DNA from: a virus | Virus record (IMG/VR): IMGVR_UViG_3300047564_001958 | Coordinates: 1-35,369 of that record | Direction: 5' to 3' (one strand) | DNA length: 35,369 bases | Part shown: piece after piece, positions 1-35,369 of the stretch | Layout: every line of letters begins with the position of its first letter | How positions within the stretch are numbered: the stretch's first letter is position 1 | Made by a program: the position numbers and the translations under genes | Notes under the pieces: model-generated | What the model was told of the DNA's origin: nothing | Seen by the model: only the letters and a program-made list of their open reading frames with translations | Databases searched by the model: none

Positions 1-688
1 CTGTTGCTGTTGTATTACCAAATACCTCATCAGCACCAACACCAGCAACTCCTGGATGCATATGATATTTTAGTTTCCCTAGGATCTTTTGTATTGTTGC
101 AGCATCACTTAAATTTCTTGCTACTAGTTTGAAATCAAAGGAATGCGATCTAAATTCTGTACCCTGATAAATTAATTCTTTATATGGGTTTAGAATTGCT
201 CCTTTTTGTAATTGGGAAATGGTATTTGCATCAACACCCCCACCACCAACTCCAGCAACTTGAGCAATACCACTAACTGCAGATGCCATAGCACTGAGTG
301 CTGCCTCTGGTTTTAACCCATTTGCTGCTTCTTTTAGTTCGTTTGCCATTGATGTAGTGTCACTTCTTTGTGCCATCATATTCATGATACCAGCACCTAG
401 CATACCAATCGACGCAGTATTGTATCCTTGTTGAAATGTTTCAGACAGTTGTTGTGGAACATATAGGAATATAGTTTCTTCAATTTTTAGGCTGGTGCTA
501 CTAACTGAAGCATTGGCAGCACCAGACCCACCCCTACCTACATAGTTAGAGTATGAATTATTTTGTGAATTGATGATTGAGATTTTCAAATAATCTCTAG
601 ATTCTTCATTGAATATTGCACTGTTCTCAATCAATTTATTCGCATTTAGAAACTTTAAATCATCTGGTCGTGGATATACTAGGGTCAT
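1..688 (-). CDS. 48: Baseplate tail-tube cap protein gp48 homologue (partial, C-terminus outside window)
   Basis: I translated this reading frame by hand from the reverse complement. It is open from an ATG at 688 to the window edge, giving 229 residues with no stop. A TAA lies two codons upstream of that ATG, so it is the first possible ATG start. The protein begins MTLVYPRPDDLKFLNANK, has an Ala/Gly-rich middle, and contains NPYKELIYQGTEFRSHSFDF at about residues 167-186, a stretch that resembles T4-type gp48. In T4, gp48 sits on the baseplate hub and caps it so that tube polymerisation can start. It is the only - strand gene here, and its start codon overlaps that of gp4. A perfect late-promoter octamer faces it from inside gp4. 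The gp48 assignment rests on remembered similarity and on gp4/gp54-like neighbours. Confidence 0.72.
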   Translation of the reverse strand, partial: MTLVYPRPDDLKFLNANKLIENSAIFNEESRDYLKISIINSQNNSYSNYVGRGGSGAANASVSSTSLKIEETIFLYVPQQLSETFQQGYNTASIGMLGAGIMNMMAQRSDTTSMANELKEAANGLKPEAALSAMASAVSGIAQVAGVGGGGVDANTISQLQKGAILNPYKELIYQGTEFRSHSFDFKLVARNLSDAATIQKILGKLKYHMHPGVAGVGADEVFGNTTAT

Positions 689-1118
689 GTCTTATAAGGG
701 AAAATATTTACCATCATATCCAAAGAAGTATCGAGGGGATCCTACAAATATTATTTATAGGAGTTTATGGGAAAGAAAGTTTATGGTTTATTGTGATCTA
801 AACGAAAACATTATTGAATGGGCATCTGAGGAGATTTCAATACCATATAAATCACCTATTGATAATAAGTGGCATCGTTATTATCCTGATTTTTATGTTA
901 AGGTCAGAAATTCTGAAGGTATTAAGGTTTATATTGTTGAAGTTAAACCAAAGAAACAGACTGTCCCCCCAAAACAACCAAAAAGAAAAACAAAACAATA
1001 TATTAACGAAGTATTTGACTATACTAGGAATCAAGCAAAATGGGCAGCAGCACGTGAATGGTGTGCTGATCGTAAATATGAATTTAAAGTTATTACAGAA
1101 ATAGAATTGAAGGTATGA
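687..1118 (+). CDS. 4: Head completion protein gp4 homologue (PD-(D/E)xK nuclease-like)
   Basis: This 143-residue protein closely parallels T4 gp4 (150 residues), which is needed to finish DNA-filled heads before tails join. The N-terminus (MSYKGKYLPSYPKKYRGDP) lines up with the start of T4 gp4, so I chose the ATG at 687 over an in-frame ATG at 609, which would add 26 unrelated residues. A nuclease-like signature is visible: P67-D68 followed by E85-V-K87 and then PKKQTVPPKQP, matching the IEIKPKKETQPP region of T4 gp4. The D...ExK spacing fits PD-(D/E)xK folds; catalysis is inferred. The gene overlaps the next one by ATGA at 1115-1118. An AGGG lies only two bases before the start, so the ribosome site is weak. 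Confidence 0.85.
   Translation: MSYKGKYLPSYPKKYRGDPTNIIYRSLWERKFMVYCDLNENIIEWASEEISIPYKSPIDNKWHRYYPDFYVKVRNSEGIKVYIVEVKPKKQTVPPKQPKRKTKQYINEVFDYTRNQAKWAAAREWCADRKYEFKVITEIELKV
752..759 (-). promoter_or_regulatory. T4-type late promoter facing gp48
   Basis: The - strand reads TATAAATA at 759-752, identical to the T4 late promoter -10 octamer. It lies 64 bases upstream of the gp48 start, within gp4 coding sequence, and is well placed to drive gp48. The match and position are seen directly; promoter activity is inferred. Confidence 0.6.
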
Positions 1119-1585
1119 CACTCTATCAGGAAATTAAAAAAGAATTGAAGGGATTTGGTAAGACAAATGATTACTTTAGAGATTGGTTATTCTCTAAAGT
1201 AAGTGGTCATTACACTATTGAACCAAAACCAGGTCAAATGTTATTCTTTTCATATTATGCTACAACGAACAGATTAGAGTATTTTGATAAGTATCCTTTA
1301 GTTATGGTTACTGAAACTATGCCTGATCATTTTGTTGGTGGCAATTTGCATTATGTGTCTCCAATTCTTAGACCCTCATTAGGTAAATCATTTAAAACTG
1401 GGGATATGTCATTTCCACTAAAGATGTATCATAAATATTTAAAAGTTAACGTAAATTCTCCTCTATTTGTAATTGATGAGACAGAATGGGCAGATATTGG
1501 TTTAATTCCAGTAGAGTCATTTGTGAATACGCAGTCAGGGAAATCGGTAGCAGTAAGTTCTTCAAGAGTTTGGAACGAATCTTAA
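1115..1585 (+). CDS. Conserved cyanophage structural-region protein, function unassigned
   Basis: This 156-residue protein lies between gp4 and a gp54-like gene and overlaps gp4 by four bases, so it belongs to the same transcription unit and is probably a virion or assembly factor. T4 has gp53 after gp4, but I see no gp53-like sequence here. The recognisable part is at residues 40-85: PGQMLFFSYYATTNRLEYFD, then YPLVMV, then GGNLHYVSP. I recall this pattern (a proline-glycine followed by a tyrosine-rich strand, a YD-P-L pair and a NLHY motif) from other myovirus hypothetical proteins, but I cannot name the family. No signal peptide, membrane segment or catalytic motif is evident. A GAAGG element lies just before the start. 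Confidence 0.7.
   Translation: MTLYQEIKKELKGFGKTNDYFRDWLFSKVSGHYTIEPKPGQMLFFSYYATTNRLEYFDKYPLVMVTETMPDHFVGGNLHYVSPILRPSLGKSFKTGDMSFPLKMYHKYLKVNVNSPLFVIDETEWADIGLIPVESFVNTQSGKSVAVSSSRVWNES
1430..1437 (+). promoter_or_regulatory. Possible internal late promoter (CATAAATA)
   Basis: An NATAAATA match inside the preceding gene, about 150 bases before the gp54-like start. In AT-rich DNA such octamers arise by chance, so support is weak. Confidence 0.25.
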
Positions 1586-2347
1586 ATGTCATACAATAGA
1601 TTTTCAGAGTTTTATGCTAGAATTGCTGGTGAACCCGCATGGAATCCAGCAACTAGTAATTTATTTGGTGTTAATCTCACATTACCAAGATCTACTTCAT
1701 TTAAGAGTATACCAGATAAGATAGGTTGGACTGATGGAGTAATTAATGAACATGTCAACTTATTGGCATCTGAAGTCACAATTCCCAGTAGACAACTAAC
1801 AACAGGTGAAAGTAGAAGTTTTGGATCTATGTACCGTTATGTTACTGGAACTTCATTCTCTGAAATTACAGTCAGTTTCTTAATAACAAAGGATATGTCA
1901 ATTAGACTATTCTTTGAAAGATGGATGAATTATATCACTGATGATGGATCAAATTTTGTAATGACACCAGATCAATATCAAGGAACTTTAAGAATTTCTA
2001 AATGGGAAAATGGTAGTAATGTAGTGATGAGGAAAAAAGATTCAAATGGAGCAGTAATTGGATCAACTAGATTGAAAACATGCACCGCAAACTGGGTTAT
2101 TGAAGGTTGCTTCCCATTTAATATTAGTACAATGACATTTAATAATGAGGAAACCAACCTACTTAAGTGTGATGTTTCATTCTATTATGAGAGATATAGG
2201 ATGGATAATACTGGAGTTGGTGGGAGAAGTGGATTAGGTGGGGCAGATAAATTTGTTGATGATAAAAACGCAATAAGTGCAATTATCAATTCCTATGCAA
2301 TTGAGGGTGGTGATAATAGTCCACTAACAAGCATCGCATTTGAGTGA
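1586..2347 (+). CDS. 54: Baseplate tail-tube initiator gp54-like protein
   Basis: This is a 253-residue protein starting immediately after the previous stop codon. T4 gp54 (320 residues) is a tube-fold protein on which the tail tube begins to polymerise, next to gp48. The C-terminal half shows the tube-fold pattern: VIEGCFPFNISTMTF followed by LLKCDVSFYYERYRMDN at about residues 171-207. It parallels the T4 gp54 region with CIPISVSAPELSY and FDVTFAYRVMQ. The nearby gp48 homologue supports gp54 over the tail-tube protein gp19, which shares the fold. The last 45 residues are Gly/Ser-rich. The assignment to the tube-fold family is more secure than the choice of gp54 within it. Confidence 0.62.
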   Translation: MSYNRFSEFYARIAGEPAWNPATSNLFGVNLTLPRSTSFKSIPDKIGWTDGVINEHVNLLASEVTIPSRQLTTGESRSFGSMYRYVTGTSFSEITVSFLITKDMSIRLFFERWMNYITDDGSNFVMTPDQYQGTLRISKWENGSNVVMRKKDSNGAVIGSTRLKTCTANWVIEGCFPFNISTMTFNNEETNLLKCDVSFYYERYRMDNTGVGGRSGLGGADKFVDDKNAISAIINSYAIEGGDNSPLTSIAFE

Positions 2348-2353
2348 TAAATA
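2346..2353 (+). promoter_or_regulatory. Late promoter (GATAAATA) before gp26
   Basis: The octamer overlaps the stop codon region of the gp54-like gene and sits about 30 bases before the gp26 ATG at 2384. A GGAG ribosome site is at 2375-2378. This is the spacing expected of a T4-type late promoter. Confidence 0.6.
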
Positions 2354-2383
2354 AAATTATGAATATTACATATTGGAGTAATC

Positions 2384-3100
2384 ATGCCATTACCTAAATT
2401 ATCAGTTCCTGAATATGAATTGCAACTTCCATCTACAGGTGAGAAGATCAAGTACAGACCATTTCTAGTTCGTGAGGAAAAGATTCTATTCATGGCAATG
2501 GAATCTCAAGACGAAAAGGAAATGGTAAATTCTGTCAAGAATATCATCAAAAATTGCACAAATATTAAAAGAAAGGTAGAAGAACTTGCTACTTTTGAAA
2601 TTGAATATCTATTCCTAAAGATTCGTGCAAAGTCTGTCGGTGAAACTTCTACTTTCCAGATCACATGTCCAGATGATGGTGAGACTCAAGTTGAAGTTAA
2701 AGTTGATTTAGATGAGGTTGAACTTGAGATGAGTGATGATCATAGTCGAAAGATTATGTTAGATGATAGTGTTGGTGTTTTGATGAAGTATCCTTCCCTA
2801 GATACATTTGTTAAGTTAAATCTCTCATCTGAAGAGACTCCAACCATGGATAACATGTTTGAACTTGCAGCAAACAGTCTTGATCAGATTTTTGATGGTG
2901 ATGAAGTTTGGGAGTGTAAGTCAACACCAAAGAAGGAGATTATGGAATTCCTTGAGAGTATGAATAGTGATCAATTCCAGAAGATTCAGTCATTCTTTGA
3001 AACAATGCCCAAATTGAAGAAAGTATTGACAGTTAAGAATCCTAAGACAGAAGTTGAAAGTGAGGTTGTATTGGAGGGTCTTGCTGCTTTTTTCGCATAG
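2384..3100 (+). CDS. 26: Baseplate hub assembly protein gp26 homologue (0-frame product)
   Basis: This 238-residue acidic protein resembles the gp26-type T4 baseplate family of cyanophages. The N-terminus has LPSTGEKIKYRPFLVREEKI and a central CPDDGETQVEVKVDLDEVEL; the C-terminal part is helical. In T4, gp26 (208 residues) acts in assembly of the central baseplate hub. The start is supported by a GGAG site and a late promoter. The gene ends in GCT TTT TTC GCA TAG, and a 67-codon open frame continues in the -1 frame. This is the arrangement of lambda G/GT-type tail assembly chaperones, so this protein may be the short, abundant form of a chaperone pair. The family call is from recollection. 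Confidence 0.75.
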   Translation: MPLPKLSVPEYELQLPSTGEKIKYRPFLVREEKILFMAMESQDEKEMVNSVKNIIKNCTNIKRKVEELATFEIEYLFLKIRAKSVGETSTFQITCPDDGETQVEVKVDLDEVELEMSDDHSRKIMLDDSVGVLMKYPSLDTFVKLNLSSEETPTMDNMFELAANSLDQIFDGDEVWECKSTPKKEIMEFLESMNSDQFQKIQSFFETMPKLKKVLTVKNPKTEVESEVVLEGLAAFFA

Positions 3101-3123
3101 CCCTATTGCATGATAGTCTGGGC
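3073..3123 (+). promoter_or_regulatory. Candidate programmed -1 frameshift signal
   Basis: Three elements occur in the order known from E. coli dnaX. A Shine-Dalgarno-like GGAGG lies at 3073-3077. A slippery heptamer T TTT TTC lies at 3088-3094, in the correct 0-frame phase and 10 bases downstream of it. After a 5-base spacer, a hairpin follows at 3100-3123: GCC CTAT, loop TGCATG, ATAG, a small bulge, then GGC. Slipping by -1 bypasses the TAG at 3098 and continues to 3297, giving a 304-residue fusion. The elements are seen directly; the frameshift itself is inferred. Confidence 0.65.
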
Positions 3124-3297
3124 AATTATTATAAGACTAATTTTGCTCTCATGCAGCATCATAAGTACAGTTTGACTGAATTAGAAGATATGCTCCCTTG
3201 GGAAAGGGACATCTACGTTAGAATGTTGATGAAGTGGTTGAAAGAAGAAGAACAAAGACAAAGAACTCAGCAGTCACAAGGTAGAATATCTCTCTAA
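3106..3297 (+). CDS. -1-frame extension of gp26 (gp51/GT-like chaperone tail)
   Basis: This short frame can be read as 63 residues from a TTG at 3106, but it is open back to the slippery site and has no good start of its own. The only in-frame ATG (3151) would remove most of the conserved-looking part. I therefore read it mainly as the C-terminal part of a gp26 frameshift fusion, with added residues running from RIALLHDSLG to the end. It contains FALMQHHKYSLTELEDMLPW and then a charged helix with EEEQRQRTQQ. The same pattern (hydrophobic turn, MLPWERD, charged helix) is typical of tail assembly chaperone T-domains. In T4 the gene after 26 is 51, a hub assembly factor, so this may be the cyanophage counterpart. 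Its stop overlaps the next ATG (TAATG). Confidence 0.62.
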   Translation: MHDSLGNYYKTNFALMQHHKYSLTELEDMLPWERDIYVRMLMKWLKEEEQRQRTQQSQGRISL

Positions 3298-6200
3298 TGG
3301 CACAACTAAAGGTTAGATCATATCTTACAATTAGACCCACCCAATACGTTAAACGTGGGGGTGGGTTATCTCCGTATTATATTGGTACTATCAAAGGCAT
3401 TAACCGAATGGGTGGTGCTGTAGAATCTATCGGAAAACATTTAGAAAAGGTTAATAAGTTATATAAATTTAGAAACGAGTTTCTAATTCAGAGTCAGGCA
3501 GAAAGACTCAAATTAGAGCAGAAAGGAATTCTTCTAGAAGAGAAAGAAGAAAAGGCAGCAGAAGATAAGAACAAAAAATGGTGGAGAAGATTCTTAGATC
3601 AGAAGAGTGAAGATGAATCCGAAAAGGCATCAAAGAAACCAGAGGATGCTGTTGATAGGGGATCAAGAGTAATCAAGAAAGCACTATCCCCTCTTCAGAA
3701 GTTCTTTGCTAAGTTTTCACCACTCCTAGAAGCATTTATTCGATTAACTGTAGTTCAGGGTGTTCTTGATTGGATAACAGATCAGAAGACATCTGAACTT
3801 GCCAAAACTATAGGTAATGTAGTTAAGATATTTAACTTTGTTAGGAAATTAGTTGGTTTTGGTATTGGTAGCTTACTGGATGGTCTTGGTAACTTATTTG
3901 GTGGAATTGACAAGATCAGACAAGGAAATATTGCAGGAGCATTACAAAGTGTAATTGGAGTTGGGCAATTTCTTGCGGGGGTTGCTTTAGTTAAAGGTGC
4001 TCAGTATATTATGATGCCATGGAAACTCATCTCAGATGTTGGGTGGGTTATGAAACTCTTCACTGAATGGGGTAAAATCAATGGTGAAGCAGAAGGTGCT
4101 GCAGCAAATAAAGATATTGCTGGTTATGTAGATAAGAATGGTAATCAGATTTCTAAGGAAGATTTCGAGAAAGCAAAGAAATCTGCAGCACGAAATGATA
4201 CCAAACGTGCCAAGAGGCAAGGTAAAGGGTGGGCATATATGGGTGGTCAGGACGCAGTAACTGACCGTTATCGTGCTCAATATGGTAGACGTGATAAGAA
4301 CTTTATGCAGAGGGGTGCACAACGTACTCGTATTGGATTTAAACGTGCTACCCGTGGTGTGAGAGGACAATTTAAAGCAGCTGGTAACTGGATGGCAGCA
4401 AATCCAGCAAAAGGAAATGCTATCTTCTCTGTGGTTGGTGGTCTTGCCCGTGCTGGTGGTGGTCTCATGTCTGGGGAGAACGCAGGACAAGCAGTTGGAG
4501 CAGGTCTAGGGCAGGCAACTGGGGGAATTGCTGGATTTGCTTTGGGTAACATGCTTCTCCCTGGTGTTGGGGGAATTATTGGATCTGCACTTGGATCATT
4601 CTTAGGTGAATGGGTTGGTACGAAGTTGGGACCAATCATTGACCCTATTATGAAACCACTTGGTAATGCATTCAAATTGGGATTTGATATTATTGGTACT
4701 GCAATCAGTCCTATACTCAATACCTTTGGTGAATTCTTAGGTGCGATTGTTGATGGTATTGGTGGAATCCTGCAATTATCATGGTGGTTAGCAAAGGCAG
4801 GTGGTGAAGTTATTAAATTTGCCTGGGAGAATTCAATCTACAAGAAAGCAATTGATGGAATGATTTGGGTATGGCAGAATAAAGATAATATAAGTGGAGC
4901 AGTTAGGGATGCACTCACACAAGGTGCCAAAGGTACACTTGATGCATTGACTTTTAATGTCTTTGATTTTGATAAGCAGAATAAGAGATTTGCTGGTGGT
5001 AGAGTACCACTGATGGCAGCAGGTGGTATCTTAAAAACAGACAGTCCAGAAGTTCTTGCACTAAAGATTGCTGGAAGCACGTTAATCTCAACAGTTGAGG
5101 GTGCACTTGGTAGTTTTGGATTAGTTGGTGATCTAACAAGATCTGCAATGTCTTCTGACTTATCAAGAATCAAAGGTGTATTCGGTGGTGTTCCTGTTTC
5201 ATTTGGTGGTGGGAGAATTGCTACTCAAGTAACAAAACCATCAGGTGAAATGAGAGGTGGTGGGGTATCTGAACGTGCTGGTGATGATAGATTGGCATCT
5301 ATTGTTGGAACTAGTGAGGTCAGATTCTTAACTTCACAACCAGATGAATTTAAACCAATGAACGATGGCAGCATGAGAGGATTGCTTGCTGACATTTACA
5401 ATGGTCTTGTGAGTTTAAAAGTTCTGGGTGGAAATAATGTAGTAACACCTGGTCCTGGTGGTCCAGATCCAACTGTAGGTAATATTGAACCAGGACCAAT
5501 GCACCAAAAGGGTGCAAGTATTGCTAAAGAATTAATGCGTCTATTGGGAATTAAGGATTTCCAAGCAGCTGCAATTGTTGGCAATCTAATCCAAGAAAGT
5601 TCTCTAGTTCCTGATAGAATTCAAGGATCTGGTATGAAAAGAGGTCCTCTGAAAGTTGATGGTGTTACTGGTTATTCATATCCACAATGGACTTCTATTG
5701 ATAGGCAAAGAGCATTTGCTGCATATATGGAATCTAAAGGGCATGATTGGAGAAGTAAAGGTGCTACTGATGAATTAGCAACTGGTTTCCTAGCAAAAGA
5801 ATTTAAAGGATACATGTCCAGTGTATTCACTAATACAACGAGTGTAGGAGCAGCATCTAATTGGGTTCTATTTAACTATGAAAAGCCCGCAGATCAGGGA
5901 TCTACTGAACAAAGTGAAAGAGCAACAGATGCCGCAGCTGTTCTTGCCAAAATGGCTATCGGTGGTAAATTTAAGTATAATTCATTAGAAGAATACTTAG
6001 AAAGTAAGGGAAAAACAGCTGAACAAATTAGAAAAGCACTTACTATACAGGATGTTGAAGGTACAGAGTTAAAGAAGAAATATGCAGCTGGAGGAATTTA
6101 TAATTATAATTTAATTCCAGGGCAAGCATATGGTGCATCTAGAGACAATGGTGCTAGGCAACATGCTGGCCAAGATTTAGATATCTCTGGTGGTGAGGCA

Positions 6201-6947
6201 GTGCAAACCTTTGGTGGTGGTGTTGTTGCTGGTGTTTATGGTCAAAACGTTGGTGATTTTGGATATGGTAAGTATATTGATATTTGGAACGATAGATTGA
6301 AAGTTGTTGAGAGGATAGCAGAACTTGGATCATATAGTGTGAAAAAGGGAGATGTATTAAGACCTGGACAAATAATTGGCAGTGGTGAAACACAAACTGG
6401 TGTTGCACATATTGAAGTTAGACCAATGGCAAAATATGCTGAGAAGTATGGTTTTGCAGGCACTAGAAATCCATTGGAATTTTGGAAATCAGTAGGTGCA
6501 GCATCTGATTCTGGTGGTAATAAGATTAAGGTAACTTCGGAAGTTACTGGATCGGCAAATGGATTGCCACCAGATGTTGCGGCAGCAGGAGGTGGAAGTA
6601 CTGGTAGAACTTCACTATTAGGTGGTGGAACAGGATCAGCAGCTGCAACACCAGGTGATGCACTTGAACAGGCACTGAAGAAATGGGCAGAAGCATTTGG
6701 TGGTAGTAAAGCAGAAGCACCTCCTGCTCCTACATTACCAGCAGCAACAACTTCACCTTCAACTTCATCTTCACAAACAACACAGCAGGTACAATCTTCA
6801 TCTGAAACATTCACATCAAGAGAAGCAACTAAACCAAAAGGTGGTGTTGCAGTTGCTACAGTTCCTATTCCTGTTGGTGTTGGGGGATCTCAACCTGCCT
6901 CAAGAATTGTACTAAACAAACCAATTCCTACAGCAATGCTTAGCTAA
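3297..6947 (+). CDS. Giant tape-measure/hub-like virion protein with lysozyme-like and M23-like domains
   Basis: This protein has 1216 residues. Residues about 58-116 form a charged coiled coil. A hydrophobic helical block follows (about 135-250, with GVLDWITDQKTSELAK), then a glycine-zipper stretch (about 373-445). Residues about 738-860 resemble a phage tail lysozyme domain, with GNLIQESS carrying the likely catalytic E767. Residues about 935-1070 resemble an M23/LytM peptidase: H956-x3-D960 is present, but the HxH motif reads VAH1038IEV, so one histidine is missing. The C-terminus is Ser/Thr/Pro-rich. The protein is paralogous to the next gene. Position after gp26 and before gp27, length and zipper suggest a tape measure or gp29-like hub component that also thins peptidoglycan during infection. 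Domain names are by eye. Confidence 0.7.
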   Translation: MAQLKVRSYLTIRPTQYVKRGGGLSPYYIGTIKGINRMGGAVESIGKHLEKVNKLYKFRNEFLIQSQAERLKLEQKGILLEEKEEKAAEDKNKKWWRRFLDQKSEDESEKASKKPEDAVDRGSRVIKKALSPLQKFFAKFSPLLEAFIRLTVVQGVLDWITDQKTSELAKTIGNVVKIFNFVRKLVGFGIGSLLDGLGNLFGGIDKIRQGNIAGALQSVIGVGQFLAGVALVKGAQYIMMPWKLISDVGWVMKLFTEWGKINGEAEGAAANKDIAGYVDKNGNQISKEDFEKAKKSAARNDTKRAKRQGKGWAYMGGQDAVTDRYRAQYGRRDKNFMQRGAQRTRIGFKRATRGVRGQFKAAGNWMAANPAKGNAIFSVVGGLARAGGGLMSGENAGQAVGAGLGQATGGIAGFALGNMLLPGVGGIIGSALGSFLGEWVGTKLGPIIDPIMKPLGNAFKLGFDIIGTAISPILNTFGEFLGAIVDGIGGILQLSWWLAKAGGEVIKFAWENSIYKKAIDGMIWVWQNKDNISGAVRDALTQGAKGTLDALTFNVFDFDKQNKRFAGGRVPLMAAGGILKTDSPEVLALKIAGSTLISTVEGALGSFGLVGDLTRSAMSSDLSRIKGVFGGVPVSFGGGRIATQVTKPSGEMRGGGVSERAGDDRLASIVGTSEVRFLTSQPDEFKPMNDGSMRGLLADIYNGLVSLKVLGGNNVVTPGPGGPDPTVGNIEPGPMHQKGASIAKELMRLLGIKDFQAAAIVGNLIQESSLVPDRIQGSGMKRGPLKVDGVTGYSYPQWTSIDRQRAFAAYMESKGHDWRSKGATDELATGFLAKEFKGYMSSVFTNTTSVGAASNWVLFNYEKPADQGSTEQSERATDAAAVLAKMAIGGKFKYNSLEEYLESKGKTAEQIRKALTIQDVEGTELKKKYAAGGIYNYNLIPGQAYGASRDNGARQHAGQDLDISGGEAVQTFGGGVVAGVYGQNVGDFGYGKYIDIWNDRLKVVERIAELGSYSVKKGDVLRPGQIIGSGETQTGVAHIEVRPMAKYAEKYGFAGTRNPLEFWKSVGAASDSGGNKIKVTSEVTGSANGLPPDVAAAGGGSTGRTSLLGGGTGSAAATPGDALEQALKKWAEAFGGSKAEAPPAPTLPAATTSPSTSSSQTTQQVQSSSETFTSREATKPKGGVAVATVPIPVGVGGSQPASRIVLNKPIPTAMLS

Positions 6948-6973
6948 TAAATACTAAGGGGAACTAATAAATA
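6946..6973 (+). promoter_or_regulatory. Duplicated late-promoter octamer (AATAAATA x2)
   Basis: CTAATAAATA occurs at 6944-6953 and again at 6964-6973, the second copy overlapping the ATG at 6973. An AAGGGG ribosome site lies between them. Only the first copy is positioned to transcribe the ribosome site and start of the next gene. Confidence 0.45.
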
Positions 6974-9900
6974 TGGCAGATCCAACTACCTCAAGACCAC
7001 CAAAACCAAAACTTTATAAGTTTGTTTCAGTTCCATCTGGAACTTCTGGAGCAACTATTAAAGTAGGTGGACAGACTATTACTGGTCCTGGTAATTCCAT
7101 GGTAGGAATTATGAAGGCTATGAATAGTCTAGGTGCGACTGTCAATAGTATTGCTATTATTACTGAGTCTATTGCTAAAGAGACTTCTAAGACTGTTGCA
7201 ACTGAGATTAGACAGCAGAGTGCTTTGGTTAGAAGGCAAGAGAAACTTAGAAAGGATAAGATTAAGAGAGATAGGGAAAAGGAAGATAAAAGAAGAAAAG
7301 AAGCACAAAGATCTAGAGATGCTGATGCTGAAAAGAAATCAGAAGGTCTTGGTAAATTCTTTAAATCATTCACTAAACTAACTACTGCTGCAGTAGGTGG
7401 ATTCTTCTCTGGAATTGCTAAGATATTTGAGGCAATCTTCAGAGGTCTAGTTGTTTACTCTGTTCTTGATTGGATATCCAAACCAGGAAACCTTGGGAAA
7501 TTACAAAGTATTATCAAGGGTGTTATTGGTATTATTAAAGTATTCAAACGATTGATTGAGTTTGGACTTGGTAATGCTCTAGATGGTATTGCCAAGATGA
7601 TTGACGGTGGCATATCATTTAAGGGATTATTCGGTCTCTTCCAATTTATTATTGGATCTGCAGTTCTGTTCAAGACCTTATCTTGGATTAAGAACCCAGC
7701 AAAACTTGCTCAAGACTTTGTAAGTGTTGTTGGATTTATTATCAAAGGCATCATGAACCTCAAAAAGGGTGTCGGTGTCTATGGTAAAGTTAAGAAATTC
7801 ATGTCCTCTAGGGCAGGTAAATATGTTGCAGCTGGTGCTACTGGAATCGGTGCTGCGGCAGGGTCTGCTATTTTAGGAGGAACTAAAGAAGAGATCGTAG
7901 GAACTGGTATTGGTGCAGCTGGTGGAGCACTTGCTGGTGAGATGATTGGGGAGAGACTGGGTGGCACTGCAGGGGCAGCTGCGGGTGCTGCTGCTGGTAG
8001 TATCGTCGGTGGATTGATGGGGGGTGCTGTAGGTAAAGCACTGAAACCAGTTACTGATGCTATTGGTAAGTTCTTTAAATTAATCGGTGATATATTAAAA
8101 CCTGCTTTTGACTTTGTTGGTAATATAGGAAAAGGATTCTTTAGTGCTATTGGTGATTTAATCCAATCCATTGTTAATTTAGTTGAACCACATAAAGAAG
8201 TATTAGGAACTATTGCTAAGGTATCACTAATTGCTGCATTTGGTCCTCTGATTGCATTGATGAAAGCAATCACATGGGTGATTCGTTTATTCGTTCCTAA
8301 GGGTGGTGATGTAGAGAATGGATCAGCAAATTCACCTAAGAGATCCTATGGTGGTAAGGTTGTTGTTCCTCAGATGGCATCTGGTGGACCACTAGTTGGA
8401 CCTACTCAAGATTTTATTGATCCAGTATCGATGAGAATGAGGCAGGCATTACAAGATGCCATGCTGTTACCATTCAAGGCAGTTGGTACTGGTATTATTA
8501 GTGCTTTTGGATTGATTGGTAGTGTATTCATGAGTTTCCTACCAGGACCAATGCAAGCATTCCTTGGTGGAGTATTAGCACCTATTGCAAGTATCTTTGG
8601 AGTTCCAAACTCAGTCTTCAGGAAAGTTACTGGTCTTGCAATGAAGGGGATTAAGAACACAGTATCTACAATTACTGAAGGTGCTGGTGGTCTCCTTGAG
8701 AAACTCATGGGTGGTGAGGGTGACACTAGTGTAACTGGTATTCTAGGTAAGATTCTTAGAGCAGTCACTGACATGCACCAGGCTAATGGGCAGAAACCAA
8801 AGATGGCAATTGGTGGTAGTTTACCTGGTGCTGCTAATGGTGGATGGATTTCTGGTCCTATGTCTGGATATCCAGTATCATTAGATGGTGGTAGATCTGT
8901 ATCATTTATCGGTCACGGAACAGAATGGGTAGGATTTAAAGGTCGTGCTGCAGGTGGTGGAGCAGGATCTGCTTTTGTTATCCCATATCACACACCTGCA
9001 ACAGTCAGAACCCCAAGTCTAACAGGGATGAGAATGAATCAAGCACGTGCTGGTGGATATGCAATGCCAAGATCTGCTGGTGGATCAGTTTATGTTAACT
9101 CTATTCCTAAATTTGCCAACGGTGGTAAGTTTGATCCTGGTAAGTATAATCAAGGAATGAAGAGTAGTGAGCATATTGTAAATCCTGGTGGTACTGGTAA
9201 ATCATATGTAATTGGATACACCCAGAATGATACTGATATCACTATCAAACAAATTAATAAATTGGTAAAGAAAGGAAATATACTAAATCCAGATATGTTA
9301 ACTGGTGTTGAACCAGGAAGTGATGAGTGGAAAACTGTTGTTGGATCATCAAACACAAAAGAATGGTTCAGATCTAAGACAGTACCAGCAATTAAATCGT
9401 CTAAGGTAACATTCAAGGAAGATCCTGATGCTAAGAAATATTATTATTACATGAGGGCATTTAAAACAACTCAGGACAGATGGGATAAGGATCCAAATAT
9501 TTCTGATAAAGATCGTGACATAATGGCAGTTGCAGCTGCCAAGCAAATGGCAATTGTAACTAAAGATCAATCTGCATTACCTGGGGCAAAAGTGAAGGGT
9601 GCTGCACCTGCAGAACTAAAAGATTCTGTAGTTGGATCTACTCCAGAAACATCTCAATCATCATCTGCATCTACACTTGGTGATGCATTAGTCAAGGCAA
9701 TATCAGATTATAATGCAGCATTTGGTATTACTGGTGACAAGATTGATTCTCAGTCATCCAAGACAAAAGAAGCACAAGATGAAGCAGCAAAAGCAAAATT
9801 ACAGCAGGAAGCATCTAAAGTTGAGCAGGCAGCAGGAAAACTCCAAGCAACACCTAAGCAGTCTGCACAAGCATCTCCACCACCAACTGTATTAAATAGT

Positions 9901-9996
9901 GCAAGCAAACCATCGTCTGATGCTAATCCATTCCTAAAGTCAAACTTTGGATTAATTTCACAAACTGCATTCGATCCATCACTAGTACTTTTCTAA
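6973..9996 (+). CDS. Tape-measure-like virion protein, paralogue of the preceding gene
   Basis: This protein has 1007 residues. Its architecture repeats that of its upstream neighbour. A highly charged coiled coil lies at about 77-125 (RRQEKLRKDKIKRDREKE). A hydrophobic block contains VLDWISKPGNLGKLQ, matching VLDWITDQKTSELAK upstream. An Ala/Gly zipper lies at about 285-357, and a C-terminal GDALVKAISDYNAAFG matches GDALEQALKKWAEAFG upstream. Unlike its neighbour it has no visible lysozyme or peptidase domain. It instead has WISGPMSGYPVSLDGGR and SVSFIGHGTEWVG around residues 618-655, motifs I associate with phage tape-measure proteins. It most likely occupies the tail tube lumen and sets tail length, but which of the two paralogues is the tape measure cannot be decided from sequence. 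Confidence 0.68.
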   Translation: MADPTTSRPPKPKLYKFVSVPSGTSGATIKVGGQTITGPGNSMVGIMKAMNSLGATVNSIAIITESIAKETSKTVATEIRQQSALVRRQEKLRKDKIKRDREKEDKRRKEAQRSRDADAEKKSEGLGKFFKSFTKLTTAAVGGFFSGIAKIFEAIFRGLVVYSVLDWISKPGNLGKLQSIIKGVIGIIKVFKRLIEFGLGNALDGIAKMIDGGISFKGLFGLFQFIIGSAVLFKTLSWIKNPAKLAQDFVSVVGFIIKGIMNLKKGVGVYGKVKKFMSSRAGKYVAAGATGIGAAAGSAILGGTKEEIVGTGIGAAGGALAGEMIGERLGGTAGAAAGAAAGSIVGGLMGGAVGKALKPVTDAIGKFFKLIGDILKPAFDFVGNIGKGFFSAIGDLIQSIVNLVEPHKEVLGTIAKVSLIAAFGPLIALMKAITWVIRLFVPKGGDVENGSANSPKRSYGGKVVVPQMASGGPLVGPTQDFIDPVSMRMRQALQDAMLLPFKAVGTGIISAFGLIGSVFMSFLPGPMQAFLGGVLAPIASIFGVPNSVFRKVTGLAMKGIKNTVSTITEGAGGLLEKLMGGEGDTSVTGILGKILRAVTDMHQANGQKPKMAIGGSLPGAANGGWISGPMSGYPVSLDGGRSVSFIGHGTEWVGFKGRAAGGGAGSAFVIPYHTPATVRTPSLTGMRMNQARAGGYAMPRSAGGSVYVNSIPKFANGGKFDPGKYNQGMKSSEHIVNPGGTGKSYVIGYTQNDTDITIKQINKLVKKGNILNPDMLTGVEPGSDEWKTVVGSSNTKEWFRSKTVPAIKSSKVTFKEDPDAKKYYYYMRAFKTTQDRWDKDPNISDKDRDIMAVAAAKQMAIVTKDQSALPGAKVKGAAPAELKDSVVGSTPETSQSSSASTLGDALVKAISDYNAAFGITGDKIDSQSSKTKEAQDEAAKAKLQQEASKVEQAAGKLQATPKQSAQASPPPTVLNSASKPSSDANPFLKSNFGLISQTAFDPSLVLF

Positions 9997-9997
9997 G

Positions 9998-11455
9998 ATG
10001 ATTAATTCACACGGTTATAAATTATCAGATATTGATATTACCTTACATGGTTCTAAGGGATCTAAGGGTCAAACAGTTAATATCAAGGGATTGGTTAGTG
10101 AATTTACTATCTTTGAGAGTGTAGATTCCCCATCAGTTAGAGCAGAATTTCTAATTGCAGATGCTAATGACTTTATTAGTGTTTTGAGGGGGAATGAAAC
10201 CATTACACTCACATTATCTACAGATAGTGCACCAAATGATCAGTATAAAATTGTACACAAGATCTATAAAATTGGATCTAATTTTAAGAATGAAAGAATG
10301 CAGCAATACATTATTCATACAGTAAGTGATGAGGCAATTAATAATGAAAGAGTAAAAGTATTCAAGACGTTTAAGGGAACTGCTGCATCAACAGTAAAGA
10401 CTATTTTGAAAGAGAGTTTAAATTCAACTAATAAGAAGTTATTCATTGAAGATACGATGGGAACTTTCCCATTCATATCACCCAGTTGGAGACCATATGA
10501 TGCCATTTCATATCTTACTGATAAAACAGTAAGAAAGAAGAATCAGGAACAAAGTGCTTTCCTATTCTTTGAAAATCGTGATGGTATTCACTTTGAGAGT
10601 ATTGATAATTTAATTGAAAAGGGAAAAGAGGGTACTTCCAAACTAGCATCTAAAACAGGTAACACGACAAACAACCTTAAGACTTTTACATATGCACAGA
10701 AGAATGTAGTTCAACCTTCTAACAATTATTATAGTATTGAGGCAATTACATATCCAGATAAGTATGATCTCATTACTTCAATGAGATCTGGATCTCTTGG
10801 TAACTCATTAATTGGTATTGATGTACAATCAATTAACCAATCACAATTACCAAAGTCAAGTAAATCATCAGCAACAGAAACAACAAAACCAGAAGGACCA
10901 GGTGGTGGTGATTATTTTGTTGTTGCTAAAAGTGCTGACAAATTCTGGAAAACATTTTCACATGTTGATGATGCTGCACCATATCCAGGAGATCCTCAAA
11001 TCACAGGAGATGGACAAAGAAAGAGATTAAGATTCTTTTCAGCATCTGGATTTGATAATGGTGATGGTGGATCTAATACATCAAATTTACAATCAGCAAA
11101 TGCAGCAAAATCTAATGAAACTACAGTTGGATCTGCAGTAGCAACTGGAACTACAAATAAAGGTGGTGCTGGTGCACAACCAGAAAATATCATCAAAGCA
11201 GCATTATATTCCTTAATGAGATATCAAGCAATAAATTATGTAAAGCTAAATATTACAGTTGCAGGTAACGTAGGGGTAACATGTGGTGATGTAATTAATA
11301 TTGAAATACCTAAAGCAAAAGAAACACAAAAGAACCTAGAGAGAGAAGAAATCTACAGTGGTCTTTATTTAGTATTGGGGGTTGTTCACACTTGGAGACC
11401 AGAGGGTGTGATGACTAGTTTACAAATAGGTCGAGACAGTATCAAGAGGAAGTAA
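9998..11455 (+). CDS. 27: Baseplate central hub protein, gp27-like
   Basis: This 485-residue protein starts one base after the preceding stop. T4 gp27 (391 residues) forms the trimeric hub ring that joins the gp5 spike to the tail tube. Features consistent with that fold are an N-terminal beta-rich domain (VNIKGLVSEFTIFESVDSP), the segment SWRPYDAISYLTDKT with a following FLFFENRDG strand at about residues 166-200, and a C-terminal GDVINIEIP...YLVLGVVHTW...TSLQIGRDS. The YDAISYL/FLFFE pattern is shared by tail hub proteins of many contractile systems. The region of residues about 285-400 is low-complexity, rich in Ser/Thr/Gly, and probably an insertion that explains the extra length. The gene sits between the tape-measure-like genes and CP12, two bases before the latter. 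Confidence 0.72.
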   Translation: MINSHGYKLSDIDITLHGSKGSKGQTVNIKGLVSEFTIFESVDSPSVRAEFLIADANDFISVLRGNETITLTLSTDSAPNDQYKIVHKIYKIGSNFKNERMQQYIIHTVSDEAINNERVKVFKTFKGTAASTVKTILKESLNSTNKKLFIEDTMGTFPFISPSWRPYDAISYLTDKTVRKKNQEQSAFLFFENRDGIHFESIDNLIEKGKEGTSKLASKTGNTTNNLKTFTYAQKNVVQPSNNYYSIEAITYPDKYDLITSMRSGSLGNSLIGIDVQSINQSQLPKSSKSSATETTKPEGPGGGDYFVVAKSADKFWKTFSHVDDAAPYPGDPQITGDGQRKRLRFFSASGFDNGDGGSNTSNLQSANAAKSNETTVGSAVATGTTNKGGAGAQPENIIKAALYSLMRYQAINYVKLNITVAGNVGVTCGDVINIEIPKAKETQKNLEREEIYSGLYLVLGVVHTWRPEGVMTSLQIGRDSIKRK

Positions 11456-11457
11456 CC

Positions 11458-11670
11458 ATGGACAACATTAAACAACATATTGAAAAGGATAGAGGGATTC
11501 TAGATGATCCCACAACTTCACCTCAGGCACGCAGACACACTGAGGAAGAATTAGCATCATTAGAAAGGTATGCAGAGAGTCATCCTAACGTAGAACATGA
11601 TCCATCACCATTGGAATTATACTGCAATGATAACCCAAATGCGGATGAATGTCGAATCTATGACGTGTAG
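11458..11670 (+). CDS. cp12: CP12, Calvin-cycle inhibitor (auxiliary metabolic gene)
   Basis: This 70-residue protein ends in SPLELYCNDNPNADECRIYD, the hallmark C-terminus of CP12. Its two cysteines, C56 and C65, form the redox loop that binds GAPDH; no N-terminal cysteine pair is present, so only half of the classical disulfide switch remains. The first part (HIEKDRGILDDPTTSPQARR) matches the N-terminal region of phage-type CP12. CP12 links GAPDH and phosphoribulokinase into an inactive complex. Phage copies are thought to shut down carbon fixation so that NADPH is free for nucleotide synthesis. The gene follows the gp27-like stop by two bases with a GAGGA site in front, so it is coupled to late structural genes. 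Two promoters lie just downstream of its stop. Confidence 0.92.
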   Translation: MDNIKQHIEKDRGILDDPTTSPQARRHTEEELASLERYAESHPNVEHDPSPLELYCNDNPNADECRIYDV

Positions 11671-11699
11671 TTGACAAACCTGTAGGATGTAAGTAGAAT
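11671..11699 (+). promoter_or_regulatory. Sigma70-type promoter P1
   Basis: TTGACA at 11671-11676, a 17-base spacer, and TAGAAT at 11694-11699, directly after the CP12 stop codon. The -35 is perfect and the -10 matches five of six. This is the host RNA polymerase type used by early phage genes. Confidence 0.6.
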
Positions 11700-11736
11700 T
11701 CACCATGTAAGGGGTTAAGAGACAGCTTAAAGATAC

Positions 11737-11765
11737 TTGACAAATACATAGTACTTTGTTATAGT
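11737..11765 (+). promoter_or_regulatory. Sigma70-type promoter P2 for the tRNA-Val/Ile pair
   Basis: TTGACA at 11737-11742, a 17-base spacer, and TATAGT at 11760-11765. tRNA-Val begins 11 bases after the -10, so transcription would start close to the tRNA 5' end. An ACAAA/TTTGT inverted repeat (11740-11759) spans most of the spacer. Confidence 0.75.
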
Positions 11766-11775
11766 ATCAATTAAT

Positions 11776-11847
11776 GGGAGATTGGCGCAGTGGTAGCGCA
11801 GCTGCTTTACACGCAGACGGTCGTTGGTTCGAATCCGACATTTCCCA
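11776..11847 (+). tRNA. tRNA-Val (anticodon TAC)
   Basis: Cloverleaf folded by hand: acceptor GGGAGAT/ATTTCCC, D stem GCGC/GCGC, anticodon stem GCTGC/GCAGA around loop TTTACAC, T arm GTTGG-TTCGAAT-CCGAC, and discriminator A. The anticodon stem has one terminal mismatch. CCA is not encoded. It reads GTA/GTG valine codons, frequent in this AT-rich phage. Confidence 0.93.
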
Positions 11848-11850
11848 TAT

Positions 11851-11922
11851 GGGAGCATAGCTCAGTGGTAGAGCAATGTGCTGATAACGCAGAGGTCGAT
11901 AGTTCAAGTCTATCTGTTCCCA
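11851..11922 (+). tRNA. tRNA-Ile (anticodon GAT)
   Basis: Cloverleaf: acceptor GGGAGCA/TGTTCCC, D stem GCTC/GAGC, anticodon loop CTGATAA (GAT), T arm GATAG-TTCAAGT-CTATC, and discriminator A at 11922. CCA is not encoded. It lies three bases after tRNA-Val and probably shares a transcript with it. A hairpin starts at its discriminator base. Confidence 0.93.
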
Positions 11923-11940
11923 TTGGTAATACCAATTTTT
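11922..11940 (+). terminator. Hairpin plus T-run after tRNA-Ile(GAT)
   Basis: ATTGG, loop TAATA, CCAAT, then TTTT and further A/T. The stem is only 5 bp (7 if the loop closes further), so it may be a weak intrinsic terminator or a tRNA 3'-processing element. Confidence 0.45.
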
Positions 11941-12042
11941 ATTATAAGAGTCTGAGTATTACCATTTAGAGCCCAGGAAGGTGCCCACCGAGAGGTTGGG
12001 TATACCCCCCTTCTATTGGGATGTAGAGTTCAATCGGAGTTA
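11941..12042 (+). other. Structured leader before the lysozyme-like gene
   Basis: No gene is seen here. A hairpin CCCACC-GAGA-GGTTGGG (11984-12000) has a GNRA-type tetraloop and one bulged T. It overlaps a perfect 10-bp palindrome GGGTATACCC (11998-12007), so the two structures compete for the same GGG. The G/C content is clearly higher than the surroundings. I could not fold it as a tRNA. Confidence 0.4.
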
Positions 12043-12666
12043 ATGTTAAATCACTTTACAGTAGCCATGTCCTTATTGGCATCGGTTACAACCAGCACGG
12101 CATCACTGCCAGTATTCCCTCCTTTGACGACACCTCCAGTGCCGTTTTCTATTATAAAGGAGTTCGATGCGACAGCAACCAGAGAGGTTGTTCCTGAAAA
12201 GCCAAAAGAACCAAGGCTAATTTGTAAAGGGTGTTCAGATCAAGAAAGTCTTGCATTGGAATATTTCCAAGATCAAGGTATCAAAGACAGAAATGCCCTT
12301 GCTACTATCATGGGCAATATTAGACAAGAATCTACATTCGTGCCTAATATTTGCGAAGGTGGTAGCAGAACCAGTTGGGGTAACTGCTATGGTGGTTACG
12401 GACTGATTCAATGGACATCTTCATCACGTTATTATGGATTGGGTGATTTCGCAAGAAAATATGGTGGAAGTCCTTCTTCAATAGAAACCCAACTTCGTTA
12501 TTTGACCAATGAAGTTCAGTGGAAACGAATTGAAGATCGTATGAAGACACCTGGTAAAAGTATCGATAGATACATGAATTATGCATATAGTTGGATCGGG
12601 TGGGGTATTCATGGTGCTCGTACACATTATGCCTATGATTATCTTAGACGATTTGAAACCGTATAA
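12043..12666 (+). CDS. Secreted lysozyme-like protein, candidate endolysin
   Basis: From the ATG at 12043 this is 207 residues; an earlier TTG at 12016 adds nine, and a GGAG lies three bases before the ATG. Residues 6-22 (TVAMSLLASVTTSTASL) form a hydrophobic stretch after a short N-terminus, consistent with a Sec signal peptide, and a Pro/Thr-rich linker follows. Residues about 72-205 resemble the phage tail lysozyme domain: IMGNIRQESTFVPN with likely catalytic E96, GYGLIQWTSSSRY, and a C-terminal WIGWGIHGARTHYAY. The domain is related to the one inside the giant protein at 3297. A free-standing, exported version downstream of early-type promoters and upstream of gp5 could be the endolysin. 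No holin is seen nearby. Alternatively it is a tail lysozyme split from gp5. Confidence 0.7.
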   Translation: MLNHFTVAMSLLASVTTSTASLPVFPPLTTPPVPFSIIKEFDATATREVVPEKPKEPRLICKGCSDQESLALEYFQDQGIKDRNALATIMGNIRQESTFVPNICEGGSRTSWGNCYGGYGLIQWTSSSRYYGLGDFARKYGGSPSSIETQLRYLTNEVQWKRIEDRMKTPGKSIDRYMNYAYSWIGWGIHGARTHYAYDYLRRFETV

Positions 12667-12678
12667 TATAATGAAGTT

Positions 12679-12704
12679 AAGGGAGTTTGGGACTCCCTTT
12701 CTTT
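12679..12704 (+). terminator. Rho-independent terminator
   Basis: An 8-bp perfect stem AAGGGAGT/ACTCCCTT around a TTGGG loop, followed by TCTTT. It ends the transcript of the lysozyme-like gene, 13 bases after its stop codon and just ahead of the next late promoter. Confidence 0.8.
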
Positions 12705-12705
12705 G

Positions 12706-12713
12706 TATAAATA
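12706..12713 (+). promoter_or_regulatory. Late promoter (TATAAATA) for gp5
   Basis: A perfect T4 late octamer 24 bases before the gp5-like ATG, directly after a terminator. It separates the early-type tRNA/lysozyme unit from the late structural gene. Confidence 0.75.
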
Positions 12714-12737
12714 TTTTCGTAAGAAACTCAATTAATA

Positions 12738-15197
12738 ATGTCAATTATCAATACACCAGGTAAAGTTGATTTTGCAGGTCGTGACGGGTTTGTATGGTGG
12801 CTCGGTGAAATTGAAAAGGTTGATGCACCAAACCATCGATGCAAGGTAAGAGTACTTGGGTGGTATACTGGAAATGAAGGTAGAAAAACTGCAAATGCAG
12901 GTGCAGGTGATAAAGGTGCATCGAATCAACTGCGTTATCTTGATGAGGTGAAGACTGAAGATCTCCCTTGGGCATATGTAATGCTGCCCAATGATCAAGA
13001 AGGTATCAGCAATGTAGGTACAGCAGTAAGACTACAAGTTGGTGCTGTAGTTATTGGTTTCTTTGCCGATGGTGATGAAGCACAAGTTCCCATTATCATG
13101 GGAAATATTAAGGGATATAAGTTAAAAGCAAATACTACATTTGCAGATAATACAGAGAATAAACCAGTAGATTCTGCAACTCAAGCACAAGCATTATCAT
13201 CAAAAGATAATACAAAAGTTATTGGTAATCAGCAAGTAATTGCTGATCAATCTCCTGCTGCTCCTGGTGCTGGCACTGGTGCACAACAGTCACGTGGTGT
13301 ACCATCAGTATTAACTCCAGCACTTTCAGGTACTGGTGGGGGTGCAATTACTGATCCAGCTGCAGTTCCTAATCAACCTGTTGCGACAGCAGATGGTATT
13401 ATGGGACCAGCTGGGAATGGATTAGAAACAGACTTAAAAAGAATGTTGATCGAAATCGGTCAATCATTTTCTTCTGTTATCAAGAATGAAAAGGGTGAAT
13501 TTGTCTCCGTAGTTACTGGCAAATTAGTCAAGTTAAATCATCTTTTGGATAATATTAAGGCATTTGTTAGTAGAGCAATTACTGGTATCATGTCTTGGTT
13601 AAAGGAAGTTCTTGCCAAGGTTATTCAAAAGATTATTGACACAATTGTTGGTGTTATTTCTAATTTTATTCCTCTAGGTGTTACTGTTGCTATTCTTGAA
13701 CTAATTGAGTTTATTCTTGAACTCTTCTGTAACTTTGAATCTGCCCATATATTGGGGTACATACGAGGTGCCTTGAGTAATCTAGATGGATTCTTGAATA
13801 GTCTTATCAGTAATGTAACTGATAAATTCCTAACACCTGCGTTTGCTTTTGCCGCAAAGGTTGAGGAAACTGTTAATAAGATTATTGGACAGATTCAGAA
13901 TGGTTTAAACAAAGCAATTCAAGTTGGACAAACTTTAATTAATGTAATTAATACAGTTAAGGGTGTAGCAAAAGTTACTGGTGGATTTAGTGAAATCTTC
14001 AGAGTAGATTTTACTAAATTAGATTGGAAATCAATCATTAATATTATTAAGTTACTTCTTGGACTATTCATTAAGAAAGACTGTGGGCGTAAGACCAAAA
14101 GACCAACTCCAAAACAGTGGTTACCCTTACTGGGAACTACAGAATGTGATGATATTTCTGATGGATTAAAATCAGACTACAACATACCGTTACGAACTAC
14201 AAAGAATGGTAAGGTTAAGGTTGGAGAAACTTTAAAGAATTTCTCTTCAAATTATTGGAATGGGATGGACCTAAACTTAGTTAAGGTTTCATCTAATTTG
14301 GATGGATCGTGGGAATTACATGATGCAACAAAGGGTAAGGTGAAGAAAGTTGTTCAAGGTCCTGGTGCTGTTACAACATTTGAGGATGAAAGGGGAAACA
14401 TTCATAAGAATGCTCCTGGTAATGATACAAGAATTATTGGCAGGGATGCATGTGAACTGGTTAAAGGGCATAAGGTCGTTACTGTTGAGGGTGACTTTAC
14501 ACTCAAAGTTATGGGCAACTTTAACTTAGAAGTTCTAGGGACTGTTAATAAGCATGTTTCGGCTGGTATGGATGTTGCTAAGGGTGATAATAAGCAACCA
14601 AAATTGGCAACAACTGAAGCATCAGACAAGAATATTAGTACACAAGGTGATATTACTCACCAAGCAGCTAATATTAAAATGACAGCAATCTCAAACATCA
14701 ATCTTAAAGCATCAAGCATTAAGAATGAATGTGTTTCAATGACAAACTCAGTTGATGGTGAGTGTCTGGATGAATTTGGTGTGCATACTACATTTGTCAA
14801 TTCAATTCAGACTACAATTATTGCATTACTTAATCCTATCGCACCCATTACTGGAAGACTTACATACATGCAAGGTGCTGATATGACTATTGTTCAGGAG
14901 AAACTAATTGGTATTCCTGGTGTTCCCCCTGTAAAATTTGATGTAACCTTAGGTGTTAAGCAACCAACAGGTTTCATTCGTCTTGCTACTGGTGCAACTA
15001 ATGCAACAAGTATTGATCTAATGCAAGGTGCATCAGCTGCAGCAGGTAGATTCGTTCAGGGTGGATCTGGACTTATTGTAGATGCTAATACTTCTGGGGG
15101 TGGTGCATCTATCTATCATAATGCTGTTGGTATCTTTGCTGCAGGATGCCTGGCAGGACCAGCCCAGTTCTATGGTCTGCCAATTTTCCTGAACTGA
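12738..15197 (+). CDS. 5: Baseplate hub/spike protein gp5-like, without an internal lysozyme domain
   Basis: This protein has 819 residues; T4 gp5 has 575. Residues 15-135 look like the OB-fold that binds the gp27 ring (FVWWLGEIEKVDAPNHRCKV, then VIGFFADGDEAQVPIIMGNI). Residues about 285-333 are strongly hydrophobic and probably helical (IVGVISNFIPLGVTVAILEL), within a larger helical insertion (about 225-450). From about residue 580 the repeats of a VgrG/gp5C-type triple beta-helix are visible (LVKGHKVVTVEGDFTLKVMG, then NFNLEVLGTVNKHV). In T4 the lysozyme domain sits between OB-fold and needle. Here that place holds hydrophobic helices, and lysozyme-like domains are found in two neighbouring genes instead. 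The insertion could interact with membrane or with other hub proteins. Confidence 0.75.
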   Translation: MSIINTPGKVDFAGRDGFVWWLGEIEKVDAPNHRCKVRVLGWYTGNEGRKTANAGAGDKGASNQLRYLDEVKTEDLPWAYVMLPNDQEGISNVGTAVRLQVGAVVIGFFADGDEAQVPIIMGNIKGYKLKANTTFADNTENKPVDSATQAQALSSKDNTKVIGNQQVIADQSPAAPGAGTGAQQSRGVPSVLTPALSGTGGGAITDPAAVPNQPVATADGIMGPAGNGLETDLKRMLIEIGQSFSSVIKNEKGEFVSVVTGKLVKLNHLLDNIKAFVSRAITGIMSWLKEVLAKVIQKIIDTIVGVISNFIPLGVTVAILELIEFILELFCNFESAHILGYIRGALSNLDGFLNSLISNVTDKFLTPAFAFAAKVEETVNKIIGQIQNGLNKAIQVGQTLINVINTVKGVAKVTGGFSEIFRVDFTKLDWKSIINIIKLLLGLFIKKDCGRKTKRPTPKQWLPLLGTTECDDISDGLKSDYNIPLRTTKNGKVKVGETLKNFSSNYWNGMDLNLVKVSSNLDGSWELHDATKGKVKKVVQGPGAVTTFEDERGNIHKNAPGNDTRIIGRDACELVKGHKVVTVEGDFTLKVMGNFNLEVLGTVNKHVSAGMDVAKGDNKQPKLATTEASDKNISTQGDITHQAANIKMTAISNINLKASSIKNECVSMTNSVDGECLDEFGVHTTFVNSIQTTIIALLNPIAPITGRLTYMQGADMTIVQEKLIGIPGVPPVKFDVTLGVKQPTGFIRLATGATNATSIDLMQGASAAAGRFVQGGSGLIVDANTSGGGASIYHNAVGIFAAGCLAGPAQFYGLPIFLN

Positions 15198-15213
15198 CCC
15201 CCTTGACAGGGGG
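15198..15213 (+). repeat. Inverted repeat CCCCC-TTGACA-GGGGG
   Basis: A perfect 5-bp G/C stem (15198-15202 with 15209-15213) whose six-base loop is exactly the -35 hexamer TTGACA. No T-run follows, so it is not a normal terminator. It could be an operator or a regulatory hairpin. Confidence 0.55.
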
Positions 15214-15232
15214 CAGTGCTTTGTGCTACACT
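15203..15232 (+). promoter_or_regulatory. Sigma70-type promoter P3
   Basis: TTGACA at 15203-15208, an 18-base spacer and TACACT at 15227-15232, placed 23 bases before the ATG at 15256. It could drive the two small genes and the three tRNAs downstream. Confidence 0.6.
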
Positions 15233-15255
15233 TGTACCGTACCCAAGAGGACTCT

Positions 15256-15453
15256 ATGGAAGCAAACGCAAATTCGGTCCTTCATCATGTTGTTATCAAC
15301 TTCACCAATAGAACCATTGAACTTCATGGTGAAGATGGTGAGATCAAAATTGAGAAATGTTCCTGGGATGAAGAGGGTTGCAAACATTTCGAAAACATGG
15401 TAAACTTTTGCCAAGACACTCTACCCCCTGAGATGCGTACATACGAACTATGA
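15256..15453 (+). CDS. Small acidic protein of unknown function
   Basis: This is a 65-residue protein. The ATG at 15256 has AGAGG in front and lies just after a sigma70-type promoter; a longer frame starting at 15223 would overlap the promoter, so I reject that start. The sequence has a beta-like segment (HHVVINFTNRTIELHGEDGE) followed by an acidic helical part with three cysteines at about 41, 47 and 57 (KCSW, GCKHF, FCQDT). I recognise no family. Cys spacing does not match a zinc finger I know. Its stop overlaps the next start (ATGA type overlap at 15450-15453), indicating translational coupling. Placement behind an early-type promoter suggests early expression and a host-takeover role, which is inference only. 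Confidence 0.65.
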   Translation: MEANANSVLHHVVINFTNRTIELHGEDGEIKIEKCSWDEEGCKHFENMVNFCQDTLPPEMRTYEL

Positions 15454-15713
15454 ATATCACTGCTATTACACCTGAAGAACTTGCTAGTAATCTAGGATTT
15501 ATTCTTTCGATGGTAAATCGTGGTCATGTATTTAAGATCCTTCAAGAGGGGGAATCTTCAATTCTATTGACAAGTATTAAGAATCCTACAATCCCAGATC
15601 TAGATCCACTACCTATGACTGGTGCGGCTCCTCCAGGTATAGATTTAGTTCCTGAAACAGAAATACGTAGCTACGTTCATGAATCACTTGCTGAAATGCA
15701 AAAAGATCTCTAG
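15450..15713 (+). CDS. Small protein resembling Phd/YefM-type antitoxin N-domain (tentative)
   Basis: This 87-residue protein overlaps the previous gene by four bases. Residues 2-45 (ITAITPEELASNLGFILSMV, then NRGHVFKILQEGES) follow the Phd/YefM pattern: a short strand, a helix beginning with a residue like the conserved Leu/Asn of xLRxNL, a helix ending in Val-x-x-Gly, and then strands. The C-terminal part is Pro-rich, then a short acidic helix. In toxin-antitoxin systems this fold binds operator DNA and dimerises. No toxin gene is visible next to it; the tRNA genes follow within eight bases. It may be an orphan regulator or the resemblance may be coincidental. Confidence 0.6.
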   Translation: MNITAITPEELASNLGFILSMVNRGHVFKILQEGESSILLTSIKNPTIPDLDPLPMTGAAPPGIDLVPETEIRSYVHESLAEMQKDL

Positions 15714-15720
15714 AATGTAA

Positions 15721-15792
15721 GGGACTGTTGCTTATCGGTTAAAGCCCACACCTTATAAGTGTGTGAACCGAGTTCAACTCTCGGCAGTCCTA
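15721..15792 (+). tRNA. tRNA-Ile (anticodon TAT)
   Basis: Cloverleaf: acceptor GGGACTG/CAGTCCT with a G-T first pair, D stem GCTT/AAGC, perfect anticodon stem CACAC/GTGTG around loop CTTATAA, T arm CCGAG-TTCAACT-CTCGG, and discriminator A. CCA is encoded at 15793-15795, unlike the other tRNAs here. A UAU anticodon reads ATA codons directly, whereas bacteria normally use a lysidine-modified CAU tRNA. Confidence 0.88.
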
Positions 15793-15801
15793 CCAATGAT
15801 T

Positions 15802-15884
15802 GGGCGTATGGTGAAATTGGTAAACACAACTGACTTAAAATCAGTCGGGAATCTCCCTTGTCGGTTCAAGTCCGACTATGCCCA
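15802..15884 (+). tRNA. tRNA-Leu (anticodon TAA)
   Basis: Acceptor GGGCGTA/TATGCCC, anticodon stem ACTGA/TCAGT around loop CTTAAAA, and a long class II variable arm (CGGGAATCTCCCTT) as expected for leucine. T arm GTCGG-TTCAAGT-CCGAC, discriminator A. CCA is not encoded. It reads TTA/TTG, heavily used in this phage. Confidence 0.93.
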
Positions 15885-15907
15885 TTACACATATATAATG
15901 TGTAATG
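15883..15907 (+). repeat. Long hairpin bridging tRNA-Leu and tRNA-Thr
   Basis: CATTACACAT, loop ATATA, ATGTGTAATG: a perfect 10-bp stem. It includes the last acceptor base and discriminator of tRNA-Leu and the first base of tRNA-Thr. It probably forms in the precursor transcript and marks the processing region. Confidence 0.75.
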
Positions 15908-15980
15908 CCTCCGTAGCTCAGCTGGATAGAGCAACGGTTTTGTAAACCGTAGGTCGTCGGTTCAAGTCCGACCGTGGGCT
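15907..15980 (+). tRNA. tRNA-Thr (anticodon TGT)
   Basis: Acceptor GCCTCCG/CGTGGGC with one C-T mismatch and one T-G pair, D stem GCTC/GAGC, anticodon stem ACGGT/ACCGT around loop TTTGTAA, T arm GTCGG-TTCAAGT-CCGAC, and discriminator T. CCA is not encoded. It reads ACA and ACG. Confidence 0.92.
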
Positions 15981-15996
15981 TTAAGTATGTAGAACA

Positions 15997-16602
15997 ATGA
16001 AGGTATCATTATTTAATAATTTAATTTGGAAAGTCTCTCATTCAAGTGAACATATTTGTAGAGAGATTCAAACTGTAGTTGATGAAATTTCATTAAAGAA
16101 TGATCGTAGTGTTCTATCTCACATTTCAGTAGGTTCATTACCTACAATTGTTCATGGTAGTCACGATGGGATGTATTCCCTTCAACTATTCAATAAGTAT
16201 GAAGATATCTTGTCTGAGTTTTTAGATTTTGTTGATTGGGAGATTCAACAATATTGTAAATCGGTTTCTTGGAAACATAGTGACTATAGATTTATTCATT
16301 CTTGGATGAATATGACACAAAATGATACATATCAAGAGTGGCATATTCATGCCAATTCAACTATATCTGGAGTCTACTATCACAATACTTCTGTGGAACA
16401 AGGTGGAATTATATTTAAGAATCCAAATCCATATGTTCATCTGAATGTTTTTCCTGGTTTAGAAAGTCATCCAGCAGGAATTCACTTTGCACCAGAACCA
16501 AATACATTGTTTCTATTTCCATCGTGGATGGAGCATAAGACAGATAGAAATAGAAGTGATAGAGATAGAACAAGTATTGCATTCAATATAACCACATATT
16601 GA
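15997..16602 (+). CDS. Putative 2-oxoglutarate/Fe(II) dioxygenase (PF13759-like)
   Basis: This 201-residue protein starts 16 bases after tRNA-Thr. It shows the layout of the 2OG-Fe(II) family common in cyanophages. EWH116IH118ANSTISGVYYH supplies the first iron-ligand region. LFLFPSWMEH180 supplies the distal histidine, and DR191TSIAFN carries the arginine that binds 2-oxoglutarate. Such enzymes couple decarboxylation of 2OG to hydroxylation of a substrate; the substrate is unknown here. A related protein is encoded at 30766 within the halogenase/oxygenase array, sharing the FPxWMxH and R-hydrophobic-strand ends. The gene precedes the tail-fibre genes, so a role in modifying virion proteins is conceivable. 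The family is secure; substrate and timing are not. Confidence 0.8.
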   Translation: MKVSLFNNLIWKVSHSSEHICREIQTVVDEISLKNDRSVLSHISVGSLPTIVHGSHDGMYSLQLFNKYEDILSEFLDFVDWEIQQYCKSVSWKHSDYRFIHSWMNMTQNDTYQEWHIHANSTISGVYYHNTSVEQGGIIFKNPNPYVHLNVFPGLESHPAGIHFAPEPNTLFLFPSWMEHKTDRNRSDRDRTSIAFNITTY

Positions 16603-16609
16603 CAACTTG

Positions 16610-16617
16610 TATAAATA
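16610..16617 (+). promoter_or_regulatory. Late promoter (TATAAATA) for the fibre gene block
   Basis: A perfect late octamer between the oxygenase stop and the GTG start at 16646, with AGAAGG in the leader. Confidence 0.72.
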
Positions 16618-16645
16618 AAACTGTATGAACAGAAGGTAATAGTAC

Positions 16646-17977
16646 GTGGCAGTTAAAAGAATTTCACAACTTGCTACTATCTCAGACGGTGGTTTAACTG
16701 GAGAAGCAATTCTTCCAGTTGTTGTTTCTGATCCACTCCTACCCAATAGAAAGGCAAAGGTTAGTCAGTTATTCCGTGGAGTTGCTGGAGGCACCAAAAG
16801 TGCTCCAGGACTTGCATTTGATTTAGATAGAGATACTGGACTGTATCAAAATTCATATAATGAACTTGGTGTATCATTTGGTACGACATCACTCTATCAT
16901 AGAAGAAATGCTAACACTGATGGATCATCAACAATTATTGTTGCGGCAGGAGATACAGCATCAACAAACGTAAACATTCAGTATCAACCACAAGGTGCTG
17001 GATTCTTTACTGTAAATGGAGTCAGTAGATTTACTGATGCAAACTTTTATTTGGTAGACGATACTGATCAAAATAAGAGAGCACAGTTTCAAATCTCTGG
17101 TATTTCCACTGGTGGTGGTATTAAAACATTCAACTTACCTTCAGTAGGTTCACAAACTGGTACAACTCTAGTTGGTACAGACACTGGTCAGACACTACTA
17201 AACAAATCTATTGTTATTGTTGATAATAACTTACAAATTACTGGTTCTGGTACAGCAAGTAAAATTGCTAAATTTGAGGTTGATAGTTGGGATGCAGTTG
17301 GAACTAAAACATATAAGTTACCTGATTTGGGTGTCAGTGTTGTTGAGACAGTTTTAGTTGATGATAGAACAGTACAATATATTTCTAATAAATTACTAGT
17401 TAATCCAAATATTAGTGATACTCCTTCCGTAGATCCACAGAACCCAACACCTTATGTTACTCTGGATCCTTCTGATTTAACTGCAAATAGAGTAGCAACT
17501 TTCCCAGATGCTAATTTTACATTCTTAGGTGAAGATTCAAACCAAGTTGTAACTAATAAGATCTATAGAGATCCTGTTTTTGCTGATGGCACGACGTTAT
17601 CAAAGAGAATGACTCTTAAGTTAAATAATTTGTTACCAGCTCAAGATGTTATTGTTGGAATTCCATTCCAAAACCTAAATACTCAGGTATTGGATACCAA
17701 CTATTTGATTTTTGAGAGAGCAACTCAGAATCTATATAATAAAACAGCAATTTCATTTAAGATCGGTGACCCATCAGCACCATCTGCTCGTCAGGTTGTT
17801 GTTGATACAAGTAATCTAACAGGAACTAGATTCATTCAATTCCCAGATGCAGATGCTACTCTGCTATCTACAAACAATGCAGGTTCACTTCAAGGTATTA
17901 CATTTGGTGGTGCTCTTGCAGCAGATTCCCTCGGAGGAAGACTCAGACTCCAATCTTATTTCCAAGCAGGATGGTAA
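16646..17977 (+). CDS. Virion structural / tail-fibre-like protein
   Basis: This 443-residue protein starts with GTG at 16646, supported by AGAAGG nine bases upstream and a late promoter at 16610. The N-terminus (MAVKRISQLATISDGGLTGE) resembles the start of cyanophage structural proteins, where an ISQL motif recurs. The segment APGLAFDLDRDTGLYQ is typical of phage fibre and baseplate proteins of this group. The middle is a series of repeats of about 80 residues, each with a strand-rich FPDANFTFL or LPDLGVSVVE-like end, indicating a repetitive beta-structured fibre shaft. No catalytic motif is seen. It is the first gene of the fibre block. Its exact part in the virion cannot be assigned. Confidence 0.65.
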   Translation: MAVKRISQLATISDGGLTGEAILPVVVSDPLLPNRKAKVSQLFRGVAGGTKSAPGLAFDLDRDTGLYQNSYNELGVSFGTTSLYHRRNANTDGSSTIIVAAGDTASTNVNIQYQPQGAGFFTVNGVSRFTDANFYLVDDTDQNKRAQFQISGISTGGGIKTFNLPSVGSQTGTTLVGTDTGQTLLNKSIVIVDNNLQITGSGTASKIAKFEVDSWDAVGTKTYKLPDLGVSVVETVLVDDRTVQYISNKLLVNPNISDTPSVDPQNPTPYVTLDPSDLTANRVATFPDANFTFLGEDSNQVVTNKIYRDPVFADGTTLSKRMTLKLNNLLPAQDVIVGIPFQNLNTQVLDTNYLIFERATQNLYNKTAISFKIGDPSAPSARQVVVDTSNLTGTRFIQFPDADATLLSTNNAGSLQGITFGGALAADSLGGRLRLQSYFQAGW

Positions 17978-17984
17978 TTAAAAA

Positions 17985-20132
17985 ATGACAGCAGGTAAAT
18001 TAGCAGCAGCAAAACCAGCAGCAACAACAGATACTAGACTATACCAATGTCCAATTGGTAGATCTGCATCTGTCGTTTTAAATGTATGTAATCAGTCAGG
18101 ATCATCAGCAACATATAGGGTTGCACTAAAGAATTATACTCAAGTATTAACTCTGACTGGATCGACACACACATTCAATCTGGGAAATCCAATTAGTTCC
18201 TATATTATTGATATTCAACCAGGAGTTCCAGTTTCTGGATTTTCACCTGGGGATCTAATTGAAGATGACCTTGGTACTTGGAGTGCAAGAATTCTAGACG
18301 TATTCCGAGATACTTCAACCATTGTAGTTCCTACCAAAGTTACCAGAGTTGCAAGCATTCAATATAGTAATATTAATCCTGGAACGGAAACATTCAATGT
18401 TGGTGATGATATTACGGATGCTACAAGTGGACTTGTATTGAAGCATCTGGGCAATGCACAAACTCCTGGAACTATCTTTGTAGAATTTCCTGCATTATCT
18501 ACATCAACAACTTCAGTTGTTGCTTATAATCTCCCTCCACTATTAACAACAACTAAATACCTGGCAATTCCTAATAATGCTTCTACTGAAATTGCTAGTG
18601 TGTCCGCAGTTAATACTAACACTAATGTATTAACACTTGCTAGAGCACAACAGGGGACAACAGCTGTTGAAATTCTTCCAGGTACTCAAGCAACAATTTT
18701 GGATATTACTGCAACTACATTTACTATTAATGAAGGTGCAACTTTCACCGCAACTGATACGACTTTAACTTTAAATAACGTAACTAATATCTTCACTGGT
18801 GATTATCTGAAAGTTGGATCTGAGTTTCTTTTAGTTCAAACTGTAGATCCAGGTACAACATCAGTTAACATTTCAAGAGGTGCTCTTGGATCCACTGCAA
18901 CAACTCATGCTGATGGTGCAACTGTAACTAGAGTTGCTAATGATGGTCAGGTAAATATCAACTACTTTGCTCAGACACCAACTCCACCTGCTGATACTTT
19001 AGTATATACAGTTACTAATAATTTAACTAGTGATTATGTTTTTGCTGGAGATGCTACTGGAAATGACCCAACTCTTACTGTTAATGTTGGTGATACTTTA
19101 GAGTTTAACCTAAATGCTCCAGGGCATCCACTACGTATTACCAATCAGGATGTTGGCACAGTAACCTGGGATACTACTGGTCTTGCTTCTGGAACTTATT
19201 ATTATGTTTGTGAAAATCATTCAACAATGATTGGTCAAATTATACTAACTATTCCTAATACTTCACCAACTATTGGTAATGGAGTTGCAACAGCAAGAAT
19301 TCAAACTTTACCAACAGCAGTAAACACTGCTTTTGAATTTGTACATGATTTGGATGGTAATGGTGATTATGAATGGACATCAAACGGTTATTCTTTAGAT
19401 ATTGGTAGAGTTTATAGGTTTAGTCAATCAGATGCATCAAACACTGGGCACCCATTCAAATTCTCAGATCAGGTTGGTCTAAGTCCAGAGTATATTGCTG
19501 GTGTTACTTATAATGGAACTCCAGGTAGTTCTGGTGCATATACTCAACTTGATCTTACTGCATCCTCTCCAACTGTTCTTTATTCATATTCAACAACAAC
19601 TGGTGAAGGATCCTATGGATCAGCATTTACAATTAGTAATGACCCAGTTTATGGTAGAATCTACCTTTACGATGTAGAAGGTGATATTACCGCAACAGAT
19701 ACATTCACAACAGGACTTACAACTCCAGTCACTCAAACTGTAGATCTTGTAACATCTGGTCCTTATGGATATGTGCAATCTTTTAGTGGAACAGAACTGA
19801 AAGTAACTCTAGGTGTTGGTTCTCCTGATTTTGCAGCTAACGATGAGTTTTTAGATACCCCTAAAACTCCAGGTGGTTCTAGAACAACTGCAGAAGTGAG
19901 TTCAGTTACTGAAGTTCTTGCTGAAGATTACATTGCATACGGTAAGACAGTATCTGCAAACTCAACGGATAAATTGAGTGGAGTTGTTCTTGGATCTGGT
20001 CATTCAATTTTAGTTTACAGTAGTTCTGCTGATCTCAGTTTTGTTGTTAACGGATTTGAGGATGTAACGAACGATTGGACAACCGTACAATATGATCAAG
20101 GTGGAACTCAGGGTGGAGTTGGCAACCCTTAA
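17985..20132 (+). CDS. Virion protein with a plastocyanin-like (cupredoxin) copper-site motif
   Basis: This 715-residue, threonine-rich, beta-rich protein starts seven bases after the preceding stop. Residues about 340-425 resemble a cupredoxin domain: LTVNVGDTLEFNLNAPGH381P, then SGTYYYVC409ENH412STM415IGQI. H381, C409, H412 and M415 match the four type I copper ligands (His, Cys-x2-His-x2-Met). A second related domain without these ligands follows at about 455-560 (NTGHPFKFSDQ...YSYSTTTGEG). The rest looks like repeated small beta domains of a fibre or decoration protein. Copper binding is inferred from the motif. Location in the fibre block makes a virion role likely, and an electron-transfer role is unproven. 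Confidence 0.68.
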   Translation: MTAGKLAAAKPAATTDTRLYQCPIGRSASVVLNVCNQSGSSATYRVALKNYTQVLTLTGSTHTFNLGNPISSYIIDIQPGVPVSGFSPGDLIEDDLGTWSARILDVFRDTSTIVVPTKVTRVASIQYSNINPGTETFNVGDDITDATSGLVLKHLGNAQTPGTIFVEFPALSTSTTSVVAYNLPPLLTTTKYLAIPNNASTEIASVSAVNTNTNVLTLARAQQGTTAVEILPGTQATILDITATTFTINEGATFTATDTTLTLNNVTNIFTGDYLKVGSEFLLVQTVDPGTTSVNISRGALGSTATTHADGATVTRVANDGQVNINYFAQTPTPPADTLVYTVTNNLTSDYVFAGDATGNDPTLTVNVGDTLEFNLNAPGHPLRITNQDVGTVTWDTTGLASGTYYYVCENHSTMIGQIILTIPNTSPTIGNGVATARIQTLPTAVNTAFEFVHDLDGNGDYEWTSNGYSLDIGRVYRFSQSDASNTGHPFKFSDQVGLSPEYIAGVTYNGTPGSSGAYTQLDLTASSPTVLYSYSTTTGEGSYGSAFTISNDPVYGRIYLYDVEGDITATDTFTTGLTTPVTQTVDLVTSGPYGYVQSFSGTELKVTLGVGSPDFAANDEFLDTPKTPGGSRTTAEVSSVTEVLAEDYIAYGKTVSANSTDKLSGVVLGSGHSILVYSSSADLSFVVNGFEDVTNDWTTVQYDQGGTQGGVGNP

Positions 20133-20169
20133 TTTAATAACTAAAATTAACTAGGTTAGGTATCTTAAT

Positions 20170-23100
20170 ATGGCATTAACAAGACTTAAGAATATTATTA
20201 CATCTAGAACTGGTCGTATTATTTACGTTAACCCAGATGATTTTGATGCATCAGATTCATATGACAATAGGGGAAACTCTTCACTTCGACCATTTAAAAC
20301 ACTTCAACGTGCATTCCTTGAGGTAGCACGATTCTCATATCGTGTTGGTCTGTCAAACGACGAATTTGATGCTTTTACCGTTTATCTATTCCCATCTGAT
20401 TACATTATTGATAATAGACCAGGAACATCTACATATTCTGATATTGTTCCTTTTGATGCCAATACTAACTTTGATATTAACAGTCCATCAAACGTTCTTT
20501 ATAAGTTTAATTCGCAAGATGGTGGTGTGATTGTACCTAGAGGTTGTTCTATTGTTGGTACTGATCTTAGAAGAACTAAAATTACACCTAAGTATGTACC
20601 ATATCCAACAACTAGTTCTTCCTTAGGTATTACATCACTCAATGAACCACCAACTGCAGCAATTTTCCGTGTAACTGGTGGTTGCTACTTCTGGCAGATG
20701 TCATTCTTTGATGGTGATAGCAATGGTGTATATTACAAACCAGATGATACATCACAGATTGCACCTAATTTCTCTCACCACAAACTAACTTGTTTTGAAT
20801 TTGCAAGCAAATCAGACTTAGATCTTTACTATCAAAAGATTTCGAAAGGATATGCATCCATTCCTGATACTTCTGGTATTGTCGCACAGGACCAAATTCA
20901 GGCACGTGTTGAGGAAAATAGAATTGTTGGTCCTATCTCCGATGAATATAGAGTTTCACAGATTATTCGTAACGGTCAAACTGTAACTGCGTTCACTGTA
21001 GATGAACTTGGAAATCCAGTCAATCATGGATTCTCAGTTGGTGTTGCTGTTAACGTTTCTGGTGTTACTGGACCTACAGACTCAGATGCTCTATTGTATA
21101 ATGGTTCTTTCCTACTAACTTCTGCATCTGGTAACCAGTTCACATATCAAGTATCTGCAGAACCATCTGGTAATGCTATTGGTTCCAATATTCTAGTTAA
21201 AGTTGAAATTGACACTGTTGACTCTGCTTCACCATACATCTTCAACTGTTCATTAAGATCTGTTTGGGGTGTAAATGGAATGCACGCTGATGGTGGAAGA
21301 GCAACTGGTTTCAAATCAATGGTTGTTGCACAGTTCACTGGTATTTCCCTACAGAAAGATGATCGTGCTTTTGTAAGATACAATCCATCGACTGGTGCTT
21401 ATGATGATGCTGGATCTGGAGCACATATTGATGGTACTACAAGATATAAAAAAGGATGGAGACATTGCCACATTAAGGCATCTAACGACGCATTTATTCA
21501 GGTCGTTTCAGTGTTCGCAGTTGGATTTGGTGATCACTTCTTTGCGGACAGTGGTGGTGACATGTCTATTACCAACTCTAACTCTAACTTTGGTTCACTG
21601 TCTCTCCGTTGTAAAGGATTTAAGGCAGCAGCATTTACCAAAGATAAGGCAGGTCAGATTACTCATATCATTCCACCTAAGTCACTTGCTGACGTTAATG
21701 AGATCTCAATTAACTGGACTCAAATTGATATTCAAAAGACTAAGCAAGTTGGTAATACTGGAAGACTATATCTCTATGGATATACTTCTCAGACTGCACC
21801 CCCACCAACTAAGGTTCAGGGATATACAATTGGTGCAAGACAAGATGATACAGTACCAGATAAGATTTATGTTCAACTAGTGGTGTCTGGTTCAACAGCA
21901 CCATCAATTCAAACTGCAAGAATCACACCATATGGTCCTACCGTAACTGGTACTTCTGCAAATACATCTGGTAACCCAATTAAATGGGATAGTGCAAATT
22001 CCCAGTGGTATATTCAGGTTGAGGGTGCAACAAACACAATCTATACTACTATTGTTGGTAATGTTAAGTATAATAATGTTGCATTCACACCAACAACATT
22101 TATTAAGAGAGTTCCTGATGCTCGTGTTCTTAAGGATAGAATCTATCGTTTCCGTTATGTTTTAGATAAAGATGCTTTCCCACTACCACGTGCTCCAATC
22201 ACTGGTTTTGTAATGCAACCACGTTCATCTGAAGTTAATTCACCTTCATATAACAAAGTGTATTATGTTTATGAAGTTGAGACATTCCAGACATTTGAGA
22301 GGGGTGTTAAAGATGGCATCTATTATCTAACAATGTTGGAAGCATCTGTTGCTCCTTCAACTTCAAACTTCAATGATTATAAATTCTCACAAAGTGTAAC
22401 TGAAGTTTATCCTGCGTTTGACCGTGATAATCCAAATGCAGATCCAACAGAATCAGTTTCTGTTGCCGACAATATTATTATTGGTAAAGTATATTCTACT
22501 GATGGTGCGACTCCAACACCAAATCTTGATGCCAAGAGAAGTATTACGAAGGAAGCAGTATTGCACTGGGTTGCTGAAGTTGAGAATAACTTAGGTTATA
22601 ACTCAAATAATCAGTCAATTTCTGGAACTGTAATTACAGCACGTCTTGGTGATGCTGAAGCTCGCAAGATTCCTGTAAAGATTAATGCAGATGGTTCAAA
22701 TGCTCCAGTATTAGTTGAACTCCGTCGTCACTCAATTCTACGTTCTGGTAACCACACATTTGAATATCTTGGTTTCGGTCCAGGAAACTATTCAACTGCA
22801 TTCCCCTCAACTCAGGTTGAGGTTCTCACTCAAGAACAAGTTAAACTATCACAATCACTAAGAGAAGCAGCAGGTGTTGCATTCTACTCTGGTCTAAACT
22901 CTAATGGTGACCTATTTATTGGTAACCAGGTTGTTAATCCAGTTACTGGACAGATCACCAATGAAGATATCGCACAATTGAATGTTATTGGTGAGGAGAA
23001 TACATCAATTCAAACATTCTCTGAACTGATTCTTACTGATAAACTTACGGTTCTTGGTGGTGCATCTAACCAGTTAGAATCACTGTTCGTTGGTCCTGTT

Positions 23101-23733
23101 ACTTTCACTGGTAAAGTTACATCAAGTAACAATATTCAGGCAAATAAGATCACATTTTCCAATGATGATGGTACAGTTCTTAAGCAGGCATTCCTTGCTA
23201 AAGATGATGGAACAGGTCAACCTATAATCGATGGAACACCAGCATTTAATGAAGGTGATATCATTTATAATATTGATTGGACCGTTGGTAAATCAATGGG
23301 ATGGATTTATGGATCTGGCACTTGGTATCAGTGGGGTCTAACTGATACTGCTGGATTCGAATCTGTACGATCTGGTACTAATAACTTCTGGGGTATCGGT
23401 GCAACACCTACAACTGCATATAAATTAAACGTTGGTGGTAATTTAAATGTAGGTGGAAATCTATCAGTAACTGGATCTTATGGTTTAGCAGGTAGATATA
23501 AGTTTGCAACTGGGCAAGCAAACAACAACAATGGTGTTACTTACTCAGGTAATGGAGCAACCTCTAGTTTTGCAATTAGTCCTGGTCACACATCATTCTC
23601 TGTTCTTGTTACCTTGAATGGTGTTCTTCAGATGCCAACAGTTGACTATAATGTTAATGGTAATGCTGTTGTGTTTGCTGGTACTCCACCCGCAACAGGT
23701 GATATGATTCAGATTCGTGAATTACCTATCTAA
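20170..23733 (+). CDS. Large tail-fibre-like virion protein with beta-helix N-terminus
   Basis: This is an 1187-residue protein. The N-terminal motif GRIIYVNPDDFDASDSYDNR, then PFKTLQRAFLEVARFSYRVG and FTVYLFPSDY, is the classic opening of a right-handed parallel beta-helix, used by phage fibre and tailspike proteins. Repeated strands continue (IFNCSLRSVWGVNGMHADGG, then FADSGGDMSITNSNSNFGSL). The C-terminal 85 residues (FAISPGHTSFSVLVTLNGVL, then AVVFAGTPPATGDMIQIREL) form a small domain that I recognise as recurrent at the ends of cyanophage structural proteins. No catalytic polysaccharide-lyase residues could be assigned. It likely forms a trimeric fibre. No late-promoter octamer is visible just upstream, so it is probably read through from 16610. 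Confidence 0.66.
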   Translation: MALTRLKNIITSRTGRIIYVNPDDFDASDSYDNRGNSSLRPFKTLQRAFLEVARFSYRVGLSNDEFDAFTVYLFPSDYIIDNRPGTSTYSDIVPFDANTNFDINSPSNVLYKFNSQDGGVIVPRGCSIVGTDLRRTKITPKYVPYPTTSSSLGITSLNEPPTAAIFRVTGGCYFWQMSFFDGDSNGVYYKPDDTSQIAPNFSHHKLTCFEFASKSDLDLYYQKISKGYASIPDTSGIVAQDQIQARVEENRIVGPISDEYRVSQIIRNGQTVTAFTVDELGNPVNHGFSVGVAVNVSGVTGPTDSDALLYNGSFLLTSASGNQFTYQVSAEPSGNAIGSNILVKVEIDTVDSASPYIFNCSLRSVWGVNGMHADGGRATGFKSMVVAQFTGISLQKDDRAFVRYNPSTGAYDDAGSGAHIDGTTRYKKGWRHCHIKASNDAFIQVVSVFAVGFGDHFFADSGGDMSITNSNSNFGSLSLRCKGFKAAAFTKDKAGQITHIIPPKSLADVNEISINWTQIDIQKTKQVGNTGRLYLYGYTSQTAPPPTKVQGYTIGARQDDTVPDKIYVQLVVSGSTAPSIQTARITPYGPTVTGTSANTSGNPIKWDSANSQWYIQVEGATNTIYTTIVGNVKYNNVAFTPTTFIKRVPDARVLKDRIYRFRYVLDKDAFPLPRAPITGFVMQPRSSEVNSPSYNKVYYVYEVETFQTFERGVKDGIYYLTMLEASVAPSTSNFNDYKFSQSVTEVYPAFDRDNPNADPTESVSVADNIIIGKVYSTDGATPTPNLDAKRSITKEAVLHWVAEVENNLGYNSNNQSISGTVITARLGDAEARKIPVKINADGSNAPVLVELRRHSILRSGNHTFEYLGFGPGNYSTAFPSTQVEVLTQEQVKLSQSLREAAGVAFYSGLNSNGDLFIGNQVVNPVTGQITNEDIAQLNVIGEENTSIQTFSELILTDKLTVLGGASNQLESLFVGPVTFTGKVTSSNNIQANKITFSNDDGTVLKQAFLAKDDGTGQPIIDGTPAFNEGDIIYNIDWTVGKSMGWIYGSGTWYQWGLTDTAGFESVRSGTNNFWGIGATPTTAYKLNVGGNLNVGGNLSVTGSYGLAGRYKFATGQANNNNGVTYSGNGATSSFAISPGHTSFSVLVTLNGVLQMPTVDYNVNGNAVVFAGTPPATGDMIQIRELPI

Positions 23734-23734
23734 T

Positions 23735-23742
23735 CATAAATA
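23735..23742 (+). promoter_or_regulatory. Late promoter (CATAAATA)
   Basis: An NATAAATA match immediately after the stop codon of the 1187-residue protein and 22 bases before the next ATG. Confidence 0.6.
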
Positions 23743-23764
23743 GTAAAAGGAATAGGAATCGAAT

Positions 23765-24634
23765 ATGACAACAAAGATCATAGGAAACCAAATTGATTCC
23801 TCAACAGTTGCATTAATGACATCTTTGACGTTGAGCAACAACTTTAGGTTACCTGCACTAGCAACTGCTAACTTACCTGCTTCACCAAACGCAGGACAAC
23901 TTATCTTTGATACTGATAAGGATAATGTTGTTGTTTGGAGATTAAAAACTGGTCCAAATAAGAATACTCCAGCATGGGCAACTGTTGGTGCTGGTGGTCC
24001 TTCTATTGGGACACTATCTATTGTTAGAACAAATGGACCTACTATTAGTGAGAATATCACTGTAGGACCTACTGCAAATGGAGGAGCAGAGTATACAAAT
24101 GGTTTCTCTGCAGGTCCAATTACTATTGGAAATGGTTATACTCTGACAATTGAAACTAATGCTACTTATACCATTATTGGATCTGGTGACTATGATGGTA
24201 GTGATCCATATTATGATACAATGGAAAGAGCAACTGTATATACTGAGTTAAATGTTCCTGGAACACTTAACTTTGGTGAATCTCGTGAAATGGTTGCAAC
24301 GAAAGATAACCCAGCAGGAACAGTTAATTATGATTGGAAAGTATCAAATTTATGGTATGGGATAAACCCAACTGCGGGAAACTGGACAGCAAATATAACC
24401 AATGTTCCTACTACCGATATGTTTGCAATGGGACTAACTATTGTCACTCTACAGGCAGCTGGAACTGGATTACCAACATCATTGCAGATTAATGGATCTG
24501 GGGTAACTATTAGATGGGCAGGAAATTCCACACCATCTGCATCATCTTCTGGTAAATATGATGTTACTACTTTTAGTTTTATTAGGTTATCTGGTGGTTG
24601 GATAGCAACTGGTTCTAGTAGTTCATTTGGATAA
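23765..24634 (+). CDS. Tail-fibre-like structural protein
   Basis: This 289-residue beta-rich protein follows a late promoter, with AAAAGGAA in the leader. The N-terminal half contains LPASPNAGQLIFDTDKDNVV and VWRLK, a sequence frequent in phage fibre proteins. The middle has GPITIGNGYTLTIETNATYT, a strand pair common in shaft repeats. A C-terminal domain follows (PTSLQINGSGVTIRWAGNST...YDVTTFSFIRLSGGWIATGS), which is a pattern I recall from fibre C-terminal domains where a position on a strand is followed by a Trp-rich end. No signal peptide and no catalytic motif. It is likely one subunit of the distal receptor-binding apparatus along with the next two genes, from their shared transcription unit. 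Confidence 0.55.
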   Translation: MTTKIIGNQIDSSTVALMTSLTLSNNFRLPALATANLPASPNAGQLIFDTDKDNVVVWRLKTGPNKNTPAWATVGAGGPSIGTLSIVRTNGPTISENITVGPTANGGAEYTNGFSAGPITIGNGYTLTIETNATYTIIGSGDYDGSDPYYDTMERATVYTELNVPGTLNFGESREMVATKDNPAGTVNYDWKVSNLWYGINPTAGNWTANITNVPTTDMFAMGLTIVTLQAAGTGLPTSLQINGSGVTIRWAGNSTPSASSSGKYDVTTFSFIRLSGGWIATGSSSSFG

Positions 24635-24636
24635 TT

Positions 24637-25257
24637 ATGGCACTTCGTAAATTTTCACAACCTATTGCTAATTCTGGATTTAGGGCAGGATCAGTTGCTG
24701 CTGGATTTCTTGGTGAAAGACTATATTGGTATTATGAGGGTAATGACTGCAGGAGTTATATGGGAAACTGGAATTATTCCAGTGAACAATACAATATGAC
24801 AACTCTAGGTGAATTTGGAAATAGTTGGATCCATGGATGGGGTGGAAGTGGCAGAACATATTTATTAACAGTAAATAATTTACCAGCTCATAGTAAATTA
24901 AGATATACTTGTAATATTCATATGGTAGATTCTTGGGATAATGAGTATAATAATGTAAGGGTTAATGATAATAATGGCAATGAATTTCAAATTGCAGAAT
25001 GGAGAAAGAACTATGGTAATGCATATGTTGATAGTCTCAGTACAAGTAATGGTGGATCAGTAACTCAAAATTTCAATAGAACATATTCTTATGTTCCATG
25101 GGGTGGGCAACGTTCTGGTAATGGATATATTACTGTTACTAGTAATTGGTATAATCATTCTAGATCTCAATTCCAAGCATGGCATAGAACGGACCTTGAT
25201 CAGGGACAAGGTGATGAAGCATATTACATCAGTCATGTTCAAATAGATCTGCAATAA
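24637..25257 (+). CDS. Tyr/Trp-rich beta-sandwich-like fibre-associated protein
   Basis: This 206-residue protein starts two bases after the previous stop. It is rich in Tyr, Trp, Asn and Gly, typical of carbohydrate-contacting phage proteins. The best motif is LTVNNLPAHSKLRYTCNIHM followed by VDSWDNEYNNVRV (about residues 77-110), which I recall as a beta-sandwich pattern in which strands flank an acidic DSWD turn that may bind calcium. No enzyme motif is visible. The C-terminus (AYYISHVQIDLQ) looks like a closing strand. Its place between fibre-like genes and the glycine-rich adhesin suggests a receptor-binding or tip domain. Family not named with confidence. Confidence 0.5.
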   Translation: MALRKFSQPIANSGFRAGSVAAGFLGERLYWYYEGNDCRSYMGNWNYSSEQYNMTTLGEFGNSWIHGWGGSGRTYLLTVNNLPAHSKLRYTCNIHMVDSWDNEYNNVRVNDNNGNEFQIAEWRKNYGNAYVDSLSTSNGGSVTQNFNRTYSYVPWGGQRSGNGYITVTSNWYNHSRSQFQAWHRTDLDQGQGDEAYYISHVQIDLQ

Positions 25258-25265
25258 TATAAATA
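25258..25265 (+). promoter_or_regulatory. Late promoter (TATAAATA) for the adhesin and downstream array
   Basis: A perfect late octamer overlapping the preceding stop region and 35 bases before the adhesin ATG at 25300. I see no other promoter or terminator between here and the halogenase genes, so it may drive them too. Confidence 0.65.
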
Positions 25266-25299
25266 AATAAAGGAAAACGTTACACTGGATTAAACACTC

Positions 25300-26103
25300 A
25301 TGAGTACACTTAAGGTAACTAATATCCGAGACATCTCAGGAGCAGGGGGATTCTATCTTAACTCTGGGACTATTTCTGCCCAGGGTACTCTGACAGTATC
25401 TAACCTGGTTATTAACGGAACGATCTCGGGATCAAATACACAATACCTACCTGCACAAGGTGGTAATTCTGGTAAGTATCTAACAACTGACGGAACCAAT
25501 TCATCTTGGGTTACCGTTAACGTAGATGCTGGTCCAATGTCCATGTCATTCTTCACATCTTCTGGTACATGGAATAGACCAACTGGATGTAAATACATCT
25601 ATGTAAGATGTCAAGCAGGTGGTGGAGGTGCATCAGGTCACGGTGAATCTGGTGGTGCTGGTGGATATTCAGAAACCATCGTTAACGTTCAATCAGTATC
25701 ATCAGTTTCTGTAACCGTTGGTGGTGGAGGTGGTGGAACTTGGTATTTTGGATTTGGTGGTAACGGTGGTTCTTCATCTTTTGGTTCTTACTGCTCTGCT
25801 GGTGGTGGATACGGAGCAAATAATCAGAACTCTCACTCTGGTGGTGTAGGTGGTAACGGATCTGGTGGTTATTTCACTTGCCACGGTGGTGGGGGTCAGT
25901 CTCATGCTCCTCATGGTGGTGGAACTGGTGGTTCATCACACTTTGGTGGATCTACTGCTGGTGGTTGGCCAAATGGTGGTAACTTCTCTCACAACCACCA
26001 ATCACACTCTGCTTGGGGTTCTGGTGGATCTGGAGGACACTTCCACTCATTCAGAGGATCTGATGGTCGTGTTGGTTGTGTAACAGTAATGGAGTACAAG
26101 TAA
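25300..26103 (+). CDS. Glycine/histidine-rich adhesin-like tail-fibre protein
   Basis: This is a 267-residue protein. The N-terminus (STLKVTNIRDISGAGGFYLN) is a common fibre start. Residues about 84-100 contain SSGTWNRPTGCKYIYVRCQA, the entry of a glycine-rich domain, followed by about 150 residues dominated by Gly. T-even gp38-type adhesins use stacked polyglycine-II helices with variable loops to bind receptors, and the composition here fits that plan. It is also unusually rich in histidine, with HNH and HFH close together near residues 230-248. No catalytic residues are apparent. The ribosome site AAGGA is far (25 bases) from the ATG, but no better in-frame start exists. It likely sits at the fibre tip, though structure is inferred. 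Confidence 0.65.
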   Translation: MSTLKVTNIRDISGAGGFYLNSGTISAQGTLTVSNLVINGTISGSNTQYLPAQGGNSGKYLTTDGTNSSWVTVNVDAGPMSMSFFTSSGTWNRPTGCKYIYVRCQAGGGGASGHGESGGAGGYSETIVNVQSVSSVSVTVGGGGGGTWYFGFGGNGGSSSFGSYCSAGGGYGANNQNSHSGGVGGNGSGGYFTCHGGGGQSHAPHGGGTGGSSHFGGSTAGGWPNGGNFSHNHQSHSAWGSGGSGGHFHSFRGSDGRVGCVTVMEYK

Positions 26104-26104
26104 A

Positions 26105-26638
26105 ATGAAGAAAGCACTAGTAGAATACAACGGAATGGTTAAGGAGGTTGTGGATCCTGGTGAGGAGTATCCAATTTACTCTGGTGAAGGAGCTACAATG
26201 CAGTGGGTTGATGCCCCTGACGATGTTACAATCTTCTGGACCCTAGAATATAGCCCAGAGCAAGGTAAATCAGTTTGGGTTGAAAGAGATCTTCCTTATG
26301 CAGATCCAGTATTAAGAAGAAAGATTGCATATGGTGAAGCAGAAATACAATTAGGTATGTTATATGATGACATTGTTTCTGGGAATCTTGAAAGTGGAAA
26401 GTGGGTTTCTCACATTCAAAACGTGAAAGCAACGGTTCCCAAACCTCCTGCATCTGCATATGAAGATGTTCAAGATCCTCAAGAGGAAATTGATGCTAAG
26501 ATACAGGCAGATTCAACTCGTGAACCATCAGCTCAAGCACAAATGAAGTTTGCACCTATGGATGCACCTGCATGGTTACATGCTGATGGATGGTCTGGTC
26601 CTAATTATCCACTTGGATTTGAAGAAGATAAAGAATGA
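26105..26638 (+). CDS. Tail-fibre-associated protein, assembly-like (unassigned)
   Basis: This 177-residue acidic protein starts one base after the adhesin stop. The most recognisable segment (about residues 70-118) reads LRRKIAYGEAEIQLGMLYDD followed by IVSGNLESGKWVSHIQNVKA. It resembles a short helical element (Tyr-x-x-x-x-x-QL-x-ML-x-DI, a Gly-Asn turn, then Trp-x-x-x-I-x-x-VK) that I recall in phage proteins near tail-fibre genes. The N-terminal part is beta-like (VKEVVDPGEEYPIYSGEGAT) and the C-terminus is Pro/Ala-rich. It could be a fibre assembly factor or a minor virion protein. It is the last gene before the halogenases, 15 bases upstream. Confidence 0.5.
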   Translation: MKKALVEYNGMVKEVVDPGEEYPIYSGEGATMQWVDAPDDVTIFWTLEYSPEQGKSVWVERDLPYADPVLRRKIAYGEAEIQLGMLYDDIVSGNLESGKWVSHIQNVKATVPKPPASAYEDVQDPQEEIDAKIQADSTREPSAQAQMKFAPMDAPAWLHADGWSGPNYPLGFEEDKE

Positions 26639-26653
26639 TTTAAGTAAATTATT

Positions 26654-28138
26654 ATGAAATTTGACACAATTTGTATTGTTGGTGGAGGCAGTGCTGGATG
26701 GATGACTGCCTCTACTCTTGTAAAAGCATATCCAGATAAAACAATTTATCTTGTAGAATCACCCTCAGTTTCGACAGTTGGAGTTGGTGAATCTACAACA
26801 CAATTTATTCGCAGATGGTTATCATTCCTTGAACTTGAAGATGAGGAATGGATGCCTGCTTGTGATGCAACTTATAAGTATAGTGTTAGGTTTGAGAACT
26901 TCAATGAAGGCAAACCATTTCATTATCCATTTGGTGAACCAGAATTAAATATTCCGATTCATGACTGGTTTGTTTATCGTCAATTAGAAGGTGAAGAATC
27001 AATTGGATTTGATGATACTTTCTGGCAATATCTGAATGCTATTGAGAATGGGAAGTATTTACCTAAAGAATACACTAAGAAACACAGTGGATTCCATTTT
27101 AATGCAGTTAAGTTTGCTGAATGGTTGAGAGAAAACTATGCTATTCCTAAAGGTGTCAAACATATTAAAGGACATGTAGTTGATGTACAACAATCTGAGA
27201 ATGGATTTATTGAAGCAGTCCATTTAGATACATCTGTATTCATCAAAGCAGATTTATTCTTTGATTGTACGGGATTCAAGTCACTATTACTTACAGAAAC
27301 ACTTAAAGTTCCATTTCAAACTTTTGGTGATAAGTTATTGAATACTCATGCATATGCAGTTCAAGTTCCATATCAGGACAAGAGAAGAGAACTGAAACCA
27401 TATACTAATTGTACAGCATTAAGTAGTGGGTGGGTATGGACTGTTCCTGTTTGGGGTAGAATTGGTACAGGATATAACTATTCAGAGAAGTTTATCTCAC
27501 ACGAAGATGCACTTACTGAGTTTAAACAATTCTTAGGTGACAGATTACCAGAAGATGCTACAATTAGAAATATTCAGTTTAGAACTGGTATTAGTCAAAG
27601 AGTGTGGGATAAGAATGTAGTTGCTATTGGATTGTCTGGTGGGTTTATTGAACCACTAGAATCAAATGGATTACTCAGTGTTCATGAATGGTTAATGCAG
27701 TTTGTTGAAATCTGTCAACGACCAGTAATCACTACTTTTGATATGGACTGCTATAATTGGAAATGTATTTCATTCTTTAAAACATTCTCTGATTTTGTTG
27801 CACTTCACTATGCATTAACAACTCGTTGTGATACTCCATACTGGAAATATATTACTAATGAATATCATTTTACTGGAGACAGTCCACTATTTCCAAGTAT
27901 TCATGATGCACGAACAACGTCTAATTTAAATACAATTAATTGGGAAAATCAGGGACCAAATCTTTGCATCATGGCAGGACACAATTACAATCCAGTATTC
28001 AAAACCAAGATTGGAGATAGATTGAATTGGAATCTATTGAGGGGTAAAATAGAAGAGATACATAATAATAGAAAGAGAACAACTGAAACTCTGCAAGATA
28101 TTTACGATTATTATTCTGGAGGAATGTATGCTAATTGA
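26654..28138 (+). CDS. Flavin-dependent tryptophan-type halogenase A
   Basis: This 494-residue protein resembles FAD-dependent halogenases of the PrnA/RebH type (about 530 residues). The N-terminal GGGSAGWMTA (residues 10-19) is the FAD-binding loop and VGVGEST follows. K75 in CDATYKYSVRF corresponds to the catalytic lysine of PrnA (Lys79) that carries hypohalous acid. The halogenase motif WxWxIP appears as W260VW262TVP265, with Val in place of Ile. FIEPLESNGLL is the conserved active-site Glu/Ser region. Such enzymes use FADH2, O2 and halide to chlorinate or brominate an activated ring, and need a flavin reductase, which is not seen here. The gene overlaps its paralogue downstream by 11 bases. 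Substrate specificity cannot be read, and related enzymes act on free tryptophan, peptides or other aromatics. Confidence 0.88.
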   Translation: MKFDTICIVGGGSAGWMTASTLVKAYPDKTIYLVESPSVSTVGVGESTTQFIRRWLSFLELEDEEWMPACDATYKYSVRFENFNEGKPFHYPFGEPELNIPIHDWFVYRQLEGEESIGFDDTFWQYLNAIENGKYLPKEYTKKHSGFHFNAVKFAEWLRENYAIPKGVKHIKGHVVDVQQSENGFIEAVHLDTSVFIKADLFFDCTGFKSLLLTETLKVPFQTFGDKLLNTHAYAVQVPYQDKRRELKPYTNCTALSSGWVWTVPVWGRIGTGYNYSEKFISHEDALTEFKQFLGDRLPEDATIRNIQFRTGISQRVWDKNVVAIGLSGGFIEPLESNGLLSVHEWLMQFVEICQRPVITTFDMDCYNWKCISFFKTFSDFVALHYALTTRCDTPYWKYITNEYHFTGDSPLFPSIHDARTTSNLNTINWENQGPNLCIMAGHNYNPVFKTKIGDRLNWNLLRGKIEEIHNNRKRTTETLQDIYDYYSGGMYAN

Positions 28139-29756
28139 ATCAGTATGTATTGTTGGTGGGGGTAGTTCTGGTTGGATGACTGCCGCAGCACTAAGTAAAC
28201 TATGCCCAAATTTACAGATTGCTTTGATTGAATCTCCAAATATTAAAACAGTTGGAGTTGGTGAATCAACTCTTGGACATTTTAATAAGTTCTTGAGACT
28301 TTTAGAACTCAAAGATGAGGAGTGGATGCCAGCATGTAATGCAACTTATAAGAATTCTATTCGTTTTACTAACTTTGCACAAAAAGATTCTGGAAGTTTT
28401 GAATACCCATTCCAAAGGGGATTTGATTATACAGATAAAGGTGATTTCCTTCAATTGAATATTTACAATGAAATCAAACTAAGAAATCCAGAATTTAAAT
28501 ATCAGTTTGCTGAGTTTTATGCAACATCTAATACTTTACTTGCCAAGCACTGTAAGCAAACTAATAATGCTGATGGTAGATTGAGATTATTTGATTTTGA
28601 ACAAGATACTGCATATCATTTAGATGCAGAACTATTTGGTCAATATTTAAAGGATGAGATTGCAATTCCTAATGGAGTTCTTCATATTGTTGATGATGTT
28701 GTTGGGCAAGTTCGTGAGGAGGGTTATCATCATAAAGAACATGGAATGTTCAATGAAATCTTCACCGAAACAGGATTAAGTATTAAAGCAGATTTGTTTA
28801 TTGATTGTACTGGATTTAAATCTAAACTATTAGAGGGTAGTTGTGGATCACAGTTCATTTCATTTAATAATATTTTGGCAAATGATACTGCATGGGCAGT
28901 TCGTCTTCCTTATGGTGAAAATAGGGAGGAAGAGATGGAGAATGTAACAGATTGCACCGCATTAGACAATGGATGGGTGTGGAACATTCCTCTCTGGAAT
29001 CGTATTGGAACTGGGTATGTATTTTCTAGCAATTTTATTCTCCCAGAAGATGCTAAGAAAGAGTTTCTAAATCATCTGGCACAACGTTATGGTGAAGATA
29101 GAGTTAAAGACTTAGAACCATTTATGATTAACATTAAGCATGGTAAGAGGAGACGTGCTTGGATCAATAATGTTGTAGGTATTGGTCTCTCTTATGGTTT
29201 TGTTGAACCACTTGAATCAACTGGTCTCTTGACAACTCATGAGAATATCATTAGACTGGTTGAAGTTCTGAATAGAAGGGGTGGTTTCGTAACAAGATCA
29301 GAAAAAGAAGCATATAACTATTCAGTTGATAAAGAATTGACTGGGTTTGCAAAGTTTGTATCTATGCATTATGCTTTCTCAGGAAGAACTGATACACCAT
29401 ATTGGAAATGGTGTACTGAAATTAATGAGTATGATATGGATATGATTGATGGGTTAGTTCGTGACAACAGAACTTATTCAAGAATTGCAGAATGTTTAGA
29501 TCAAGGTATTATTGACCCAGATCTAGGTGGAATTCCATATATTTTATCTGGGTTGGGTGTTGAATGTATTTCAACTGAATCAGTTTCTAACATGAGGAAA
29601 GATAGAGCAGGTATTGAATATGATACTATGAATCTTGATATGATTAAAGGTAAATTTGAGAAGTATTTTGAAGAAACAACAGAGTATGTTAAGAGTTTAC
29701 CGTCACACTATGAATATCTGAAACAAAACATTTACAATGGAGATGAATATGCGTAA
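28128..29756 (+). CDS. Flavin-dependent tryptophan-type halogenase B
   Basis: This 542-residue protein is a paralogue of halogenase A and overlaps it by 11 bases, with a GGAGG site just before the start. All signature elements are present: GGGSSGWMTA, VGVGEST, K75 in CNATYKNSIRF, a canonical W283VW285NIP288, and FVEPLESTGLL. It has an extra insertion near residues 95-150 (LQLNIYNEIKLRNPEFKYQF) and a longer C-terminus than A. The two copies are clearly diverged, so they may act on different substrates or positions, or one may work as partner of the other. Halogenation is inferred from residues. FADH2 would have to come from the host or from a phage gene outside this window. Confidence 0.9.
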   Translation: MLIESVCIVGGGSSGWMTAAALSKLCPNLQIALIESPNIKTVGVGESTLGHFNKFLRLLELKDEEWMPACNATYKNSIRFTNFAQKDSGSFEYPFQRGFDYTDKGDFLQLNIYNEIKLRNPEFKYQFAEFYATSNTLLAKHCKQTNNADGRLRLFDFEQDTAYHLDAELFGQYLKDEIAIPNGVLHIVDDVVGQVREEGYHHKEHGMFNEIFTETGLSIKADLFIDCTGFKSKLLEGSCGSQFISFNNILANDTAWAVRLPYGENREEEMENVTDCTALDNGWVWNIPLWNRIGTGYVFSSNFILPEDAKKEFLNHLAQRYGEDRVKDLEPFMINIKHGKRRRAWINNVVGIGLSYGFVEPLESTGLLTTHENIIRLVEVLNRRGGFVTRSEKEAYNYSVDKELTGFAKFVSMHYAFSGRTDTPYWKWCTEINEYDMDMIDGLVRDNRTYSRIAECLDQGIIDPDLGGIPYILSGLGVECISTESVSNMRKDRAGIEYDTMNLDMIKGKFEKYFEETTEYVKSLPSHYEYLKQNIYNGDEYA

Positions 29757-30522
29757 TCCATTTAGAAAGAAACCATGGATTAGATTTTACTCATTAGAGA
29801 GATATGTAAATGATCTGTATCCAATCGTTCCAACTTCTTCAGTTAAACGTAAATGGAATACTGAAGAAGTTAAAAAGAATGTTTGCCCTTTTAGTGGATC
29901 ACAATCATCTTCAAATTGTCCAGGTATTAAGCAATTTTCACGAATGGGGTGGGTTCTACTTGCTCCTGCTGATTTTGTAATTAAAACAAATGGAGATGGG
30001 GTTACATTTAAGTGGGAAGTGCCTTACTTGTTTAATGGCAATAACAGTTACATTTCCGAACATATCCCTGAGCAAACTGTTCCAATTATGGATAGTGCTA
30101 GAGACACTTTACAGACTGTAGTTAAAGTTGAAACACCATGGAGAGTTCGTGCTTCTGAAGATATTGTAATTTTACAAACACATGTTCACTGGAATAATGA
30201 AGAGAGATTCACTGCTGCTACTGGTATTCTAGATCCTAGGTATGCACTGCAGGCAAATGTGCAGTTGTTCTGGCATAAGTTGAATGATGAGGTTTGTGTT
30301 AAAGCAGGAACACCCCTTGCACAATATATTCCAATTCCAAGGAAATATATAGAAAAGGGTTGGTATGATATGATTGTAGATCATGCCAATGATAGTGATT
30401 TCGATTTAGAGAAATCATTTATGTTTGCGAATAGTTCTCACATTTTGAGATATGATTCTATTCAGGATCGAATTCGTAGAGCAATGAAAATTATTTCAAA
30501 TCATCCAGGGAGAACAAAATGA
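29749..30522 (+). CDS. DUF6065-like protein 1
   Basis: This 257-residue protein is read from the ATG at 29749, where GGAG precedes by six bases; ATGs at 29737 and 29743 are alternatives. It overlaps halogenase B by eight bases. The core matches my recollection of DUF6065: NCPGIKQFSRMGWVLLAPAD, then YISEHIPEQTVP, ETPWRVRASEDIVILQTHVH and VKAGTPLAQYIPIPRK. Trp and Pro positions and the G-x-P-L-x-Q-Y-I end suggest a small beta-barrel (cupin-like) protein, but no metal triad is evident. Biochemical function of this family is unknown to me. A second member lies at 31921. Repeated pairing with halogenase and 2OG oxygenase genes suggests a shared pathway or substrate-carrying role. Confidence 0.7.
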   Translation: MRNPFRKKPWIRFYSLERYVNDLYPIVPTSSVKRKWNTEEVKKNVCPFSGSQSSSNCPGIKQFSRMGWVLLAPADFVIKTNGDGVTFKWEVPYLFNGNNSYISEHIPEQTVPIMDSARDTLQTVVKVETPWRVRASEDIVILQTHVHWNNEERFTAATGILDPRYALQANVQLFWHKLNDEVCVKAGTPLAQYIPIPRKYIEKGWYDMIVDHANDSDFDLEKSFMFANSSHILRYDSIQDRIRRAMKIISNHPGRTK

Positions 30523-30788
30523 AAGTAGAAGATCTTATTGCTGATTTTAATAATCAGTTGCAAAAAGCCAATGAAGATGTTAACCAACTGGAAGCAGATT
30601 TTGCTGACATGAAACTTAATCCATATGGTGTTACTAAAGTTGATTTTACCAGACGAAATCAAATTAGAGAACAGATTCTTCGTCTAGAGGGTGCTATTGA
30701 AGGTCTAACTCTAGCAAAGGCACATTGTGAAGAACTTGGTGGCACATGGGGGGAACCAACTCAAGATGTACAAGACGATCTATCCTGA
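30519..30788 (+). CDS. Small coiled-coil protein of unknown function
   Basis: This 89-residue protein overlaps the previous gene by four bases (ATGA). It is largely helical with two heptad-like segments: FNNQLQKANEDVNQLEADFA (about 10-29) and RRNQIREQILRLEGAIEGLT (about 45-64), joined by a loop with NPYGVTKVD. The C-terminal segment has one Cys and GGTWGEPTQ. No enzyme motif is present. The helical hairpin suggests a dimeric adapter or scaffold, perhaps bridging the modifying enzymes or presenting their substrate. That is speculation from position only. Confidence 0.6.
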   Translation: MKVEDLIADFNNQLQKANEDVNQLEADFADMKLNPYGVTKVDFTRRNQIREQILRLEGAIEGLTLAKAHCEELGGTWGEPTQDVQDDLS

Positions 30789-31407
30789 TGTACAACAACC
30801 AGAAGATGCACAACCAGTAAATATAATTCCAACATATATTTGGAAGTTTAGTTACGACTTCAAGTATGTGGAAAATTTGTTTAAGAGTGTTATAGATTCT
30901 ATGATTGCAGATACACCAGATAATCATACATCTGGTTCTGCCCTAGAAATAGGAACTGCATTTTCTACAGTGCGTAATAGGCATTTTAGGGGTGATGAAT
31001 ATCAACCACATTGTTGGGATTTACTTCAAGATTATAATACTTGGTTAGAATCCAGATTGTTTTATGTTTGGCATTATCTAAATTATTTTGGTAAATCCCC
31101 ACAAATTATCAACTCATGGTTGAATATTCACAAAAGAACAGGTCAAACCTTGGAGCATAATCATAATCATGCTCCATTAGTAGTTTCTGCATATTTAAAC
31201 TTACCTGAGGGTTCTGGTCTTATTGAGTTTAGGGATCCATTAGAATATCACAAATATGGGTTACCATATGAACCTCAAGAGTTTCTATGGACACCAATTG
31301 AAATCAAAACTAACGATGTTTTGATTTTCCCTGGATGGATGAAGCATCGGACACAAGAAAGTAATTCCGATGAAGATAGAGTGGTCCTTACTTATAATAT
31401 TGGATAA
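30766..31407 (+). CDS. Putative 2OG/Fe(II) dioxygenase (PF13759-like) in the halogenase array
   Basis: This protein has 213 residues from the ATG at 30766; a GTG at 30727 would add 13 residues and lengthen the overlap with the coiled-coil gene, so I prefer the ATG. Iron-ligand motifs are H131NH133NH135APLVVSAYLN, GWMKH194 and DR205VVLTYNI. They match the layout in the oxygenase at 15997. The WNIHKRTGQTLE region before the first motif also fits. The triple His (HNHNH) leaves the exact ligand open; H133 and H135 are the likely positions. It probably hydroxylates an unknown substrate using 2OG and O2. Confidence 0.78.
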   Translation: MYKTIYPDVQQPEDAQPVNIIPTYIWKFSYDFKYVENLFKSVIDSMIADTPDNHTSGSALEIGTAFSTVRNRHFRGDEYQPHCWDLLQDYNTWLESRLFYVWHYLNYFGKSPQIINSWLNIHKRTGQTLEHNHNHAPLVVSAYLNLPEGSGLIEFRDPLEYHKYGLPYEPQEFLWTPIEIKTNDVLIFPGWMKHRTQESNSDEDRVVLTYNIG

Positions 31408-31934
31408 TGATAATAGAAATACCGAATGCAGTAGGTGATAACTATCAGGACAAAATAGAAGCATTAATATCCAGTGTTAATTGGAAATGGTGTTATTTAC
31501 CTGATGTGACATTTTGTGAGAATAATGAGGTTGAGGTTCCTGGATTTGCTCATCTACTCTATGATAAACATAGTGGATATGAAAGTACAGAACTTAGTTT
31601 CTTCTATCCACTTGCCCTAGAAATTGCATCAAAGGCAAATCAAAGAATAAGTCAATTTATTCGTATGAAAGTTGGTCTGTTGCTTCCAGGTAGGAATCAA
31701 CCAAACAATAAACATATTGACTTTCCGTTTCCACATACTACTGCAATTTATTATGTCTCAGATAGTGATGGTGATACCGTTTTCTATGATGGGTGTGATA
31801 TAATTCGTAGGTGTAACCCAGAAAAGGGAAAAGCAGTTGTATTTGATGGGTCAATTTATCACGCAAGTTCTTGTCCCATAAATTATAATAGAAGATTTGT
31901 TATTAATGTAAATTTTATCGATGAAGAACACTAA
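31407..31934 (+). CDS. Putative 2OG/Fe(II) oxygenase, prolyl-4-hydroxylase-like (P4H-1)
   Basis: This 175-residue protein starts in TAATG overlap with the previous stop. It contains a clean facial triad: H103-I-D105 in NKHIDFPFPHTTAIYYV, H152 in SIYHASS, and R163 in RRFVINVNF. The pattern HxD...H...R and the IYYV strand are typical of P4H-like 2OG enzymes common in cyanophages. Substrate unknown. Unlike host P4H enzymes there is no N-terminal peptide-binding domain, and the length (about 175) is near the minimal double-stranded beta-helix core. It lies between the two DUF6065-like genes. Confidence 0.83.
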   Translation: MIIEIPNAVGDNYQDKIEALISSVNWKWCYLPDVTFCENNEVEVPGFAHLLYDKHSGYESTELSFFYPLALEIASKANQRISQFIRMKVGLLLPGRNQPNNKHIDFPFPHTTAIYYVSDSDGDTVFYDGCDIIRRCNPEKGKAVVFDGSIYHASSCPINYNRRFVINVNFIDEEH

Positions 31935-32646
31935 AATATACTACTATCAGTTTGAGGGTGATGGATATATTCCAACACTTATGGGATCACCAATTTCTTT
32001 AGATGGTGTTGGGTTTGAACCTACCAGATATATTGAAGAGGTCGATAAGAATGCAACATATTATGAATGTCCTGCTTGGCAACATAAAGCAGTTCGAGAG
32101 TTTGTGATCAGATCAGTTCGTGATATGACTCTAGAAGTTGATGCTGTAAATGGTGTCATCAATTCTCCAAATATGAGACCAGATCAGTTCAATAAGTATA
32201 TACATCAACATAGAAATTTTACAGATTTTAATACAATCCAGTTACCAATTCCAATGCTTTTGTGTTGGACAAAAGAGAAAGATATTTGGGTTGAATTAAA
32301 ACCAGATCCTAGAACTGTTTTAAACAATTTTATTACTGTTGGTGGATGGTTCAACCTATCGGAATGGACAAGACCTCTTTCTTTTGCTATTGATATCGTC
32401 GATAATACAAAACCAGTTGTTATTAAGAGAGGTGATCCAATTTATAAAGTTTGTTTCTATAAAGAAGGTGACTTGACCCGTAACTTTATGCTAGAGAAAG
32501 GAACTCCAAATATGGATATGTTAAATGATGTACAAAAGAGAATTGCACTCAAAGATGTAATTCCTAATATCTCAAGAACTCTTCTTTTTGGTAAAAAGAA
32601 GGAAACGGAATCAAAGTGTCCATTTGCTTTCCTATTTAAGAAATGA
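31921..32646 (+). CDS. DUF6065-like protein 2
   Basis: This 241-residue protein overlaps the previous gene by 14 bases. It parallels DUF6065-like protein 1 in its second half: a Pro-rich strand (LPIPMLLCWTKEKDIWVELK), then NFITVGGWFNLSEWTRPLSF and VIKRGDPIYKVCFYKEGDL, matching GTPLAQYIPI of protein 1. Similarity is clear by eye in Trp, Pro and the GDPIYKVCFY end, but distant. The N-terminus (KIYYYQFEGDGYIPTLMGSP) differs from protein 1. The C-terminus is rich in Lys with KCPFAFLFKK. No catalytic residues could be named. Paralogy suggests it works in the same pathway as protein 1. Confidence 0.6.
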   Translation: MKNTKIYYYQFEGDGYIPTLMGSPISLDGVGFEPTRYIEEVDKNATYYECPAWQHKAVREFVIRSVRDMTLEVDAVNGVINSPNMRPDQFNKYIHQHRNFTDFNTIQLPIPMLLCWTKEKDIWVELKPDPRTVLNNFITVGGWFNLSEWTRPLSFAIDIVDNTKPVVIKRGDPIYKVCFYKEGDLTRNFMLEKGTPNMDMLNDVQKRIALKDVIPNISRTLLFGKKKETESKCPFAFLFKK

Positions 32647-33257
32647 TTACACAACAACCAACCATCATTATTGATAATTTCTTCGAAACACCTAATCAAG
32701 TGCGAGAGTGGGGATTGTCTTTAAATTTCTACAAAGGTGATAGGGGAAATTGGCCTGGGTATAGGACAGATCTCATCCACATGGTAGATGATAAATTTCA
32801 TTCACTGTTGTGTCAAAAGATTATTAAACATACATCTTATAATTATTTTAAACAGTTTGATGCAAGTTTTGCTTTATGTGATGAAACATGGGAATCTGGG
32901 TGGGTACACACAGATCCTATGGACTTTAATGTGGTTGGATTGATTTACCTTTCACCAAATCCACCTAAACTTATTCACTGTGGAACTACAATTTATGATG
33001 CTCCAGGGGATTATGTTAGTGGTGATTCTATATTCATTACAGATGTAAATGAAGAAGATCCAACCAAGAGACAGAGTGAGTCTAGACTTAAACATAACTC
33101 ACACTTCACTCCTAATCAAATTATAGAAAATCGATATAATCGTTGTATTATATTTGATGCTCGACAATGGCATTCTGCTGGTGAGTTCTTTGGTCATCCT
33201 GATGATAAACATGACCAACGTTTAACTATTGTGTTCTTTGGTGCTGCTAGATGGTAA
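32643..33257 (+). CDS. DUF6445-like putative 2OG/Fe(II) oxygenase 1
   Basis: This 204-residue protein overlaps its neighbour by four bases. It has the opening IIIDNFFETPNQVREWGLSL, a NWPGYRT motif, and GWVH89TD91PMDFNVVGLIYL with an HxD pair. QWH177SAGEFFG and QR193LTIVFF supply the distal histidine and 2OG-binding arginine. This is the order expected of a 2OG/Fe(II) fold. I recall the WPGxRT plus QWHSAGEFFG pattern as DUF6445, an uncharacterised relative. The next gene is a paralogue with the same motifs, so the pair arose by duplication. Substrate unknown. Confidence 0.75.
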   Translation: MITQQPTIIIDNFFETPNQVREWGLSLNFYKGDRGNWPGYRTDLIHMVDDKFHSLLCQKIIKHTSYNYFKQFDASFALCDETWESGWVHTDPMDFNVVGLIYLSPNPPKLIHCGTTIYDAPGDYVSGDSIFITDVNEEDPTKRQSESRLKHNSHFTPNQIIENRYNRCIIFDARQWHSAGEFFGHPDDKHDQRLTIVFFGAARW

Positions 33258-33868
33258 AACATCCCACAATTATTATTGATGATTTCTTTGAAACTCCTGA
33301 TCAAATTAGAACCTGGGCACTACAGCAAAAGTTCTACAAGCATGATGGTAATTATCAAGGATTAAGAAGTGATCTATTGACCATTATTGATCCAACAATG
33401 CAGCAACTGATGATCAATAAGATGCTAGAATACTCACATTTTTATTACATTGAAGCACTATATACTTCATTTCAATTGATAGATGAAACTTGGGGTGATG
33501 GGTGGATTCATAATGATTCAAAAGATTTAACTATTGCTGGTCTTGTTTATCTCACTCCAAATGCTCCACAGAATAGTGGAACAATCATTTATGATGATCC
33601 AGATTCCAATATGACGTTAGAACTAACAGAGGGTATTCAAAGGGCATTTGAAATTGAAGTTAATGAACTGGATGATATTAAAAGAAAAGAGTTAGAGATA
33701 CATAGGATTAAACATAATTCTCAGTTCAGAGTATCTCAGGTGATTGAGAATAGATATAATAGATGTGTTATTTTTGATTGTAAAAGGTGGCACGGTGCAG
33801 GACAATATTTTGGCAATACACCTGAAACTAGTAGATTAACTTTACCCTTTTTTGTGAAAGCAAGATGA
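33251..33868 (+). CDS. DUF6445-like putative 2OG/Fe(II) oxygenase 2
   Basis: This 205-residue protein overlaps the previous gene by seven bases and is its tandem paralogue. Shared elements are IIIDDFFETPDQIRTWALQQ, GWIH87ND89SKDLTIAGLVYL, IKHNSQFRVSQVIENRYNRC, RWH181GAGQYFG and SR195LTLPFF. The HxD, H and R residues are all kept, so it is likely active. The WPGxRT motif of copy 1 reads YQGLRSD here, a difference at a position that may line the substrate pocket. Both copies keep IENRYNRC, an odd block between the beta strands with a shared cysteine. Confidence 0.74.
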   Translation: MVKHPTIIIDDFFETPDQIRTWALQQKFYKHDGNYQGLRSDLLTIIDPTMQQLMINKMLEYSHFYYIEALYTSFQLIDETWGDGWIHNDSKDLTIAGLVYLTPNAPQNSGTIIYDDPDSNMTLELTEGIQRAFEIEVNELDDIKRKELEIHRIKHNSQFRVSQVIENRYNRCVIFDCKRWHGAGQYFGNTPETSRLTLPFFVKAR

Positions 33869-34506
33869 GACATGTAGTAGTTAGAGATGCAATTCCTAAG
33901 GAACTTTGTGATTATATTGCAATTGAATATCGTATGATTCGTGATAACATTCTGAGAACTGGTGGACCACCTTGGGATCCTACAGTTCCAGGTGCTTTTG
34001 CTATGTACTCTCCTATTTGTTTTGAGGCATTGAATGTGTATCTTCAACCAAAGATTGAAGAAGTCATAGGTAAAGATTTGCATTCTTCATACAGTTATGC
34101 TAGAATCTATGCGAAAGGGTGTGAATTAAAGAGGCACAAAGATCGAAGTTCATCTGAGTATGCAGTTAGTGCTTGTATTACCAAAGATGTTGATTGGCCA
34201 TTATACTTTGAATATGAAGATTCTGTAGAACCAGTTGAATTAAATGTTGGTGATATTGTAGTATTTCAAGGTCACAAATATTTTCACTGGAGGAGACCAT
34301 ATACTGGTGATGAACAAATTATGGGATTCCTACAATATGTTGATCAACATGGTGAGTGGAAGCATTATAAGTATGATGGTAGACCAATGATGGGAGCACC
34401 ATTTGAAACTGCACACCCAGATGTGCATGAAGAGATGAAAACTTTAAACGACGGTGTAATTGAATGTGATTTGGAGGACAATGAACAATGGACAAAATAT
34501 TTGTAA
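33865..34506 (+). CDS. Putative 2OG/Fe(II) oxygenase, P4H-like with HWRxP motif
   Basis: This 213-residue protein overlaps the previous gene by four bases. HxD is present as RH91KD93RSSSEYAVSA, and the distal ligand as GDIVVFQGHKYFH141WRRPY. The HWRxP ending marks a subgroup distinct from the other P4H-like genes here. An expected arginine/lysine in a later strand is less clear (GFLQYVDQHGEW). The N-terminus VVVRDAIPKELCDYIAIEYR is a typical P4H-like start. The last 40 residues are acidic. Two candidate distal histidines (137 and 141) leave the ligand choice open, with 141 favoured. Confidence 0.75.
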   Translation: MRHVVVRDAIPKELCDYIAIEYRMIRDNILRTGGPPWDPTVPGAFAMYSPICFEALNVYLQPKIEEVIGKDLHSSYSYARIYAKGCELKRHKDRSSSEYAVSACITKDVDWPLYFEYEDSVEPVELNVGDIVVFQGHKYFHWRRPYTGDEQIMGFLQYVDQHGEWKHYKYDGRPMMGAPFETAHPDVHEEMKTLNDGVIECDLEDNEQWTKYL

Positions 34507-35108
34507 TTGATGATATAATTCCTAAGGATTATCAGATTTGGGTAGAGGAAATTATTACCCAACAGAAAGAACTTCCATGGTATTATAAATCTAAAGCAAT
34601 TCATGATGGGTATCAAAAAGATTTAAGAAATGTATTTTGTTTGTTTCATTACTTGTATGAGGAGGAAACTAAGAAATCACCATTATTTGATGCTCTCTAT
34701 CCAATTTTGATGCATACTCATGATAAAGCACCAGAAGTTAGGTGGAATACTTTAGATCGAATGAGAATTAATTTAATGCCGAAGTTTAAGAATGCAGCAA
34801 ACGTTCCCTGGCACTTACCTCATGTTGATAATTATATTCGTAATGGATGGAATGCAATTTATTATGTAAATGATATGGGAGCACCTGATGATGGTGATAC
34901 CTTTATTTTTGAACAAAAGATGGAAGTATTTACACCTGAGGAGTCTGAAAAGATCTTAAAAGATAATTATTTTACTATTAAGAAAAAGATTACACCAAAA
35001 CGTGGAAGAATCGTTATATTTCCAACTTGTTATTTCCATGCATCTTCTTGGTCTAGTACAGTAGATAGATATGTTATCAATTGTAATTTAATTAATGAGG
35101 GTTTCTGA
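34488..35108 (+). CDS. Putative 2OG/Fe(II) oxygenase, P4H-like (P4H-2)
   Basis: This 206-residue protein overlaps the previous gene by 19 bases. It has a clean triad: H112-V-D114 in WHLPHVDNYIRNGWNAIYYV, H184 in CYFHASSWS, and R194 in DRYVINCNL. Motif order, the YFHASS end and the RYVINCN strand are very similar to P4H-1 at 31407, so the two are paralogues. The N-terminus starts FVIDDIIPKDYQIWVEEIIT, a helix common to this group. It is probably an active hydroxylase of unknown substrate. Confidence 0.82.
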   Translation: MDKIFVIDDIIPKDYQIWVEEIITQQKELPWYYKSKAIHDGYQKDLRNVFCLFHYLYEEETKKSPLFDALYPILMHTHDKAPEVRWNTLDRMRINLMPKFKNAANVPWHLPHVDNYIRNGWNAIYYVNDMGAPDDGDTFIFEQKMEVFTPEESEKILKDNYFTIKKKITPKRGRIVIFPTCYFHASSWSSTVDRYVINCNLINEGF

Positions 35109-35109
35109 C

Positions 35110-35369
35110 ATGGATGAAAATCAAGTTTCAAGTATTATTAAATCTGGATCTGATTGGGCATTGTATAAAGTTCCATTCATCGAAGCAAATTTAAGTAATT
35201 TCATATATGATTTAAATCTCGCACATAAGAATTTTAAGGATGTATTTGTTAATGTTGATAGTTCACTTACTAGAAAACAAGAATTAACAGTAGGTGATTT
35301 ACCCAGTCTGTGGGAAAGATCACAGAATATTGATAACTTTATTGAATCAGAATTGAATGATCCTGGTTC
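35110..35369 (+). CDS. Unidentified gene, truncated by the window end
   Basis: An ATG at 35110, one base after the previous stop, opens a frame that runs to the window end without a stop (86 full codons). I translated it by hand. The protein starts MDENQVSSIIKSGSDWALYK and continues with an Asn/Asp-rich helical section (NFIYDLNLAHKNFKDVF, then SLWERSQNIDNFIESELNDP). I do not recognise it. The same strand and spacing make it a further member of the halogenase/oxygenase array. Confidence 0.6.
   Translation, partial: MDENQVSSIIKSGSDWALYKVPFIEANLSNFIYDLNLAHKNFKDVFVNVDSSLTRKQELTVGDLPSLWERSQNIDNFIESELNDPG

Follow-up and report, generated by a model that had tools for sequence, protein, structure and literature searches.

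A single gene of a virus that infects marine cyanobacteria very probably yields two forms of a tail assembly chaperone by −1 slippage of the ribosome (probability about 0.93). The gene, gp26, lies in a stretch of 35,369 nucleotides (IMG/VR record IMGVR_UViG_3300047564_001958), which was analysed at its full length and is referred to here as the window. Normal reading would produce the short form of the chaperone, gp26, of 238 aa, and a minority of ribosomes would slip back by one base on the heptamer T TTT TTC to produce a long form of 304 aa that ends in a helical tail. Two features would promote slippage: an upstream GGAGG, by pairing with the 16S rRNA, and a structure in the RNA immediately past the heptamer. 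By analogy with the G/GT pair of lambda, the domain common to both forms would make a coat on the tape measure protein, and the few long copies would use their tail to recruit subunits of the tail tube. The heptamer, its phase and conservation, the upstream motif, the selected downstream structure, the −1 coding that precedes any start codon, the protein family and the predicted fold can all be read from the sequence, whereas the slippage in infected cells, its efficiency and this division of labour between the forms are inferred.

The slippery heptamer and its conservation

The gp26 gene occupies positions 2384-3100 (this and all other features described here are on the plus strand), and its zero-frame product matches PF12322 (E=1.1e-70; 238.1 bits, against a curated cut-off of 24.5) and phrog_150 (E=1.9e-77). 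The 3′ end of the gene reads GAG GGT CTT GCT GCT TTT TTC GCA TAG, which places the heptamer, a site for tandem −1 slippage, at 3088-3094 in phase with the zero frame and the stop codon TAG at 3098-3100, one codon past it. The initial annotation had proposed exactly this heptamer in the right phase, together with GGAGG 10 bases upstream (3073-3077) and a 67-codon −1 frame leading to 3297 whose only start was TTG, and all of these readings were borne out: the codons of the −1 frame run from 3094 to 3294, the stop codon is at 3295-3297 and the first start codon is the TTG at 3106. After slippage, reading would continue as CGC ATA GCC CTA and so on to this terminal TAA, giving the 304 aa of the long form. 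A scan of 27 window genes (10,784 codon positions) found a single in-phase T TTT TTN, the one in gp26, and the frameshift signal observed at the end of gp26 is real and far above chance. Trypsin would cleave the peptide that the initial annotation had suggested for detecting the junction, just past its Arg, and TEVESEVVLEGLAAFFR is the tryptic peptide that is diagnostic of the junction.

Homologous gp26 genes with their tails were assembled from 105 loci of isolates and metagenomic viral contigs; the main collection, of 80 loci, was retrieved by protein similarity to the tail and not by a DNA motif, and a thinned set of 82 loci less than 90% identical to each other was used for counting. T TTT TT[C/T/A] stands exactly at the join, and in phase, in all 105 loci. 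This is the X XXY YYZ arrangement of a −1 frameshift site, kept across the relatives in zero-frame phase. In the thinned set, its last base is C in 71 loci, T in 6 and A in 5, and the stop codon follows at a distance of exactly one codon in 73 (range, 0 to 8). The codon preceding the heptamer is AGT, GCT, AAT, TCT or GAT in 82/82, so that the residue varies and the final T is constant. At the other codon sites of the same 82 genes, 19,351 in number, an in-phase T TTT TTN was counted 11 times, as against 82/82 at the join. In the alignment across relatives that the initial annotation had called for, the heptamer is invariant, and the preceding residue and nearby synonymous sites vary; the short hairpin that had been expected to be conserved with it (GCCC/GGGC, see below) is not kept.

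The heptamer might be a by-product of a conserved Phe-Phe end of gp26 that overlaps an unrelated frame by chance, and Phe-Phe is indeed kept at this end; however, these residues could be encoded without TTT as the first codon and without a preceding T, T TTT TTA (Phe-Leu) is also found, and the joint probability of the pattern under the codon usage of the same genes, with relatedness ignored, is about 1e-38 (log10 P about −38). Such a coincidence is extremely improbable. The heptamer is present, moreover, in 12 further phage loci outside the 105, which include Emmerichvirinae, Pootjesviridae, Menderavirus, a Rhizobium phage and Xanthomonas phage X1. Beyond the cyanophages, it was found in Vibrio phages D482 and vB_VmeM-32, Aeromonas phage ZPAH1, Cronobacter phage S13, Sinorhizobium phage phiM7, Agrobacterium phage OLIVR5, Rhizobium phage I1_18 (as T TTT TTA), Stenotrophomonas phages Mendera and Moby and the above-mentioned X1.

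The −1 frame tail

The tail (3094-3297; 67 codons and the stop), which forms the C-terminal extension of the putative long form, matches phrog_634 (E=4.6e-31) and the C-terminal part of phrog_150, and its predicted structure consists of three helices at modest confidence (pLDDT 70.5). In GenBank, the tail is mostly given as a separate CDS, and these annotations take the small frame for a gene of its own (gp51), with an internal start or reinitiation after the gp26 stop. Apart from the records themselves, this assumption draws support from three Vibrio phages in which a start codon overlaps the stop codon of gp26 (see below). The annotated starts, however, differ between phages and lie inside conserved sequence, and in S-WAM1 the tail is omitted altogether. 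The first possible start past the heptamer falls at nine different positions across the 82 loci, and a Shine-Dalgarno-like motif before the first start codon of the small frame was found in 0/82. Ahead of the heptamer, the −1 frame is open for 20 codons or fewer, and in 77/82 loci this interval contains no ATG, GTG or TTG.

Coding in the −1 frame, moreover, begins ahead of any start codon. After the gp26 stop, the −1 frame is the only open one, with no stop codon over 45 codons in 82/82 loci; the other two frames average more than five stops. From the stop codon of gp26 to the first conserved ATG, the difference rates at the first, second and third codon positions are 0.17, 0.13 and 0.41, and by this measure the stretch ahead of that ATG evolves as sequence that codes in the −1 frame. 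The database matches of the tail begin at the Phe that is encoded by the heptamer itself. An independent gene would also leave the invariance of the heptamer unexplained, and there is little chance that it is the correct description of the small frame in the window.

Upstream motif and downstream RNA structure

GGAGG at 3073-3077, within gp26 and 10 nt before the heptamer, resembles a Shine-Dalgarno sequence. Such a motif lies upstream of the heptamer in 67/82 relatives, mostly 8-10 nt away, and the background at random in-phase positions is 8%. The protein motif E-G contributes to this signal; the codon choice at the site is GAG in 58%, as compared with 30% elsewhere, and GGG in 17%, as compared with 6%.

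The initial annotation had also described a hairpin starting five bases downstream of the heptamer (GCCC at 3100-3103 with GGGC near 3121). This hairpin was rejected as the stimulator, because it is weak (−6.8 kcal/mol; z −0.58 against dinucleotide shuffles) and is broken in the close relatives L014 and L016. A longer stem-loop at 3106-3156 is probably the better candidate: 3106-3113 pairs with 3149-3156, and an inner arm is formed by 3120-3125 with 3143-3148. This stem is the minimum-energy fold (−14.2 kcal/mol) and begins 11 nt past the heptamer, a spacer that exceeds the usual 5-9 nt; its stability is unremarkable against dinucleotide shuffles (z −0.52), and against synonymous shuffles the downstream RNA of the window has a z of −3.1.

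Comparison among relatives points to selection on this RNA. When the 63 nt past the heptamer were compared with synonymous shuffles encoding the same peptide, the mean z was −1.43 and −1.57 in the first two segments, and it faded with distance to 0.03 by offset 96. In a sister group (16 sequences), a two-helix stem begins 5 nt past the heptamer, seven of its pairs have changed on both sides, and 86.9% of cells are paired; sliding the partners lowers this share to 28-37%. The group to which the window belongs has a stem in a shifted register (3106-3113/3149-3156), which is maintained in 87% of cells, with little variation by which to test it. A search for one consensus structure for all relatives found none, and the register of the stem differs between subgroups. 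The site is therefore accompanied by stimulatory elements of the expected kinds, an upstream motif and/or a downstream structure, of which the window's own stem is the weaker evidence.

Since every surveyed locus has six consecutive T at the join, slippage of RNA polymerase, which would add a U to the transcript, could in principle take the place of slippage of the ribosome. Six T is a short run for polymerase slippage, and that process would need neither the phase of the heptamer, nor the Shine-Dalgarno-like motif, nor the downstream structure, yet all three are conserved. Polymerase slippage is accordingly improbable, and slippage of the ribosome remains the preferred reading.

The chaperone family, T4 and other variants

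The neighbourhood of gp26 is that of a tail assembly chaperone. A tail tube protein gene lies upstream (1586-2347; phrog_45, E=3.4e-44), and a large tape-measure-like gene (3297-6947), which starts at 3297 and overlaps the end of the −1 frame, follows directly downstream. The product of the latter carries a tail lysozyme domain (PF18013) and a weak M23 domain (PF01551, below cut-off), and its tape measure match is partial (phrog_167). The order is thus tail tube, gp26, tail and tape-measure-like gene, which is the same as the order V-G-T-H in lambda. A second large tape-measure-like gene succeeds the first at 6973-9996.

A model of gp26 built from 68 relatives has a pLDDT of 87.7. Foldseek alone returned no significant match of this model to solved structures; on re-alignment by VIA-align, the tail assembly chaperone of HK97 (gp13; 2ob9) ranked first (Z 7.7 on residues 1-85, 84 residues, 4.2 A) and the prophage protein YqbN, a tail assembly chaperone (3klu), ranked second (Z 7.0). 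The chaperone-like region is N-terminal, at about residues 1-87. A Z of 7.7 is within the range where chance arrangements occur, and the match, being below 8, is supportive and not proof. Sequence searches of the PDB found no relatives, and a search of NCBIfam gave no match. Membership in PF12322 and an N-terminal domain that matches chaperones indicate that this is the G/GT pair of a T4-like phage, and the lambda logic that had been proposed for gp26 and its tail is supported by both the gene order and the fold.

The tail assembly chaperone frameshift of lambda G/GT, with counterparts in many long-tailed phages, was reportedly described by Xu, Hendrix and Duda in 2004. As in lambda, −1 slippage in the window would occur near the end of the chaperone gene, between the genes for the tail tube and the tape measure, and would give a short and a long product; unlike lambda, the window has T TTT TTC, a PF12322 protein of 238 aa and a T4-like myovirus as its source. 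Frameshifting of the G-T type is described as conserved in long-tailed phages except T4 (review PMC5009743). According to papers that cite the work, gp26 and gp51 of T4 form a tail assembly chaperone pair (Vladimirov, Gautam and Davidson 2022, Virology 566:9-15; cited in PMC10885494 and PMC12846349), some T4-like phages dispense with frameshifting and have one short gene and one long fusion gene (Vladimirov et al. 2022, cited in PRFect, PMC10885494), and poly-T frameshift signals occur in T4-like phages (Vladimirov et al. 2022, cited in PMC12846349). As relayed by these later papers, the general idea is therefore already published, and the chaperone frameshift itself is well known in other tailed phages; what is added here is the survey of the heptamer, the upstream motif, the structure and the exceptions. 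A similar poly-T −1 site (GTTTTT) at the 3′ end of the short form, where the extension had wrongly been annotated as a gene in its own right, has been reported in other phage families, Pakpunavirus and Andersonviridae (PMC12846349).

In T4, both gp26 (208 aa) and gp51 (249 aa) match PF12322, and gp51 matches phrog_150 from end to end, the part that aligns to the tail of the window included, and phrog_634 as well. Because gp51 spans a gp26-like domain and the tail, gp26 of T4 corresponds to the short form and gp51 to the long form. The description of the window's tail as gp51-like in the initial annotation was thus right as to homology with the C-terminus of gp51, but gp51 is a gp26-like domain plus the tail. 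Genes 26 and 51 are two divergent, separate genes, and because the whole long form is encoded apart from gene 26, T4 itself is without the frameshift mechanism that one gene of the window would use. RB43 also has two PF12322 genes, which are adjacent; among 14 phages scanned, two such genes were found in T4 and RB43 and one in each of the others. Only one PF12322 gene is seen among the ORFs of the window, a partial record, and its tail is encoded in the −1 frame. In the tree, a 98/95 branch sets the proteins of the two-gene phages, both long and short, apart from the rest, a grouping that fits one duplication. As the root is not fixed, the direction of change was inferred from how widespread frameshifting is among other tail chaperones. 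The cyanophage group would then join the ordinary tail-chaperone frameshift phages, and T4, the textbook exception, looks like a derived case in which gene duplication replaced frameshifting.

Other exceptions were found among the relatives. In Vibrio phages YC, K475 and 207E48.1, a TAATG stop-start overlap replaces the heptamer (L109:2214, L116:2223 and L143:1626, respectively). Relatives of this kind, with the heptamer lost, both frames kept and a good independent start, had been named in the initial annotation as evidence against frameshifting; they do occur. YC and K475, the two that were placed on the tree, seem to form a derived branch within the phages that frameshift, although their placement is loose. 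Two members of the Ackermannviridae, Salmonella phage maane (L141:1690-2205) and Serratia phage 2050H1 (L142:1650-2160), have an unannotated −1 tail after gp26, with the heptamer lost (ATT TTC ATT TAA and GTT TTC ATC TGA, respectively) and no ATG nearby. As a tentative reading, rather doubtful as a whole, the short and long pair may be made in at least three ways within one chaperone family, by T TTT TTN frameshifting (in cyanophages and several T4-like and Rhizobium/Agrobacterium lineages), by two genes (in T4 and RB43) and by a TAATG start (in YC, K475 and 207E48.1), and in the Ackermannviridae the tail may depend on a non-canonical slip or start that has yet to be described. Stenotrophomonas phage IME-SM1 (L008:2212-2230) has five T at the slippery run and its tail in the +1 frame. 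A switch in the direction of frameshifting was rejected for this phage, because other Menderavirus records are one base longer there and the two that were read have six T; the record most likely contains a sequencing or assembly error.

In many cyanophage genomes, the tail is either entered as a separate gene whose start is arbitrary or left out, and the joined long form should be annotated there. The uniform heptamer, combined with natural variation in the motif and the structure, makes these loci well suited to testing what stimulates frameshifting in cyanobacterial ribosomes. Elsewhere in the window, two adjacent ORFs at 26654-29756 (494 and 542 aa), within the tail region of the phage, resemble flavin-dependent tryptophan halogenases by GGGSAGWMTA-type motifs in their translations, and among the small ORFs that come after the tail genes, at 30727-35108, several look like proteins of the 2-oxoglutarate/Fe(II) oxygenase type, likewise from their translations.

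Follow-up and report, generated by a model that had tools for sequence, protein, structure and literature searches.

The window analyzed here, a stretch of 35,369 nucleotides, is one whole IMG/VR contig ending at position 35369, and its shaft, tip, chaperone and enzyme genes described below lie on the + strand. A tail fiber shaft gene (20170–23733; phrog_529), whose S-SZBM1 orthologue is found in virions (PMC9146016 Table 1), lies upstream of a gene for a Gly-rich fiber-tip adhesin with a TNF-like and a Gly-rich domain (25300–26103; PF21722, 35.8 bits; phrog_863 tail). The 42-nt gap 5′ of the tip gene contains the T4-type late-promoter motif TATAAATA (25258–25265, + strand), placed 35 nt 5′ of the tip ATG, and a probable tip chaperone (26105–26638; phrog_1787) stands directly 3′ of the tip, as in all scanned loci. 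The modifying-enzyme genes then run from 26654 to 35369. A first-pass annotation had described these as a same-strand, mostly overlapping array; all of the genes that it named were found, mostly with overlaps of 1–26 nt. It also had the array follow adhesin genes, and this adjacency holds, but there is no break from tip to chaperone to enzymes, and judging by the gene layout the unit starts before 26654, with the late-promoter motif, the tip and the chaperone preceding the enzymes.

The two tandem flavin halogenases of the first-pass annotation were confirmed. Hal1 (26654–28138) and Hal2 (28128–29756) score 344 and 322 bits against the PF04820 profile (cut-off 21; E=2e-102 and 7e-96), fall in phrog_2928, and match VirX1 of cyanophage Syn10 (PDB 6QGM) with phmmer E-values of 1e-104 and 3e-178. 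Both contain the GGGSxG and WxWx[VI]P motifs, the catalytic lysine (ATYK) and the glutamate (EPLES); in Hal2 these are GGGSSG, WVWNIP, K75 and E363, while Hal1 keeps the lysine and glutamate and reads WVWTVP, where V replaces I. Across halogenase clusters, the catalytic lysine is kept in 199 of 200 and the glutamate in 193 of 200. By these sequence features, Hal1 and Hal2 are intact flavin halogenases of the PF04820/VirX1 group. Hal2, a close relative of VirX1, is the nearer to it of the two and is 52.5% identical to the second copy of Syn10/Syn9; the best bacterial relatives of the halogenases are only ∼36% identical. The active site of VirX1 is unusually open, and the enzyme accepts bulky substrates and forms a trimer (PMC8407142).

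Downstream of the halogenases lie D6065a (29737–30522; phrog_7084), a small charged/coiled-coil protein (30519–30788; 46–53% to its Syn9 and S-CREM1 orthologues, which occupy the same position) and, further along, D6065b (31921–32646; phrog_17480). D6065a and D6065b had been called DUF6065-like. They are indeed related to each other (hhalign probability 94%, E=1.4e-7), but neither matched PF19541 directly in Pfam or NCBIfam. Direct DUF6065 membership was therefore dropped in favor of a transitive relation, via a relative in another contig (L079:7168–7902) that scores 27.9 bits for DUF6065, above cut-off. Sequence searches of the PDB with the tip, D6065a and the chaperone gave nothing meaningful, and the folds of the tip and D6065a were assigned by structure prediction. 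The D6065a model (pLDDT 90.7) has a predicted dUTPase-like fold, matching dUTPases at Z ∼10.8 over 128 residues with an rmsd of 4.4 Å. The residues invariant in the family (Cys61, His109 and Trp135) differ from what we take to be the dUTPase signature, with Asp166 kept in 28/34 members and Arg136 in 23/34. No dUTPase (PF00692) function is claimed: the predicted fold is present, but the catalytic motifs are not conserved across the family.

The remaining enzymes are the six 2OG/Fe(II)-type oxygenases noted at first pass. Ox5 (30763–31407) is of the PF13759 type (52 bits, cut-off 27); Ox6 (31407–31934; phrog_274, E=9e-39, PF13640 sub-threshold; HID...H...R) and Ox11 (34488–35108; PF13640, 28 bits, cut-off 27; HVD...H...R) are P4H-like; Ox8 (32643–33257; HTD...H...R) and Ox9 (33251–33868; HND...H...R) form a DUF6445 pair (PF20043, 42 and 48 bits, cut-off 24); and Ox10 (33865–34506; phrog_2954, E=2e-47; HKD...H) is HWRxP-type. 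Tested for the HxD/E...H triad with R/K of the 2OG/Fe(II) superfamily, Ox6, Ox8, Ox9, Ox10 and Ox11 have it. The earlier statement that active-site residues are kept in nearly all of the enzymes stands for the halogenase Lys/Glu pair and for these triads and is less clear for Ox5, where HNH132...H195...R takes the place of HxD; a strict HxD/E is likewise missing from half of the PF13759-type relatives. The triad is kept in nearly all oxygenase relatives, which, together with the halogenase lysine and glutamate counts, supports the idea that the modifying enzymes are functional and conserved as a set. Relatives in the cassette include JmjC_2, a family to which known His/Arg hydroxylases of proteins belong. 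An ORF cut off at the contig end (35095–35369) is probably the N-terminus of a seventh 2OG-type oxygenase, because it is 57% identical over 77 amino acids to a 220-amino acid protein with WHDHHW...H...R motifs (L253:17799–18461); the array probably continues past the window, as had been supposed. Six or seven oxygenases are many for one protein of 267 amino acids, the length of the tip, and this counts against the tip-modification reading given below.

The tip model superimposes on Pam3 gp24 (7ypx) with Z 21.6 and an rmsd of 2.2 Å over 179 residues at 31% identity, and its predicted fold is that of a Pam3 gp24-type TNF-like/Gly-rich receptor-binding tip. Its family and its position after the shaft genes suggest placement at the fiber end and a role in receptor binding. 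The chaperone shares its C-terminal part with phrog_9114 and phrog_2504 proteins, which follow other tips; a sequence search against solved chaperones, Pam3 gp25 included, was without match. In relatives, exact copies of TATAAATA lie near 60 of 167 unique first-tip starts, and near none of 136 D6065a or 830 oxygenase genes. Since the window-wide count of the motif is not above chance, the informative part is its placement, here and in relatives. The first-pass view that the array has no promoter of its own must be amended for the late-promoter motif upstream of the unit. Scans for sigma-70 promoters and terminators gave no excess over shuffled sequences.

To ask whether these genes occur together at random, as the first-pass annotation had suggested checking, IMG/VR was scanned from the tip side; the best 80 of several hundred relatives were taken per scan, and loci with 4 kb downstream were counted. 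Within this scope, 280/280 tip loci carried both chaperone and halogenase, and so did all non-redundant clusters (110/110, 78/78, 42/42 and 16/16 at 95, 90, 80 and 70% tip identity). A scan from the chaperone side found 60/60 linked, and a fiber-linked halogenase was present in 20/20 isolate records with the chaperone; in isolates, the sensitivity of tblastn with Gly-rich queries is blunted by low-complexity masking. Among the matches listed, 55 of 56 distant tips came with a halogenase. One locus, L524, has a distant tip and a chaperone without a halogenase, and by this example the tip fold does not by itself need one. Conversely, 37 halogenase clusters are without this tip; halogenases exist without it, so the dependence is one-way. 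The order of tip, chaperone, halogenase, D6065, coiled-coil protein and oxygenases, G(1-3)-C-H(1-2)-D-c-oxygenases, is kept in relatives, with a halogenase sitting between tip and chaperone in L513 and L510. Occurrence is therefore not random, order and linkage both being strongly conserved. The first-pass annotation had overlooked that the combined array is already present in sequenced phages, among them Syn9/Syn10, S-CREM1, S-RIM44 and P-TIM40.

Two isolates of a single species, S-RIM44, are ∼96% identical on both flanks of the tip region. One carries three Gly-rich tips, the chaperone, two halogenases, D6065 and oxygenases, and the other has a different tip, another chaperone-like protein and one 2OG oxygenase. 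As read from these genomes, the enzyme set is exchanged along with the tip region. As a control, IMG/VR was scanned with the alternative S-RIM44 tip; this gave a single relative, too few for statistics. S-SSM4 and S-CAM8 have the same shaft family with neither the Gly-rich tip nor a halogenase.

Taken together, the tip and the enzymes almost certainly form an evolved functional unit. Since nearly every such tip has a halogenase, these marine cyanobacterial viruses probably decorate their own host-binding tips chemically. We favor the reading of a host-recognition cassette in which the enzymes act on the tip adhesin inside the infected cell, ahead of assembly. It is fairly likely that the substrate is the tip itself, although we infer this from the observed linkage, which alone is no proof of substrate identity. 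Tip and enzymes would be co-produced late in infection, and the chaperone would hold the Gly-rich loops of the tip while Hal1 and Hal2 halogenate its aromatic residues and the 2OG oxygenases add hydroxyls to other side chains, with His, Asn, Asp, Pro or Arg as candidates. Should the D6065 proteins form trimers, as dUTPases do, they may help the enzymes dock on the trimeric tip. The modified tip would then go onto the fiber, where the decorations could tune receptor binding, stiffness or stability. The broader proposition, to which we give an even chance, is that viruses add halogens and multiple hydroxyls to the adhesins with which they themselves bind receptors, that enzyme sets are matched to tip type and swapped with the tip, that this adds a chemical layer of host range above protein sequence, and that this is the native role of VirX1-type halogenases. 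Virion proteomics of S-SZBM1 detected shaft genes 51–54 and not tips 48/49, the chaperone or the halogenase (PMC9146016); as its modification search covered no halogen, and no hydroxyl except Met oxidation, this absence is uninformative and not contrary.

Of the three targets that the first-pass annotation had proposed, the fiber side is favored, specifically the Gly-rich tip, and a host surface molecule or a small metabolite is less supported. The enzymes might instead act on another virion protein of the locus, namely the shaft, the proteins at 23765 or 24637, or the chaperone, all of which are neighbors that travel at the same locus, the shaft and 23765-type proteins being proven virion components in S-SZBM1 (PMC9146016). 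We regard this as unlikely: only the tip and chaperone are always with the enzymes in the scanned loci, S-SSM4 and S-CAM8 have the shaft family phrog_529 but no halogenase, and the 24637 protein is in only one of the compared isolates. A target on the host surface, whose modification would block superinfection or re-adsorption or help to release progeny, would likewise predict strict tip–enzyme linkage and joint exchange, via the shared receptor. It is rather improbable, because FAD/2OG enzymes of this cytoplasmic type, whose translations have no obvious signal peptides, would not reach mature surface molecules, and the late-promoter motif common to tip and enzymes suggests action at assembly.

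Published accounts read phage halogenases and oxygenases as metabolic or antibiotic (PMC9964418, PMC2984593, PMC3037559), and auxiliary metabolism, whether yielding a small molecule that carries halogens or hydroxyls (similar to an antibiotic, as has been suggested for phage prnA) or serving 2OG/nitrogen signaling, would suit the many small aromatics that VirX1 halogenates in vitro (PMC8407142). Yet the array has no carrier, synthetase or exporter gene, and the constant presence of the tip and the joint exchange are left unexplained, making this reading more improbable still; a metabolic role may still hold for phage halogenases that stand alone close to psbA or nrd genes. Hyperplastic regions are known in cyanomyovirus genomes (PMC2984593), and a variable locus could gather unrelated enzymes that hitch-hike without a functional tie. 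Gene order is, however, fixed across very diverged contigs, linkage is near-universal at 70% tip clusters (among the best 80 per scan) and catalytic residues are retained, so that hitch-hiking appears largely refuted already and has very little probability. Equally remote is nucleotide or DNA modification, which the dUTPase resemblance of the D6065a model would suggest, given the divergent invariant residues and incompletely kept Asp166 described above, and with no link of the cassette to replication genes and the tip linkage unexplained.

That these genes are almost obligately tied to a single class of host-recognition tip alters the metabolic or antibiotic interpretation and points to a concrete protein. 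It also makes directly testable what VirX1-type phage halogenases natively act on. In the literature, no paper was found that ties a phage halogenase to a fiber tip. If the tip is the substrate, phage host range would depend on chemistry invisible in sequence, recombinant tips produced in the absence of the enzymes would lack activity or mislead, and evolution would have supplied an enzyme set for halogenating and hydroxylating one defined protein. A halogenated tip would also be, to our knowledge, the first halogenated virion protein.

Mycobacteriophages encode glycosylation of virion proteins, and share with the present case a virus modifying its own structural proteins; here the chemistry is halogenation and hydroxylation, with the receptor-binding tip as the apparent target. 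MibH (5UAO) and the QhpG/LodB flavoenzymes act on peptide- or protein-bound Trp in RiPP or quinocofactor maturation; they came up as matches in the searches, belong to the same flavoprotein superfamily as Hal1 and Hal2 and show that polypeptides can be substrates of enzymes of this kind, but are only distantly related. Syn10, the source of VirX1, and the near-identical Syn9 have the same tandem halogenase pair followed by D6065. A review presents VirX1 as a biocatalyst of broad scope in vitro and states neither its native substrate nor its cassette context (PMC8407142). Pam3 gp24–gp25 (7YPX; PMC9608196) resembles the cassette in tip fold and in tip-then-chaperone gene order. In Alteromonas phage A5, fiber and cognate chaperone make up an exchangeable host-recognition module (PMC10579305), with tip and chaperone moving between viruses as a unit, as here; in the cassette described here, a large modifying-enzyme set belongs to the unit as well.

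The window, 35,369 bases long, is a complete IMG/VR contig from a T4-like cyanomyovirus, whose shaft fibre finds its closest matches in Synechococcus phages. From 26654 to the end all genes lie on the plus strand and adjacent genes overlap by 1-26 nt, beginning with two PF04820 halogenases that retain the flavin and Trp-motif residues as well as the catalytic Lys and Glu; VirX1 of cyanophage Syn10 is nearest to the second (E=3e-178). After them lie, in order, one DUF6065-related and one small charged protein, oxygenases of the PF13759 and P4H-like types, a second DUF6065-related protein, two DUF6445 proteins, an HWRxP enzyme and a further P4H-like enzyme, and the partial last ORF matches a protein of another virus (L253), a probable further oxygenase. 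The same-strand array of overlapping modifying enzymes from 26654 described in the first-pass annotation is therefore present, with active-site residues kept in both halogenases. A further PF13759 2OG oxygenase (15997-16602) stands alone beside three tRNA genes, and the virion structural gene downstream of it has its own TATAAATA at 16610. PHROG 274, 2954 and 1644 are labelled "DNA endonuclease V", "ferrochelatase" and "minor coat protein", and have members with 2OG-type HxD...H motifs; these labels look wrong for such proteins, and GenBank records carry similar names.

The unit starts upstream of the enzymes. A T4-type late-promoter motif, TATAAATA, was found at 25258-25265 inside the 42-nt gap ahead of a gene for a 267-aa glycine-rich protein (25300-26103). 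The next gene encodes a protein of 177 aa (26105-26638), and the first halogenase starts 15 nt after it. The first-pass annotation placed the start of the unit at 26654, without a promoter of its own; both genes and the promoter-like motif precede that point. In related viruses, 60 of 167 unique first-tip starts have the exact motif nearby, against 0 of 136 DUF6065-related and 0 of 830 oxygenase starts. The structure of the glycine-rich protein, predicted from 26 sequences (mean pLDDT 82), superimposes on Pam3 gp24 with a Z of 21.6 and 2.2 A over 179 residues at 31% identity. In cyanophage Pam3, gp24 is the receptor-binding fibre tip and its partner gp25 a trimeric chaperone over the distal glycine-rich loops (PMC9608196); the 177-aa protein, a probable chaperone, occupies the position matching gp25, and its C-terminal part is common to proteins placed after other tip types. 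Between the shaft-associated and tip genes lies a 206-aa aromatic-rich protein (24637-25257) with no match in Pfam or PHROG, and its sole relative found is in P-RSM6 (L008:3103-4362, 44%).

The same order of tips, chaperone, halogenase(s) and then oxygenases, with DUF6065-related proteins in most, is common to Syn9/Syn10, S-CREM1, S-RIM44, P-TIM40, Sf-FR1, Sf-FP1, S-WAM1, S-SZBM1 and P-RSM6, and a fibre-linked halogenase is present in 20/20 isolate records with the chaperone. IMG/VR was scanned with halogenase, chaperone, DUF6065-related and two tip sets as seeds, each scan covering the best 80 relatives, so that weakly related tips are under-sampled, and the count took in all viral loci that have a tip followed by 4 kb or more of sequence. 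Within the best 80 relatives per scan, a halogenase was present at 280/280 such loci and, clustered by tip identity because some loci share a contig, in 110/110, 78/78, 42/42 and 16/16 clusters at 95, 90, 80 and 70% identity. Random, independent occurrence, the outcome that would have counted against the array as a pathway, was thus not borne out. Very distant tips on contigs of up to 354 kb had a halogenase in 55 of 56 cases (again the best 80 per scan); the lone exception, L524, has a short, low-scoring tip and is a different kind of virus. In some distant viruses, such as L513 and L510, the halogenase sits between tip and chaperone. Since tips nearly always occur with a halogenase, yet 37 halogenase clusters among the matches listed have no such tip nearby (solo halogenases occur in P-SSM2, Syn1 and S-MbCM6), the dependence, as read from gene content, is one-way: tip on enzyme and not enzyme on tip.

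Other arrangements were also seen. Minimal cassettes of distant viruses hold tips, chaperone, halogenase and a recurrent protein of roughly 410 aa (L477:8962-10188, L488:13592-14827, L513:12918-14210; phrog_1458 in both of two tested), with oxygenases few or absent. In L097, L084, L091, L521, L522, L528 and L530 the layout is convergent, with tips and chaperone on one strand, while the opposite strand carries halogenases, DUF6065-related proteins and oxygenases in a long array, and in L510 about seven oxygenase genes lie in a row (10695-15492) on the strand opposite the tip-halogenase-chaperone unit. Two to four tandem DUF6065-related genes adjoin halogenases and oxygenases in L076, L079, L081 and L083, with no recognised tip inside the sequence stretch examined.

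Two S-RIM44 isolates share 95-97% identity on either flank of the locus and about 71-79% in the shaft itself. Np_42_0711 carries three glycine-rich tips, the chaperone, a pair of halogenases, a DUF6065-related protein and oxygenase genes; Np_05_0604 has another, non-glycine-rich tip, another chaperone-like protein and one 2OG oxygenase. Related shafts also occur in S-SSM4, with neither tip nor halogenase, and in S-CAM8, with another tip, another chaperone, several 2OG oxygenases and a carbamoyltransferase and no halogenase. Tip type and enzyme set therefore change together. In S-CAM8 (L326:9005-15848) the carbamoyltransferase is NolO-like and lies, with the oxygenases, beside the different tip and chaperone, suggesting that other tips have other chemistry sets.

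Because catalytic residues are kept almost everywhere in relatives (halogenase Lys in 199 of 200 and Glu in 193 of 200; 2OG motifs in nearly all), enzyme activity is under selection. The enzymes look cytoplasmic, which is where tips fold and assemble, and VirX1 is a trimer with an unusually open active site that takes bulky substrates (PMC8407142). By sequence, tip and enzymes belong to one operon, its late timing suggested by the promoter motif. The tip, probably held by its chaperone, would receive halogens on aromatic side chains and hydroxyl groups on other side chains, and then be mounted on the fibre. Its glycine-rich part is abundant in Asn, Tyr and His, and Tyr149, His179 and His202 are among the tip's invariant positions with a polar or aromatic residue, which makes them candidate modification sites. 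The DUF6065-related proteins have a dUTPase-like predicted fold, but their invariant residues differ from the dUTPase set. dUTPases are trimers. The Pam3 tip and its chaperone are both trimers (PMC9608196), and a three-fold docking role for the DUF6065-related proteins would be a guess. In virion proteomics of S-SZBM1, where the only modifications searched for were Met oxidation and a few standard ones, shaft genes 51-54 were detected, and tips, chaperone and halogenase were not (PMC9146016). Unmodified tips are expected to give detectable tryptic peptides (41-53% computed coverage), and their non-detection is equally compatible with tips being rare, absent or heavily modified.

The enzyme families are known, and arrays of the same kind are already in sequenced genomes. 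Phages are also known to modify their own structural proteins, by glycosylation. Phage prnA has been read as antibiotic protection (PMC9964418, PMC2984593), and phage oxygenases as enzymes of nitrogen signalling or DNA repair, or as general modifiers of proteins and lipids (PMC3037559, PMC9964418); a literature search found no publication tying phage halogenases or oxygenases to a fibre tip. A cassette for halogenation and hydroxylation that is tied to a host-recognition tip appears to be a new form of phage self-modification of structural proteins.
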